In this document: in pieces, positions 1 through 64,000 of the stretch
Layout of the letters: each line of letters begins with the position of its first letter
Numbering within the stretch: the stretch's first letter is position 1
Source of the DNA: Owenia fusiformis
Taxonomy: Eukaryota > Annelida > Polychaeta > Sabellida > Oweniidae
Assembly (NCBI GenBank): GCA_903813345.2
Contig: CAIIXF020000009.1
Span: forward strand, 8,364,030-8,428,029
Reading direction: 5' to 3'
DNA length: 64,000 bases
Notes under the pieces: model-generated
Database searches by the model: none
What the model was told of the DNA's origin: nothing
Seen by the model: the letters and a program-made list of their open reading frames with translations, nothing else
Program-made: the position numbers and the translations under genes

Positions 1-484
1 AGACCATCGTCCATAATACAGAATGATTTTGTATATCATGGAACTCAAATGACATGAAGTATGAAGTGAATGTCAAGGAATAGGTGTATGCCTAATTAGC
101 TACCAATGTGGGTTCACTTGTATGTGTCATTAGGTTTGTCATGGGCAGATAACGATTTCCTGATCAGGGGGTGGGAACAGGATCCCAAAATGCGAACAAA
201 TCATCCGATCCAACCCCGTGTAAATATTCAATTTCAAGGTGGAAACCCCAAATTGCATTAGATGTTATAAAGATTAGCATTGAAAGGTGCAGATTGTTAT
301 AAGTAAACAAAAAATATCAAAAATGATGTACAACAAACAGTGTCAAGCCCCATTGCTCACCATCAAAGAACCATCAAAATCCAATATCACAAGACCATGG
401 GACAGACATTCAGTGCTGACTGTATTGTAGAGTAAATGATGTAACAAAAAAATTAGTGATATTAGACAAATTCTATTTAAACAG

Positions 485-5100
<4,616 letters not shown>

Positions 5101-5607
5101 AATATGCAAAAATAGCGGATTGAGAGTGGAATATTAAATGTTGCTGAGCATCTCAAAAAACGCAACTAAATGGGGAACAAATAAGCAATTCATGACGTGC
5201 AAAAGTGTGTAGTCCCGGGGGTTTCACTAGTAGAGTGAACCCTCGCGGTGTGTAGTTTACACTACCGAATCTAAAGGCTCAACAAAGACCTTAGTAACAC
5301 ATTCATCTCACTGACAAAAGTGGGTGTCATTAGCGTGATCGGAAAACTGCCAATGAAAATACAGTACTAGATATAAAAAGGTTCTTGTAAAAATTGATAG
5401 CCAATCACAATATTTTACGTCCACGTACACGTTTTTGGATCTAAAGAAGTGCAACAATTTAGTGCGTCGCAAAACTATGGAAATGCGACGATACGTGGCA
5501 TGTGTATGCATTGCCTCAGTTTTCGAGTCATCATTTCAAAACGAAGCCGAGTCTGATGCTAATTAATAGCAGTGAAAAGTTTCATACAAACTAAAAATTA
5601 GAATATG

Positions 5608-5613
5608 AATAAA
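5608..5613 (+). terminator. Candidate poly(A) signal of the guanylyl cyclase gene
   Basis: First clear AATAAA downstream of the cyclase stop codon, about 510 bp into the presumed 3' UTR. The assignment is by position only. Confidence 0.4.
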
Positions 5614-7676
5614 GTTCAGACTGCAGAAGCTTTACGTAGTAATATTTGATAACTTATACTATTTCGTTTCTGCGATATTTATGTCATATCGTGTTCAAAT
5701 TAAAACGGATTTTTGAACCGGTAGGAAAAATATCATGTGGCAAACATTTACTGCACAATAGAATACGACTCGCGTTCAAAACATATCTTTGCTATCCATA
5801 ACGAGGTTGGAAGTATGAATGACCGATGGGTCGTTTTGGTAATTGTGTGAATTTGAATCTTACAGGGTGGGCCAAAAAAGTAAACCAAACAAATGTCTTA
5901 ATAATTCAGTCATTCAGCATGGGTTTAAAATCCTAATAGGCGCAATTAAACCTTGTTCAATGTTTTTTCATTCTACTAGGTTTCATAAGTCTAGCACGAT
6001 TTTATGGTCATTCACAAAACATGGTCAAAATGCCGAAATGTGCCTCACTGACTGGACATAAATCCCATCATATTTTTTATCTTTGGGCCAATTTTCTACA
6101 ACAACCCCTACAGCAAAAGATAAGAAGGAAGATGAGAGCCATAACAAATACGAGTTGTTGTAAACAACTACGCCCAATACGTGAAAGCTGGCTTCAAGAC
6201 ATGACGCCCATATTTTATGACATGGTTTGTAAAATGGCTATAAATCGTGACCACTAGAAATAGATCACTGAAACTCGAATGACAATACATAGGACAAGGC
6301 CTAATTATGCCAAATATGACACTAGACCCATGCAGGATGAATGATTGATTAAGATTGTTTTGGTTACCTTTTTTGCTTCACTCTATCTGTAACATCATAA
6401 ACATCCTCCAAGTGTAACTGTATTTGTCGACTTATATGCTGTAAAGCGGGATGCGATTCAAACCGATTGTATTACGTTGTACCTTTTCATTTATAGATTT
6501 TATTAATATTTGTTAATAACTGACAAAATACAAATATATAGGACTACTAGATAGTTCAGAATATCCTTCCTTTTTTGTATTTTTTTAATTATATTTTCAT
6601 ATTAGTTGCTGTGTTTTGTTAAACGTAGTTTAATAAATCTGCCCTGTACATGAGTGAGTGCTTGGGAGAGGCTGTTTCAAATATCCGTAGTGTGTGATTG
6701 TCCTTTTTCTGATCTGTCTGTTTATTTCGTGGTATAAATATGTGTTTCTTCTAAAAATATTTTTGGGAACTTTTATGTATAAAATAACTGATTTGTAATC
6801 ATAACAGAGAAAGGTAAAATATTTGTGATTATTTTCTTTGAGTGGATGTTTTACATGTAAGGAGGGTGAACTGGTCATACAAAAATTATGATGACGTATT
6901 GCCAGTCCATCTATATAAAAGAGCGTAACTTTTGATTTTGCTGTGATATTTTTGAATATCTTTTTAACGAAAAGGCACAGGTAAATATTTTGATATTTTT
7001 CACTGAAATTCTTTGAAAAAAGATAGACTGGGTTAGCTGGAGGAAATAAGTTATGTGATATACCACAATGCATATGGGAAAAAGTGTAGTTCGACCTTGG
7101 CAATTTTCAATATATTTTTGCATGAAGTCACCAGGTGGAACGCAAACATTTTCTTTTTTACCGTTAAAATCAAAGAATTTTCAATATGCACACACTTGAG
7201 AGAAATCTATGATATAAAGCAGGAGACAGAGTTGACAATTGAGTTCACATGACGAAGGGAACATAATCAATAAAAAATAAAAAAATGGGAAAGCTCACGT
7301 AGTTACAAAAAACACACCACAATATCCCAACCAATGAAAATATAGATAAATGATAAAAAAAACTGTATAAAACTAAATTTTTGAGTTTCCCCATGGTACC
7401 CCCATAAATGTGGGGTTGATTTTTCAAATCACTCCAACAACTACTTTTGTACTGGAATCGTCCTGTCGGAAATAAGCTACTATAGACAACGTTTTCAAAC
7501 GGCATAATTTCGATACACAATTGGGTGGGTGATATGAAACATCAACCCCATATTTACATGTATGATTTATGGTGTACCCTTGGACCCATGATGGCAGTTC
7601 TGTAGTTTTCACGTTGTCTATTTAAGATTTGTCGAGAACAATCTTAATGTGGTCATTTATTTTGCTGTCATAAAAA

Positions 7677-7729
7677 ACTCAATCGGCCGGGCGCCGGCCG
7701 ATGGAGGGAGCAAATGTGACCCAGGCATA
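7677..7729. mobile_element. Half copy of the CGGCCGGGCGC MITE family
   Basis: ACTCAATCGGCCGGGCGCC followed by GGAGCAAATGTGACCCAGGCAT. This is one terminus of the same family as the fuller copies at 12015-12157 and 12421-12547. The other terminus is missing. Confidence 0.65.
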
Positions 7730-8200
7730 AGACGGCAGTGCAATTATCATAGTCCGTTTCAGGTTGTAAAACTATTTTCTATCAATTCCGATGAGTGACA
7801 TATGACATCAGTAAATATGAATAAAACGTTTCCATTAGTTTTGAATATAACAGATTACCACTGTATATACAAAATAAAAAGTTTGAATATTTTTAATTTT
7901 ATTATCTCTCAGTACCATATATATACCTAGCCTGTTATACACTTAAATCAATTTACATCGAAAATGACAATAAAATCAAAATATGTTACATTATATATGT
8001 TTATGTTTATGTATCTTTATTGCCTCCATAATACATTAAATCAATAACTTATTGGTAAAATTTGTTTGAAAATTCAAAGAATTTTGTTAATGGCTGAATT
8101 AAATCAAACAGCTTTTTTAAAGTGTGTCCGTTATAGTTTTTCGAAATCAATTGACGTTTGTCAGAAAGCAACTTAACATGGCGATGAGTAATGAACTAAA

Positions 8201-8210
8201 TATATAAAAT
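8201..8210 (+). promoter_or_regulatory. TATA box of the C-type lectin gene
   Basis: TATATAAAAT lies about 115 bp before the ATG at 8325, leaving room for transcription start near 8230 and a short leader. Strong TATA promoters are common in secreted effector-type genes. Confidence 0.6.
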
Positions 8211-8324
8211 AGGAGTCCTAGGAGTCAGGAATTTAATTTGAATTAAAAGTTAAACAACCAGTTAGTTCGTCACTTCGGCTAAACTTGTTCAACAAACAAC
8301 AATACAGAGAACAACCACAGCATC

Positions 8325-11300
8325 ATGAAGTTTTTTTGGGGTTTGATATTTCTTCTTATTGTCTTATCAGTACAAGCCAAAAAGAAGAAACAAAAGAAAC
8401 CAAGTTTACATGTTTGCAAGAAAGCTGATATATCCAAACTTGAAGAAAATCTTAACATCGACATCACTGAACTCCAGAAAACACTTGGATCTGATATTGC
8501 CGGAATTGAGAAATCACTACGTTCTGATAATACTGAAGTTAAAACTAATATAACTGAACTCAGGTCTGAATTGATAAGCTTAGAGACAAAACTGCTAGCA
8601 AAATTAGAAGAACTTCAAGGACAAAAATGCTGCAACAAAACTAAAGAGACCAAAGAAAATCACGGTAAGATTCACGAACAAAACCCCAGACTAACTCACA
8701 TGTAAGAATAAATTTTGTAATAAGAAACTTCATATTACAAATAACCTTAAACTTTTGTAATCGCGTTTCGCTACACCCAGTTGTTAATATTTGATATGGA
8801 AAACGATGATTTAAGTTAAAAAGTGATTAAATTATACACTAAGACCTATTATCATATCTTGGTTACCGCCATATGTGGCGAGCAATACCTCATTGATATA
8901 TTCCGTATTTTACGTATTTTACACTCGAAGATAGAGCCAGAAACCCCTTACACGAGTTGTGAACCACTCAGTAACACACAGAATTACATAACGCACAAAT
9001 TAACAAACTTGTCTGAACCGGGAATCGAACCCGGGGCCAAGCGATATTGGTAACCTTGGCTCTCTGCCACTGAGCCATAGCGGGTGGACTGATGTAAAGC
9101 CAGCTCTGGTTGCTTTAGTACTCAGTTGGTCGACTCACAGTGAACACCATCCACCTCTACTTTATGGTTACCTGAAGTGCGGTTACTTGAACATTTTGAA
9201 GAACCCCCATGTTTTGAAACATTGAATTCACCTGTTTTACACTGATATTTCTGCTTTATTCTTAGCCCTAGATGACGAGAAGACATAAATGCCCAATAAA
9301 AAGTTAACGTTTCACCTCAAATGTCCAAAATAGTGTTCAAATCTTTAGAAATGTGCTCATTTTGACTTAGATGTTTCCACAGATGGACATCTCGCAAATT
9401 CCCCTGTAAAATCTCGAGGAAATTTGGGGGAATCCCCTTTTTTCCATCTTTTCCATCTTTGCCAGTTTTGGAAAACCAAGGGCACATGTTAACACCAATA
9501 GTGCCTAGATGCGCTGCTGATTTCCATGAATCTCGATCTCGATGTTTTACAGAAGCCTGCCCAATGGGGCAAATACAGTTCCAATCGGCCTGTTACCTGG
9601 TCGTTACGGAGAAGAAAACACAAGCAGATGCCACAACTTTTTGTCGGGCGAATGGAGGAGAATTGGTATCTATCGAATCTGCCGATGAGAACGCATTTCT
9701 CGCTAATGAACTACAGCGAAAACATGACATTTCAATCTTTTACATAGGTAACCTAATTTGTAGTTTATTCTGTCCGAGAATTGTTTTCTAAATACAAGCC
9801 AACGCGGTTTAACCCTAATGTCTGCAGGGGGGAATTTTTTCTAGAGTGCTTTTTGCGAATTCTTTTTAGCGTATTCGTTATTTTTTAGATTGAGCCACAG
9901 ATACAGTATAGGACACATACAGTACAGGGTGGTCCAAAAATGGGACACTCGTATTTCAAAAAATAAATATTGATTTTCTTGATGAAAACATGTCATATTA
10001 TATACCAGTGGATAGGGAATTTACTCATCTTTGATTTGGTATATGATAAGCTCAAATTCATTTTAATGTCTGTCAACCAGCGTCCATAATATAAATGACG
10101 TCATTTTCGTTTCAAAACGGGTTTTCCAAAACTTGCAAAAACCAAGTTTTTTGTCAATTTTATTTACATAAACAGACATTCAATATGTTCACCATTTTGA
10201 TCAATAATAGCCCTCAATTTAGGCTTAAACAAGCATCATTGATATGGTGTTGAGACAATGAATTCCACTTCTCAACAATTCTATACATAAAAGGGACTGA
10301 GTAGTTGTAGGGGGCTCATGGTAAACCAATTCTGTTAGTTCTCCCAATACGTGCTAGTCGCAAACGTTGACATCGGACAATCCAATTAGCTGTTTTGGGG
10401 CCATTCTGATATGAGCTCATTTATGAATCATTACATTTCCCAAGCAATACATCTCACAAGAGTATCAAATTTTTAAAGGGTTCCGATTAGCATCCCGTAT
10501 AAAAACAATATGGCGGCTCCAGGCGAATCAACTGGATCAGTCCATTTTTAAGAAATAAGGGGAGTTCTGTAAAATCCAGTTTATTGAAATTGTCTTTGAG
10601 ATAAAGTAATCCGTTTATAATGATTTTGAAAACGTTATCCAAAGAGTGATTGCGTTCAAAGAATACATGTACAACAGCCAATATAAATCCTTGTATTAGA
10701 AACCGGTTTGTCTTGCTTTGTTTCATTTGTAGGATATTTCATATGCCAAGCTGTGTGCTATTACGTTATGGGGAAATTTAGATGCCAATTTTCCTTATTA
10801 TACACAAATAGAAGATCCTGAAACTTCACCCATAAATGTGGAATTGATTTGTCAAAATAAAAATCACCCTTTTATAAATGTGTGACGATCTATAATATAC
10901 TTATGCTATATAACAGTTAGAGGTGTTGACACAACGACCTCGAACCTGTGAACCCTTGAGTATTATTCCGGGATCGGGCCTTTTATACTAAACGGTGAGC
11001 AACACCAGAAACGAGCGTTCGATTTGCTAAACGATATGCGTCACCCTTTAAAGGAAAATGTGCCTAGATTCATCACCCCTTAGTCACTGCCTCACCCAGA
11101 TCACTGGCCCAATCACCCAAAGTCTGTGACTCACACGTATGGGGAGAAGTAACAGAATTGGTGTACCATAAATCCTTTACATCTTTTCAGTCCCTTAAGG
11201 ACAGATTTATTGAAAAGTGAAATTCATTGTCTCAACAGCATATCTATGATGCTATTGACCAGTCTAGGCCACAATTGAGGGCTACAGTTGATCAAAATGG

Positions 11301-12389
11301 TGGACATATTGAACGCCTGTTTATGTATATAAAGTTGATTGTCAACTTGTTTTTTGCACCCGTTTTGAAACGAAAACGACGTCATTTATATTATAGACGC
11401 TGGTTGACAGAGATTAAAATAAATTTTCACTAATGATATACCAAATTAAAGATGAGTAAATTCCCTATCAACTGGTATATAATATGACATGTTTTCATTA
11501 AAAAATCAATATTTATTTTTGAAATACGAGTGTCCCATTTTTTGGACCACCCTGTATATGCATACTAAATCCATTCAATTTCACGTTACAATCGTTTCAA
11601 TGGGATTTCGCGATAACTGCTATCTTTGAAAGTGTGTAACTTCAGTTCTAGAAAAGCTTTTACCATGATTTTAGTTTTATTTGAAAGATAATAGATAATC
11701 CTTGAAGTAGTGATGCATTTATGGCACCATAAGAATTATTGTGAAAGAAAATTGAAAATTCATCACAAAATGTCAAAAATATACACCCCATAGGTCATGT
11801 TGATCTCGATTTGACCTTTGTTAACCTACTTTTTTTTAAATAAAACTTTCTGATGAGGCAATTGAATAGGGTTTACAAAAATACCAACAATAATGAAATC
11901 AGACAAATAAAAAATCGCGGGGGGGTTCAATTGACCCCCTCTTGCGACTTAGTGTTATAAATAGACATTTGGGGCCTTTAAGTTAAAAAAGTATCTATCG
12001 TTACGCTTATCACGTATGCCTGGGTCACATTTGGTCCGATCCATCGGCCGGCGCCCGGCCAATTGAGTGTTATGTTCAATATTGTATTCAATTTTAAACA
12101 AAATACTCAATCGGCCGGGCGCAGTAGTGGAAATCGGAGCAAATGTGACCAAGGCATTACTCGTTCACTGATGAATTCAGGATTGAAAGTCAAAAACAAT
12201 TCATACACACAATGGACTGATGGTGAAAGTGTGGGTTACACAAACTGGGGCGATGGAGAACCAGACCCGAGCAATCATGAGGAATGCGTTACCATGGAGA
12301 AATCAGAAAGTTACAAATGGCATGATGTAGTGTGTAGCCGAGCAGAAGCATTCATCTGTAAATTCCAAATCAGTAAGTTAAATCAATAA
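8325..12389 (+). CDS. Secreted C-type lectin with N-terminal coiled coil
   Basis: Exons 8325-8664, 9553-9747 and 12181-12389, all phase-1 junctions. The signal peptide is MKFFWGLIFLLIVLSVQA, followed by a Lys-rich patch. Residues ~30-105 form heptad-like Leu/Ile repeats, likely an oligomerising coiled coil, then a CC pair. The C-type lectin domain follows with six cysteines (ACPMG, SACYLV, TFCRANGG, EECVTM, VVCSR, FICKF), the long-form pattern. Conserved landmarks are ELVSIES, the exon-spanning YIGLK, WTDG and YTNWGDGEP. The carbohydrate-selectivity motif reads EPD rather than the usual EPN or QPD, and the calcium motif WND reads WHD, so sugar preference is uncertain and Ca2+ affinity may be altered. 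A consensus donor (GTAAGT at about 12373) just before the stop could add a further exon. Probably an immune or mucosal lectin; that role is inferred. Confidence 0.88.
9010..9087 (-). ncRNA. tRNA-like sequence, probably a SINE head or tRNA pseudogene
   Basis: On the minus strand GGCTCAGTGGCAGAG resembles a Pol III A box and GGTTCGATTCC is a perfect B box inside a good T arm (CCGGG/CCCGG). An anticodon-like stem CCAAG/CTTGG holds a loop of about 13 nt, too large for a normal tRNA. The acceptor ends do not pair. It lies in lectin intron 1. Confidence 0.5.
9923..11556. mobile_element. Fold-back mariner/Tc1-type element in lectin intron 2
   Basis: Outer ends are TACAGGGTGGTCCAAAAA and its inverse, with TA at both edges. 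The inverted arms run for roughly 400 bp (9923-~10340 and ~11130-11556). Both arms encode a degenerate C-terminus of an IS630/Tc1/mariner transposase, one on each strand: in the right arm IEKWNSLSQQHIYDAID-like and ATVDQNGGHIE-like residues read from about 11200 to 11330. The middle (10340-11130) holds no intact transposase. It looks like two element halves joined tail to tail, or a deleted element rebuilt as a fold-back. Confidence 0.75.
12015..12157. mobile_element. CGGCCGGGCGC MITE, copy 2, next to lectin exon 3
   Basis: The ends TGCCTGGGTCACATTTGG and GCAAATGTGACCAAGGCA form terminal inverted repeats, with inner GGCCGGCGCCCGGCC-type arms flanking an AT-rich core. It stops about 24 bp before the splice acceptor of lectin exon 3 (exon starts 12181). 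Confidence 0.85.
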
Positions 12390-12420
12390 TCTGTCATATG
12401 TTAAAATTTCAATCATGTAT

Positions 12421-12547
12421 AATACCTTGGTCACATTTGCGCCGATTTTGACTACGGCGCCCAGCCGGTTGAGTATTTTGTTTAAAATTGAATACAATAT
12501 TGAACAAAAGACTCAATCGGCCTGCGGAGCAAATGTGACCAAGGCAT
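12421..12547. mobile_element. CGGCCGGGCGC MITE, copy 3, just past the lectin stop codon
   Basis: TACCTTGGTCACATTTGC at the left and GCAAATGTGACCAAGGCA at the right, with an AT core (TTTAAAATTGAATACAATAT) nearly the inverse of that of copy 2. It lies about 30 bp past the lectin stop, so it may sit in the 3' UTR or a further intron. Confidence 0.85.
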
Positions 12548-12890
12548 GCATTACTGTTAAAAATCTGAGTTTTAAGGCACAATCATATAAAGGTCTTCAA
12601 AAGCTAAAAAGATGAAAACATGTTTAAAGTTACTTCACCTGACGTCATGTGACGATAGCAACATATAAAAATGTACATAGAGTAATCACGGGCTACTAGA
12701 GTTTCCACGTATATGGAGTATGACCGGTTCTTAGGCTACGAATATGACCTGTTTTGGAAAGTCATGAGAGGCACAGCTGCTTAAAATGGAAAATAAAGGT
12801 TACCTTCTATATTATCCTTTTTGAAATTGTGTTTGTTGAATATAGTTTAGGCTGTATTTAATATTCGAACATGACTGTATTCACGCCTTC

Positions 12891-12897
12891 TATAAAC
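12891..12897 (+). promoter_or_regulatory. TATA-like box upstream of the Crypton-type recombinase
   Basis: TATAAAC sits in a segment of about 50 bp (GAACATGACTG, CACGCCTTCTATAA, GTGAACAAAGTCAA) that recurs inverted at about 55282-55332 beside a hairpin element. Its distance to the ATG at 13032 (about 140 bp) suits a core promoter. It also argues against the upstream in-frame ATG at 12912, which would fall at or before the start of transcription. Confidence 0.45.
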
Positions 12898-13031
12898 TGT
12901 GAACAAAGTCAATGCTTCAGCTGAGTCAAATCCCTGGCTCTGTACGGAGTGTTTCGTTCAGTGTACTGAATTGTCAATTCGGGCTGTTCCGTTCTTTTCG
13001 CATCCCCCTCTCGTCTGCAATAAAAATCAAT

Positions 13032-16000
13032 ATGGAGGCCGGACAGAATTGTCCTGATCCTAAGTTTGCCGTGGGAGATTTCGTTATTTGTAATTTGAAA
13101 CACCCTGATATTAGTTTAACAATTGAGAACAAACTTGGTTATATTACAAGCATCACCAATAGAACAGGAACAAATAGGTACTCCGTATTTATGATTGATT
13201 CACAGTTGAGTATGGATTTCGCCACCTGGAATTTGGAATTAAGCCAGGAATTTAGTGATTTTTTCGACAATGCTGATGTTTTTGAGAAAACAGTTATCGA
13301 TAATGATACATCTTGTCCAGCGGAAGTGAAAGTGAAACGCCATAGCGAAGTAGAAGAAGCAGAAATCAAAAACTTACAAGACTGTAGAGAAGAGCCCTCC
13401 ACAAAAGCAGCCACAAGATGGAGTGTGAATATTTTCAAAGGTAGGCTTACGCCGGCTAAGTTCGACTGCAAAATAAATTAAATAATCCCAAGTTATCAAG
13501 ATCACTTAGTTTGTCTTTTTTTCTTTTTTTTATCATTTAGGTTATTTTTGTTTTCTTAGGCTAGCTTAGTCAAGGGCGTTACAATACCCGGGAATTTATC
13601 GGTTCGTCCAGTACTTGTTTGTGATAGCGCCCTCTGTAGGTCACTGTGCTTATAGCCTACAGTAATACGGGGTAGGATATCGGGAATTCGGTCAGTTTCT
13701 ATCCGTCGATTTCGCTATGAATTGAAGCAAGTGTGACCACTTTATCCACTTAAACAGTTTGATAATTGATTAAATCTTTAAACAAAATCGATAAACACGT
13801 TATACACATCCTATCTCCTCAGAAATTAGCATGTATTTATGGATTGTGTTTTCGAACAAGGCTCGACCAACACCAATAGGGAAATCCTTATGCTAATTAG
13901 TATGACGTCATATTTTCCTGGGGAATCCTAGATTTCAAAGCCTCAGTCTGTTATTGTGTCAAATGTAAACGCTCTTGGGACGCTCTTTTGCAGACAGAAA
14001 ATTGACAGATTAGCTTTTAACTTTCAGCTTTGATGTTTAAATATTCTGTATTTCTACTGGACTTCTTGCTGAATATCATATAATGTTATAACTTGATTTG
14101 GACCATTGCCTGATTGATCATTCTGAAATTTTGATTGTGATTCATGATTGATTGGCAAGAAAAATAATTCCTATTGTTTTCCAGCGAAGTCAAAATGTTA
14201 CAGCATGAGTTATAATGTCGAGTTTGCATCATGTTAAATTCTGCTAGTGATTAGAAGTCCATGCACAAGCATACACATAAGAGACAAACACACCCAGGCT
14301 CCAGGCCGTGGATGGAAATATAAAACTATTTAAGGCACAAACTGGTATTAATAGACCGATATGTAGTGTCTGCCATGTATTGAAGGTAAACCAATCTGTA
14401 TTATTAATGTTTCTTCTATCAATACATGGATTGTGCAATAGAAAAGCAATGGCACAATCAAAAATGTGCATATCAATCGTGAATATCTCTCGGTTCAAAG
14501 CTTATTTCCAACAGAATCGTGTCAAAATATGTGTCTGAGTAACAGTTATACATTATAAGATCGCAAACTCTTACCAATTATCAGCCGAATGGCTCATTTT
14601 CAACGAAATGTCCTTAAGACAACAGCCCTGGGTCGCGCCTGAGACCAAAAACTACTTCAAATAGCCCTCCCCTAATTATATTGGATAATCACATTTATGC
14701 GTGCGCGCGCAGCTCATCCTTGGCTTAGTTAGTGTAGATCTACAATTTTTTTTTCATTTTCAGGTTGGCTGGCAGAAAATGAGGAAGCAGTAACATTTGA
14801 GGAAATGACACCTGATGAATTGAACACTAGATTAAAGCGATTCTATGCTTCTGTGAGAACATCTAAAGGCGAAGTGTACAGTAAGTCAGGATTAGTCGCT
14901 ATTCGTGCAGGACTGCAGCGACATCTGATTAACCATGACAAGAAAATAAACATAATTGTCGACAGGGACTTTCAGTCTGCCAATAATGTATTGAAAGGAA
15001 TGTTGAAGAAAATAAGGCGTGATGGTCATGACAAAACTATGCATAAACCCGCCATTAATGATTCAGATATGATGAAACTGAACGATTATTTTGCCGATTG
15101 GAAAGTTAACTCGACAGTATTGGTGAGAAAAGTGTTCTTTGACATTTGTCTACATTTTGGTAGAAGGGGCAGAGAAGGTTTACGAAAACTCGATGTGAAT
15201 TCGTTTGAAGTAAAAGTTGATGAAAATGGACAAAAATATGTTCAACAAACATTTAACGAATATGACAAAACCCATAAAGGATTAGATCCTAGAGAAACAA
15301 ATAAAAGTCCTATCATGGCAGCAAGTGAGTGTGTGGAGTCATTTGAGTTCTACCTATCTAAAGTTAATGAGAAATGCAACAGCTTCTTCCAGACACCTGA
15401 CACTGTGACCAAAGATAGGCCAAATGGATCATGGTTCATGAACAGGTATGTAATAATGGACTTATTTTGGTAATGTGGATTTTTTTATCATATGCAATAA
15501 ATGAACAAATGTTTGCCAGGCACGTACACTATTTGATCATGACTACAGCCATTTAGTATTTTATCCCAAAATCCATATGAAAATTGTTTTGATAGAAAAT
15601 TTCAATGCCAGTTCAAGAGACATTTGTATATTATTTCAGACCCCTTGGTCACAACAAGCTAGCCTCAATGATGGCGACTATATCAGAGGCTGCTTCTCTG
15701 TCACGCAAATATACAAACCATTGTATTCGAGCTACATGCGTCACTCTTCTGGATCGTGCGGGTGTAAAAGACCGTGACATTATGTTGGTAACTGGTCATA
15801 GAAATCCAAGCAGCCTTAAGCACTATGCAGAGGCTCCTACTATAGAGAAGAAGACAGATCTGTCAAATGTGCTTCATTGTAGAAAAGCAATTGTACCACC
15901 TAATCAAGGAAATATGTCAGTGCCACTTACTAGTATTATACCAGGAGGAACTGTAGTAGCAAACAGCAGTGCTACAAGTAGTGCTACACACAACAATTTT

Positions 16001-16036
16001 CAAAATTGTCAGGTTTCATTAAATTATTATAACTAA
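13032..16036 (+). CDS. Crypton-type tyrosine recombinase (DUF3504 family), apparently intact
   Basis: Exons 13032-13440, 14764-15445 and 15640-16036 join in frame to 495 residues. Residues ~10-75 (FAVGDFVICNL, GYITSITN, YSVFMIDSQL) look like a small beta-barrel-like module of unknown family. From ~120 the Crypton/QRICH1/ZMYM DUF3504 pattern begins: ATRWSVNIFKGWLAEN, YSKSGLVAIRAGLQRHL. The catalytic set is complete: Arg in GRRGREGLRKL (270/271), H391 and R394 in NHCIRAT, H417 in VTGHRN, Y426 in LKHYAEA. Start chosen at 13032 for its context and the TATA position; an in-frame ATG exists at 12912. Crypton enzymes cut and join DNA through a tyrosine link and move circular intermediates. Intact frame and active site suggest a young element or a domesticated gene. 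Element ends are not visible because Cryptons lack terminal repeats. Confidence 0.88.
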
Positions 16037-16390
16037 AACTGATAAACTGATGAACTGATAAACAATGATAAGGACCAAGAGACATAAGATTACTGTACAT
16101 GAGTTTTAACTTTATTGTTTTTTTGTATTTATTACTTTATGGCTAATACAAGTTACAATGTTTACAAAAAATGTCAGAAGTTTTGTTTACATGTTTGCTT
16201 TTTAAATGCCTCAATAGATGGCGAAATGCAAAATTAATTCAAAGGTCATAGTATAGAGGGCGTAAGAACTTAGCAAAATGCAGTGATTACTCCGTTATAT
16301 GGATATCCGCTGTGATCTTTTTGATTCTGGGCAATATAGAATTAATTTCAATAATTATCAGTGTAGTAGATATGCGTGAAACCAATAAAA
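16037..16390. other. Crypton 3' flank, nothing recognised
   Basis: AT-rich sequence after the recombinase stop. An AATAAA lies near 16384. No gene or repeat is recognised here. Confidence 0.4.
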
Positions 16391-17863
16391 TCCCAATTGA
16401 AAAATAAAAGTAATTACCAACTTATTACCAACTAATTTACAACTAATTATCAACAATTCTGCTGGCAATTGGAATTAAAGTTAAGCGTTAATTAAATCAA
16501 TGATAATTATGGCCTAATTATCAGTAGCAAGTTCAACGTAAATTAACTTACAATAATGCTGATTTATGATTTTTAGTTGATAATTAAGATATGAAATGTT
16601 TTAGGGTGATAGTAAGTGGTAAATTAAAACATTTTTGTTCTGAAGTAGATTATTGGTTGATAGTTAACATATAGGATGATTATAATGATAATTAGTCGTA
16701 AATTAGGCCCATGATTTAGAAATACAAACCCCCTAAATTTAATTTCAAGATGGTGGGAAAAGAAAACATGTGAGAGATATTTCTCTCATAAAATTGAGAA
16801 TTACAACGTGAATGGTGCGTATACTACCATGAAATTTGGTCAACATTATTATAAGGGTATGTAGAACATGAATACAATGTATGTTAAATCTTATTCACAC
16901 TTCTGTCTGAAATGTTTATGAATTTAAAAATCTTTTTGAATCAGATCATATAATATTAATCCTAGAATGCAATTTAGGTACTAACATGGGTTACCTATAT
17001 TTCACAAGTAATCCAAATGTGCTCTTCTAAATAATGATTGTTAGATCAAAGACATTTCAAAACATATTTTTGATTATATCTGTTACGTCCTTATTATGTA
17101 ACATTATAGTCTAATGGTTGTGTTCTGATTTTAGTTGTTGATGGCAATAATGATGTTTTCACATGCTTTTCATGAATCTTAAAAATTTGCTAAATAGAGG
17201 GGGAGAAACCCCAGGGTTCAAAGATGACATACGCATATAATGTAAATCTGTATTGAGATGACATCGTCGCTGATTGGTTTAGTGAGTCGATTGTTGATTG
17301 GTTTAAAACTAGGTCAATTTGAAAACTTTGAAAACCAAGATGGAGGGTACGTTTTCGACAAAAGGAGGTGTGCGAAGGAGGAAATCGTATGTCATCAATT
17401 GAATCATGGGGTTTTCCCTCCTCTTGCTGTGAAATTTCAATAGTTCAAGTTCAATGTTGTCTGTTCTGAAAGATCCTAATTAAGATGAATATTCCGTCAC
17501 AAAATAGTTCAAGATGAAGCAAAAATCTCCGAGTGAAGAGAAAGCAAAAAAGAAGCGAGTCATTTTTGAGATGTCACAAATCTGACTTAAACCTAACTTT
17601 CAACTAATTATCAATAGTAAGTTAGGTGATAATTAGAGATTAACTTACATCAAACTTACAACTAACTTTCAACTAATTTACGTAAATAGCTCATTTGCAT
17701 ATTGATGGTAGTTAATCGTTAATTAAGTTGCAAATTAAGCGTTAATTGAGTTGATAATTAGCTCATTTGCATGTGAATTTTTACACCTAACTTTCAACTA
17801 ATTATCAATAGTAAGTTAGGTGATAATTGGAGATGATTTTCCATAGGCTTTTTTCAATTGGGA
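16391..17863. mobile_element. Candidate non-autonomous DNA element with TCCCAATTGAAAAA ends
   Basis: TCCCAATTGAAAAA at 16391-16404 is matched by its inverse at 17850-17863. The interior is very AT-rich with many direct and inverted copies of AACTAATTATCAA-like words. A block of about 50 bp beginning ACCTAACTTTCAACTAATTA at 17591-17640 repeats at 17785-17834. No transposase is seen. The length (about 1.5 kb) and the short terminal repeat make this a candidate, not a proven unit. Confidence 0.55.
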
Positions 17864-18001
17864 TAGGCCGAAATGTCAATAAAAAAACTTACGTCGGGGT
17901 CAAGAGGTAAGTAAACAAATTGGAACAGCCAAACGCCTAACCGGAAGTAGAAATGAAAAAATTGGAAATGAACAACGAAATTGAAGATTTAATTTCGCAG
18001 C

Positions 18002-18126
18002 GATCTTATTAGAGTTCACTGATGCATAATGACCCACATTATGATTGGTTGAGCACTTTAAAGTTATTAATTAGTATAAATTAATACGCTTGAATGTGTT
18101 GTGGTCAATCTCAACATATAACCGGG
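18002..18126. repeat. DIRS left inverted terminal repeat
   Basis: Begins GATCTTATTAGAGTTCACTG. The inverse is found at 22666-22790 with only a few differences. Its outer edge continues into the sequence matched by the internal complementary region. Confidence 0.9.
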
Positions 18127-18285
18127 TCTATTTTACCGTTGCTTTCAACTAGTAAACATGTTTCGTGTCATGGAAAATGCACGCTGGAAATTTTCTAAAT
18201 AATTTCGAATTTATGTAAGTATTTCTGAGGTTTATCATTATTGAATACTTTGGAACAGTAGAATTGATTGTTTAGATAACAGTTT

Positions 18286-19560
18286 TTGTATCAGCAAGTT
18301 ATTATCATTTGGATAATGGAGTCTGAAAGAGAACAAACTTGTTCCGGTCAAGAATTTCAAGATGGCCGAGGTCATGACTCATACAGTGACAAAGGCTTAG
18401 ATAGCCAGGCTAAAGGCTTAGGTAGCCCTGATGAAAACAATAATGGCTTAGATAGCCGACAAACTAACAAAGGTCTTGATAACCCAAAACATGTTAGGCT
18501 AAACAAGAGGAAATCACATGAAAATGTGGATCATCTTGAAAAAAGTGTCAAAAGGAAGAAAAATGATGATATCATTAGCTTTGGATCAGCTGGAGGTTTG
18601 GATTCATTTAAAATTCCTAAAAAGAAACACAGATCAAAATCAAGGAAATATGATACATCATCTAGTAGCTCAGATGATAGTGATAGTTCGAGCTCAAGCT
18701 CAAACTCAAGCTCAGATTCAAGTACTGACAAATCCTTTTTTGATCCACTATCCGAGTCTAAAAAGAACCAGTGGAAGTTGGATAAATCACACTCTGCCTT
18801 TATAAAGAAATATTGGGCAGAAGAAACATTGACTAGAGAAACGTATGATAAAATGGTGGACAAGGTTCCTTTACCGAAGTGTGAAACTTTGAAAGTGCAA
18901 AAAGTGAATCGGCAGATTACAAAACTTTCAAGTAAAGCTGCCAATAAAAATGACAAGCATTGGCAAACAGTCCAAAACAAACTGATAGATGTTATGGGTC
19001 CTCTTTGCACTATTTGGAAACTGATAGAGTCTAATGATCTGGACAAGAAAATGATAAAAACGCTTATTCAAAAAGCAATTCTTATTGCGGGTCAGACAAA
19101 CCAAATGCTATCGTATTACAGACATTATGAGCTTTTGGCTCCAATATTGAGCTTTGACAAACAAGAAATCAAAGAGTTTCTCAGAGTCAATAAGAAGCGG
19201 TTCATTAGTACACCAAAATAGTTGTTCGGAGAGAAAAGTGTCAAGAATCTGAAATCGTTAGCCAAAGAAAGGAAAGATATGGCTTTTTTGAGAAAAAACC
19301 TCAAAACTGAAAGATCTAGAGGTTCAAGGTATTTTAGCAAGCCCTTTCGTGGGGGCCACTCTTCAAGTGCCAGTCAGAGAAACCAGCAAGGAGAGTGGCA
19401 AAGCAACTCTGATAAATCCAGAGGCCGAGGTCGAGGTGCAGCCAGAGATGCTGATAAAGACCAAAGCTCAAACAGGTATGTTGACAAATCATTTAATAAG
19501 CTTAAGTCAAGTATCCCAAACTGGCGAAAGCAAGACACAAATCAAGTAGATCAGGTAAAC
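18286..19560 (+). pseudogene. DIRS ORF1 (Gag-like), interrupted
   Basis: The open frame starts at 18286; the ATG at 18316 (MESEREQ) is an equally good start. The N-terminal part repeats a GLDS/GLGS motif about five times between residues 30 and 70. A Ser/Asp run follows (SSSSSDDSDSSSSSSNSS). A conserved-looking region with SHSAFIKKYWAEETL and ILIAGQTNQMLSYYRH comes next, as in DIRS/Ngaro Gag-like proteins. An in-frame TAG at 19219-19221 stops it. The same frame then continues with a basic Arg/Gly-rich stretch (RGRGRGAARDADK), typical of the nucleic-acid-binding end. It packages element RNA in the family. The exact end of ORF1 and start of ORF2 cannot be fixed because both use the same frame here. 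Confidence 0.75.
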
Positions 19561-21140
19561 ATTTTGTTGAAGCTTGGCTTTCAGAAAATACCGCAAATCT
19601 TCACGGTAGGGGCAAGACTGCCAAAATTCATTCAAAACTGGCAAAAAGTCACAAAAGATTCAGAAATTCTAAACATAGTTCGAGGCTACAAAATAGAATT
19701 CACAGCAAAACCACCAATGAACAATCATATATAATGGCCTTGCTTCAACAAGACTCAAAATCAAGCCATAGACTTAGAAATAAAAAAGTTGATAGAAAAA
19801 AACGCATTAGAAATTGTAAAGTCAAACAAAGATCAACATTTGTCCCATCTGTTTTTGAGGGAGAAAAAAGATGGGTCTCAAAGACCAATATTGAACCTAA
19901 AACCTCTGAACCAATATGTGAAATATCAACATTTCAAAATGGAAGGGTTGGCAATGTTAAAGAACTTAATACAGCCCAACGACTTCATGATAAAGTTGGA
20001 TTTAAAAGATGCATATTTAACGACATGAACATGAAAGTCCCCCCAGAGAAAGTAGAATCAATCAAGCAGGTATGTCACAACCTGTGGAAACAACAATTCA
20101 CAACAGTCCGTCATTTAGCCATGGTAATAGGCAAACTGGCGGCATGTACAATGGCTATAATCCCAGCACCCCTTCATTATCGTCACCTTCAAAGGTTGAA
20201 AACTCAAGGATTAAAAATGTTCAATCAGTCATACTCCTCGGTTATCAAAATTACAACACCAGTAAAGGAAGAACTTATGTGGTGGGAGCAAGAAATAGAC
20301 AATTGGAACGGGAAAGCAATCAAAGTGACGGACCCCGACATAATAATAACCACGGACAGTTCTCTAACTGGTTGGGGGGCGGAGTCACAAGGGAATGTCA
20401 TTCAGGGTCAGTGGAGTTTGAAAGAATCAAACCAACACATAAACATATTAGAATTGAAAGCCATAGAAATGGCAGTCAGGTCATTCACCAAGAATCAAAC
20501 AAATTGTCATATTCACATAAGAACGGACAACAAAACAGCATTAACATATATAAACAAGATGGGGGGAACAAAGTCACTGAATCTCCTAGAAACGAGTCTG
20601 GAATTATTCAACTACTGCCTCATGAAAAGGATCACAATTACTGCGGAGTACCTCCCAGGCAAATCAAACCTGATTGCAGACCGTGCATCAAGGAAATACC
20701 AAGATGCATCGAATTGGATGCTGGAAAAGAGCATTTTCTCACAAATAGAGAAGAAGTGGGGAGCAGCACACATAGACTTGTTTGCAGACCGACTGAACGC
20801 TCAGAAAGAGATGTATTACAGCTGGAAAATGGATCCTCATGCAACAGCGATAGACGCATTCTCTCAGAATTGGAGCATGAAGCTATTATATGCCTTTCCA
20901 CCATTTTGCCTGATACAACGGACATTGGCAAAGGTAAGGATCGGAGACAATCAGCAGAACTGATTCTCATAACTCCAACATGGCAAACAGCAGTTTGGTA
21001 CCCTCAGCTGTTGGAAATGGCTGTGGATTGTCCAATTTTAATTCCTCCTCATCACAATCTATTGACATCGCCACTAGGTCAGGTACATCCTTTAATAGAA
21101 CAGAGCAATCTAACCTTAGCAGCATGGAGGATATCAGGAG
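19561..21140 (+). pseudogene. DIRS reverse transcriptase/RNase H, broken, polymerase core deleted
   Basis: The N-terminal fingers region is readable (KLIEKNALEIV, LFLREKKDGSQRPILNLKPL, HFKMEG, KLDLKDAYLTT) but split by a TAA at 19732. After LKDAYLTT (about 20028) the frame jumps directly to the connection region (KVPPEKVESIK). The palm segment with the YxDD catalytic pair, normally about 100 or more residues, is missing. RNase H follows with its acidic residues present: ITTDSSLTGWG, ILELKAIEMA, IRTDNKTA, IADRASRK. Another frame change near 20940-20960 leads to the conserved tail LITPTWQTAVWYPQLL and LAAWRISG. This copy cannot make an active polymerase. Confidence 0.88.
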
Positions 21141-22116
21141 TAAGTATCAAAACCAAGGCTTTTCAGAGAAAACTGCAGAAATGCTTATCAAAGCCAGGAG
21201 GACAGGTACAAGATCTGCTTACAATGGCCCCTGGAAGGTCTGGGTTAGCTGGTGTGGTAAACAAGGTTTTGATTCCATTTCAACCACTGTGGTCAATGTT
21301 GCTAATTTTCTAACAGAAATGTACCAGGAAGGTAAGTCATACTCTACTCTTAACACATATAGATCAAGCTTGTCAGCATATCTCGAACAAATAGATGGAC
21401 ATAAGGTAGGGCAACATCCCAAAATTCACGACTAAATGAAAGGTTTTTTCAATGAAAATCCACCAAAGCCTAGGTATCAAAACACATGGGAAGTCAACAG
21501 AGTATTACATTATATTCAAAGCCTGGGTGAAAATAAGTCCTTGAGCAGAAAACAGCTCTCCAGTAAGTTGGCAATACTAATGGCACTCACAAGTGCTTGC
21601 AGGGGATCAGAGTTACATAGATTAAACCCAAAACTGTTTCTAGACAAAGGCTCAGAAATTATCGCTCAATTAGATGGTTTATCCAAAACGGCAACTCAGT
21701 CAAAACCTTATACAAATTTAAAATTCAAGGAATTTGAAGAAAATCAATATCTTGACGTTGTCAAAGCAATGAAAACATATCTAACATTAACTCAGTCTAT
21801 ACGCACAACAGAAGAACAAAAATCAAAACTGTTCCTATCTAATGTTAAACCTTTCAATCCAGTTAAGGCCTGTACCATAGCAGGATGGATTAAGCAGGTA
21901 ATGAGTGATTCTGGAATTGACACAGGTATTTTTAAAGCACACTCAACAAGGGCAGCATCAACATCTAAGGCATGGGTATCGGGCTTGTCAACTAGTCAAA
22001 TTATTGAAACAGCAAATTGGACAAATGTCTCAACTTTTTACAAGTTTTATAAGCGAGAAACTAACGATTTCTCATCAATTGTTCTGAGGTTAGTAACTTT
22101 AAACATGCATCAGTGA
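20980..22116 (+). pseudogene. DIRS tyrosine recombinase, one in-frame stop
   Basis: Overlaps the 3' end of the RT/RNase H region in a different frame, as is usual for DIRS. The N-terminal core-binding part includes SAYNGPWKVWVSWC and STLNTYRSSLSAYL. The catalytic part includes ACRGSELHRL (box I Arg), FKAHSTRAAS (HxxR), ETANWTNVSTF (Trp in the usual DIRS position) and YKFYKRE (Tyr nucleophile). A TAA at 21433-21435, just before MKGFFNENPPKPRY, separates the two parts. The enzyme normally inserts the circular DNA copy. All catalytic residues are still there despite the stop, so decay is recent. Confidence 0.85.
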
Positions 22117-22215
22117 ACTCTCTAATAAGATCGCTGCGAAATTAAATTCTTTAATTTCTTAAGATATCTCGCCAATGAAATTGTAATTTCATGAGCGAGA
22201 TCTTATTAGAGTTCA
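22110..22215. repeat. DIRS internal complementary region
   Basis: The left half (CAGTGAACTC, AATAAGATCGCTGCGAAATT) is the inverse of the element's left outer flank. The right half (TAATTTCATGAGCGAGATC, TTATTAGAGTTCAC) is the inverse of the right outer flank. The two halves meet near 22150-22175. It templates joining of the ends during circle formation. Confidence 0.88.
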
Positions 22216-22665
22216 CTTACTCCCACCCTTTCCCGCCCTCATATCGCTAATTATTGCTTTATGATTTCAGGACGTAACCTCAGACAACAGAAGAGATACC
22301 ACTAGTATGATGAAGACTAGACTTAAAGAGATAGGACTCTATACCTTGTTTACGTTTCGCGCAAACTGACTTATCTACGGAAGATTAGAGCGCAGTGTAT
22401 TTGGTTTCTCCCAGGCAGGGATAGAGATTTATTTATTGGCTCTCCCAAGTAGGGATAGAGGAATCAGTGTTACTGACACTCCCAGGAAGGGATCAAGACT
22501 ATACTCTGTATATACACTTTCATATTGAGGATCAAGCTTCGAAGTCTTTAGTTTTTACAAGGAGGATGCTCAATTAGAATTCTTTAATTTCGGTAGGTAT
22601 ATGTATCAAACAATATACTGTACTTATCATGTTATATAGTTCATAGTTGAAAGCTTCGGAATAGG

Positions 22666-22790
22666 CCCGGTTATAGGTTGAGATTGACCACAACACATTC
22701 AAGCGTATTAATTTATACTAATTAATAACTTTAAAGTGCTCAACCAATCATAATGTGGGTCATTATGCATCAGTGAACTCTAATAAGATC
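22666..22790. repeat. DIRS right inverted terminal repeat
   Basis: Starts CCCGGTTATAGGTTGAGATT and ends CAGTGAACTCTAATAAGATC. Inverse of 18002-18126. Confidence 0.9.
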
Positions 22791-22812
22791 TCGCTCATGA
22801 AATTAAAGAATT

Positions 22813-23036
22813 TTGCATTATTCTGGTGAGTTTTCATGTTCGAATCGTAATATAGACCTCAGAGCAGGGTTTCTAGTTTCGAATAACACCCCGCTGGTCT
22901 CGGCACAAAAGCTTTCGAACCCCTCACTCCCTTCGGTCGTTCGGGGTACAGAAAACGTTTGTGCCGAGACCAGCGGGGTGTTATTCGAAACTAGAAACCC
23001 TGCTCTTTGGTCTATATTTCTTAAGTAATGTAACAA
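22813..23036. mobile_element. Hairpin (fold-back) element, copy A
   Basis: Arms 22864-22909 and 22958-23003 are a perfect 46-base inverted repeat (start GCAGGGTTTCTAGTTTCGAA). The 48-base loop contains ACCGAAGGGAGTGAGGGG on the minus strand. Outside the stem are GTGAGTTTTCATGTTCGAAT and ATATAGACC on the left, and GGTCTATATTTCTTAA on the right. A second copy with the same flanks but a different stem sequence lies at 54972-55180. Open frames cross it in both directions only because it is a palindrome. Confidence 0.85.
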
Positions 23037-23954
23037 AAAAGATGTTAAACATGAGCTATTTTAGCAATGCAACTGTTCATAATGGAATATCAATCAGAAA
23101 GTACAGATTTCTCGCCTTAGAGCCAACTCATTAATATCACAGTAGAAAAAAACAAATCCCAAACCTTTTTATGGCTAACCTGAACAAGATCTCCAAATCT
23201 CAGTTTATATGATCCCCGTAGAGTGAGCAAGAGAAGGATTTATCTTTTCCCAGAGGATACGCTTGTGAAATGTCATTGAAACGAGTGTAACACGGCCCAC
23301 TGATTGTTTCACAACCGTATTCTCCAATAATGGGGCACCAGTGACATTCGTATTCTCAAAAATTCAAAGATGTATCATATTTGGACAGAGCAGGCTAAAT
23401 TATTTAAAATATTCATGACTTATTCGTAGATCTAGCTATATATTATGCATAAGATGTGTCATCCTCTTCGGAGTTGAGGCCCCTTGTGATATGCCTGGCA
23501 TTATAAGTATACTAAGTATCATTCATTGACCAAGTAGGATAAAAAGAAAACGTTCGAAAGTGTTCATAAAAAGCAAGTACTCACCTCGTCTGTTTATAGG
23601 AACAGAAATACGGTCACACTCGTAAGCTTAGAACCGGTCATACTCAATATACGCAGATACTCTACTAACCCGTGGTAATGGTACAATGTCACAATGAGAC
23701 CAATGGTTACCCCTTCTTTGCACTAGTACAAGTATAATGAAATGCATGTAAGTCGTGTCTGTGAACAGATACCCTTAGATTTTCAGGGATATTATGTGTA
23801 TATCCACTCTCTCAACATGTTTCTCTTGGGTGTTATATTATCCTTTGTATTGCTATATGTAAAATCACACAATATTTTATTTCAGTATAAATGGAAACTG
23901 GGAGAATATCTCGAGTGAACAAAAATCGTGTCATCTGAAAACAAGACAAGGCAT
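23037..23954. other. Non-coding stretch, nothing recognised
   Basis: About 900 bp of AT-rich sequence between the hairpin element and the satellite-bearing element. I see no reading frame, RNA gene or clear repeat. Confidence 0.5.
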
Positions 23955-23999
23955 TAACATGACAAAATGTCACCACCTAGTTGCTCACAATATTATGAG

Positions 24000-26640
24000 T
24001 TCAAACTTGAGTCAGATTTGAATTTCTGAGAACTTGTAAAGTCAAATTTGAACTTCTGAAAAGATGAAGATGATTTTGAAAAAAAAATTTGGTCAATTTG
24101 AAGCAAGTTGAAAACAGACCTTTTTGACCTTTTTTGACCTTGATAAGGTCATTGAAGGTCAAATGTCAAATCTAAAGTCAAATCTAAAGTCATATTTGAA
24201 TTTCTGAGAACATGTAGATGATTTTGAAAAAAAATTTAGTCAATTTGAAGCAAGATGAAAAAATACCTTTTTGACCTTTTTTGACATTGAGAAGGTCATT
24301 GAAGGTCAAATGTCAAATCTAAAGTCAGATTCGAATTTCTGAGAACATGTAGATGATTTTGAAAAAAAAAATTAGTCAATTTGAAGCAAGTTGAAAAAAG
24401 ACCTTTTTGACCTTTTTTGACTTTGAGAAGGTCATTGAAGGTCAAATGTCAAATCTTAAGTCAAATCTAAAGTCAGATTTGAATTTCTGAGAACACGTAG
24501 ATGATTTTGAAATTTTTTTTTAGTCAATTTGAAGCAAGTTGAAAACAGACCTTTTTTACCTTTTTTGACCTTGAGAAGGTCATTAAAGGTCAAATGTCAA
24601 ATCTAAAGTCAGATTTGAATTTCTGAGAACATGTAGATGATTTTGAAAAAAAAATTAGTCAATTTGAAGCAAGTTGAAAAAAGACCTTTTTGACCTTTTT
24701 TGACCTTGAGAAGGTCATTTAAGGTCAAATGTCAAATCTAAAGTCATATTTGAATTTCTGAGAATATGTAGATGATTTTGAAAAAAAATTTAGTCAATTT
24801 GAAGCAAGATGAAAAAATACCTTTTAGACCTTTTTTGACATTGAGAAGGTCATTGAAGGTCAAATGTCAAATCTAAAGTCAGATTTGAATTTCTGAGAAC
24901 ATGTAGATGATTTTGAAAAAAAAATTTAGTCAATTTGAAGCAAGTTGAAAAAAGACCTTTTTGACCTTTTTTGACTTTGAGAAGGTCATTGAAGGTCAAA
25001 TGTCAAATCTTAAGTCAAATCTAAAGTCAGATTTGAATTTCTGAGAACACGTAGATGATTTTGAAAATTTTTTTTAGTCAATTTGAAGCAAGTTGAAAAC
25101 AGACCTTTTTGACCTTTTTTGACCTTGAGAAGGTCATTGAAGGTCAAATGTCAAATCTTAAGTCAAATCTTAAGTCAGATTTGAATTTCTGAGAACACGT
25201 AGATGATTTTGAAAAAAAAATTTAGTCAATTTGAAAACAGACCTTTTTGACCTTTTTTGACCTTGAGAAGGTCATTGAAGGTCAAATGTCAAATCTCAAG
25301 TCAGATTTGAATTTCTGAGAACATGTAGATGATTTTGAAAAAAAAAATTTAATCAATTTGAAGCAAGTTGAAAAAAGACCTTTTTGACCTTTTTTGACTT
25401 TGAGAAGGTCATTGAAGGTCAAATGTCAAATCTTAAGTCAAATCTAAAGTCAGATTCGAATTTCTGAGAACACGTAGATGATTTTGAAAACATTTTTTAG
25501 TCAATTTGAAGCAAGTTGAAAACAGACCTTTTTGACCTTTTTTGACCTTGAGAAGGTCATTGAAGGTCAAATGTCAAATCTTAAGTCAGATTTGAATTTC
25601 TGAGAACACGTAGATGATTTTGAAAAAAAAATTTAGTCAATTTGAAAACAGACCTTTTTGACCTTTTTTGACCTTGAGAAGGTCATTGAAGGTCAAATGT
25701 CAAATCTCAAGTCAGATTTGAATTTCTGAGAACATGTAGATGATTTTGAAAAAAAAATTTAGTCAATTTGAAGCAAGTTGAAAAAAGACCTTTTTGACCT
25801 TTTTTTGACTTTGAGAAGGTCATTGAAGGTCAAATGTCAAATCTTAAGTCAAATCTAAAGTCAGATTTGAATTTCTGAGAACACGTAGATGATTTTGAAA
25901 ACATTTTTTAGTCAATTTGAAGCAAGTTGAAAACAGACCTTTTTGACCTTCTTTGACCTTGAGAAGGTCATTGAAGGTCAAATTTCAAATCTTAAGTCAG
26001 ATTTGAATTTCTGAGAACACGTAGATGATTTTGAAAAAAAAATTTAGTCAATTTGAAAACAGACCTTTTTGACCTTTTTTGACCTTGAGAAGGTCATTGA
26101 AGGTCAAATGTCAAATCTCAAGTCAGATTTGAATTTCTGAGAACATGTAGATGATTTTGAAAAAAAAATTTAGTCAATTTGAAGCAAGTTGAAAAAAGAC
26201 CTTTTTGACCTTTTTTGACTTTGAGAAGGTCATTGAAGGTCAAATGTCAAATCTTAAGTCAAATCTAAAGTCAGATTTGAATTTCTGAGAACACGTAGAT
26301 GATTTTGAAAACATTTTTTAGTCAATTTGAAGCAAGTTGAAAACAGACCTTTTTGACCTTTTTTCACCTTGAGAAGGTCATTGAAGGTCAAATGTCATTT
26401 TTGAAAAAAATTGAAGGTCAAATGTCAAATCTTAAGTCAGATTTGAAGGTCAAATGTCAAATCTAAAGTCAGATTTGAATTTCTGAGAACATGTAGATGA
26501 TTTTGAAAAAAAATTTAGTCAATGTGAAGCAAGTTGAAAAAAGACCTTTTTGACCTTGAGAAGGTCATTGAAGGTCAAATGTCAAATCTAAAGTCAGATT
26601 TGAACTTCTGAGAACATGTAGATGATTTAGAAAAAAATTG
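24000..26640. repeat. Satellite array, about 18 units of 126-148 bp, higher-order trimer
   Basis: Anchoring on AAGGTCATTGAAGGTCAAAT gives 18 units spaced 126-148 bp. From about 25130 the spacing cycles near 137, 148 and 126, implying a trimeric higher-order repeat of about 411 bp. Each unit carries TGACCTTTTTTGACCT and AGGTCATTGAAGGTCA, i.e. two AGGTCA-type direct repeats with 4-base spacers in opposite orientation, and most have TGACCTTGA. No coding potential is seen. Confidence 0.92.
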
Positions 26641-26693
26641 AAGTCAGTCTAAACAGTATTTGTTAAGTTATAGGAAGTTGTAAGAAATTGTTA

Positions 26694-26762
26694 CAGACGC
26701 CGGACGCCAACCACCAACCGCCGGACGCCAACCGCCGGACGCCAACCACCAACCGCCGTCGC
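26694..26762. repeat. GC-rich short tandem repeat
   Basis: Repeated CGCCGGACGCCAACCACCAA-like words in an otherwise AT-rich region, between the satellite and the right end of its host element. Confidence 0.8.
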
Positions 26763-26815
26763 AAAAAAAACGGAGACCACCACAATATGTCACCACTTTT
26801 GGTGGTGACATAAAA

Positions 26816-27134
26816 ATTAATCATGGCGTCGTCGTATCAAACAATACATAAAGCTTGCCATCATACAACGAAAAACTGATGAATGACCATTTGGGCTCTA
26901 GGTGGATCTATTTCAGTAGACGTAGAATTTGACAATGAAGCCTTTAAGATTATAACGTGTTTGTTTACACTAACAGTAGCTTTACCATTAGAAACGGTTG
27001 GACTGATTACTGTATCTATAAATTGGTGAAGGTACAAATGTATGATTATGTATAAATATTTGGAATGTAAATAAGTTAAAGGGGTATAAAAATGCATTGC
27101 GAATTACGTTTAAGTTGTTTTAATTAAACATGGC
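26816..27134. other. Non-coding gap, nothing recognised
   Basis: About 300 bp between two mobile elements. No gene or repeat is supported. Confidence 0.5.
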
Positions 27135-28775
27135 TACGAGGGGTGATTCAAAAGTAATGGACAACATTTTATAGACATGCTTACGCTCAGGTACAAAGGA
27201 AAATTAACCAATTATCTCTAAGTTGTGAAAACTGTATTACATAAATATAAATACATTTCAAGATGTCATTTCTCCCGTTTTGGTAGTACAATTAGTTCAC
27301 CCACAATCCGCATCATTCCTGATCATTCATTTAGATTTTGTGTAATATATTAGTCGTCTGTAATGGCACTTATTTCCCCCAGTGGCAATCACCTGGTAGC
27401 ATTAAGATGGCTTCTTCAAGATACATAATAGTTATCAGAGTGGCCGGTCTGTGGCTTTCCATATGTCTGAAGATCTAATGCTCATCCACTGCACTGCATC
27501 CACTCACCACCTCCACTGAAGTGCTTGTACCATCTCTAAATGGCTTGCCTTGTTTCGATTTGGCTTTGATTTTCCCGAATAATTCTTTTTAACTTAAAGA
27601 ATGGGTATCGATATGGCGAACTTTTTGAACACACGTTTCTCTGAAACCAGTCATCAACAATTTCTGAAAATCTTACAAATTGTCAATTTAATGGCGATCT
27701 TTTGAATGATAACAATATAATTTTAAATAGATATACATACTTTCATCTATATTGTTTTAAAAACACACCAAACACTTGTTTTGTTCTTGGTATCATGTTT
27801 CCAGAGTGAAATGAAACATCTTTCCGAACCTCATTGGAACAAAACGACATAAACACAACATGTTTAGGTCTCTCAATATTGTAATTGTACAAAGGAAATT
27901 TTAGTTGATTTTAAAAAAGTATCTTGTTAATGAAATAAAAGGTTTTTCTTGATTTTTATTATCTATTTTGGGGGGATTTTGTTTTGATTTTTTGAATACT
28001 TTTTTTAAAATCAACCAAAAATTCCTTTGTAAAACTTTAATATTGAGAGGTCTAAAAACATGTTGTATATGCTATTTTGTTCCAACGAGGTTCGGAAAGA
28101 CATTTTATTTATTTCTCAAGAATTGGTAGAAAGGAGCAAAAACAATTGCACTAAGAAAAAAAACAATGTTAACAAAAACAGTTATATAAAATATTTCTAA
28201 ATAATTTTCGCATTAAATTGTTGTCAATCAGTCAACATTATATAAAATACCATGTTTTTTACAGAATGTTTTCAATGATTGGTTTAAGAGAAAAACATTG
28301 TTGAATTCAGTTCTCCATATCGATACCTATCCTTTCTTGTAAAAAGAGACCTGGATGTGTCCATCTAAAGTTTGGCTCAGTTCCCGACTCTCTGCGACTC
28401 ACACTTCTAGAAAATTTGGGATGTTTCAGCACAATGGGCTGCTGAATTTAGAACTCACTTGCATACAAATGGATGAGTCCTTCTTGACAACTGCATTGTA
28501 ATAGCCATCTATAGACCAATTAACATGAAATTAAACAGAAATTACAAAACCTTTCAATTACATGTATCATTCAAAAGTGGATTCCGCCAATTCTTACCTT
28601 AGTTAGTTACCATGGTACTGCATAGCTAAAACAATATCAAATGCAGTTTAATAAGAATTTGATACTTATTAGATAATTGAATGAGCTAATGTTTGTAAAA
28701 TATTAGATAGATTGGGTAATGTCTAGCTAGTATGGCTGTAAAATGGTGTCCATTACTTTTGAATCACCTCTCGTA
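27135..28775. mobile_element. Mariner-like fold-back element, non-coding
   Basis: Ends TACGAGGGGTGATTCAAAAG and its inverse (CTTTTGAATCACCTCTCGTA), with TA at both edges, are mariner-type termini. Inverted arms continue inside: GGTATCGATATGG at ~27603 against its inverse near 28320, and CTTTCCGAACCTC with AACATGTTTAGGTCTCTCAA at ~27820-27880 against inverses at ~28045-28100. The centre is near 27950. No transposase frame remains. Confidence 0.75.
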
Positions 28776-30263
28776 TGTTTTGAACAGGGCAATTCATACC
28801 TTTACTTCAATAATTAAATATGATTAAACATAGGGCTATGAAAATAGTCGTTTGTTGGAAATAACAAATCTGGAGAGATCGGCATTCTGATACTCATAGC
28901 ATCTCTCTCTGTTGCATCACAGATAAGGATAGAGATGGAGAGGGCGTGGCTTACCACGATGAGAGATCGGTAGTAATGAGGTAGTCGGTATTCCAAACAC
29001 ATGGCAAATACTGTAGTATTACTCCCACGCTGTACCCTCGTTGAAACGTATAGGGTCTTCCTCTACAGGTGTTCTACTTTACATAATGATATTAGGGCCT
29101 TCCTGTACTTGTACTCTTCTTTATATATGGTATAAAATAGAAGAATGAACACTCATTTATCCAACAATCTTTATATTTCATAAGCAATTATACAGTCCAT
29201 CTGTATATAACAGTACAAATTACAAATCATATTTACAAGTATGAATAAGATAATTACAATATTCAATTGACAAGAATATTCTGTTTATAATCAAGAAATG
29301 CTTGTATCTCTGTTTAGTTTCCCAATATGAAGACTAACAACCAAATAGAGAAACTGAGCGTCTGGTAATAACTTTTGAGAGATTTTCTGAATATTCACAT
29401 GTCTTGTAAGCACATTTTTCATATCTTATTTAATATCGCTGGTTCTGGTTTTAACTAATAACGGAGATTTTTTAAATTCAAATAAATATGGATAAATTGT
29501 GTTTGTTATACAATTCAAATATTCTCTTCGGGAACACAGAGGTCAAAAACAGCTTCAATGGAGATAAACCATATAATATTTTGTTACACACCCAAGTCTC
29601 ATTTTCACTGTATTATTTCACTTTCACATACTAAAAACGTGACCACATCCATTTACTGACCAAAGAAAGTAGCTTAGAAAACTGGATGTTTCCCTAATGA
29701 GACCCTAGGCTTGAATGCTAGTAGACCTAATTTTGGTTGTCCTTTCATTAGTAAACAATATAGCAGTTTGTCAATTTAACATAAAATGTAACAAATATTG
29801 ACACAATTATTTTAGGTATTGGTAAATTATAATCATGAAAACATCTGTTATTTAAAAATTGTTCATGTATCATACTGTGATCAGGAAACAAGAATGTCTT
29901 TGACCTACTTTTTACAAGCCACAGCCAAAAGTCAGATTTATGATGTTAGACATTGCAGTGTTTCTTAAGAAAATCTTCGGAAGTTTTTGAAAGATGGCAA
30001 TATCTTCCTATTTCTGCCTTGAAACTGTGAGGATGTCATCAGGACAAAGTTGGTATGATTAACTGGACTGGTCTAGTTAGGTAGGGTAGACTGGTAGACT
30101 AAAGAAAGATATTATAATCACTCAATATAAATGTGATCACACAAATACTCCTTACAAAACATTAATACATTCATGTTAATGTGATCAAATCAAAATATCA
30201 TAATTATTATGACATATAGTATACATTGTTAGCACCATTTAATTTTAATAACATTCATTTCAT

Positions 30264-30724
30264 TAGGGATGGTGTCTAATTTAAACAGTTGCAGGAAAGC
30301 CAAGTCAAGTTCAATACACTAAACAACACACTCTTTTACCTCAAATTTGCTATTTCCTTGATAAATGAGAGTTAACAAGAACATTTAAATTCTTGCAAAA
30401 AATTCTACCATTTTTAAATGGCAATCATCTTGAAAAACATATTTTTGCACAAAACTATTTACCAATATCCATCTTTTAAACACTCCACTATACCTAACCC
30501 TTAGAAATGCATAAGATACTCTGTTTGTCTCATTGTATTGTTTAGTATATTTTTGCAAGTACCTTATTAACATCTAACAGTCTTCCGATAAACCATTCAT
30601 AAGGAACAAACAAATAAAAACAAATAACATAATCATTACTATTAAGCCAAATGGGTTGCTTATGAACAATAAATGCAAGGTATAGTAGAGTGTAAATGTC
30701 AAATTTGTTGTGACACCATCCCTA
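30264..30724. mobile_element. MITE with TAGGGATGGTGTC ends
   Basis: TAGGGATGGTGTC at 30264-30276 and its perfect inverse GACACCATCCCTA at 30712-30724. A partial second copy begins near 36819 (AGGGATGGTGTCCAATTATC, then AACAGTTGCGG), matching TCTAATTT..AACAGTTGCAGG here. Confidence 0.7.
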
Positions 30725-31251
30725 TTTCAGCCACACAGTTTACAAACTCTAGAAAATGCACTTCAACAAATAATAATTTCAAATTATACATGGGGAGTAA
30801 AAGTTTGATCTTGAGCAAAACATAATCTACCTTATATTGTCAACAATATATGTTGTCATTAAAATAAATATATTATCAACAATATAATACATTGTGAAGG
30901 TAGCTATATCTTAGGACTCTGCATCCTTATCCCTTAAGTTTCATTTACTAAGGCTTGAGTAAGAGAAAAGGGGAGAAAGGGGGAGAATGGGGAGTCCTGA
31001 TGCTAGACATAATTTGTGGGATCCCATACACTCTTGATTTTTACAAGATAGCTTAACATAACCTAAGCATTAAATTCACTGTTGAGTATGTCTCATAGCT
31101 TAACTAATTCAACATCTCCAAAGTTAGACTTGTGATTTTCTATATATAAATGTTAATGCTGATTTCGCAACTATTCACTCACTCTTTTACTGATTTTACA
31201 TTTTCACTCTGTTTCCATGATACTCAACTAACAATCACATCATTACATGAA

Positions 31252-31546
31252 AACATTGGCAACTATCAAGGCAGCTACATTGGCAGCAATCATACATGAA
31301 AACATTGGCAACTATCAAGCCAGCTACATTGGCAGTTACCATACACGAAAACATTGGCAACTATCAAGGCAGCTACATTGGCAGCTATCATACATGAAAA
31401 CATCTGCAACTATCAAGGCAGCTACATTGGCAGCAACCATACATGAAAACATTGGCAACTATCAAGGCAGCTACATTGGCAGCTATCGTACATGAAAACA
31501 TCGGCAACTATCAAGGCAGCTACATTGGCAGCTATCATACATGAAC
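31252..31546. repeat. 49-bp minisatellite, six copies
   Basis: Units start at 31252, 31301, 31350, 31399, 31448 and 31497 (AACATTGGCAACTATCAAGG, then CAGCTACATTGGCAGC). Spacing is exactly 49 bases. The unit is not a multiple of three, so the frame crossing it is not a repeat protein. It lies about 500-800 bp past the CCDC6 stop. Confidence 0.9.
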
Positions 31547-32055
31547 AGCACTACAAGGTTTAAGAGCAAACCTTTTAACTGATTACAGATACAGTCAAAA
31601 AGCTACAAGCACCTTGTAATAGAAATCCATTTTGAACTGTTCTGGACATTTCGTCAAACTTTCTCATAGTAGCGAGATATTCAACTTTTAAATATCTCAA
31701 TCTTCAACAATTATTTATTTGATTAATAATCAATTCCTAATAAATAATTGAATCACTGTTTTCTCCACTTTTCATATTTCACTGTCCACGAAACATACTT
31801 AATGTTATAACATCACCTGTGTTTTGACATACTAAAGGCATAAATCAAGGGGTCACGTATGCTATATGCAGTGGCAGTACACATTGGCAGCATGCAACAG
31901 AAGCAGGTCCTGATCCTGTCAACTACTGCCAAATTCTATGACATTGTTACATCCATGACTGCAGTACATTTGATGTAGAGCCGGCATTCCATCGAGTGTG
32001 AAGGTCAATTCGACACACATGACATTAATCTCTCAAGTTGCAACTAGATTTAGTC

Positions 32056-35000
32056 TTAGGTTTTAGGCTTTTCTGAAGGAGGAATTGCAGGCTTCACAAA
32101 TTTGTCAGGACTTGGCCTCGGTTTCTGAAAGTATATTAATAAATCAAATATGTTTGAAATATGAAAACATGTTGCATGTAAATTTAGCATCAAAAACAAA
32201 TCTCTTCGTTTTCTGATGATACTGAACAGAGTGAACACCTAACCATGTGATAAATGTTTTTCTCTATATTTGGATTTGACCCAGCATACCTGTTGTAAGT
32301 GACTGAACATTGGGGGTGATGTACTTGGCAAATGGGAGGGGGACGAGTGAACGATCTGCTGCCCACAGGCACTACACTTCATGGGGCTTGCCATTGGGTT
32401 GAACACAGGCCCAAAGTTAAGACCTACAAAATACAGAAATTTTAATATCATCAAGGTTTACTAATAAAAATAACCTGATGTCGTGTTCAGAAACTACCTC
32501 TGTATGTCAATTCTAAAGTATCTCTTAGGAATAATGCAGGATGGCTAATATGTCAGGCCAATCCTTACGTTCGTAATTTTGCAAGATGGCTGCCATGTGT
32601 TCCTAAAATATCTACATTTCTAGCTTTATCAATGTCCTGTATAACTTTTAATATTTAAAACACATTGCTATTTAGTTTCATAATTGGGTCAAATTGTACT
32701 GTAAAATCAGCACTAAAATGGTCACCATTTTGAAAATTTCAAACTTCTACCCACAGAGGGCTCATGTGTACAAAATATGAACAAAATCGGGCCTACGGTA
32801 TTTGAGTTATTGCCCACTTGTTCGATGGGATAATTAATGGAACAATATATCAAATACACCAATAGTGTAGAAAATATTAATAAATAGGCATGGCTAAAAA
32901 GCTCCATTATTAGTCAAAGCTTAGTTATGTAGAATGAGCATGGGTACTCAAAGCAACGGTGTATCTGTGGTATGTTGTTGATGTTTATTGTTTATAAACC
33001 AGTGATGTCATAAGTAAACTCATCCTGCACGTGTGACATTTTGCAATGAAAGATGGCAATACCTTGCATGTGGTAAAGATGGCTTCATATCTTGGTTAGT
33101 CATATGAGAAAATCCATGAGTGATCATTGTCAATTTGCATTATGGGAAATTTGTACCCAAAGATTGCATGATGGGACATCCATTATAATTCAAGTAGCCT
33201 TTTGGGAATCATATACTGAATGCCGATTACATAATGGGACATCTCACTGAAAGCCCAAATCATTATGGGTCATCTGTCTGCTGAATGTGCAATGCATTAT
33301 GGGACACATACCTGGCGAAAGTGGTCTGTTGAGACTGGAGGTGGAAGAGTTAGGTGACTGGTAGGGTATGGGGCTGGATACAGTTCTCTGCCTCATGCTT
33401 CCTAAACTGTCTTTTTCACTTTTGACGCTTCCACTGTCGTGCTTAGTCATCTCATTAAAATGCCTAAAAAAACATCAAAAATGTAAGATTATATACTATT
33501 AATACTATATTTTCTTCCATGATGGTGAAATTTCCTGCAATCTTGTTGGTCCATGTGACTTAAATATATCCTGTATTTACACGCACTCTCAACTTAGCGT
33601 TGGATACAGAGTGAAAAATGATGCCACTGTCCGTTGGGATACAGTTCAGTATCCCAATGCCCCAGATTTCCATCCAGGATATGGCTGTTACAGAAAAATA
33701 CCATGGAGATTAGTTTAAGCTGCCGCATGCTAATATTTGCATTTTGCTAGAAATATCTGTTTTAAATATCAGGAAATGATACTGTGATCACAATTTATAA
33801 TTTGAGGATAAAAACACCGCATCTGTAAATAAAATATATGAAAACCTTTTGAAGCATGCACATTGTCTTCAAAAATCAAATACGGCAGACGAAAGTCGGA
33901 AAAATGTTTCGCTAAAGTAAAATTGAGGAGAAAGGACATTTAATAAAACATACCTACGTATAATACAAGAAAAGCAAAGAACAAGAAGAAATACATCAGG
34001 ATTTGATTTATTATAGAAAAGCTCACTCTTCATATTGTATATAGCCTCAATCCTTTAAAAAAAATATTTCCTAAACCGGCAATGAGAGAAATATGATAAG
34101 ATAATCAAAATACCTCTCATCATCCATCTCTAGACTAGATTCACTCTCTGATAGATGGCGACAGAGGGCTTCACGCCGCTCAACCTCCATCTGAAGTTTG
34201 CGTTGTAGACGTATGTTTTCTTCCTGTAGGTGGCGCTCATCTTGTACGATTCTGCCCATTTTTTCTTCATCTTGAAAAAAATGGATATACTTATTTTTGT
34301 TAAATAGTAATTCAACGAATTTAAATTCATGATCAACTGCCTCAAAAAAATTTTAATTTTTTTTCATATAATAAGTTTTTACTAAAAATGAATTTCATGC
34401 ATGGGGTAAAGATTGCTGTATTATTGATGAGCTGAGGCCTCAAATAATTGTGTTGACTCAAGTGTCCATAATCATGACTTATGAAATGTTGTTTGAACTT
34501 TTATGCCACTATAGCAAATATTATCAAGACTTTTGGATGTTCCAAAACACAATAAACAATATCGTACCTTTTTTTAGGTGCGATAAAAATACAGTCATGA
34601 ATTATTACTCACGATCAATTTGTGATGCACGAAGCATGTTCCTAAGGCGTGAAACTTCACTGCGTAGTGTGTTGATATTCTGTGTTAGGTTCCTGGCTGT
34701 CTCATTGCTGTTTGCAGATGTAGTGGTGTCCATCTCTCTAGGGGAGGCTTGGGCAGATAATGGTGACTCTAGTTTGCCTTGTAACATTGACGACAAATAC
34801 CTATAGTGAGAGAGACACTCATTAGAACATATATTTTAAAATATCAGTCACCTTATTTTTGATCAAATGACAGAGTAGGTGAAACATAAGGTGGCTGGCT
34901 ATCAGGCATTATCATGCAAAATGTCACCACATGCTATTTGTTACAGACACTGACAAATGAACACCAAAGGTCACTGAATACCACTAAACACAATCCACAA

Positions 35001-38000
35001 AAAGTTGGGAGACTATAACAATATGTCACCGCTTATGGTGGGTAATAAAAATGGTCCCATAATATTACTTATATACATGTAGAACATTTATCTAATGTTT
35101 GATACACTCTCTTCTTATTTCAACGAGATTCCCTTATATTTTGGAATTTCAACCTCAAAGCTATTATGTCATTTTCCAATGAAGAATGGTAGAAATATAG
35201 ACAGAATGCATGCATAAAGACAAACACAACTGGTTTGAGAAAATCTGCTGATCTGTAGAATTTCCATTCCCAAAAGCAACTTTTGTTGTGTTGTAAGATT
35301 CATTAAAGCAGATATGAAATGGTATTTTTAACCTAAAGGAATCAATATAATTTTTTGATAGATGTATTTTAACATGTTTTCTCATCAGTAGTGTGAAAAC
35401 TATTTCACTCTAACGATCGTTATAGCTGCTTAATAAGCAATATTCAAATTGGTTGTGACGTTATTGGCCCCCACGTGATCTCTCACTGGTCCCCACGCGG
35501 CCCGTTTTGGTCCATTAGATCATGACGTCATAATGCCAAAATGTTTTGTTATTTGTTTACACAACAATCCTATGGTTGCCGTGACGTTGTGATTACTATG
35601 GAACCAATAAACCAAAGCTATATTTTGTATATGACGTTACTAATCACGTGGGGGCCAATTTGATTTATCGGTTAGTTTTATTTCGTTATCTATGACCGTT
35701 AGCAGTTATCTAACATTTATTTTATAATGGCTATTGCAAGAACTCTACGGTGGGCTTAAAATGGAGAAAACCGCATTTTTGTAGGTGTTAGTTCAGTTGT
35801 CCTTTAAAATACCGAATGCAACAGATTTGATAATTCCTTAAAGTAGAAAAGCAAATTTCTTTTGGATGATTTATCTGTTTCTTAGGTTAAATTTAATTGA
35901 GCTTCGCCACCATTGCAAACATTAATATCAAAAGCTGTTGAATTCAACCTAAACCAATTGGCTTTACCTTTTTTCTGCCTCTAGTTTGTCCATTTTCTTC
36001 CAGAGTCTATTAACAAGCGCTTCCTGTTCTTGCTCCAAGGCATTCTCCAACTCTACCTTCTCACGCTTTAACTGAAAAATAAATTAGCCATAATGCAAAA
36101 GGCTGAGCCAAAAATGCAAAAGATTGACACATAATGTTAGAGATTGGCTCAAAATGTATTAGACTAATAATAACAAAATGAATGTGCCATAAATTGATTG
36201 GACAGATGAAGCCCACGTGAGATTAGGCAAAAATAGCAAATTGGACAGCTGATAAACCATATATTGAGCAGACACATCTTTTAAAATATATATCAATAAT
36301 TTGTTTTAAATATATGTGCTTACATTGTTTTCTACAGTAAAACCTGTGTTAGTGAATATTATCAATTAACCACTAGTTCCTGCTAAATTATGCAAAAGGC
36401 ATCGTCTGGGTAACATGCCAAAAATATCACTTGTTAATAACTTGCAAATTGGTAACCAAAAATCAAAAGCATATATGGAGTGTTCTCCTTGCAAAAAAAG
36501 AAATCCATATAAAATGATTGGAAAAGTCATACTACTAAATCAAGATCTCTCTTTTTCTTGTTACAAAAATCTTCACTATATACAAGTTTTACAATATAAC
36601 AGTTTCCCCATAATATTGCTTCCTGTACAATGCAGAGTAACCTTTAAAGCAAGCCAACATTGCTATAAATCTGATTTATCAGCAAATTAATGTGATTCCG
36701 CCAACTTTGCGCCTACTAACCAGCAATTACCTTACCTATAAAGGTCGCATTAACCTTGAGACAACGACATTCATGGAGATATATCGTTATTAACATTCAA
36801 CCAATGGCATTCATCGATTAAGGGATGGTGTCCAATTATCAACAGTTGCGGAAGAATAATGTTAGTTTCCTTAGGGGAGGGGGTAAATTATGGTTTCGCT
36901 AAATGAATTTTGAATATTCAATTGAAATACAAATCGACATTTTAAGATTTTGTTAGACATGAGGGGAGGGGGAGGGGGTAAACCATAACAATGTTTATTA
37001 ATTCATTTTTCCAGGAATGTTGACAAAATTCCTTACATAGGAATTATCCTCAATGCAAAATAAAAGTTGTAGTTTAAGTGTTATGTACTGTGTTATGTAC
37101 TGTAGCAGTGGGTTGTCTCAGTGTATAGCAATAGTGGATGAATCGATAGGATGAAACTTGGATAAAATGGCTGATTACTTAATGTTGTACTCAAACCATT
37201 TAACTCAATTTAGATATATTTATGCCATCATATCGTATGAATGCCACATTTTACGATGGTAAACCATCAACAATTCCAAAAGTTCATTTTATCATGATAT
37301 TGGGGATTTTAAGTCAGCATGTGTCTGTTTTCGAGGCAAAACTGATTTCATTTTCAGAGCAGAAATTTTATGTCACATGACATGACGTGTGTGGTTGAAA
37401 CAATTTGCTGCGAAATACGATTTTGTAGATAAAATGAAACCCTGGCTTTCAAAAACAAGTTATTCGCTCTTATGTTGAGCCAATTATTGCATGATTGAGG
37501 CTATTCTCATCAATTTCGCAAAGGGTATAATATCACTTGCAATTGAGTGCGGAATCAATCAAGCTGAAACGCTATTGAAAGCATATAAGTTATATAACAT
37601 AAAATATTGTAAGTGTTTGGGCATTAAAACTTTTTAACCCGAATGTAATGCTGTAAGGCCAAAATATAATTATTGGGTTAACATTTTCAGATATACAGTT
37701 TCACAAATGCATTTCAATCAATTCCTTGTATATGTAATGACTAAATTGCAGTGCTCTTTCCTCAAGAATTTCTTTTTGTGAAGTTCAATCAATTAAAAAT
37801 ATTTATGTTTCTATTGGAATGTGTGCTAAAAAGAATGTGTGCTAAAAAGATAATAAGAGTTTCTTCAATTGGTTTTAGTATAACTTTAAAACAAATCGCT
37901 TGTTGAACCAGTGTCCCAGATATAGTTGCTCAATCACTTTCTGCATGTTCAACCCAAGTTGGCTCTAGTACTAACAAGACAAGACATGCAAAGTGTCACA

Positions 38001-41000
38001 ACCTGCTATTTGTTACAGACATGCACTGCCGATCACCAACTGCAAATGGTGGTGACATATATTTGTCAGGTGTGGACAAGTTTGAAAAGCTGATGTGAGA
38101 ATTTAAAAGTCTGAACCATTTCAATGGGTTAAAAGCTATGATCTGCTGCAGCTATATTTCAATACACAAGTTTGCCCAAGTACAGGGTGTTTCATATGTA
38201 TGCATCCCCCCCATAAACTCATACATGTAGCATTGGCACCCTATCATGTTAAAAAGCATTTTGTTCCTCATGAAAAATTACATAAGACTGCAAAGTTACA
38301 GAATCCAGTGATGTCCCTGAAAAAAAGATATCAAAATATGTGGGTAGGGGTCATTTAGAGAGTTTCGAGGGCAGTTTAAAGGAAAAATTTAGTTTGAATG
38401 ACAGTTATATAGATAGGATTCATGCAGTGGCTTATAGGGAGGTCAGGTACCCTGGTGCGACCTTTATCACTAAAAACGGGCAGCAGACAAAATGAAGAGA
38501 TCACCGGCCTGCATACTTTGATACATTGTATCTTTTTTCAGGGACACCGGTGGATTCTGAGACTTTGCATTCTTATGTAACTTTCCATGAGGAACAAAAT
38601 AATATATAACATGATAGGGCATCCTCCGATCACAGGGCTTCAAAATTCAGAATATCTTCTTCTTTTTACCCCCTGCTATAAGCAGTTTGTATTTCCCCGA
38701 TTAAGAACTCGCAGTTAGATTCGCTGTTGCGACAGCAATCATGTATACGTTATCGGCGCATAATTAGATCATTTAATTTAATCGGGCGCTTCCAACTTGG
38801 TTATGGCAGGGGGAAGAAGGAGGTACGGATTCTGAACACCTGCTTAGGAGGATGATGATAGGGTAACAATGCTACATATGTGAGTTTATGAGGGGGAAGG
38901 GGGTGCATACATATGAAACACCGTGTATACTCAACAAAAGACACGAGGGAAAGCCTGAAAGGCCAATGAGAGACCAGTGTGTTCTCCACAGGATTGTTTC
39001 TCAAGTGGGTGCAAACTTCTCATTTTCACAATTCAGAACAAAATTGGGCAAAATATGCCTATTTTTCATGCTTTTTCTCATTACGGGTGGTGCAAATAGA
39101 TTTTTAGATGGGTGCCGGTGTAAAAGGGTAGGAGATCCTATCAAATTATGGTCCTACTCTCCATTGATTTATATGGTGACCTAAATACAACTCTTTCCTT
39201 CATTATTATCTTATACGCAATCAGGGCCAGTAAGGGCCGTTGAGAAAGAGGACCATAATCCCTTGGGGACCATCATTCTTTCACACCGGCCTGTTTTAAA
39301 ACTCTCAGGTTGGTACTGCACCCACATGTTTTAATGCTAGGGAGATCAGAGAGAGACATATAATAGCCAACTTGCAGGAATGAGGAATAAAACTAGGTAA
39401 TAAAAAATATGTTTAAGTACCTGTTCTAGGCCTGACTGTTTGTTGCGAGTCTCAGATTCCAGCTTCTCTATTTTCCTCATTAGTTTGTTTACTTGGTATT
39501 CTTGTTCTTTTTCCAGTGTCTGTTCTAGCTCTACTTTTTCCTGTCTCAGCTTAAAAAATAGAAGATTCACATGTGAGTCAATGGGAGGAATATCTTTCTT
39601 ATTGAGTTTATACATTTATTTTTATTTTCCTAGTATATAATTAAACCTGCACATCGCTCCAAAACGCAATATGTTGACATATATTGTTTTTACATTTTCA
39701 AGCTCTAATATAAAGTTTATGTAAATAAAAATTGTTTTTTTCTGCGTAATATCAAAGAACAATCATTTAGTTAAAAAAATAAAAAGGCGAATGTGGGATT
39801 CGAACCCGGGCCTCTCGTGTGCTAAGCAAGGATTCTACCGCTAGACAACCGTGTTATTATGAATGGTGGAAGTAATTAAACGCTACTTATTTTGAAAGCT
39901 ATGATTCGGAAGTGACATCACGTTCTTCATTTAGAAACCTTTCCAAAATCATATCGCCGGCTCCGATCGAAGTAATTCAATGAAAAATCTTTGAAATGAC
40001 ACATTTATCGTAAGTATTTCTACACAAGATTTGCCCCATTTGTTCATCATTCTATAATCTTTCATTAAGTTCAAAATGATAAAGTTCACCCCCAAAACAA
40101 CCCAAGATTGCGTTTCGGAGCGAAGTCCAGCTTTAAGGAATAAAGACAGAGATTGTTCTAGCTATTGTGACGTCACGTATCATATGAGAATGTGATATTT
40201 AACACTGGCAAAAATATACCTTTTACTTTGATTTTTAAAAGTGAAAATTGATCTTAATTGATGTGCAAGTTTTCTGGAGTTTAACTAGGAGTGGCTATTC
40301 ATTTTAAAAGTTGGGGTTTCCTGACATATACCTGGAAAAGTTTTCTCGACAAGTCGTTAGTGAGATACTCCTCTTCTTGCTCATAATTCATAGCCAGTGT
40401 TTCTTTCTCTTTTTTCAATGCTTGGATCTTCTTCAACAAAGTGTTGCTTATGAACTCTTCCTCTTGTTCCGCTCTGGCTTGCTGCAAGTTAAATAGAAAG
40501 TAGAATTATAAATAATACTTTGACATTTTTACTTCTGTCAAGTTGCACTTTAATGCACCTTTGGACAATCCAAATTGTTGTAAAATAAAACACTAATGTT
40601 AAAAATCTGTATCTACGATTTTAGAAGGGTACATATACATATATGTGAATCACCCTGTGACTTTAGAATCGTGATGCCAGAGATTCATGCAATGATTTTT
40701 TAGTGTCCACAATCCACTATTATAAATGCTATAAACAATGCAAATTCTTTAATATCTTACCTTTTCACCTAAATATAAGTATGAAACCTGGATTTCATCA
40801 GAGGAAGAAGATTTATTACCTAATCTATCATTTTGCAAATCGTCACATCAGCCCTATGCATGTTAAACAAGGCAAAGTTTGGACACGAGATCAGTATAAT
40901 TATTAGAACGAACTCCCATAAACTAACAGCAGTTTTCAAGCGACCAAAAAAAGTATTACTAGACAGAAAGACTTGATAGGTGGATCAGTTTGATTTACCC

Positions 41001-44000
41001 ATGCAAAGTCAAAGACAATCTAACTCTGTAGATTCTAGTAGAGGTTCTAGCAGAGGTACATGTATAGTATGAATCCAGACTAGAAGTCAGTTTGTTATGA
41101 TGTACTACTGTCCTGTCGAAATTGCAGTGAAATTTCTTGCACAAAATTATCAATTTGATTTAGCATTAATTCCAAAAAATAAACATTATAACACATATTG
41201 TCAAGTCGGAATAAAGCTAGTTGAAGTAACAAATATGCAAATTAATTCACTCCATTGGGTATTTTGAATAGCACTTTCTCTGTAAACAAATATTTTGATT
41301 TACCAAATCCTAACATAGGTTGCTTATAGTCTTATATTCAGACTAATAGGATAATAGTCTGGCTACATGTAGGTGATTTGGGGTATGTTACCAAAGAAAT
41401 ACAAACATAGACTCATAGGCCAAGGGAAATACAACTTACATAAAAGTAAGGCTTTATTGTTTATAGCAAGGATTGGAGTAATCGTTCTACGAAGGATATT
41501 ATTGCAAGCCTTTAGGATTGGATACAAGATTCAAGTCTATTTCAAGACCGCCGACTATTGTTGGGCTATTTATCACTATTACCTCAGTTAGCAACGGAAC
41601 TGGCACAAGGTCACATGACCTATTCTCTTTCTAACGCTGGAGATTGAACCTTTCTAATTAATTCAAATTTAACCAATTATGGCAATCAGCATCGAAGTAA
41701 AATTGATCATGTGATTTACATATGATCACCATCGGTAAAGGTGAGGCGAAGAGTCATCCATCGTGCCATTTGCGTTTCAGGCTCTTACCAATCCACAAAA
41801 AACAGTGAAATCATGTTAAAAATACAACTTAGCCTTTAAAATTGAGGCAGATTATTGGATTCGACAAGACTCTACACAACACAGCTGTGCAAGTTACAGT
41901 CACCAAGATGAGTTAATTTCAAATGAGATTTGAGAAAAAAACAACAATACTGCGTTGATAAGAGGCAAAACAGTGATATTTTATATCCGAGCTCTTGTCT
42001 GTTCAAATCTGAATGGTGCTCCCGTGATTCCAGAAATATGACATCAGAATAAAAATGCAATGATATTTGATCACACAAGAGCCCGGATAAAATGAAAAAT
42101 ATTTGCCGTATTGAAAGTCAAATTACTGCGTCCATCTGATCTGATCGAACCAAACAAGAAGAAATAGAAAGATGAAGATCATGTTAAAAATACAACTTAT
42201 CCTTTAAAATTGAGGCAGATTGGATTCGACAAGTAGTATGTATCCAACAGACCAAATGTAATATTCGGTCTGTTATGATTGATACCCTTGGCATGGAAAT
42301 CGCGGCGATATTTTGTGCACATAAATTTCTCGTTTATTACAAGAATGTTCACCTTGAAAATTGGTGAATATGTTGAAGAGATGTTCATCTTAAACTAGAA
42401 GCAAAAATATTTGTATAAGGCGGGTACAAGTTGATATAAAATAATGAAATGTTCAGACTCACCAAAACTTCAGAATGTGTTCATAAGTAGATCGCGAAAT
42501 CAATGTCAAGGACGTTTGAGTTCACGAGATCCAAACGAGATATGCAAATTTTTGAACTTTGACTTTTAACTTCAAACACATGACCACTTGATTACCTTGG
42601 CCTTCTTCATGAATATTTCCGCTCTATTTACTATAAATGACGAAAATTAATCGGGATAATGATAATAAATGACTAGATATTCCCGCACAAATGGAATTCA
42701 TCAATACGCTTCCGAAATGTTGCTCCGTCCGCTCCACGTGTTATTTGTTTACAAATAGACTGACGTCACTAGCTAAATCTCGTTTATCGTGAGAATAGGC
42801 ATTGCCAAAATGGCTTGACCTAATCAATGGCTTCGCTACAAGAAGCGTCTGTACATTTTATGAATATCTTCAGTAAGAGGACAATATACGAAAAAATTAT
42901 ATTGTAAGTTCTTTATAAGGTAATTATTTTATCATTAAACAAACTTATTTGTAACATTTATACAACACCACATTTTACAATAGGTGACTTACAGTCTGAA
43001 TTTATTCAGACGAAGGATACAGTCTAATTCGACAAGACTCTACACAACACAGCTGTGCAAGTTACAGTCACCAAGATGAGTTAATTTCAAATGAGAATCG
43101 GGAAAAAAACCAATACTGCGTTGATAAGAGGCCTAAACAGTGATATTTTATATCCGAGCTCTTGTCTGTCCAAATATGCTTTATTTGGGCTTATTAGCCT
43201 TTTGCGGATTATTGATGTAGATGAGGAAGATCTCAGCTATAAATTAAATGCAAAATCTGTCACGGGGAAGCAGGTACCATTTTGTATAAGGAACATTTTG
43301 AAAGGTTGTCACTTTTTTTTAAATTTTCCAATTTAGTGACGCATCTTCTGAATTATTCTTTGAGCCTATGAGAGCCTACTACAAAACGATCTGGCCCCAA
43401 TCCGTGGTTCTCTTCACGTAGCATAAGAAATTTGATAGACAATGAAATTCATGACAACATAGACAAAAAAGAGTGTATCTATGCATTGCTTATTAGCCTA
43501 CTTTTAGATTGCCGGAAATTCACCTTGGTAGTTTGTAAACAACAACAGCAGTCTCACAGGTAGGGATCAGATCGCACCTTCGCGTCCATACCGCTGTTTT
43601 CCGTACAGGTACAGGTACACCCCCCCCCCTTGTTAATTTCTGGATTCGCCAGTGGTTATGATCACAAATCTACAAGTTATTCTTTACTCTCTCTCGCGAA
43701 TAGGCCTACGGGCGTTTATTTTGCACAGGCCGTTTATTTGAAAGAATTTTTAATAAACGCCCATGGGCCTATATTAAGAGGGAGAAAACAATTTTCCAAG
43801 GAGGATAGGCGTTTATTTAGAGGAATAGCTAGGGGGATATTATCGATTGTATAGTTGACACATGGCCTTCATACTCACGCACTAGTATGATCACGAACGT
43901 GGGCAAAAACGTTGACCAATATGTGACCTCATTTTTATTAATCATTTGTACTTGAACGACATTAATCACGTATTACCTTACATATGTACTATTCGCAATT

Positions 44001-47000
44001 TCATCCCTTTTCTCGAATGTTTTGCCAACTGGGCATTTATTTGAAATAATTTTTAATAAACAAATTTATATTGGAAAGTTAATCCAATAGCCAGCCAATT
44101 TACCTTGAAGGTGTGAAATATATGAATAGCATCGTGAATAGCCCTATTAAGATAGGCTAGGCTAATTCTGTTAAAACTATACTCATATTAATCACGTATT
44201 ATTTTGGTAAATAAATGTCATATTCATAAAAATTATAAATTGTTAAATTAAAAGTGTTTAGCATAAACTTCTCTAGATAAAACCAATATGATTTAATCTT
44301 TTAGAATTAATTCACCTAACTTTTTTACAATCAATAAATTCAGAAAATTACTTAACATTTCCGATTTATATCTAGTTTCTAATTTATCCCTAATTCTTTC
44401 AAAATTCATCAATATCATAATGAAAGGTACATCTAATTGTTTTTATAGATATTTAAATATGGTGGGGTCGAGTTGACTAAGGGTTGAGTTGACCAAGGGT
44501 TGAGATGACTTGGGGTCGAGTTGACTAAGGGTTGACTTGACTTGGGGTCGAGTTGACTAAGGGTTGACTTGACTTGGGTTGAGTTGACTTGGGGTTGAGT
44601 TGACCAGTTACCTTTGCCAAGAGGGAAAAACCTTTTCATACACCCCACTTTCAAATAAACGCCCATGGGCCTATTCGCGAGAAACTAACATCGTATGTGT
44701 ACAAAATAGAGAATTCCTTCCCAATATAGTGCTATTCCACACCATTGAAAAAACAGTTATTTACAAACCTGGCTGCTCTTCTCTGCTCCTGTTCCAACAT
44801 ATCAATATTTTTGCCGGTATGGATCCCATGCAGAACTGGCATATTCTGCAGGACTAGTGTCTTATATGCCTGAGCCTTCACTTTTTAAGGCCATTGATGG
44901 AGGTTGCGTCTGAGGAACCAAAGCACTTTATTGGCTTTGGATAGTTTGAATATGTGTAGTCAAGCGTAAATTATTTGTGATGTCAATACATATATGTAGG
45001 TATGGGATGTGTGTTACCGACTTTAGGTTTTCCCCTAGAATGGTGTAGATGTGAATGGTAGGAGATTTACCTTTGTGAATATTCAGCACGTAACATTTTG
45101 ATGGATGGATTTGTACTTATGCCAAATATTTACGAAATCACGAGCCGATCTTTGATCTCAGTTTTCTAATCACAGGCCAGCGAACAGTTAGTTTTACTGA
45201 ACGATAATATGAGGTTATATAATGGTTCTTTCTGTATATCGTGTTTATACTCGAGTGAGTATATAATATATTCACAAGTGAGCGTAGCGAACGAGTGAAT
45301 ATATTATATTCTCACGAGAGTATAAAATGCACGATATACAGAATGAACCATTATATAATCTTATTATGCCACTCTAATTTCAAGTACAGTTGATTCGAAC
45401 ACAATCATAACAAATAAAAATCATAAAAATATCTCATAGTCAACTCAATAATGCTGATGTTGATCTCGAACCATTTATGACGTGGCTTGATTCTAGCAAA
45501 TCATGCCGGAACCATTTATGACGTCACTTGATTCTAGGAAATCATGAAAATTTTCATGATTTTTTTATTCATTAGTTCCCAGAATGCACTTCTACAGTGG
45601 TATACGCTGGAGTGTATACGGAGGAGTTGTATACGATGACGATATACCACTCTCCACTGTATATCGTTGTTATAGACCCATGTTATACAACTGTAATTGG
45701 ACTAAGAGTGGTATAATAAGAGTTATACCAGCCTTAGCCTTTTTGAATACTTAATTTGGCGCTATTTAATTTGGCGAATTTGGCGAAATAGGCGGAGATT
45801 TATTTTGGCGAATTTAGCACACAGTTACTCGGAGCCTGATTGCAGTTTGCACACTTCGTTTAACATATGCCAGCAGATGAACTGGAATCAATATTCAATG
45901 TACGTACAGTACACCTACTAATAAGGTGTGGAACTGTTACAAAGAAACAGTGGAGCTTCGTGTCAAATTGTGTTGATCGTCAAATGGGATGGAATATTAT
46001 ATGAACGAACAAAAGGATATTATCTTTAAGGTCTCATGGAAGTTAACAGGAAATGACAAAACAGGAAGTGACAATTTTTTGGGCATTTTTAGACATATTT
46101 TGAACAAAGATAACAGAGTTCACTTTTGACCTCCAGTCAATTCAACTAGTTCCAGATACCATTTACAGGTCCAGGATCACAATGTTTATGGTCAGAATGA
46201 CCCTAAATATCATGAAATAACCTTTTCAGCCCTATGAAAATGTGACTGAAAAATAGCTAAAAGAAGGAGGTAGGAAAGGTCACTGAACAGAATCTTTTGA
46301 ATTTTTCAGAAAATGTGCCCAATATATTGCTCTAAATGGTACAATCTTTGAAAATTTGATATCATTCATAGAAAGAGAAAAAAAATGAAAAAACTGATTT
46401 GAAAAGCGATCTATTCTCCTTTTTATGACCGCCATTTTTGTTTACGACAATTTTCTAAAATTTCAAAGATTGTATCAGTTAGAGCATTATATTGGGCACA
46501 TTTTCTGAAAAATTCAAAAGATTCTGTTCAGTGGCCTTCCCTAGCTCCTACTTTTAGCTTTTTTTCAGTCACACTTTCAAGGGACTAAAAAGGTTATTTC
46601 ATCATGTTTAGGGTCATTCTGGCCATGCACATTGTGATCCTGGTCATGTAAATGATATGTGGAAACAGTTAAATTGACTGGAGGTCAAACCAGAACTCTG
46701 TTATCTTTGTTCAAAAAATGTCTAAAAATGCACAAAAAATTGTCACTTCCTGTTTTGTCATTTCCTGTTAACTTCCATGAGACCTTAACATTCATGGCAC
46801 AATTCCAATTATATGTGGTAGCTGGGGGAACTAATACAAACACGAGTTTTACCAAAACAACTGGCCACGAGAGATTTTCGAATGATAATTCCCGACTGTG
46901 CGCCCGTTTATGAAGAAACTTGAGGTAAGCTGGCGTGGGACATGGGTGAAAATGGTAGATAAATATGTGATTCAAGTTATTAGACCATAAACAGATCGGA

Positions 47001-47574
47001 TAATTATTGTGAATTACGATTTGATGCAGTTCTATGACCTACCTGTACGTGATTTCTACTCGAAGGGGCGGTATTTCTACTCGAAGGCGCGGTAACCTCT
47101 ACGGAAAACGGCGGTATGAACGGGAAGGGGCGAATTTGATCCCTACCTGTGAGTCTGAGAGATGAAATGAATCATAAGTGAGCATCAAGTGATCTATTTT
47201 GATCAGTGATGTCATGTTGACCTAGATATATTCTTAGGTTATAGCACTCATAAAGTATCATGTTATTTGTGTTCATACAAAATCACTGGCATGCACTGTT
47301 TACTTTTTTCCGATGTTTGTAAACAAACCAAAATAACAAAGGGCAAACTTACGATTGTCACGCTGGCTTTTCGAAGTTGACGGTTTTCTTCGATAAGGTT
47401 CTTTATTTTCAGCTTACACGTGTCGACCTCCATCTTAAGTACTCTATTTTCCTGCTGCAGGGATTCAACTCGTTTTTGCAACTGCTCGAGTTGCCCGGGG
47501 GAGCGTGGAAAAGCCGTAGGACCTCCATCAATTGAACTGGTGTCGCTTTCGAGCTCACTTGCGCTGTCAGCCAT
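32056..47574 (-). CDS. CCDC6: Coiled-coil domain-containing protein 6
   Basis: Nine minus-strand exons: 47574-47353, 40481-40332, 39549-39421, 36071-35968, 34800-34613, 34270-34114, 33463-33312, 32423-32290, 32124-32056. Junctions are in frame and give 434 residues (human about 474). N-terminus [11 protein letters not shown]; then near-continuous coiled coil: [89 protein letters not shown] and the hallmark [13 protein letters not shown]. The C-terminal part is Pro/Ser-rich with [13 protein letters not shown] and PSPDKF. CCDC6 is a cytosolic/nuclear phosphoprotein linked to the DNA-damage response and, in human cancer, to RET fusions. An added KCSACGQQ stretch in exon 8 is not in the human protein as I recall it. 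Introns carry many MITEs. Confidence 0.96.
33139..33310. repeat. Five degenerate copies of GCATTATGGGACAT in CCDC6 intron 7
   Basis: GCATTATGGGAAAT (~33139), GCATGATGGGACAT (~33166), ACATAATGGGACAT (~33229), TCATTATGGGTCAT (~33261), GCATTATGGGACAC (~33294), spaced 27-63 bp. The last abuts the donor of exon 7. The inverse (ATGTCCCATAATGC) resembles part of a ZNF143/Staf-type site; that is only a resemblance. Confidence 0.6.
34905..35055. mobile_element. Short copy of the GTCACCAC element family
   Basis: GGCATTATCATGCAAAATGT then CACCACATGCTATTTGTTAC on the left; CAATATGTCACCGCTTATGG then TGGGTAATAAAAAT on the right. About 150 bp with no satellite, in CCDC6 intron 4. It shows what the satellite-bearing copy at 23955-26815 looks like without its array. 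Confidence 0.7.
35463..35659. mobile_element. MITE with perfect 17-bp ends containing CACGTG
   Basis: ATTGGCCCCCACGTGAT at 35463-35479 and its exact inverse at 35643-35659. The 197-bp unit also contains ATGACGTCAT. It lies in CCDC6 intron 4. Each end carries an E-box core (CACGTG). Confidence 0.75.
37975..38070. mobile_element. Third copy of the GTCACCAC element family
   Basis: AAAGTGTCACAACCTGCTAT, TTGTTACAGACATGC and CAAATGGTGGTGACATATAT match the ends and core word of the satellite-bearing copy. It is in CCDC6 intron 3. Confidence 0.65.
38181..38927. mobile_element. TIR element with a second palindromic element nested in it
   Basis: Outer ends TACAGGGTGTTTCATATGTA and its inverse (ATATGAAACACCGTGTA) with TA at both edges. 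Arms continue as ACTCATACATGTAGCATTG / CAATGCTACATATGTGAGT and TTACATAAGACTGCAAAGTT / TTTGCATTCTTATGTAACTT. The right arm is interrupted at ~38628-38860 by another inverted repeat, TTCAGAATATCTTCTTCTTT..ACCCCCTGC against GCAGGGGGAAGAAGGAGG..ATTCTGAA. Confidence 0.7.
39115..39289. mobile_element. CCGGTGTAAAAG MITE, copy 2 (inverted relative to copy 1)
   Basis: CCGGTGTAAAAGGG at the left and CTTTCACACCGG at the right. The interior (CTCTCCATTGATTTATATGG, CCCTTGGGGACCAT) is the inverse of the copy at 3270-3441. In CCDC6 intron 3. Confidence 0.75.
39786..39857 (-). ncRNA. tRNA-like sequence with AGC anticodon position, probably pseudogene or SINE head
   Basis: The minus strand reads GTCTAGCGGTAGAATCC (D-arm/A-box-like), TTAGCAC in the anticodon-loop position, and GGTTCGAATCC (perfect B box). 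Its backbone resembles tRNA-Gly (GGTAGAAT, GAGGCCCGGGTTCGA), but the anticodon position would read AGC (Ala). The acceptor halves do not pair, so it is unlikely to be functional. In CCDC6 intron 2. Confidence 0.5.
41856..43172. repeat. Direct segmental duplication within CCDC6 intron 1
   Basis: About 150 bp at 41856-42007 (TTCGACAAGACTCTACACAA, CACCAAGATGAGTTAATTTC, ATATCCGAGCTCTTGTCTGT) recurs at 43025-43172 with few changes. A shorter piece, TGTTAAAAATACAACTTA..CCTTTAAAATTGAGGCAGAT at ~41813, recurs at ~42180. The copies are in direct orientation about 1.2 kb apart. Confidence 0.8.
43685..44681. mobile_element. TIR unit with CTCGCGAATAGGCC ends
   Basis: CTCGCGAATAGGCCTACGGG followed by CGTTTATTT on the left; AAATAAACGCCCATGGGCCT followed by ATTCGCGAG on the right. 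About 1 kb, no frame of note. Confidence 0.65.
44458..44610. repeat. Short tandem repeat of GGGTTGAGTTGACTTG
   Basis: About nine imperfect units of 15-17 bases (GGGTCGAGTTGACTAAG, GGGTTGAGTTGACCAAG and variants). The apparent peptide on the minus strand is a by-product. Confidence 0.85.
45215..45359. repeat. Large hairpin next to a TIR unit
   Basis: Arms of about 60 bases: TTATATAATGGTTCTTTCTG at the left and its near inverse (CAGAATGAACCATTATATAA) at the right. The 19-base loop is AAGTGAGCGTAGCGAACGA. It directly abuts the element starting at 45360. Confidence 0.8.
45360..45720. mobile_element. MITE with CTTATTATGCCACTC ends
   Basis: CTTATTATGCCACTC at 45360-45374 and GAGTGGTATAATAAG at 45706-45720, with one mismatch between the ends. 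The interior has two direct copies of AACCATTTATGACGT..CTTGATTCTAG..AAATCATG. Confidence 0.7.
46030..46784. mobile_element. Nearly full-length palindrome flanked by TTAA
   Basis: GGTCTCATGGAAGTTAACAG at the left mirrors CTGTTAACTTCCATGAGACC at the right. About 360 bp per arm can be followed inward (AAATGTGCCCAATATA / TATATTGGGCACATTTTC), with a small centre near 46400. TTAA sits at 46026-46029 and 46785-46788. Non-coding. Confidence 0.85.
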
Positions 47575-47863
47575 TTTTATTGGAGTGGTCAAATTGCGGA
47601 TCATGGATGTGAAAAACCGACTGATGTTGCATAATAATAACGAACGATAATTTTTCACCAGACAGTAAAATCTATATATTCTGATTCTGAACATCGTTGC
47701 GACCGACCATAATATGTTTAGGATAAGGACAATCGGTTCACTTTCAAGTTTCTTTGAACGTATATATGTCAATAAAATAATAAAAATTGAAGTGTTCAGA
47801 TCAGAGAAGTGTCTTAATAAGATAGGTGTTCAGATTTACAGATTACAGAGTAATATATTAATA

Positions 47864-48282
47864 AGGCCATAAGAAGTAGATTCTTTGTTTTGAGTCCTGG
47901 CAAAATCCAAATCATGCAAGGGTACAAGGAAAACAAACACAAACTCAAGAAAAAAACATTGCTGAGAAATGTATACATTTTATGGGCATAAAAAGGGATG
48001 ACATACCAATTTGCAGTGATTACAAACACAGAACTATACATTTTATACAATCTATTTAAACATAGCTATTATTTAAGGGTAAAAAATAAGAAAATACACA
48101 ATGTTTGTCAATTATGACGCACATCAAATTATCCGCCATTTCGTCTGATTCAGTGATTGAACGAAATACGATGGTACTTTCAGACCCTTGTGATTGCTAT
48201 TTGGATGTGTTTGTTTTTTCTGATTTACTCAAAATTGTGCAAGCAAGGGGATGCAAAACGATGAATCTACTTCTTATGGCCT
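47864..48282. mobile_element. MITE with perfect 20-bp ends upstream of CCDC6
   Basis: AGGCCATAAGAAGTAGATTC at 47864-47883 and its exact inverse at 48263-48282, a 419-bp unit lying about 290-710 bp upstream of the CCDC6 start codon. It may overlap the promoter. Non-coding. Confidence 0.8.
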
Positions 48283-48420
48283 AATGCCTGAACATAAAAA
48301 TATCTGAGATTAGACCGTCTGACATATGCAGAAAACTCAAAATGTGTCACTCAAAGCTCACCTTAACAAATACCAGTATATCATTTCCCATAGTCTTGCC
48401 TCAAGACTATGGACCTCCCC

Positions 48421-48645
48421 TTACTGTACTTCTCCTTAATTTGGTGCTACAATTGGCGGATTTGCTGTTTTGAACATTTTGCAACGTCTAGTAAATTTGG
48501 CATACTTGCAATTTTGAAATGTATATACAATACAAATTCATGATACATGTAGTAATATGAAATATTGAATTTCTAGCTACTAATTTGTGGGAGTTTTTGC
48601 GGATCCGCCAAATTAAAACGGCCAAAATGAAATGAAGTACAGTAG
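48421..48645. mobile_element. Short TIR unit with TTACTGTACTTC ends
   Basis: TTACTGTACTTCTCCTTAAT followed by TTGGTG on the left is mirrored by GCCAAATTAAAACGGCC and GAAGTACAGTAG on the right. A related TTTGGCG-rich stretch lies near 45740-45820. Confidence 0.55.
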
Positions 48646-50969
48646 TATCTACTTCACCAACACAACAGGCAGGGAGTTGTGTAGTTTGGGAGAGGGGTCA
48701 AAGACTCACATATGGGATTGTAGCTTACATTCTCAAGGCTTGAGTCGAGAACCATGCCAGGCAATAAATATTGCCGTGTCAAAGTTTCAAATTTTCAGTC
48801 CCACGACCAAAGCTTTTTCTAAAAGGGTTATTTTATTCTAATGTTTAGCAGTCTAAATTAATCATGCTGCCCAACGAATTATTCTTTTTAAGGTTAGTGG
48901 TCAGAAAACTAATTTGAGAATCTAGTCAAAAAGTCGAGATACATAGTTTATAGGTGTACCTCAGGTTACATAGAGGTCAATGTCACAAGATAGGTAAAAC
49001 TTCACCTCACTTAAATTGTAATTCGAGAAAATTCAAACCAAAAATGATATTCTCAGGGAATATTATAATCTTCCATTCAGGTCAAAAGTATCCACAAGAA
49101 TATCAAGTAATTATTATTAAGGATTTTGCCAAGACATAATAATAGAACACTGTGACAATATATTTTTCACATAAACTTTATTGCATATGCCTCTATTATA
49201 GTACTATATTTTACATATATATATTACATTATTTTATGTACAACTATAATTCAATGCATCAATACATTGTGCCAACCCTTCTATATTCACAAAATAATGA
49301 AAAATATCCATGCACAGTAAGGGTAGATCAAAAAGTACCAGGAAAATAAATGTTCAAAATTTTGATGATCAATTGTAGCTACATAAAGATCGACTCTGTA
49401 TGAGATCTATGCATATGATTTTGAGGGTCAGTTTATGATTATATAAATTGAAATTCTACAATTTTTACACCGTGACTGAATACAGAGTAATAGATAGACA
49501 CTATCAAATTGTAATCCTCACACTTAACTTTTTTTAATTCAAATAATTAGTTCCCCCTAATAAATACATTTACTATTCATTATTTAATACATGTATAGTT
49601 TTTAGTACAACATGGATGTCTCATACAATGATATGCCAAAGCACAACGCACTTCTATGTAGAATCCCCATTGTGTTAAAGCTCTCTAATGAGACCTATTC
49701 ATGTTGTATTATAAACTGAAAATGCCCTTGATATTGATATCATTGTGAAGCCATTCAAATATCAAAGCATTTTTGTCAAATTGTATTTGAATTCCATTTC
49801 ATCTTTTATTCATTTAAACAATATGATTTCAAAATATGACATCAGAATAAGTACCTTTGTAAGTAGATTTGTACAAGTTAATTTATAAGCCATTTAAAAC
49901 ATCTTTAAGGACTTGTCATTGTCTATGTGAGAGTGATCTAATGAATAATTAAATCTTCACCCAGTCCAGGGTATGTTCACATCAAATATTATCACCCTCA
50001 ACTTAATTGAAGGATTTAAGCACTGAGCTCAATGCTTAGTTTGTAAAATATATCACACGAGGATTGTTCTTTCCTAAACAAAGGCCGAAGGTTGAAGTTT
50101 AAGGAAGGAACTATCCATGAGTGATATATTTTCTACACATGACAGAATAGTTTTAATTGGCTGGTATTTGATATATCATGTCTGGCAAGTGGCTATTTGT
50201 GAATACATAATCTTTGATTGTCCGCTAAATTCACAAAAGACTGGCACAATGTATAGCACTTGTATAAGCTTGGTAATTTTTAAAATATTTCATATTATTT
50301 ATGCAAATTCATGCCTTTTAGATATGAAAACAATGATACACAGATAATAAATATGGGATTGAGAATTTTGATTGATTTAAGACACACTGTCCGTTATTAC
50401 CATATTGTCTGTTCTTCCCTTACACTTACATTTTCTCACTGAACAAATATCAATTCTTTATAACTTTTTTGGAAGAATATCCTGATTGTTTTTGTGTTAT
50501 CTTATATAAATAAGGCAAATTTATTGCTTAGAACTTTTTTGAAATTTGCCACCATTTTGTGACCAAAATTCATCACTAGAACATCACCTTGTCCTAGTCA
50601 ACATTTATGTTGTCCTTTTGGCGATGTTTTTTACAAAATGGAATTGAGCTCAAAATAATGATTCGTAAGTGTTTGCTAGGCCAGATCTTAAATAAAATCC
50701 ACAATATGACATGGTATATGTCAGCTTTAGAAATCATAAACAATTTGAAAAATCCAACTATTTTTCTTGATAAATGACACAAATGTATGGCAGCCTTCCT
50801 TGGTTCATTTTTTTTTTATATTTTCAGTTTATTTATATTTCCTTGATATTGGTTCATTGGTTCATACAACTTATGGCCATGAATAAATACATCCCAAATA
50901 AAATGTTCCATATGAGAAAGGGCACGATTTGCATGTTTGTAATTCACTAAGCTACACTAAAGCCAATCC

Positions 50970-53900
50970 TCAATTGTGTTTATCAGCATGTCCTATTATT
51001 TCAATTACATATCCAGCCATGTCGACCTCCATTTCATCTGATTTCACCAGGAAGGCATGCTGCAGTAACATTGGGTATGTGGGTCTTTCCTTGTATTCCT
51101 TTTTCAAACTGGAACAAAACGTAAATATGTAGAGTTCATCAAAAAATTCAATTGAAAAATACTGCATCAACTTAAGATTTGTGGGTCATTCCCTGTATTC
51201 CTTTTTCAAACTGAAACAAAATGTAAATATGTAGAGTTCATCTAGAATTTCACTTGAAAAACATACTGCATCAACTTTAAGTCTGCAGGTTGCTGCTTGC
51301 AGTTCTTTTTCAAACTGATATGTACAATTGATCTAAGATTTCACTAAGAAAACATGCTCATCAAATTTAGGTATTTAGGTCAACTAAGGTCATTGCTTGT
51401 AGTAATTTCTCAGACTGAAACACAACATACACATGACTTGAACACCGCATAATCTCTTTTCATAATGAGTCAATAATACAGGTAAAAGTTTTGTATTAAA
51501 AATGACCCAACATTGATAGATTTACAGAAATTGACTGGAAAACTGATCTTGCCCTATTTAATTGATTGTAGTTATATGCTGATATATCCAAAAGTACATA
51601 ACTATGTTTGCACAAATAGTATCATTTGAAAGGCTATCATGTCTATTGCAATGTGCACTAGGATTGCTTTCTATTATATTTACCACAATCTGCTTGAAGC
51701 TTTCAAATTATTCAATACATGCAGATATCTTAAATGCACTTTAGGAAAACTCAGGTTGGCAAAATTATATGTAATTCTGTTTTAAGTGTTGGGCCCTTGG
51801 AGTTTTCAGTCCTATTTTATGAGAGCTTGAGTAATCTTTTCTAGTAAACAGCTTAAATCAAAATGACAGGTGAAGAAGGGGAGTTATATTTAGAATGAAT
51901 TGGGGGAGTTATATTGAGAATGCATTGGGGAGTTGTATGTAGAATGAATTGGGGGAGTTATATTTAGAATGCATTGGGGAGTTGTATGTAGAATGAATTG
52001 GGGGAGTTATATTTAGAATGCATTGGGGAGTTGTATGTAGAATGAATTGGGGGAGTTATATTTAGAATGCATTGGGGAGTTGTATGTAGAATGAATTGGG
52101 GGAGTCTGTTCATGCATTTCGCTTATATTTCATATCTAAAAAACATCACTAGTATTTTAAAGGGGCAACAAGGACTTTAGAGAGAAAATTCGAAACTTTT
52201 TATTTTTTCTGAGCTATCAGGTCAATATTTGGCTTAACATCTTCTTTGACATACCTATTTTCTTAAAATGTATGTATAAACTATCAATTTCAACATTAAG
52301 AAGTGTAAATTCAGTCCCAGCTTCTATAAATGGAGTCCCACGTTTCAAGAGTAATATCAGCTGAAATAATGTTCATCCAGGGGGTTTCTTTGTAGATAAT
52401 AAAATATATGTTAGTCTAGATGAAACATCCAAACTTAAATATATTTTGACACTGGTCCATGATCGTTGAATGGCCCCCCTGCACTAATTGTTGCACCTTT
52501 AAAATGATGAGTAAAAGCAATAAAGCAAGCAAGCTTTGCATCAACTCACCAATTAACCATGAAGTCATCAAAATCTGCGCTGAATTGATCCTGAGGTAAG
52601 CGTGGGGGGTCGTCCTCGACGACTTGTTTCAGTTGCTCAAATGGCGTCTTCCAATGAGCATAGGGAAACTTGCCAGTTGCTAACTCAATCTGCAACAGAA
52701 AGCAAAATGAGTTTAGGTCATCTGAAAATATGTCCAAGCAATTCAAGTAACAATGAAATAAAAAATAATAATTATGCAAAAAGGATCTCTTGCTCGAGAA
52801 TTGAAACTAGAGCATAGTCCAGACACTCATGAGAAAGGAGTGATTTTTAGATGTTTCTTGATGTATTGTATATTATAACGTAATTCTACTTGGTAACTCA
52901 CATCTTGGGGTCCTTCAACAAATTTAATTCTCCCACAATGCCCTATGATAACAGCCAGTCATATTTCTGATATTACAGATAATGTGTGATATTTTCCTAA
53001 AATCTCATCAGCCACAAATGGGTATCATATCAACAAAGCGCCAGTTACCAGAAATGGAAAATTTGTTAGATCACTCCAGGTTTTTTTCATCGGGTCTAAA
53101 TCCAAATTCTCCCAGGTTTGGTCAAAAAATCTAAACAGTTCACTCTTTTGACAGAGTGGAAACAGATTTTCAACCAGGTGCAGCACCCAACCGCTCTAAT
53201 CCTGGAGAGATGACTGACAGAACTTACCAAAGTTATTCCTAGAGACCAGACATCTGACTTGATATCGTACCCTTCTTTTTCTGTATTTCCCATCTGAGGG
53301 TTGATTCTTTCAGGCTGGAAACAAACGGAAAATATGTTCGATCATTAATGCAAATGTTGGAGTTTAATGTTTCCATGCATTAATTCTATTAAGTGGATAT
53401 GCCTTACATGTTCTATTTTCTAATGTCTTGCTTTACACAGAAACTCAGAATAATGATTTAAGATTCAATATCAAATGGTTTCTAGGACACTTTCAACAAA
53501 AAAATATTTGGGAGATTTTTGAATCAATTTTCACATTAAAAAGTGCAAAATAAAACCCAATGGATCTTTGTCATCTATTGACAGTGACCTTAAGGCCATT
53601 GGGATGGAACTTTAATCCATAATACTCAAATGAAAAAGAAAAACATTGAACCTTACCGCCATGTATGGTTTGCAACCTGCATCTATTGTCTTGGCAATAC
53701 TATCCACTAAATACCCACTTATTCCGAAGTCACATATTTTCACTTCACCCCGCCTATTTATTAGTATATTGGAAGGCTTTACATCTCGATGTATGACTTG
53801 TAACTCACTTTGCAAGTAATGTAAGGCTTTAACTACCTATAAAAGAGAATGTTGCGAGCTTTAGCTTAAATAATGATTAACAACTGATAACAGAGAATTT

Positions 53901-56900
53901 AGTATGTCCCTGTCACACTTGGCTGCACTTTGGTCTTTGAAGTGATGATGCATGGTTAGACAGATATTTGACAAATACTAAAGCAGATGTAAAACAGCTG
54001 CATGGGAACTGTATAGTACTAAGTAATAAAAATGAAATCGGTGTTCAAATTCCACTGTGACATCACAACCAGTAAAAAAATGGGAACATAATAGAAACAG
54101 ACAATTTTTCCATCATAATTCAATTTTTTCATAATTAGAATACCCAATATTGAGTTGCTTTTGGCGCAATTAATGGAAAAGCATTAAAGATATACTCATG
54201 ATCTAGACAACATACCTGGTAAATATCCGACCCATGTTTTTCATAACAGAAACTATACTATTTTAGCCCAAAACTGCCACGTGTCCGCCATTTCATCTCT
54301 CCATCATGACTAATATTACTCTTATATGACGTCACACCAATAAGACGAAATACATGACAACAGTATCCATAAACAAAATACCTGAATTCTGATCGCAAAA
54401 GGTCAATAATGGAACTTCATCTCTGACGTCATAACAATATTGTAGAATATACATGGATACGCATGGCCCATTGTTATGACGTCACACCTTAGTTTTGTAG
54501 AATTAGCATGGATACTCATAGAAACATTTAATCTGTTGCTATGTTGATCGCTGGTATGTTGTTGGTGTTTATAAACCAGTGATGTCACAAATAAATCTCA
54601 TCTTGCATGTGTAAAATTTTAAGATGAAATGAGAAATCAATGTGTTCCCAATTTTTGAGTATTCGAATTGATATACTACATTAGCTAAATAAATCAATAA
54701 AAATTATGACTACTTTTAATGCAAAAATAAGTGCAATATACGTACATACAATATTCTCTCTAATGTGTGCACAGAAGTGCAGTTTCTTAATTAAAATTCA
54801 GAATGGTAAGATATTTAGATTCCAATAAGCGCACATACAAAAATTTTGAGAAATTATTGACTTTATCATTTTCATTGTATATAATGTTATAAACATACTA
54901 AGGTTTATAAACTCTTCACCTCCTGTATTTCTTTCTCTGCATTACATATAGTCTTCAATTGTTGTGTAAACGATTAAGAAATATAGACCGAATAGCAGGG
55001 GTAATATCGTCTAATACACCCCGCAGGGCTAGGCACAAACGTTTTCTGTAACCTGAACGACCGAAGGGAGTGAGGGGTTAGAAAGGTTTCGTGCCTAGCC
55101 CTAAGGGGTGTATTCGACGATATTACCCCTGCTCTGAGGTCTATATTATGATTCGAACATGAAAACTCACTAAAATGTTTCAAATATTCATTATGGTCCG
55201 CCATTACTACTGCTCGCCGTTATGACGTCACACATTACTCGTATCACCAGGGATATGTTCGCGAATATACCCCGGGTGAAATGTTGACTTTGTTCACAGC
55301 TTATAGAAGGCGTGAATCAGTCATGTTCGAATCAAAACTAATGCATTTAAATTGTGTTTCATTGTGACCATATTCAACATAAAAGGCACATGTGCACTCA
55401 TTGGAACTGTGCACTCATCAGAACTGTGCACTCATTGGAACTGTGCACTCATTAGAGAGAATATGGTATACTATTTGGAAATGCCTTACTGCAGATGTTA
55501 TTTTTCCTAGTACAACTTCAGGGATTTGTGTCTCAAGTTCATATACTTTTTTGTAGAATTTGTCAAGGGATGTATCCATGACTTCCATACAGATCCACGC
55601 ATCTCCCTGCAAGCAACATATTTCATTCAATTACATAACATTACATGGACAACACATAATATCTAATAATAACACTATACAGTAAAACCTGCCTAATCCG
55701 AACACCAGAGAACGAATAAAAGCATTAGGATTAGTTTTTTTTTACATTTGCAAGGTTCTAGATTTTGAAAAAATGTGAACATATTCTCTAGAACTTGGTA
55801 TCATTTTTCATATATACAAATGCACTCTTAGAAAATAAAACACCTTAGAAACACATTTATTTACCTCTCTAAATAAAGCACCATAGTAACTGACAGTGTA
55901 TGGACAGCCACCAGTTCTCTTGGATATATCAAGGTCCATTAATAAACGCTTTTGTTCCCTCACGTTCATTGTTGCAGTTATGCGCTGAAAAATCAAAAAA
56001 GTTTACAAAGATCACAGATCCGGAGCCAGATCCAGCCCCTCCTGGTAGAAGGCTCAAAGGATATTGAGCCTAGACACAGAGGAGGTAATCTGGCAGAGGT
56101 CCGTGACAAAGATTATCATATACAGCACATCTATTAAAGTATCTTATTAAACAGTGTCATTAGCAATCATATCCCGCAATCAATTACAAATTTTCAGATT
56201 TTCTTGCAATAATGGATACCTGTATAAAAGTAAAGAAAATCAGGTCTGTTTGAATTATGGGTGTATAAAGTACATGTACCGCTATTGGATAATTAATTCT
56301 ATAATAATTGCTTCCCAGTTATTCAAATTGGATACATGTTTCCCCATGTATGCAACACAGGTCATTTAAACAAAATCTGGGACAAGGTGAAAAATATTTA
56401 AATTGGGTTTTGTTGGTCACTACAAGGGGCAGTTACATCATGAAAGCTACATTTGAAAAACAGACTTTTTGTGGTATCACTGAAATATTAATTGCACATT
56501 GAACCTTGATTTTTTATCAATTTCCATGTAAAAGACAGTATCATGAATAATAAGCCTTACCTTCACCGCAAGTACTGTGTTACTAGGCCTGTGTCGGACT
56601 TTTTCCACGACGCCATAAGCCCCACGTCCGAGCTCCTCTATACTCTCTAGATCAGCAGCCTCAACTTCAAATGTTTTCTCTTCTATAGTAATTGTCGCCT
56701 TGGAGTCAAGGTCTCTTGGAGGTCTGTAATCAATAAATTAATGAATAAGCAAAGGAACATCATTCTTACCAAATTCTCGGAACAGGTGGCATTAAGGATG
56801 AAATTCTCTGAATCAATCAAAACACAATTTTTGTCAACTGAATCTCTGGAAATAAAGTCAAATGGTTGTTTTGTATCTGTTTTAGTTTGGATTTGCCTCA

Positions 56901-59667
56901 TGAATTTTAGATCCTGTCGCATTGAAGCAAGTTAGCACTGCACCCATTTGATATTTTAATAATAAGAATCCATTTGCACCCACTTGAAAATTTTAATAAA
57001 TAGTACCGTGGGTACTGGGCTCACATGGTGTTGCTCAAAAGTGAATGATGGCTCAAATGACAGAAAATAAAAAATAAAAAAAAAAACAGATATAATTTTT
57101 TGAAACAAAACTATATCATACAACTACTCCTTATAAAGACATGGCTTTTTACAATGCAGGACACCATGAATATTATTTGTAAGGCTAGGAAATGGGCCAA
57201 AAGTGAATTTCATGAGCTCTTAGTTTCTATGGATTACTATGTCGTAAAGCGTCATATACTGTCATTCTGCATCAATGATATATAATACAGAACACTTGTC
57301 AAACATGAAGTTAGCAAACAAGCTTTTCCTAGAGGTGTTTATTTTCTATTTCTGTAATTTAAAAATATATCACAATTGACGTAAGGGTTAGCAGAATGAC
57401 GATATATGACGCTTTACGACCCTTAACTAAAATGGCTGAAAATAAAGAAAATGGATATAATGTTTTGCTGATTTTTTGTAACAAAATTATTTCATGCAAC
57501 TACTCTTTACATTGACATGGATTTTTACAATGCAGGACACCTGAAATTATTTGTATTTCGTGAGACAAAATTGGTGGCCATTTTGAAAATAGGTGAGCTT
57601 TTGAACCAGGAGTCATAGGTAGTGTTGTCGCGATTGATCAATACATCACGATATACATCGCTAACGCTGATTCTGGCAATACATCGATGTCTGAAACAAA
57701 ACATTGATGTTTAAAAAAAATTAATTTGCTAAATATCACCCTTTCTTATCTTATTTTGACGCAAATCGCTTACCTTTCAGTTTTAGCTAGTCGAAATGAA
57801 CCATTAATCTAAAAAATTTTACTTTACTTTCATTTCATCGTTACTAGAAGTTCCCGGATGAACCAGCATACTCTTATTAATTTGTTCTGTACAGTATTTT
57901 AGTGCATTAGCGTTCGGTATATTTTCTCAGACTTTTTCTCGATGTACATCGTGATGTGCATCGATGTTTACTACTGAAAATTGCTGATGCATCGATGTAC
58001 GATTATGGCACATCGCCACAATACTAGTCATAGGGGAGTTTTCTGTATTGATGTTGAACAGAAATAACTTAAAACAGGAATCCTATCGACAGAGGTTTTA
58101 AAACATGCCATGATTGTTGATGGACGGACGGACAAGTGAGTGATTGCAAAAGCTCACCATGTGAACTAAAAACCATGTAAAATACGAATATTTTGCCCAA
58201 ATTTGATCTAACTTGTGAATTTTGCACCAACTTGAGAAAAAAATCCTTGGGAGAACATTGCATAGAGTATATATATAGATTTTACTCACACAGGACTAAC
58301 AGGTTTGTCAGGTTCAAAGTTGGCAAACTTTAGCTTTGGCCCCTTCTGCTTTCTGTTTCTTGCCGCTGAAATATACAGAAACAATATTGCATTTGCATGA
58401 TATGATAGATACAAAAGACTGGCACATTACTAAATACATATCTGCTGTGTTAAACTAATTATGTATAATCAAGAAGCAAATATCTGTTAATATAGATCAG
58501 GATGCAACCAATTATGCTTGGCTTATACTGATGGTGCAGGTACATCTAGTTGTCAACTAAGGCAAGAAAATTGGCTTAAATTCATAAGGATATAATAGCT
58601 CTACAGTATGGGTTACTCTTTCATATTTCTATTATATGGGTCAAGCTTTCTAGGGCATGGGTCAAGCTTTCTAGGATATGGGTCAAGTTTTCTAGAGTAT
58701 GGACCAGGCTTTTTATTATATCAGACTATGGGACAAACTTTCTAGGATATGGATCAAGTTTTCCAGAGTATGGACCAAGCTTTCTATTATATGGGCCAAG
58801 CATTCTATTGTATGGCTCATGTTTTCTAGGGGTCACACTGCCCTGGTGGTGGGGCACCTCAAAAAGCAATAAAATACACTCGACACAAATAAGTTGATCC
58901 AGTGCACTCAATAGAGGTCAAAATATGGTGATCTAATAATTAATAATGGTTATACATCTGGTGCCTCATACAGCGTACATACATGATTTAATCCTACTCG
59001 TAATTAGGTGTTTATAAAGCAACAGGTTGTCATTGAAAGGGGAAGGTTACTTATTCCACTTAGTTTTTTCTAATTATAGCCACATACACAATCTGTAATA
59101 ATTATGTTATATAACATGAGTTTGTATAATCTCGAGGTAATTTGTGTCAAATATATGTGCAATTATAAAATATCCTCTATAGTTTAGTGGATATAGAGGA
59201 AGGGGTGATTATGAAAGCAATACCAGCCTTATTTGTGCTTTATCATTCACTAACATATTCCAAACCGCAAAAATGATTTGATTCGAAAACAAATCAATCA
59301 ACTCGATCAATCTGAAACACCAATAACTGACCAAACACTGATGACCCCTCCGTGACCTACTTAAATTTTATGAAGTGATCAGTTAATTTCAAACCAATAT
59401 TTATGTTAAAATATGACCCAAAAGACTCCTAGAAACAATAACCATTGATATTCTACCACTAAAAGTATTATGTCCATCGCTAATAATGATAACAGAGTGC
59501 TTCCTCTTTTGCAAGAATTCTTTGAAATTGAATCACAAGGAATGGGTGAATCATTCACTGTGTTTATCTCATGATTTTTGCAGAATAACTGCAAATTACT
59601 AGCATGGCAATCGCATGGTGACATACACCTGATTTATTTGATGCAAATAAAGTAGATTACCTGACAT
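50970..59667 (-). CDS. MAP2K6: Dual-specificity MAP kinase kinase, MKK3/MKK6 type
   Basis: Phosphorylates p38 MAP kinases. Nine minus-strand exons: 59667-59661, 58365-58290, 56723-56561, 55984-55865, 55606-55490, 53836-53657, 53314-53228, 52689-52550, 51108-50970. They join in frame to 342 residues (human MKK6 334, MKK3 347). The 7-nt first exon encodes only MS plus one base. N-terminal basic docking segment KQKGPKLKF, then PPRDLDSK. Kinase motifs: [12 protein letters not shown] (Gly loop), LAVK (Lys), [52 protein letters not shown], activation loop SIAKT (two phospho-sites), [49 protein letters not shown]. The C-terminal ~20 residues match the DVD docking position. One gene here may represent both vertebrate MKK3 and MKK6, so the symbol marks the subfamily. 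Confidence 0.95.
51079..51480. repeat. Four tandem copies (about 100 bp) spanning the acceptor of the last kinase exon
   Basis: The segment with CTTTTTCAAACTGGAACAAA and ATGTAGAGTTCATC at the start of exon 9 recurs at about 51201, 51306 and 51405 with increasing divergence. On the minus strand each early copy presents a TTTCAG-type acceptor followed by the exon-start reading LKKEY. The true exon is the lowest-coordinate copy, the only one open through RPTYP to the end. Confidence 0.8.
51890..52105. repeat. 49-bp dimeric minisatellite, about four copies
   Basis: Alternating GGGGAGTTATATTTAGAATG and GGGGAGTTGTATGTAGAATG half-units of 25 and 24 bases. It lies in intron 8 of the kinase gene (between 51108 and 52550). 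Confidence 0.9.
54972..55332. mobile_element. Hairpin element, copy B, with shared promoter-like module
   Basis: Stem arms ~54994-55045 and ~55081-55132 pair with only a few mismatches (AGCAGGGGTAATATCGT against its inverse). The loop holds GAACGACCGAAGGGAGTGAG. Outer words ATATAGACC and ATTCGAACATGAAAACTCAC match copy A at 22813-23036, in opposite orientation. Beyond it, 55282-55332 repeats the ~50-bp segment found upstream of the Crypton recombinase (GTTCACAG, TTATAGAAGGCGTGAAT, CATGTTCGAAT). In intron 5 of the kinase gene. Confidence 0.75.
55390..55455. repeat. Short tandem repeat TGTGCACTCATTGGAAC, about four copies
   Basis: Units of 17-18 bases immediately beyond the donor of kinase exon 5 (intron 5). 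Confidence 0.8.
57240..57425. mobile_element. Short MITE with CGTAAAGCGTCATATA ends
   Basis: GTCGTAAAGCGTCATATACT at ~57241 and AGAATGACGATATATGACGC, TTTACGAC at ~57393-57420 are inverse. Flanking blocks (GGCTTTTTACAATGCAGGAC at ~57143 and GGATTTTTACAATGCAGGAC at ~57520) are a direct repeat of about 120 bp around it. In kinase intron 2. Confidence 0.65.
57620..58026. mobile_element. hAT-like MITE with exact 8-bp target duplication
   Basis: Ends TAGTGTTGTCGCGAT and ATCGCCACAATACTA (inverted, two mismatches). Flanked on both sides by GTCATAGG (57612-57619 and 58027-58034). Interior is rich in ACATCGATG. 407 bp, no transposase. 8-bp duplications and TAGTGTTG-type ends fit the hAT superfamily. 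In kinase intron 2. Confidence 0.88.
58600..58815. repeat. Degenerate short tandem repeat ATGGGTCAAGCTTTCTAGG
   Basis: About nine imperfect units of roughly 20-25 bases (TATGGGTCAAGCTTTCTAG, TATGGACCAAGCTTTCTAT and others) in kinase intron 1. Confidence 0.8.
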
Positions 59668-60639
59668 CCCGGATCTGTTGACAAGTAATTCCTAAGACTA
59701 TTTTTGTGAATGGGATGGCCAGTCGAATCTTCACATGGGTTGGACTTCTAATGTCTATTTGACTATTTCACCTTCAAACATACGATTTCTCTGTTCTCAT
59801 CTCGTCAGCATATGCTCACATGTCTATTCCATTAGTTGACACAGTTCTATCAAGTTTGGTAAGCTTTTACTGTAGAAAACCAGTTGTTTTATTGTAAAAT
59901 AATCTAAATCACTTTTCGCCAGTTTTGAGGAAAACCCATCTGACGTCACAGGATGAATCATCCAGGGTCTCGCAGGTGCTCGTTAAATTCCGAGATAATC
60001 TTGTTTCGTTTAGTGCAAATATCATCTAACCCTGCTGTTTTCATTCATGATTAAAAACCATGTGCAAACATTGGAACAGTCAGAGCTAAAGAATTAAACC
60101 CAGATATAAAATATTTACCATTACATTTTTAAACATGTAAGAAATCGTGCAAATGTAAATGCAAGTCTATCTTTGATTTTACTGAGAATTCCCGGGAAAG
60201 GTTGGCATGGGTGATGTTCACAATAATTCAGTGATATGGAGGTTTACCCCGGTGTTTTCTGGTACCTCTATTTTACTGGAATAACGAATATCCTTAGCTT
60301 GGCTCAGGTTGGTGATGGTTACCCTTTTCTCTTTTGGTATGGTTATAGCCCGGGGGTTCTATATAAACCGGCCTTGCCACATAAACCCATTTGCATTTCT
60401 ACTCGGGGTGGAAGGTGTGAGAATAGTGCAAGAAATGACTTTGTGAGTTGGATGGAGTTTCTCTGTATTTTTCATTCTATTAGGGTTTCCTGCATAAGGG
60501 ATTTCGCCTGCGAAGCATATTACTCTTGCGAACATATCTAAATACTGGTCCGAAGAAGACATACCTTGAATTTTTTAGAAAAAAATGGCTAAAAATGGAA
60601 ACTACAAAAAGTCAAAATGTTCAACTCAAACAAAACTCT
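59668..60639. other. Upstream flank of the kinase gene
   Basis: Contains the 5' UTR/promoter region of the minus-strand kinase and a CRE-type TGACGTCA at 59941-59948. The open frame at 60236-60541 has no recognisable domain and is not called. Confidence 0.5.
59941..59948. promoter_or_regulatory. CRE-like TGACGTCA upstream of MAP2K6
   Basis: Perfect palindromic CREB/ATF site about 275 bp upstream of the kinase start codon. p38 signalling acts on ATF/CREB factors, so feedback is possible. The same word is over-represented across the window in repeats, which lowers the weight of this site. Confidence 0.35.
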
Positions 60640-62000
60640 AGCCATTTAATATTAACACTGTGTATTATTTAATGTTTTTCAGATGTTTCAGGACCTTCAT
60701 TAGTGTACTAGTGTCTAGAAATAAGATAATTAAGGACAAAATTTTGCATTTTTGATCATTTTCGCTTTCAGCAGTAACATATAGTTCCTTATATCTTGAG
60801 TTTAATGCTGACTGGTTGTTGCAATTTTGATCAAATCTGTTCTTGTACATGTATTCTTCCATTTAAGATACAAAAAATGTATATTGGACCACCAATGGTC
60901 ATATTAGAGCTTTCAGATCTCCCCTACCCCATTTATTATGAAAAATTACCGAAACATATGAAAAAGTAAAATAACTTGAAATCATAAACTTAAACAATCT
61001 TTTAGCTATTCTATATCAATATTATGTGTTATTTAGTGTTTTTCAAATATATCAGAACCTTTATTGGTATACTAGTGCCTAGAAATGAGATATTTAAGGA
61101 CAAACGTTGCATTTTTTAATCATTTTAGCTTTCAGCCCTAACATATAGTTCCTCATATATAGAGTTTTATGCTTACTCGTTGTTGCAATTTTAATCAAAT
61201 CTGTTCTTGTACATGTCTTCTTCCATTTAAGGTATAGAAAATGTATAGTGGACCACCAATGGCCACATTAGAGCTTTCAGATCTCCCCTACCCCATTTAT
61301 CATGAAAAATTAAAGAAAAATATGAAAATATAAAATAACTTGAAATTATAAAAAAACTTTAACAAAGTTGTAGCTATTCTATTCTATATCAATATTATGT
61401 GTTATTTAATGTTTTTAAGATATTTCAGAACCATTATTGGTAAACTAGTGCCTAGAAATGAGACATTTAAGGACAAAACATGGCATTTTTTTTATCATTT
61501 TCGCTTTCAGCAATAGCGTATAGGTCCTTATATCTTGAGTTTCATGCTGATTGGTTGGTGCATTCTTGGTCAAATCTGTACTTGTACATGTCTTCAACCA
61601 TTTTATATAGACAACATGTATATTGGACAACCAATGTTCGTATTAGAGCCTTCATATCTCCCCTACCCCATTTATAATGTAAATGAAAGAGTAATTTCAA
61701 AACATAAACTTTAACAAAATTGTAGCTATTCTCTACCAATACTATGTATTATTTAATGTAACCTTCATTTGATTACATTTGTCTAAAGTTTATGGACAAA
61801 ATTTGGCATTTTTAGCATTCTGCTTTTAGCAATAGCATATAATTTTCCACAATTATAATTCTTTGATGATAGTTGATATATGTTTTTTTTTATTGAATCT
61901 GTCTTCTTTGATTTAAGTTATAGAAAATGTATGTATAAGATCTCCCCTCCACCATTTAATAAGAAAACCAACAAAAATTTTATTATTATTGCATGTTAAT
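60640..62000. repeat. Tandem repeat of about 360 bp, four decaying copies
   Basis: Anchor ACATATAGTTCCTTA occurs near 60778, 61141, 61517 (GCGTATAGGTCCTTA) and 61836. Shared blocks include TAGTGCCTAGAAATGAGA, TGTTCTTGTACATGTCTTC and TTAGAGCTTTCAGATCTCCC. A further degenerate piece lies at ~62580-62720. No coding capacity is shared between copies. Confidence 0.85.
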
Positions 62001-64000
62001 ATTCTTAAAGGTGCATTATACCAAAGGTTTCTCCCCCAGACAATCTATGATGTCCTATTGTTCTTGCTCATATAATATCTAACATACCATGGATATATCT
62101 TGAGAATAACTTTTGGGCATATTATTTGTCGAAATATTGAAATAATCAACAGAACAACCAACCTCCAGAATTAAACAAAATCAATTCCTCGGCTAGCGAG
62201 GGGAATCCCCATTGAGTCACACAAGTGCCCACAAGCGCCTTGAACCTGGCAGCCAATCAGGTTCATGATAAACAAATCCAACGACCAATCAAATAACAGG
62301 AGGACTTTCCCGGTATATTCAAACTTCAGATTGAATTAATTTCTGCGAAAATAATTAGATCGGCCAGCACAATCGCAAAAATTCACAATGAAAGAGGGCG
62401 ATTTGGGACTTCTTCTTTGGTTAGTAGATGGGTGAATATGTGGTGAAACTCAATATGCAAAAAAGTCCAGAGGGGTCTTGATTGTGGTATCCTATTAGTG
62501 ACTCTTTAAGCTTTTCAAAAGTTTAGCACATTTATAAGCACAAATCAAAAATGACACATAAATGGGCAAAATCACAAATTTTTCACTTTCAGCAATAGTT
62601 GTTTATATTTTTAGTTGAATGGTGATTATTTGATATATTTTAGATCATATATATTCAATTATGTGTCTTGTTATCTTCAAAGCATAGACAATGTGTTTTA
62701 AACACAAATGTACATATTAAAGATAAAATTACAACACAACCATATTTTTAAAAGATTGAGAACAGTGCGAAATAATTTTGTAATTTCACATTTTACTCTC
62801 ATACATGTATGAATCAAAGAATATGTCTATATAAAAACATGATTGTTCACAACTCTCGAACTTAATCCAGCAACAGCCTGATTTTTAATATCTCCCTGGT
62901 TCTACGTTAGAGCTGCATTTCAGTAATTTTAAATGTCTCATGACACCACAAGATATTCAGATATGTAAGATCTCTAAATAATTTTTATAGTTCTGAGAAA
63001 CTCATCCTAAAATATTGTCCAACAATGTGCACTTGTGTTGTTTATTGCCACATGGACAGGTAGCAATACTACACCCTTGACTAGAAACTTTGTATTAGCA
63101 ATTTTCTCTGCCTTTTGCCTTTTTACATTTCCGAATTGCCAAGGACACATGTTTCTTGTGTTGCTACGAGGGTTTGTTTGTGAGTACTGGTACAAGACAC
63201 CAATCTTTGATATATCTTCAAATAGGTATTGCACTTTGAGATTCATAGTAATTTAGAATGCTTATTTGAAGGACATAAGAAACTTGAAGAGCTCATTTTA
63301 ACTCTCATCCTTCTTTGCAAGCAACATTCTGTATCATTAGGCTGAATACAAATTCGCTCAACATTGAATTCCTTTGTCTTGTCTTCAGCACTGTAAAAGA
63401 CATGGACCATAAGGAGAGTGTCAACTTCTGCATGATCAGTATTTGATAGATTGTCTATAAGTTGCAACTATCAGTTTTGCAAAGTTCAATATCAGCTCTG
63501 CCATAAGTGAAATTCATCCGATTTTAGAGATACAGTAACATTCCTTCACAAACCAAAGACAGCTTACCATTTTGTAATGCTTTCCAAAATCATCTTGTTG
63601 GCTGTTCTTCATTTCACAATATTTGCAATTACCAAAATATCCCCATGTCCAATATCCTTCATGAACTTCCTAATTACACCACCCTTAGTAGTGTAATATG
63701 AAAATCACCAAGCCTTTGACAACATTGCAATTGATATGAGGGAATTCAACCAATATGGCTTGATCACTGGTTATAATAATTATCACACTACTATACCCCA
63801 TTTCATTTAAATATATTCCAAGTGTTCTACTATACATTGCATAGATTCATGAGCAGTTTGCAACGTATTATTACCAGAAAGCCCAAATAGACAAAGATAG
63901 AGAATACCCGTCCCATTTGCAACTCAACTTTAAATGCTAATTTTTGGACTTGTATACTCATGAAGTTCCTGAAACATCTGAAAAATATCAAATAATACAT
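62001..64000. other. Non-coding end of window, no gene supported
   Basis: Two CCAATCA-type words near 62250-62290 and a more GC-balanced patch at 62160-62470 stand out, but there is no associated reading frame. The short minus-strand frames at 63007-63467 show no family resemblance. Confidence 0.45.

Follow-up and report, generated by a model that had tools for sequence, protein, structure and literature searches.

An intact Crypton-type tyrosine recombinase gene, probably that of a CryptonA-type transposon, in the annelid Owenia fusiformis

Results

A three-exon gene of Owenia fusiformis encodes a tyrosine recombinase of the Crypton lineage with an unbroken reading frame and a complete set of catalytic residues. 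On the sequence evidence, we consider it probable that this is the recombinase of a CryptonA-type DNA transposon, an intact copy of which would lie here, downstream of C-type lectin exons. The gene lies in the window, by which we mean the whole 64-kb stretch of DNA analyzed here; coordinates of the gene, its domains and residues, and a neighboring element are collected in Table 1.

Table 1. Coordinates of the recombinase gene, its predicted features, and the neighboring DIRS-type element, counted from the first nucleotide of the window.
Feature	Position	Strand	Details
Exon 1	13032-13440	+	residues 1-136 and first base of codon 137; N-terminal, without recognized domain
Intron 1 (predicted)	13441-14763	+	1323 nt, GT-AG, phase 1
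Exon 2	14764-15445	+	rest of codon 137, residues 138-363, two bases of codon 364
QRICH1 match (PF25561)	14802-15011	+	residues 150-219; 7.6e-9, 36.1 bits (cut-off 30.8)
DUF3504 match (PF12012)	15114-15685	+	residues 254-379, across intron 2; 4.5e-8, 33.7 bits (cut-off 29.7)
Catalytic Arg I, R271	15165-15167	+	aligns with XerD R148
Candidate beta-hairpin lysines, K305 and K308	15267-15278	+	by position only; alignment does not settle the assignment
Phage_integrase match (PF00589)	15384-15832	+	residues 344-428, across intron 2; 1.3e-6, 28.8 bits (cut-off 27.1)
Intron 2 (predicted)	15446-15639	+	194 nt, GT-AG, phase 2
Exon 3	15640-16036	+	last base of codon 364, residues 365-495, stop
Catalytic HxxR box, H391 and R394	15719-15730	+
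Catalytic His II, H417	15797-15799	+	+26 from H391, same in XerD
Nucleophile Tyr, Y426	15824-15826	+	+9 from H417, same in XerD
AATAAA words at 16384 and 16403	16384-16408	+	348 and 367 nt past stop codon; from sequence only
DIRS-type element	17988-22807	+	starts about 1.95 kb past stop codon of recombinase gene
Recombinase of DIRS-type element	20938-22116		catalytic ORF 5 kb from Crypton-type gene

Gene structure

The original prediction described three exons joining without a break to 495 residues, a Crypton-type recombinase of the DUF3504 lineage, and a full catalytic set of Arg, HxxR, His, and Tyr, and on each of these points it proved accurate. Rejoining the CDS from its coordinates reproduced the gene model exactly, the joined protein matched both the DUF3504 and the Phage_integrase profiles above their cut-offs, and alignment and spacing relative to E. 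coli XerD (sequence from NC_000913) identified the catalytic residues as R271, H391-x-x-R394, H417, and Y426. The spliced CDS is 1488 nt long including the stop codon and contains no internal stops. Its start codon has a good context, with A at -3 and G at +4, and G+C at codon positions 1, 2, and 3 is 44.8, 37.3, and 33.7%. The splice donors read AAG/GTAGGC and CAG/GTATGT and the acceptors TTTTTCATTTTCAG/GT and TATTATTTCAG/AC; both introns are predicted to be removed in vivo.

Support for the individual exons comes from different sources. In 60 first-order Markov simulations of the 64-kb window, read in all six frames, stop-free runs as long as those that hold exon 1 (192 codons) or exon 2 (246 codons) never occurred (0 of 60; simulated maximum 181). 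Runs as long as the 146-codon frame of exon 3 are expected 0.35 times per window, so this exon is not carried by its length alone. Taken singly, exon 2 scored 17.1 bits against DUF3504 (cut-off 29.7) and exon 3 scored 26.8 bits against Phage_integrase (cut-off 27.1); both profiles stay under cut-off unless the two exons are joined, which brings the scores to 33.7 and 28.8 bits and so supports the splice of intron 2. Exon 1 rests on its open frame, the splice signals, and the start context, because no profile match spans intron 1. Two 85-aa ORFs within intron 1 were compared with Pfam, and neither gave a match over cut-off.

Domains and catalytic residues

Exon 2 encodes the core-binding part and the first half of the catalytic domain, and exon 3 encodes the second half of the catalytic domain followed by a tail without a recognized domain. 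Among phage protein families, the recombinase matched the PHROGs integrases phrog_216 (5.1e-5, residues 199-435) and phrog_1 (7e-5, residues 365-435), and an archaeal XerA profile matched at 4.9e-4, far under its own cut-off. A search of solved structures returned weak matches only, to Gp33 (E 0.45 and 0.16) and to two Int sequences (0.64). With Pfam, no C-terminal domain and no zinc-finger MYM or BTB domain was recognized in the protein. Among those ORFs of the gene that were compared with Pfam, no further domain, whether of a DDE transposase, a reverse transcriptase, or another transposition gene, exceeded its cut-off, the ends of the putative element being unplaced. No tRNA was found, nor any Rfam family at gathering score.

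The Owenia recombinase and XerD have R, HxxR, H, and Y in common, and from the His of HxxR onward their spacing is identical (26, 9). They differ in the distance from the first Arg to HxxR, which is 96 in XerD and 120 in the Owenia protein, and their sequence similarity is short-range only. The pattern HxxR-26-[HW]-9-Y arose in 9 of 20000 shuffles of the recombinase protein. The protein may have recombinase activity.

The N-terminal region of about 137 aa was not placed by Pfam. Its best Pfam matches, both under cut-off, were to the WDR36/Utp21 propeller (E 0.071) and the Hsr-9 Tudor domain (0.084). The longer ORF that contains exon 1 matched no Pfam family at E up to 0.1 and, among solved structures, only ribosomal eS4 (E 1.8). 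Single-sequence AlphaFold models of exon 1 and exon 2, each alone, had mean pLDDT values of 32.9 and 38.3 and were discarded. Inspection by eye, together with the Hsr-9 Tudor match, suggests that exon 1 might be SH3/Tudor-like, an assignment that is unproven.

Surroundings of the gene

The window contains several other recognizable features. Two ORFs on the forward strand, at 9366-9791 and 11982-12389, carry halves of a C-type lectin domain (2.8e-5 and 1.5e-8), the second ending about 640 nt ahead of the recombinase gene. This last lectin exon is surrounded by short repeats that are related to one another and have CCTTGGTCACATTTG-like ends (12016-12159, 12420-12522, and 7674-7729); the repeat at 12016-12159 is palindromic, and the related short repeats are probably MITE-like. 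An ORF on the reverse strand at 47263-47826 strongly matches DUF2046/H4 (1.3e-23), and we take it to be a CCDC6-type gene. The forward-strand ORF at 4465-5100 matched nothing in Pfam at E up to 1; its beginning is similar to the C-terminal end of a membrane guanylate cyclase (LTYWLTGE).

Directly after the first AATAAA word past the recombinase gene, a region of about 1.5 kb (16390-17864) has inverted ends of 15 bp, ATCCCAATTGAAAAA (E 0.003 in a self-comparison), and carries repeated motifs such as CAACTAATTATCAA within each end; the second AATAAA word, at 16403, falls within this repeat element. Also found in the window were a satellite-like array at 24039-26479, with periods that include 148 bp (16.0 copies) and 411 bp (5.7 copies), and a repeat of roughly 220 bp that occurs twice in opposite orientation (22804-23024 and 54974-55193, 83% alike), the first copy being largely palindromic.

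The DIRS-type element has inverted ends that are 98% alike over 131 nt ungapped and 92.8% alike over 167 aligned columns with gaps, as well as internal complementary pieces; its matches to RT_RNaseH (0.0058) and Dam (0.0029) are under cut-off. This copy looks broken: the gag-like frame has a stop at 19219-19221, the RT reading frame breaks past DLKDAY and no YxDD could be made out by eye, and the recombinase is split by a stop at 21433-21435, between its SAM-like and catalytic parts.

The catalytic ORF of this second recombinase matched Phage_integrase, with no DUF3504 match at E up to 1, and DIRS recombinases were likewise not matched by DUF3504 in Kojima and Jurka (2011; PMC3212892, cited throughout from excerpts of its text). 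It has Phage_integrase and HxxR in common with the Crypton-type protein and keeps a spacing of 26 from H to W, but Trp replaces His II, Tyr lies at +10 from that Trp, and the gene belongs to a retroelement that also has gag-like, RNase H-like, and Dam-like parts. The gag, the RT/RNase H, and the split inverted repeats are not linked to the Crypton-type gene and belong to this separate element, which, together with the missing DUF3504 match, implies that the Crypton-type gene is not a piece of DIRS. Within 10 kb there are two tyrosine recombinases whose lineages are apparently separate.

Copies, relatives, and element ends

No second copy or fragment of the recombinase was found in the 64-kb window, where the best other tblastn match had E 1.0. 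Between the flanks of the gene there were no convincing terminal repeats or paired recombination sites, and no 13-mers were common to both flanks. Inverted pairs numbered 1 in the 5' flank, 3 in intron 1, and 0 in the 3' flank (means in shuffled sequence 0.39, 1.32, and 0.77; maxima 5, 8, and 4), and the three in intron 1 are one palindrome counted at three spacings. A 50-bp repeat fragment (12863-12912), 96% like 55284-55332, lies 120 nt ahead of the ATG. If the gene is part of a Crypton, the flanking repeats may set its limits at about 12913-16390, or they may instead have inserted into it; this is a weak inference.

Relatives were sought with peptide patterns, which had 2 and 24 matches in viral contigs and 78 in genome contigs, none of them confirmed by tblastn. 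A degenerate DNA pattern encoding N-H-[SC]-I-R-A-T-x-V-T, in which the Ser option was taken from relatives and the code WSN also admits a few other residues, matched 0 times in viral contigs and 3 times in genome contigs. We regard these three matches as chance because tblastn of the protein on the same loci gave E 1.0 or worse and because at each locus the ORF that looks annotated is on the other strand; from their sequences we named these ORFs a radical-SAM-like enzyme, an LCP-type protein, and a response regulator. A tblastn search of phages returned two records (best E 0.03, 17-19% of the query covered), which were set aside. A DUF3504 search of a small genome set was uninformative (0 of 3 genomes, 0 of 14 controls).

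Discussion

If the gene belongs to a CryptonA-type transposon, what is known of tyrosine recombinase chemistry suggests how it would move. A recombination site would be clamped by the core-binding and catalytic domains, R271, R394, H391, and H417 would hold and activate the scissile phosphate, and Y426 would attack it, producing a 3'-phosphotyrosine. The element would then be released or inserted as a double-stranded circle by strand exchange via a Holliday junction, and, unlike the case of DDE transposases, no target duplication would be made. In fungal Cryptons the termini bear short direct repeats. The animal CryptonA elements of Kojima and Jurka (2011; PMC3212892) resemble the Owenia gene in having a DUF3504-type recombinase with the R-H-R-Y set as their recognizable product and in lacking a recognized C-terminal domain, and, like them, the Owenia gene shows no convincing terminal repeats in its flanks; it differs in its two introns and its unplaced N-terminal region of about 137 aa, the likeness being one of features. 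Since animal Cryptons are reported to be without terminal repeats, as they are without a C-terminal domain (PMC3212892), a single copy cannot reveal its own ends, and the missing ends weigh little against an element.

The complete catalytic set favors an element over a domesticated gene because the human DUF3504 sequences have lost Tyr and the second Arg. This loss extends to all seven of them, and the full tetrad was called essential for recombinase activity (PMC3212892), whereas R394 and Y426 are both present in the Owenia protein. The surroundings also count for an element, as they are rich in mobile DNA, including the DIRS-type element, the inverted-repeat element at 16390-17864, and palindromic repeats. 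Against an element stand the two introns, which are absent from the animal Crypton description in the excerpts of PMC3212892, the N-terminal region, and the lack of another copy in the window.

Introns, an added N-terminal region, and a single copy in the window are also what might be seen if a host gene descended from a Crypton and retained the recombinase residues, either as a DNA-binding regulator, as proposed for ZMYM, QRICH1, and KCTD1, or as a protein that still recombines DNA. Similarity to the QRICH1 domain points in the same direction, the domesticated ZMYM2/3/4, QRICH1, KIAA1958, KCTD1, and WOC having DUF3504 and QRICH1-type domains as in the Owenia gene, although Pfam recognized no zinc-finger MYM or BTB domain in the Owenia protein, which keeps the catalytic set. 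WOC, ZMYM2/3/4, and QRICH1 have introns, two positions of which are shared among them (PMC3212892, Figure 7 legend). The recombinase frame is intact beside a DIRS-type element with stops and a broken RT frame, which fits a younger gene or one under selection, and it may also be that the DIRS copy arrived broken. There is a precedent in ATF7IP, a gene that harbors an old Crypton copy whose frame is intact in zebra finch and whose recombinase is possibly still catalytic in some birds (PMC3212892), so a complete reading frame does not prove an element. A full set in a host gene would nevertheless be unusual, given its loss from all seven human sequences, and we judge host use unlikely; that the host owns a still catalytic three-exon tyrosine recombinase, which its N-terminal region could steer to chromatin, seems quite improbable.

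The reading frame could also be open because an insertion was young, in a Crypton copy that is no longer mobile, for example because its ends were lost. The ends are unrecognizable, and the adjoining repeat fragment at 12863-12912 and element from about 16390 suggest that the flanks may have been replaced. We find a stranded copy of this kind distinctly unlikely, as the coding part has no defect and invisible ends are the reported norm for animal Cryptons. Derivation from an endogenous large DNA virus has a parallel in the tyrosine recombinases of endogenous crustacean nimaviruses, predicted to be multi-exon for two viruses, but the telomere-associated type is no close relative of Cryptons (excerpts of PMC10871703). 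The Owenia protein matches DUF3504, its recognized neighbors are C-type lectin exons, a DUF2046/H4 exon, and retroelement parts, and no relative was confirmed among the viral contigs searched, making a viral source highly improbable. Our preferred reading thus remains a CryptonA-type transposon.

Invertebrate protein databases commonly include DUF3504 proteins with a complete catalytic set, many of them under the name KIAA1958-like. The original prediction had contrasted the intact copy with animal DUF3504 proteins, most of them said to be domesticated and many to have lost catalytic residues, and had read it as either a recently active Crypton or a host gene with its recombinase chemistry retained. 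The contrast is apt for the seven human sequences, and so for vertebrates, but it is overstated for animals generally, because six animal phyla are reported to have Cryptons (PMC3212892) and thousands of copies are tabulated for a clam genome, 9,809 and 13,654 in the two column sets (PMC8905726, in part). Recent activity was not borne out, as there is one copy in the window and its ends were not found. Copy number is very low in most hosts, but medaka has more than 2,700 copies, autonomous and non-autonomous (PMC3212892). Excerpted text of a sea cucumber preprint also lists Crypton-A among repeats (PMC13228809). Evidence in the opposite direction comes from excerpted text of a survey of nematodes and outgroups, which reports a single Crypton, in Nematostella (PMC4157794).

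With Crypton elements already known from several animal groups, the Owenia gene is a sound but fairly ordinary find unless a host use emerges. According to Kojima and Jurka (PMC3212892), Crypton transposition had not been studied as of 2011, and an animal recombinase whose frame is intact and whose gene model is clean offers a usable start for a biochemical test of it. If the gene instead serves the host, it would be a domesticated Crypton that has kept its active-site residues, unlike the seven human sequences and comparable to the ATF7IP copy, in which retained activity was raised only as a possibility.
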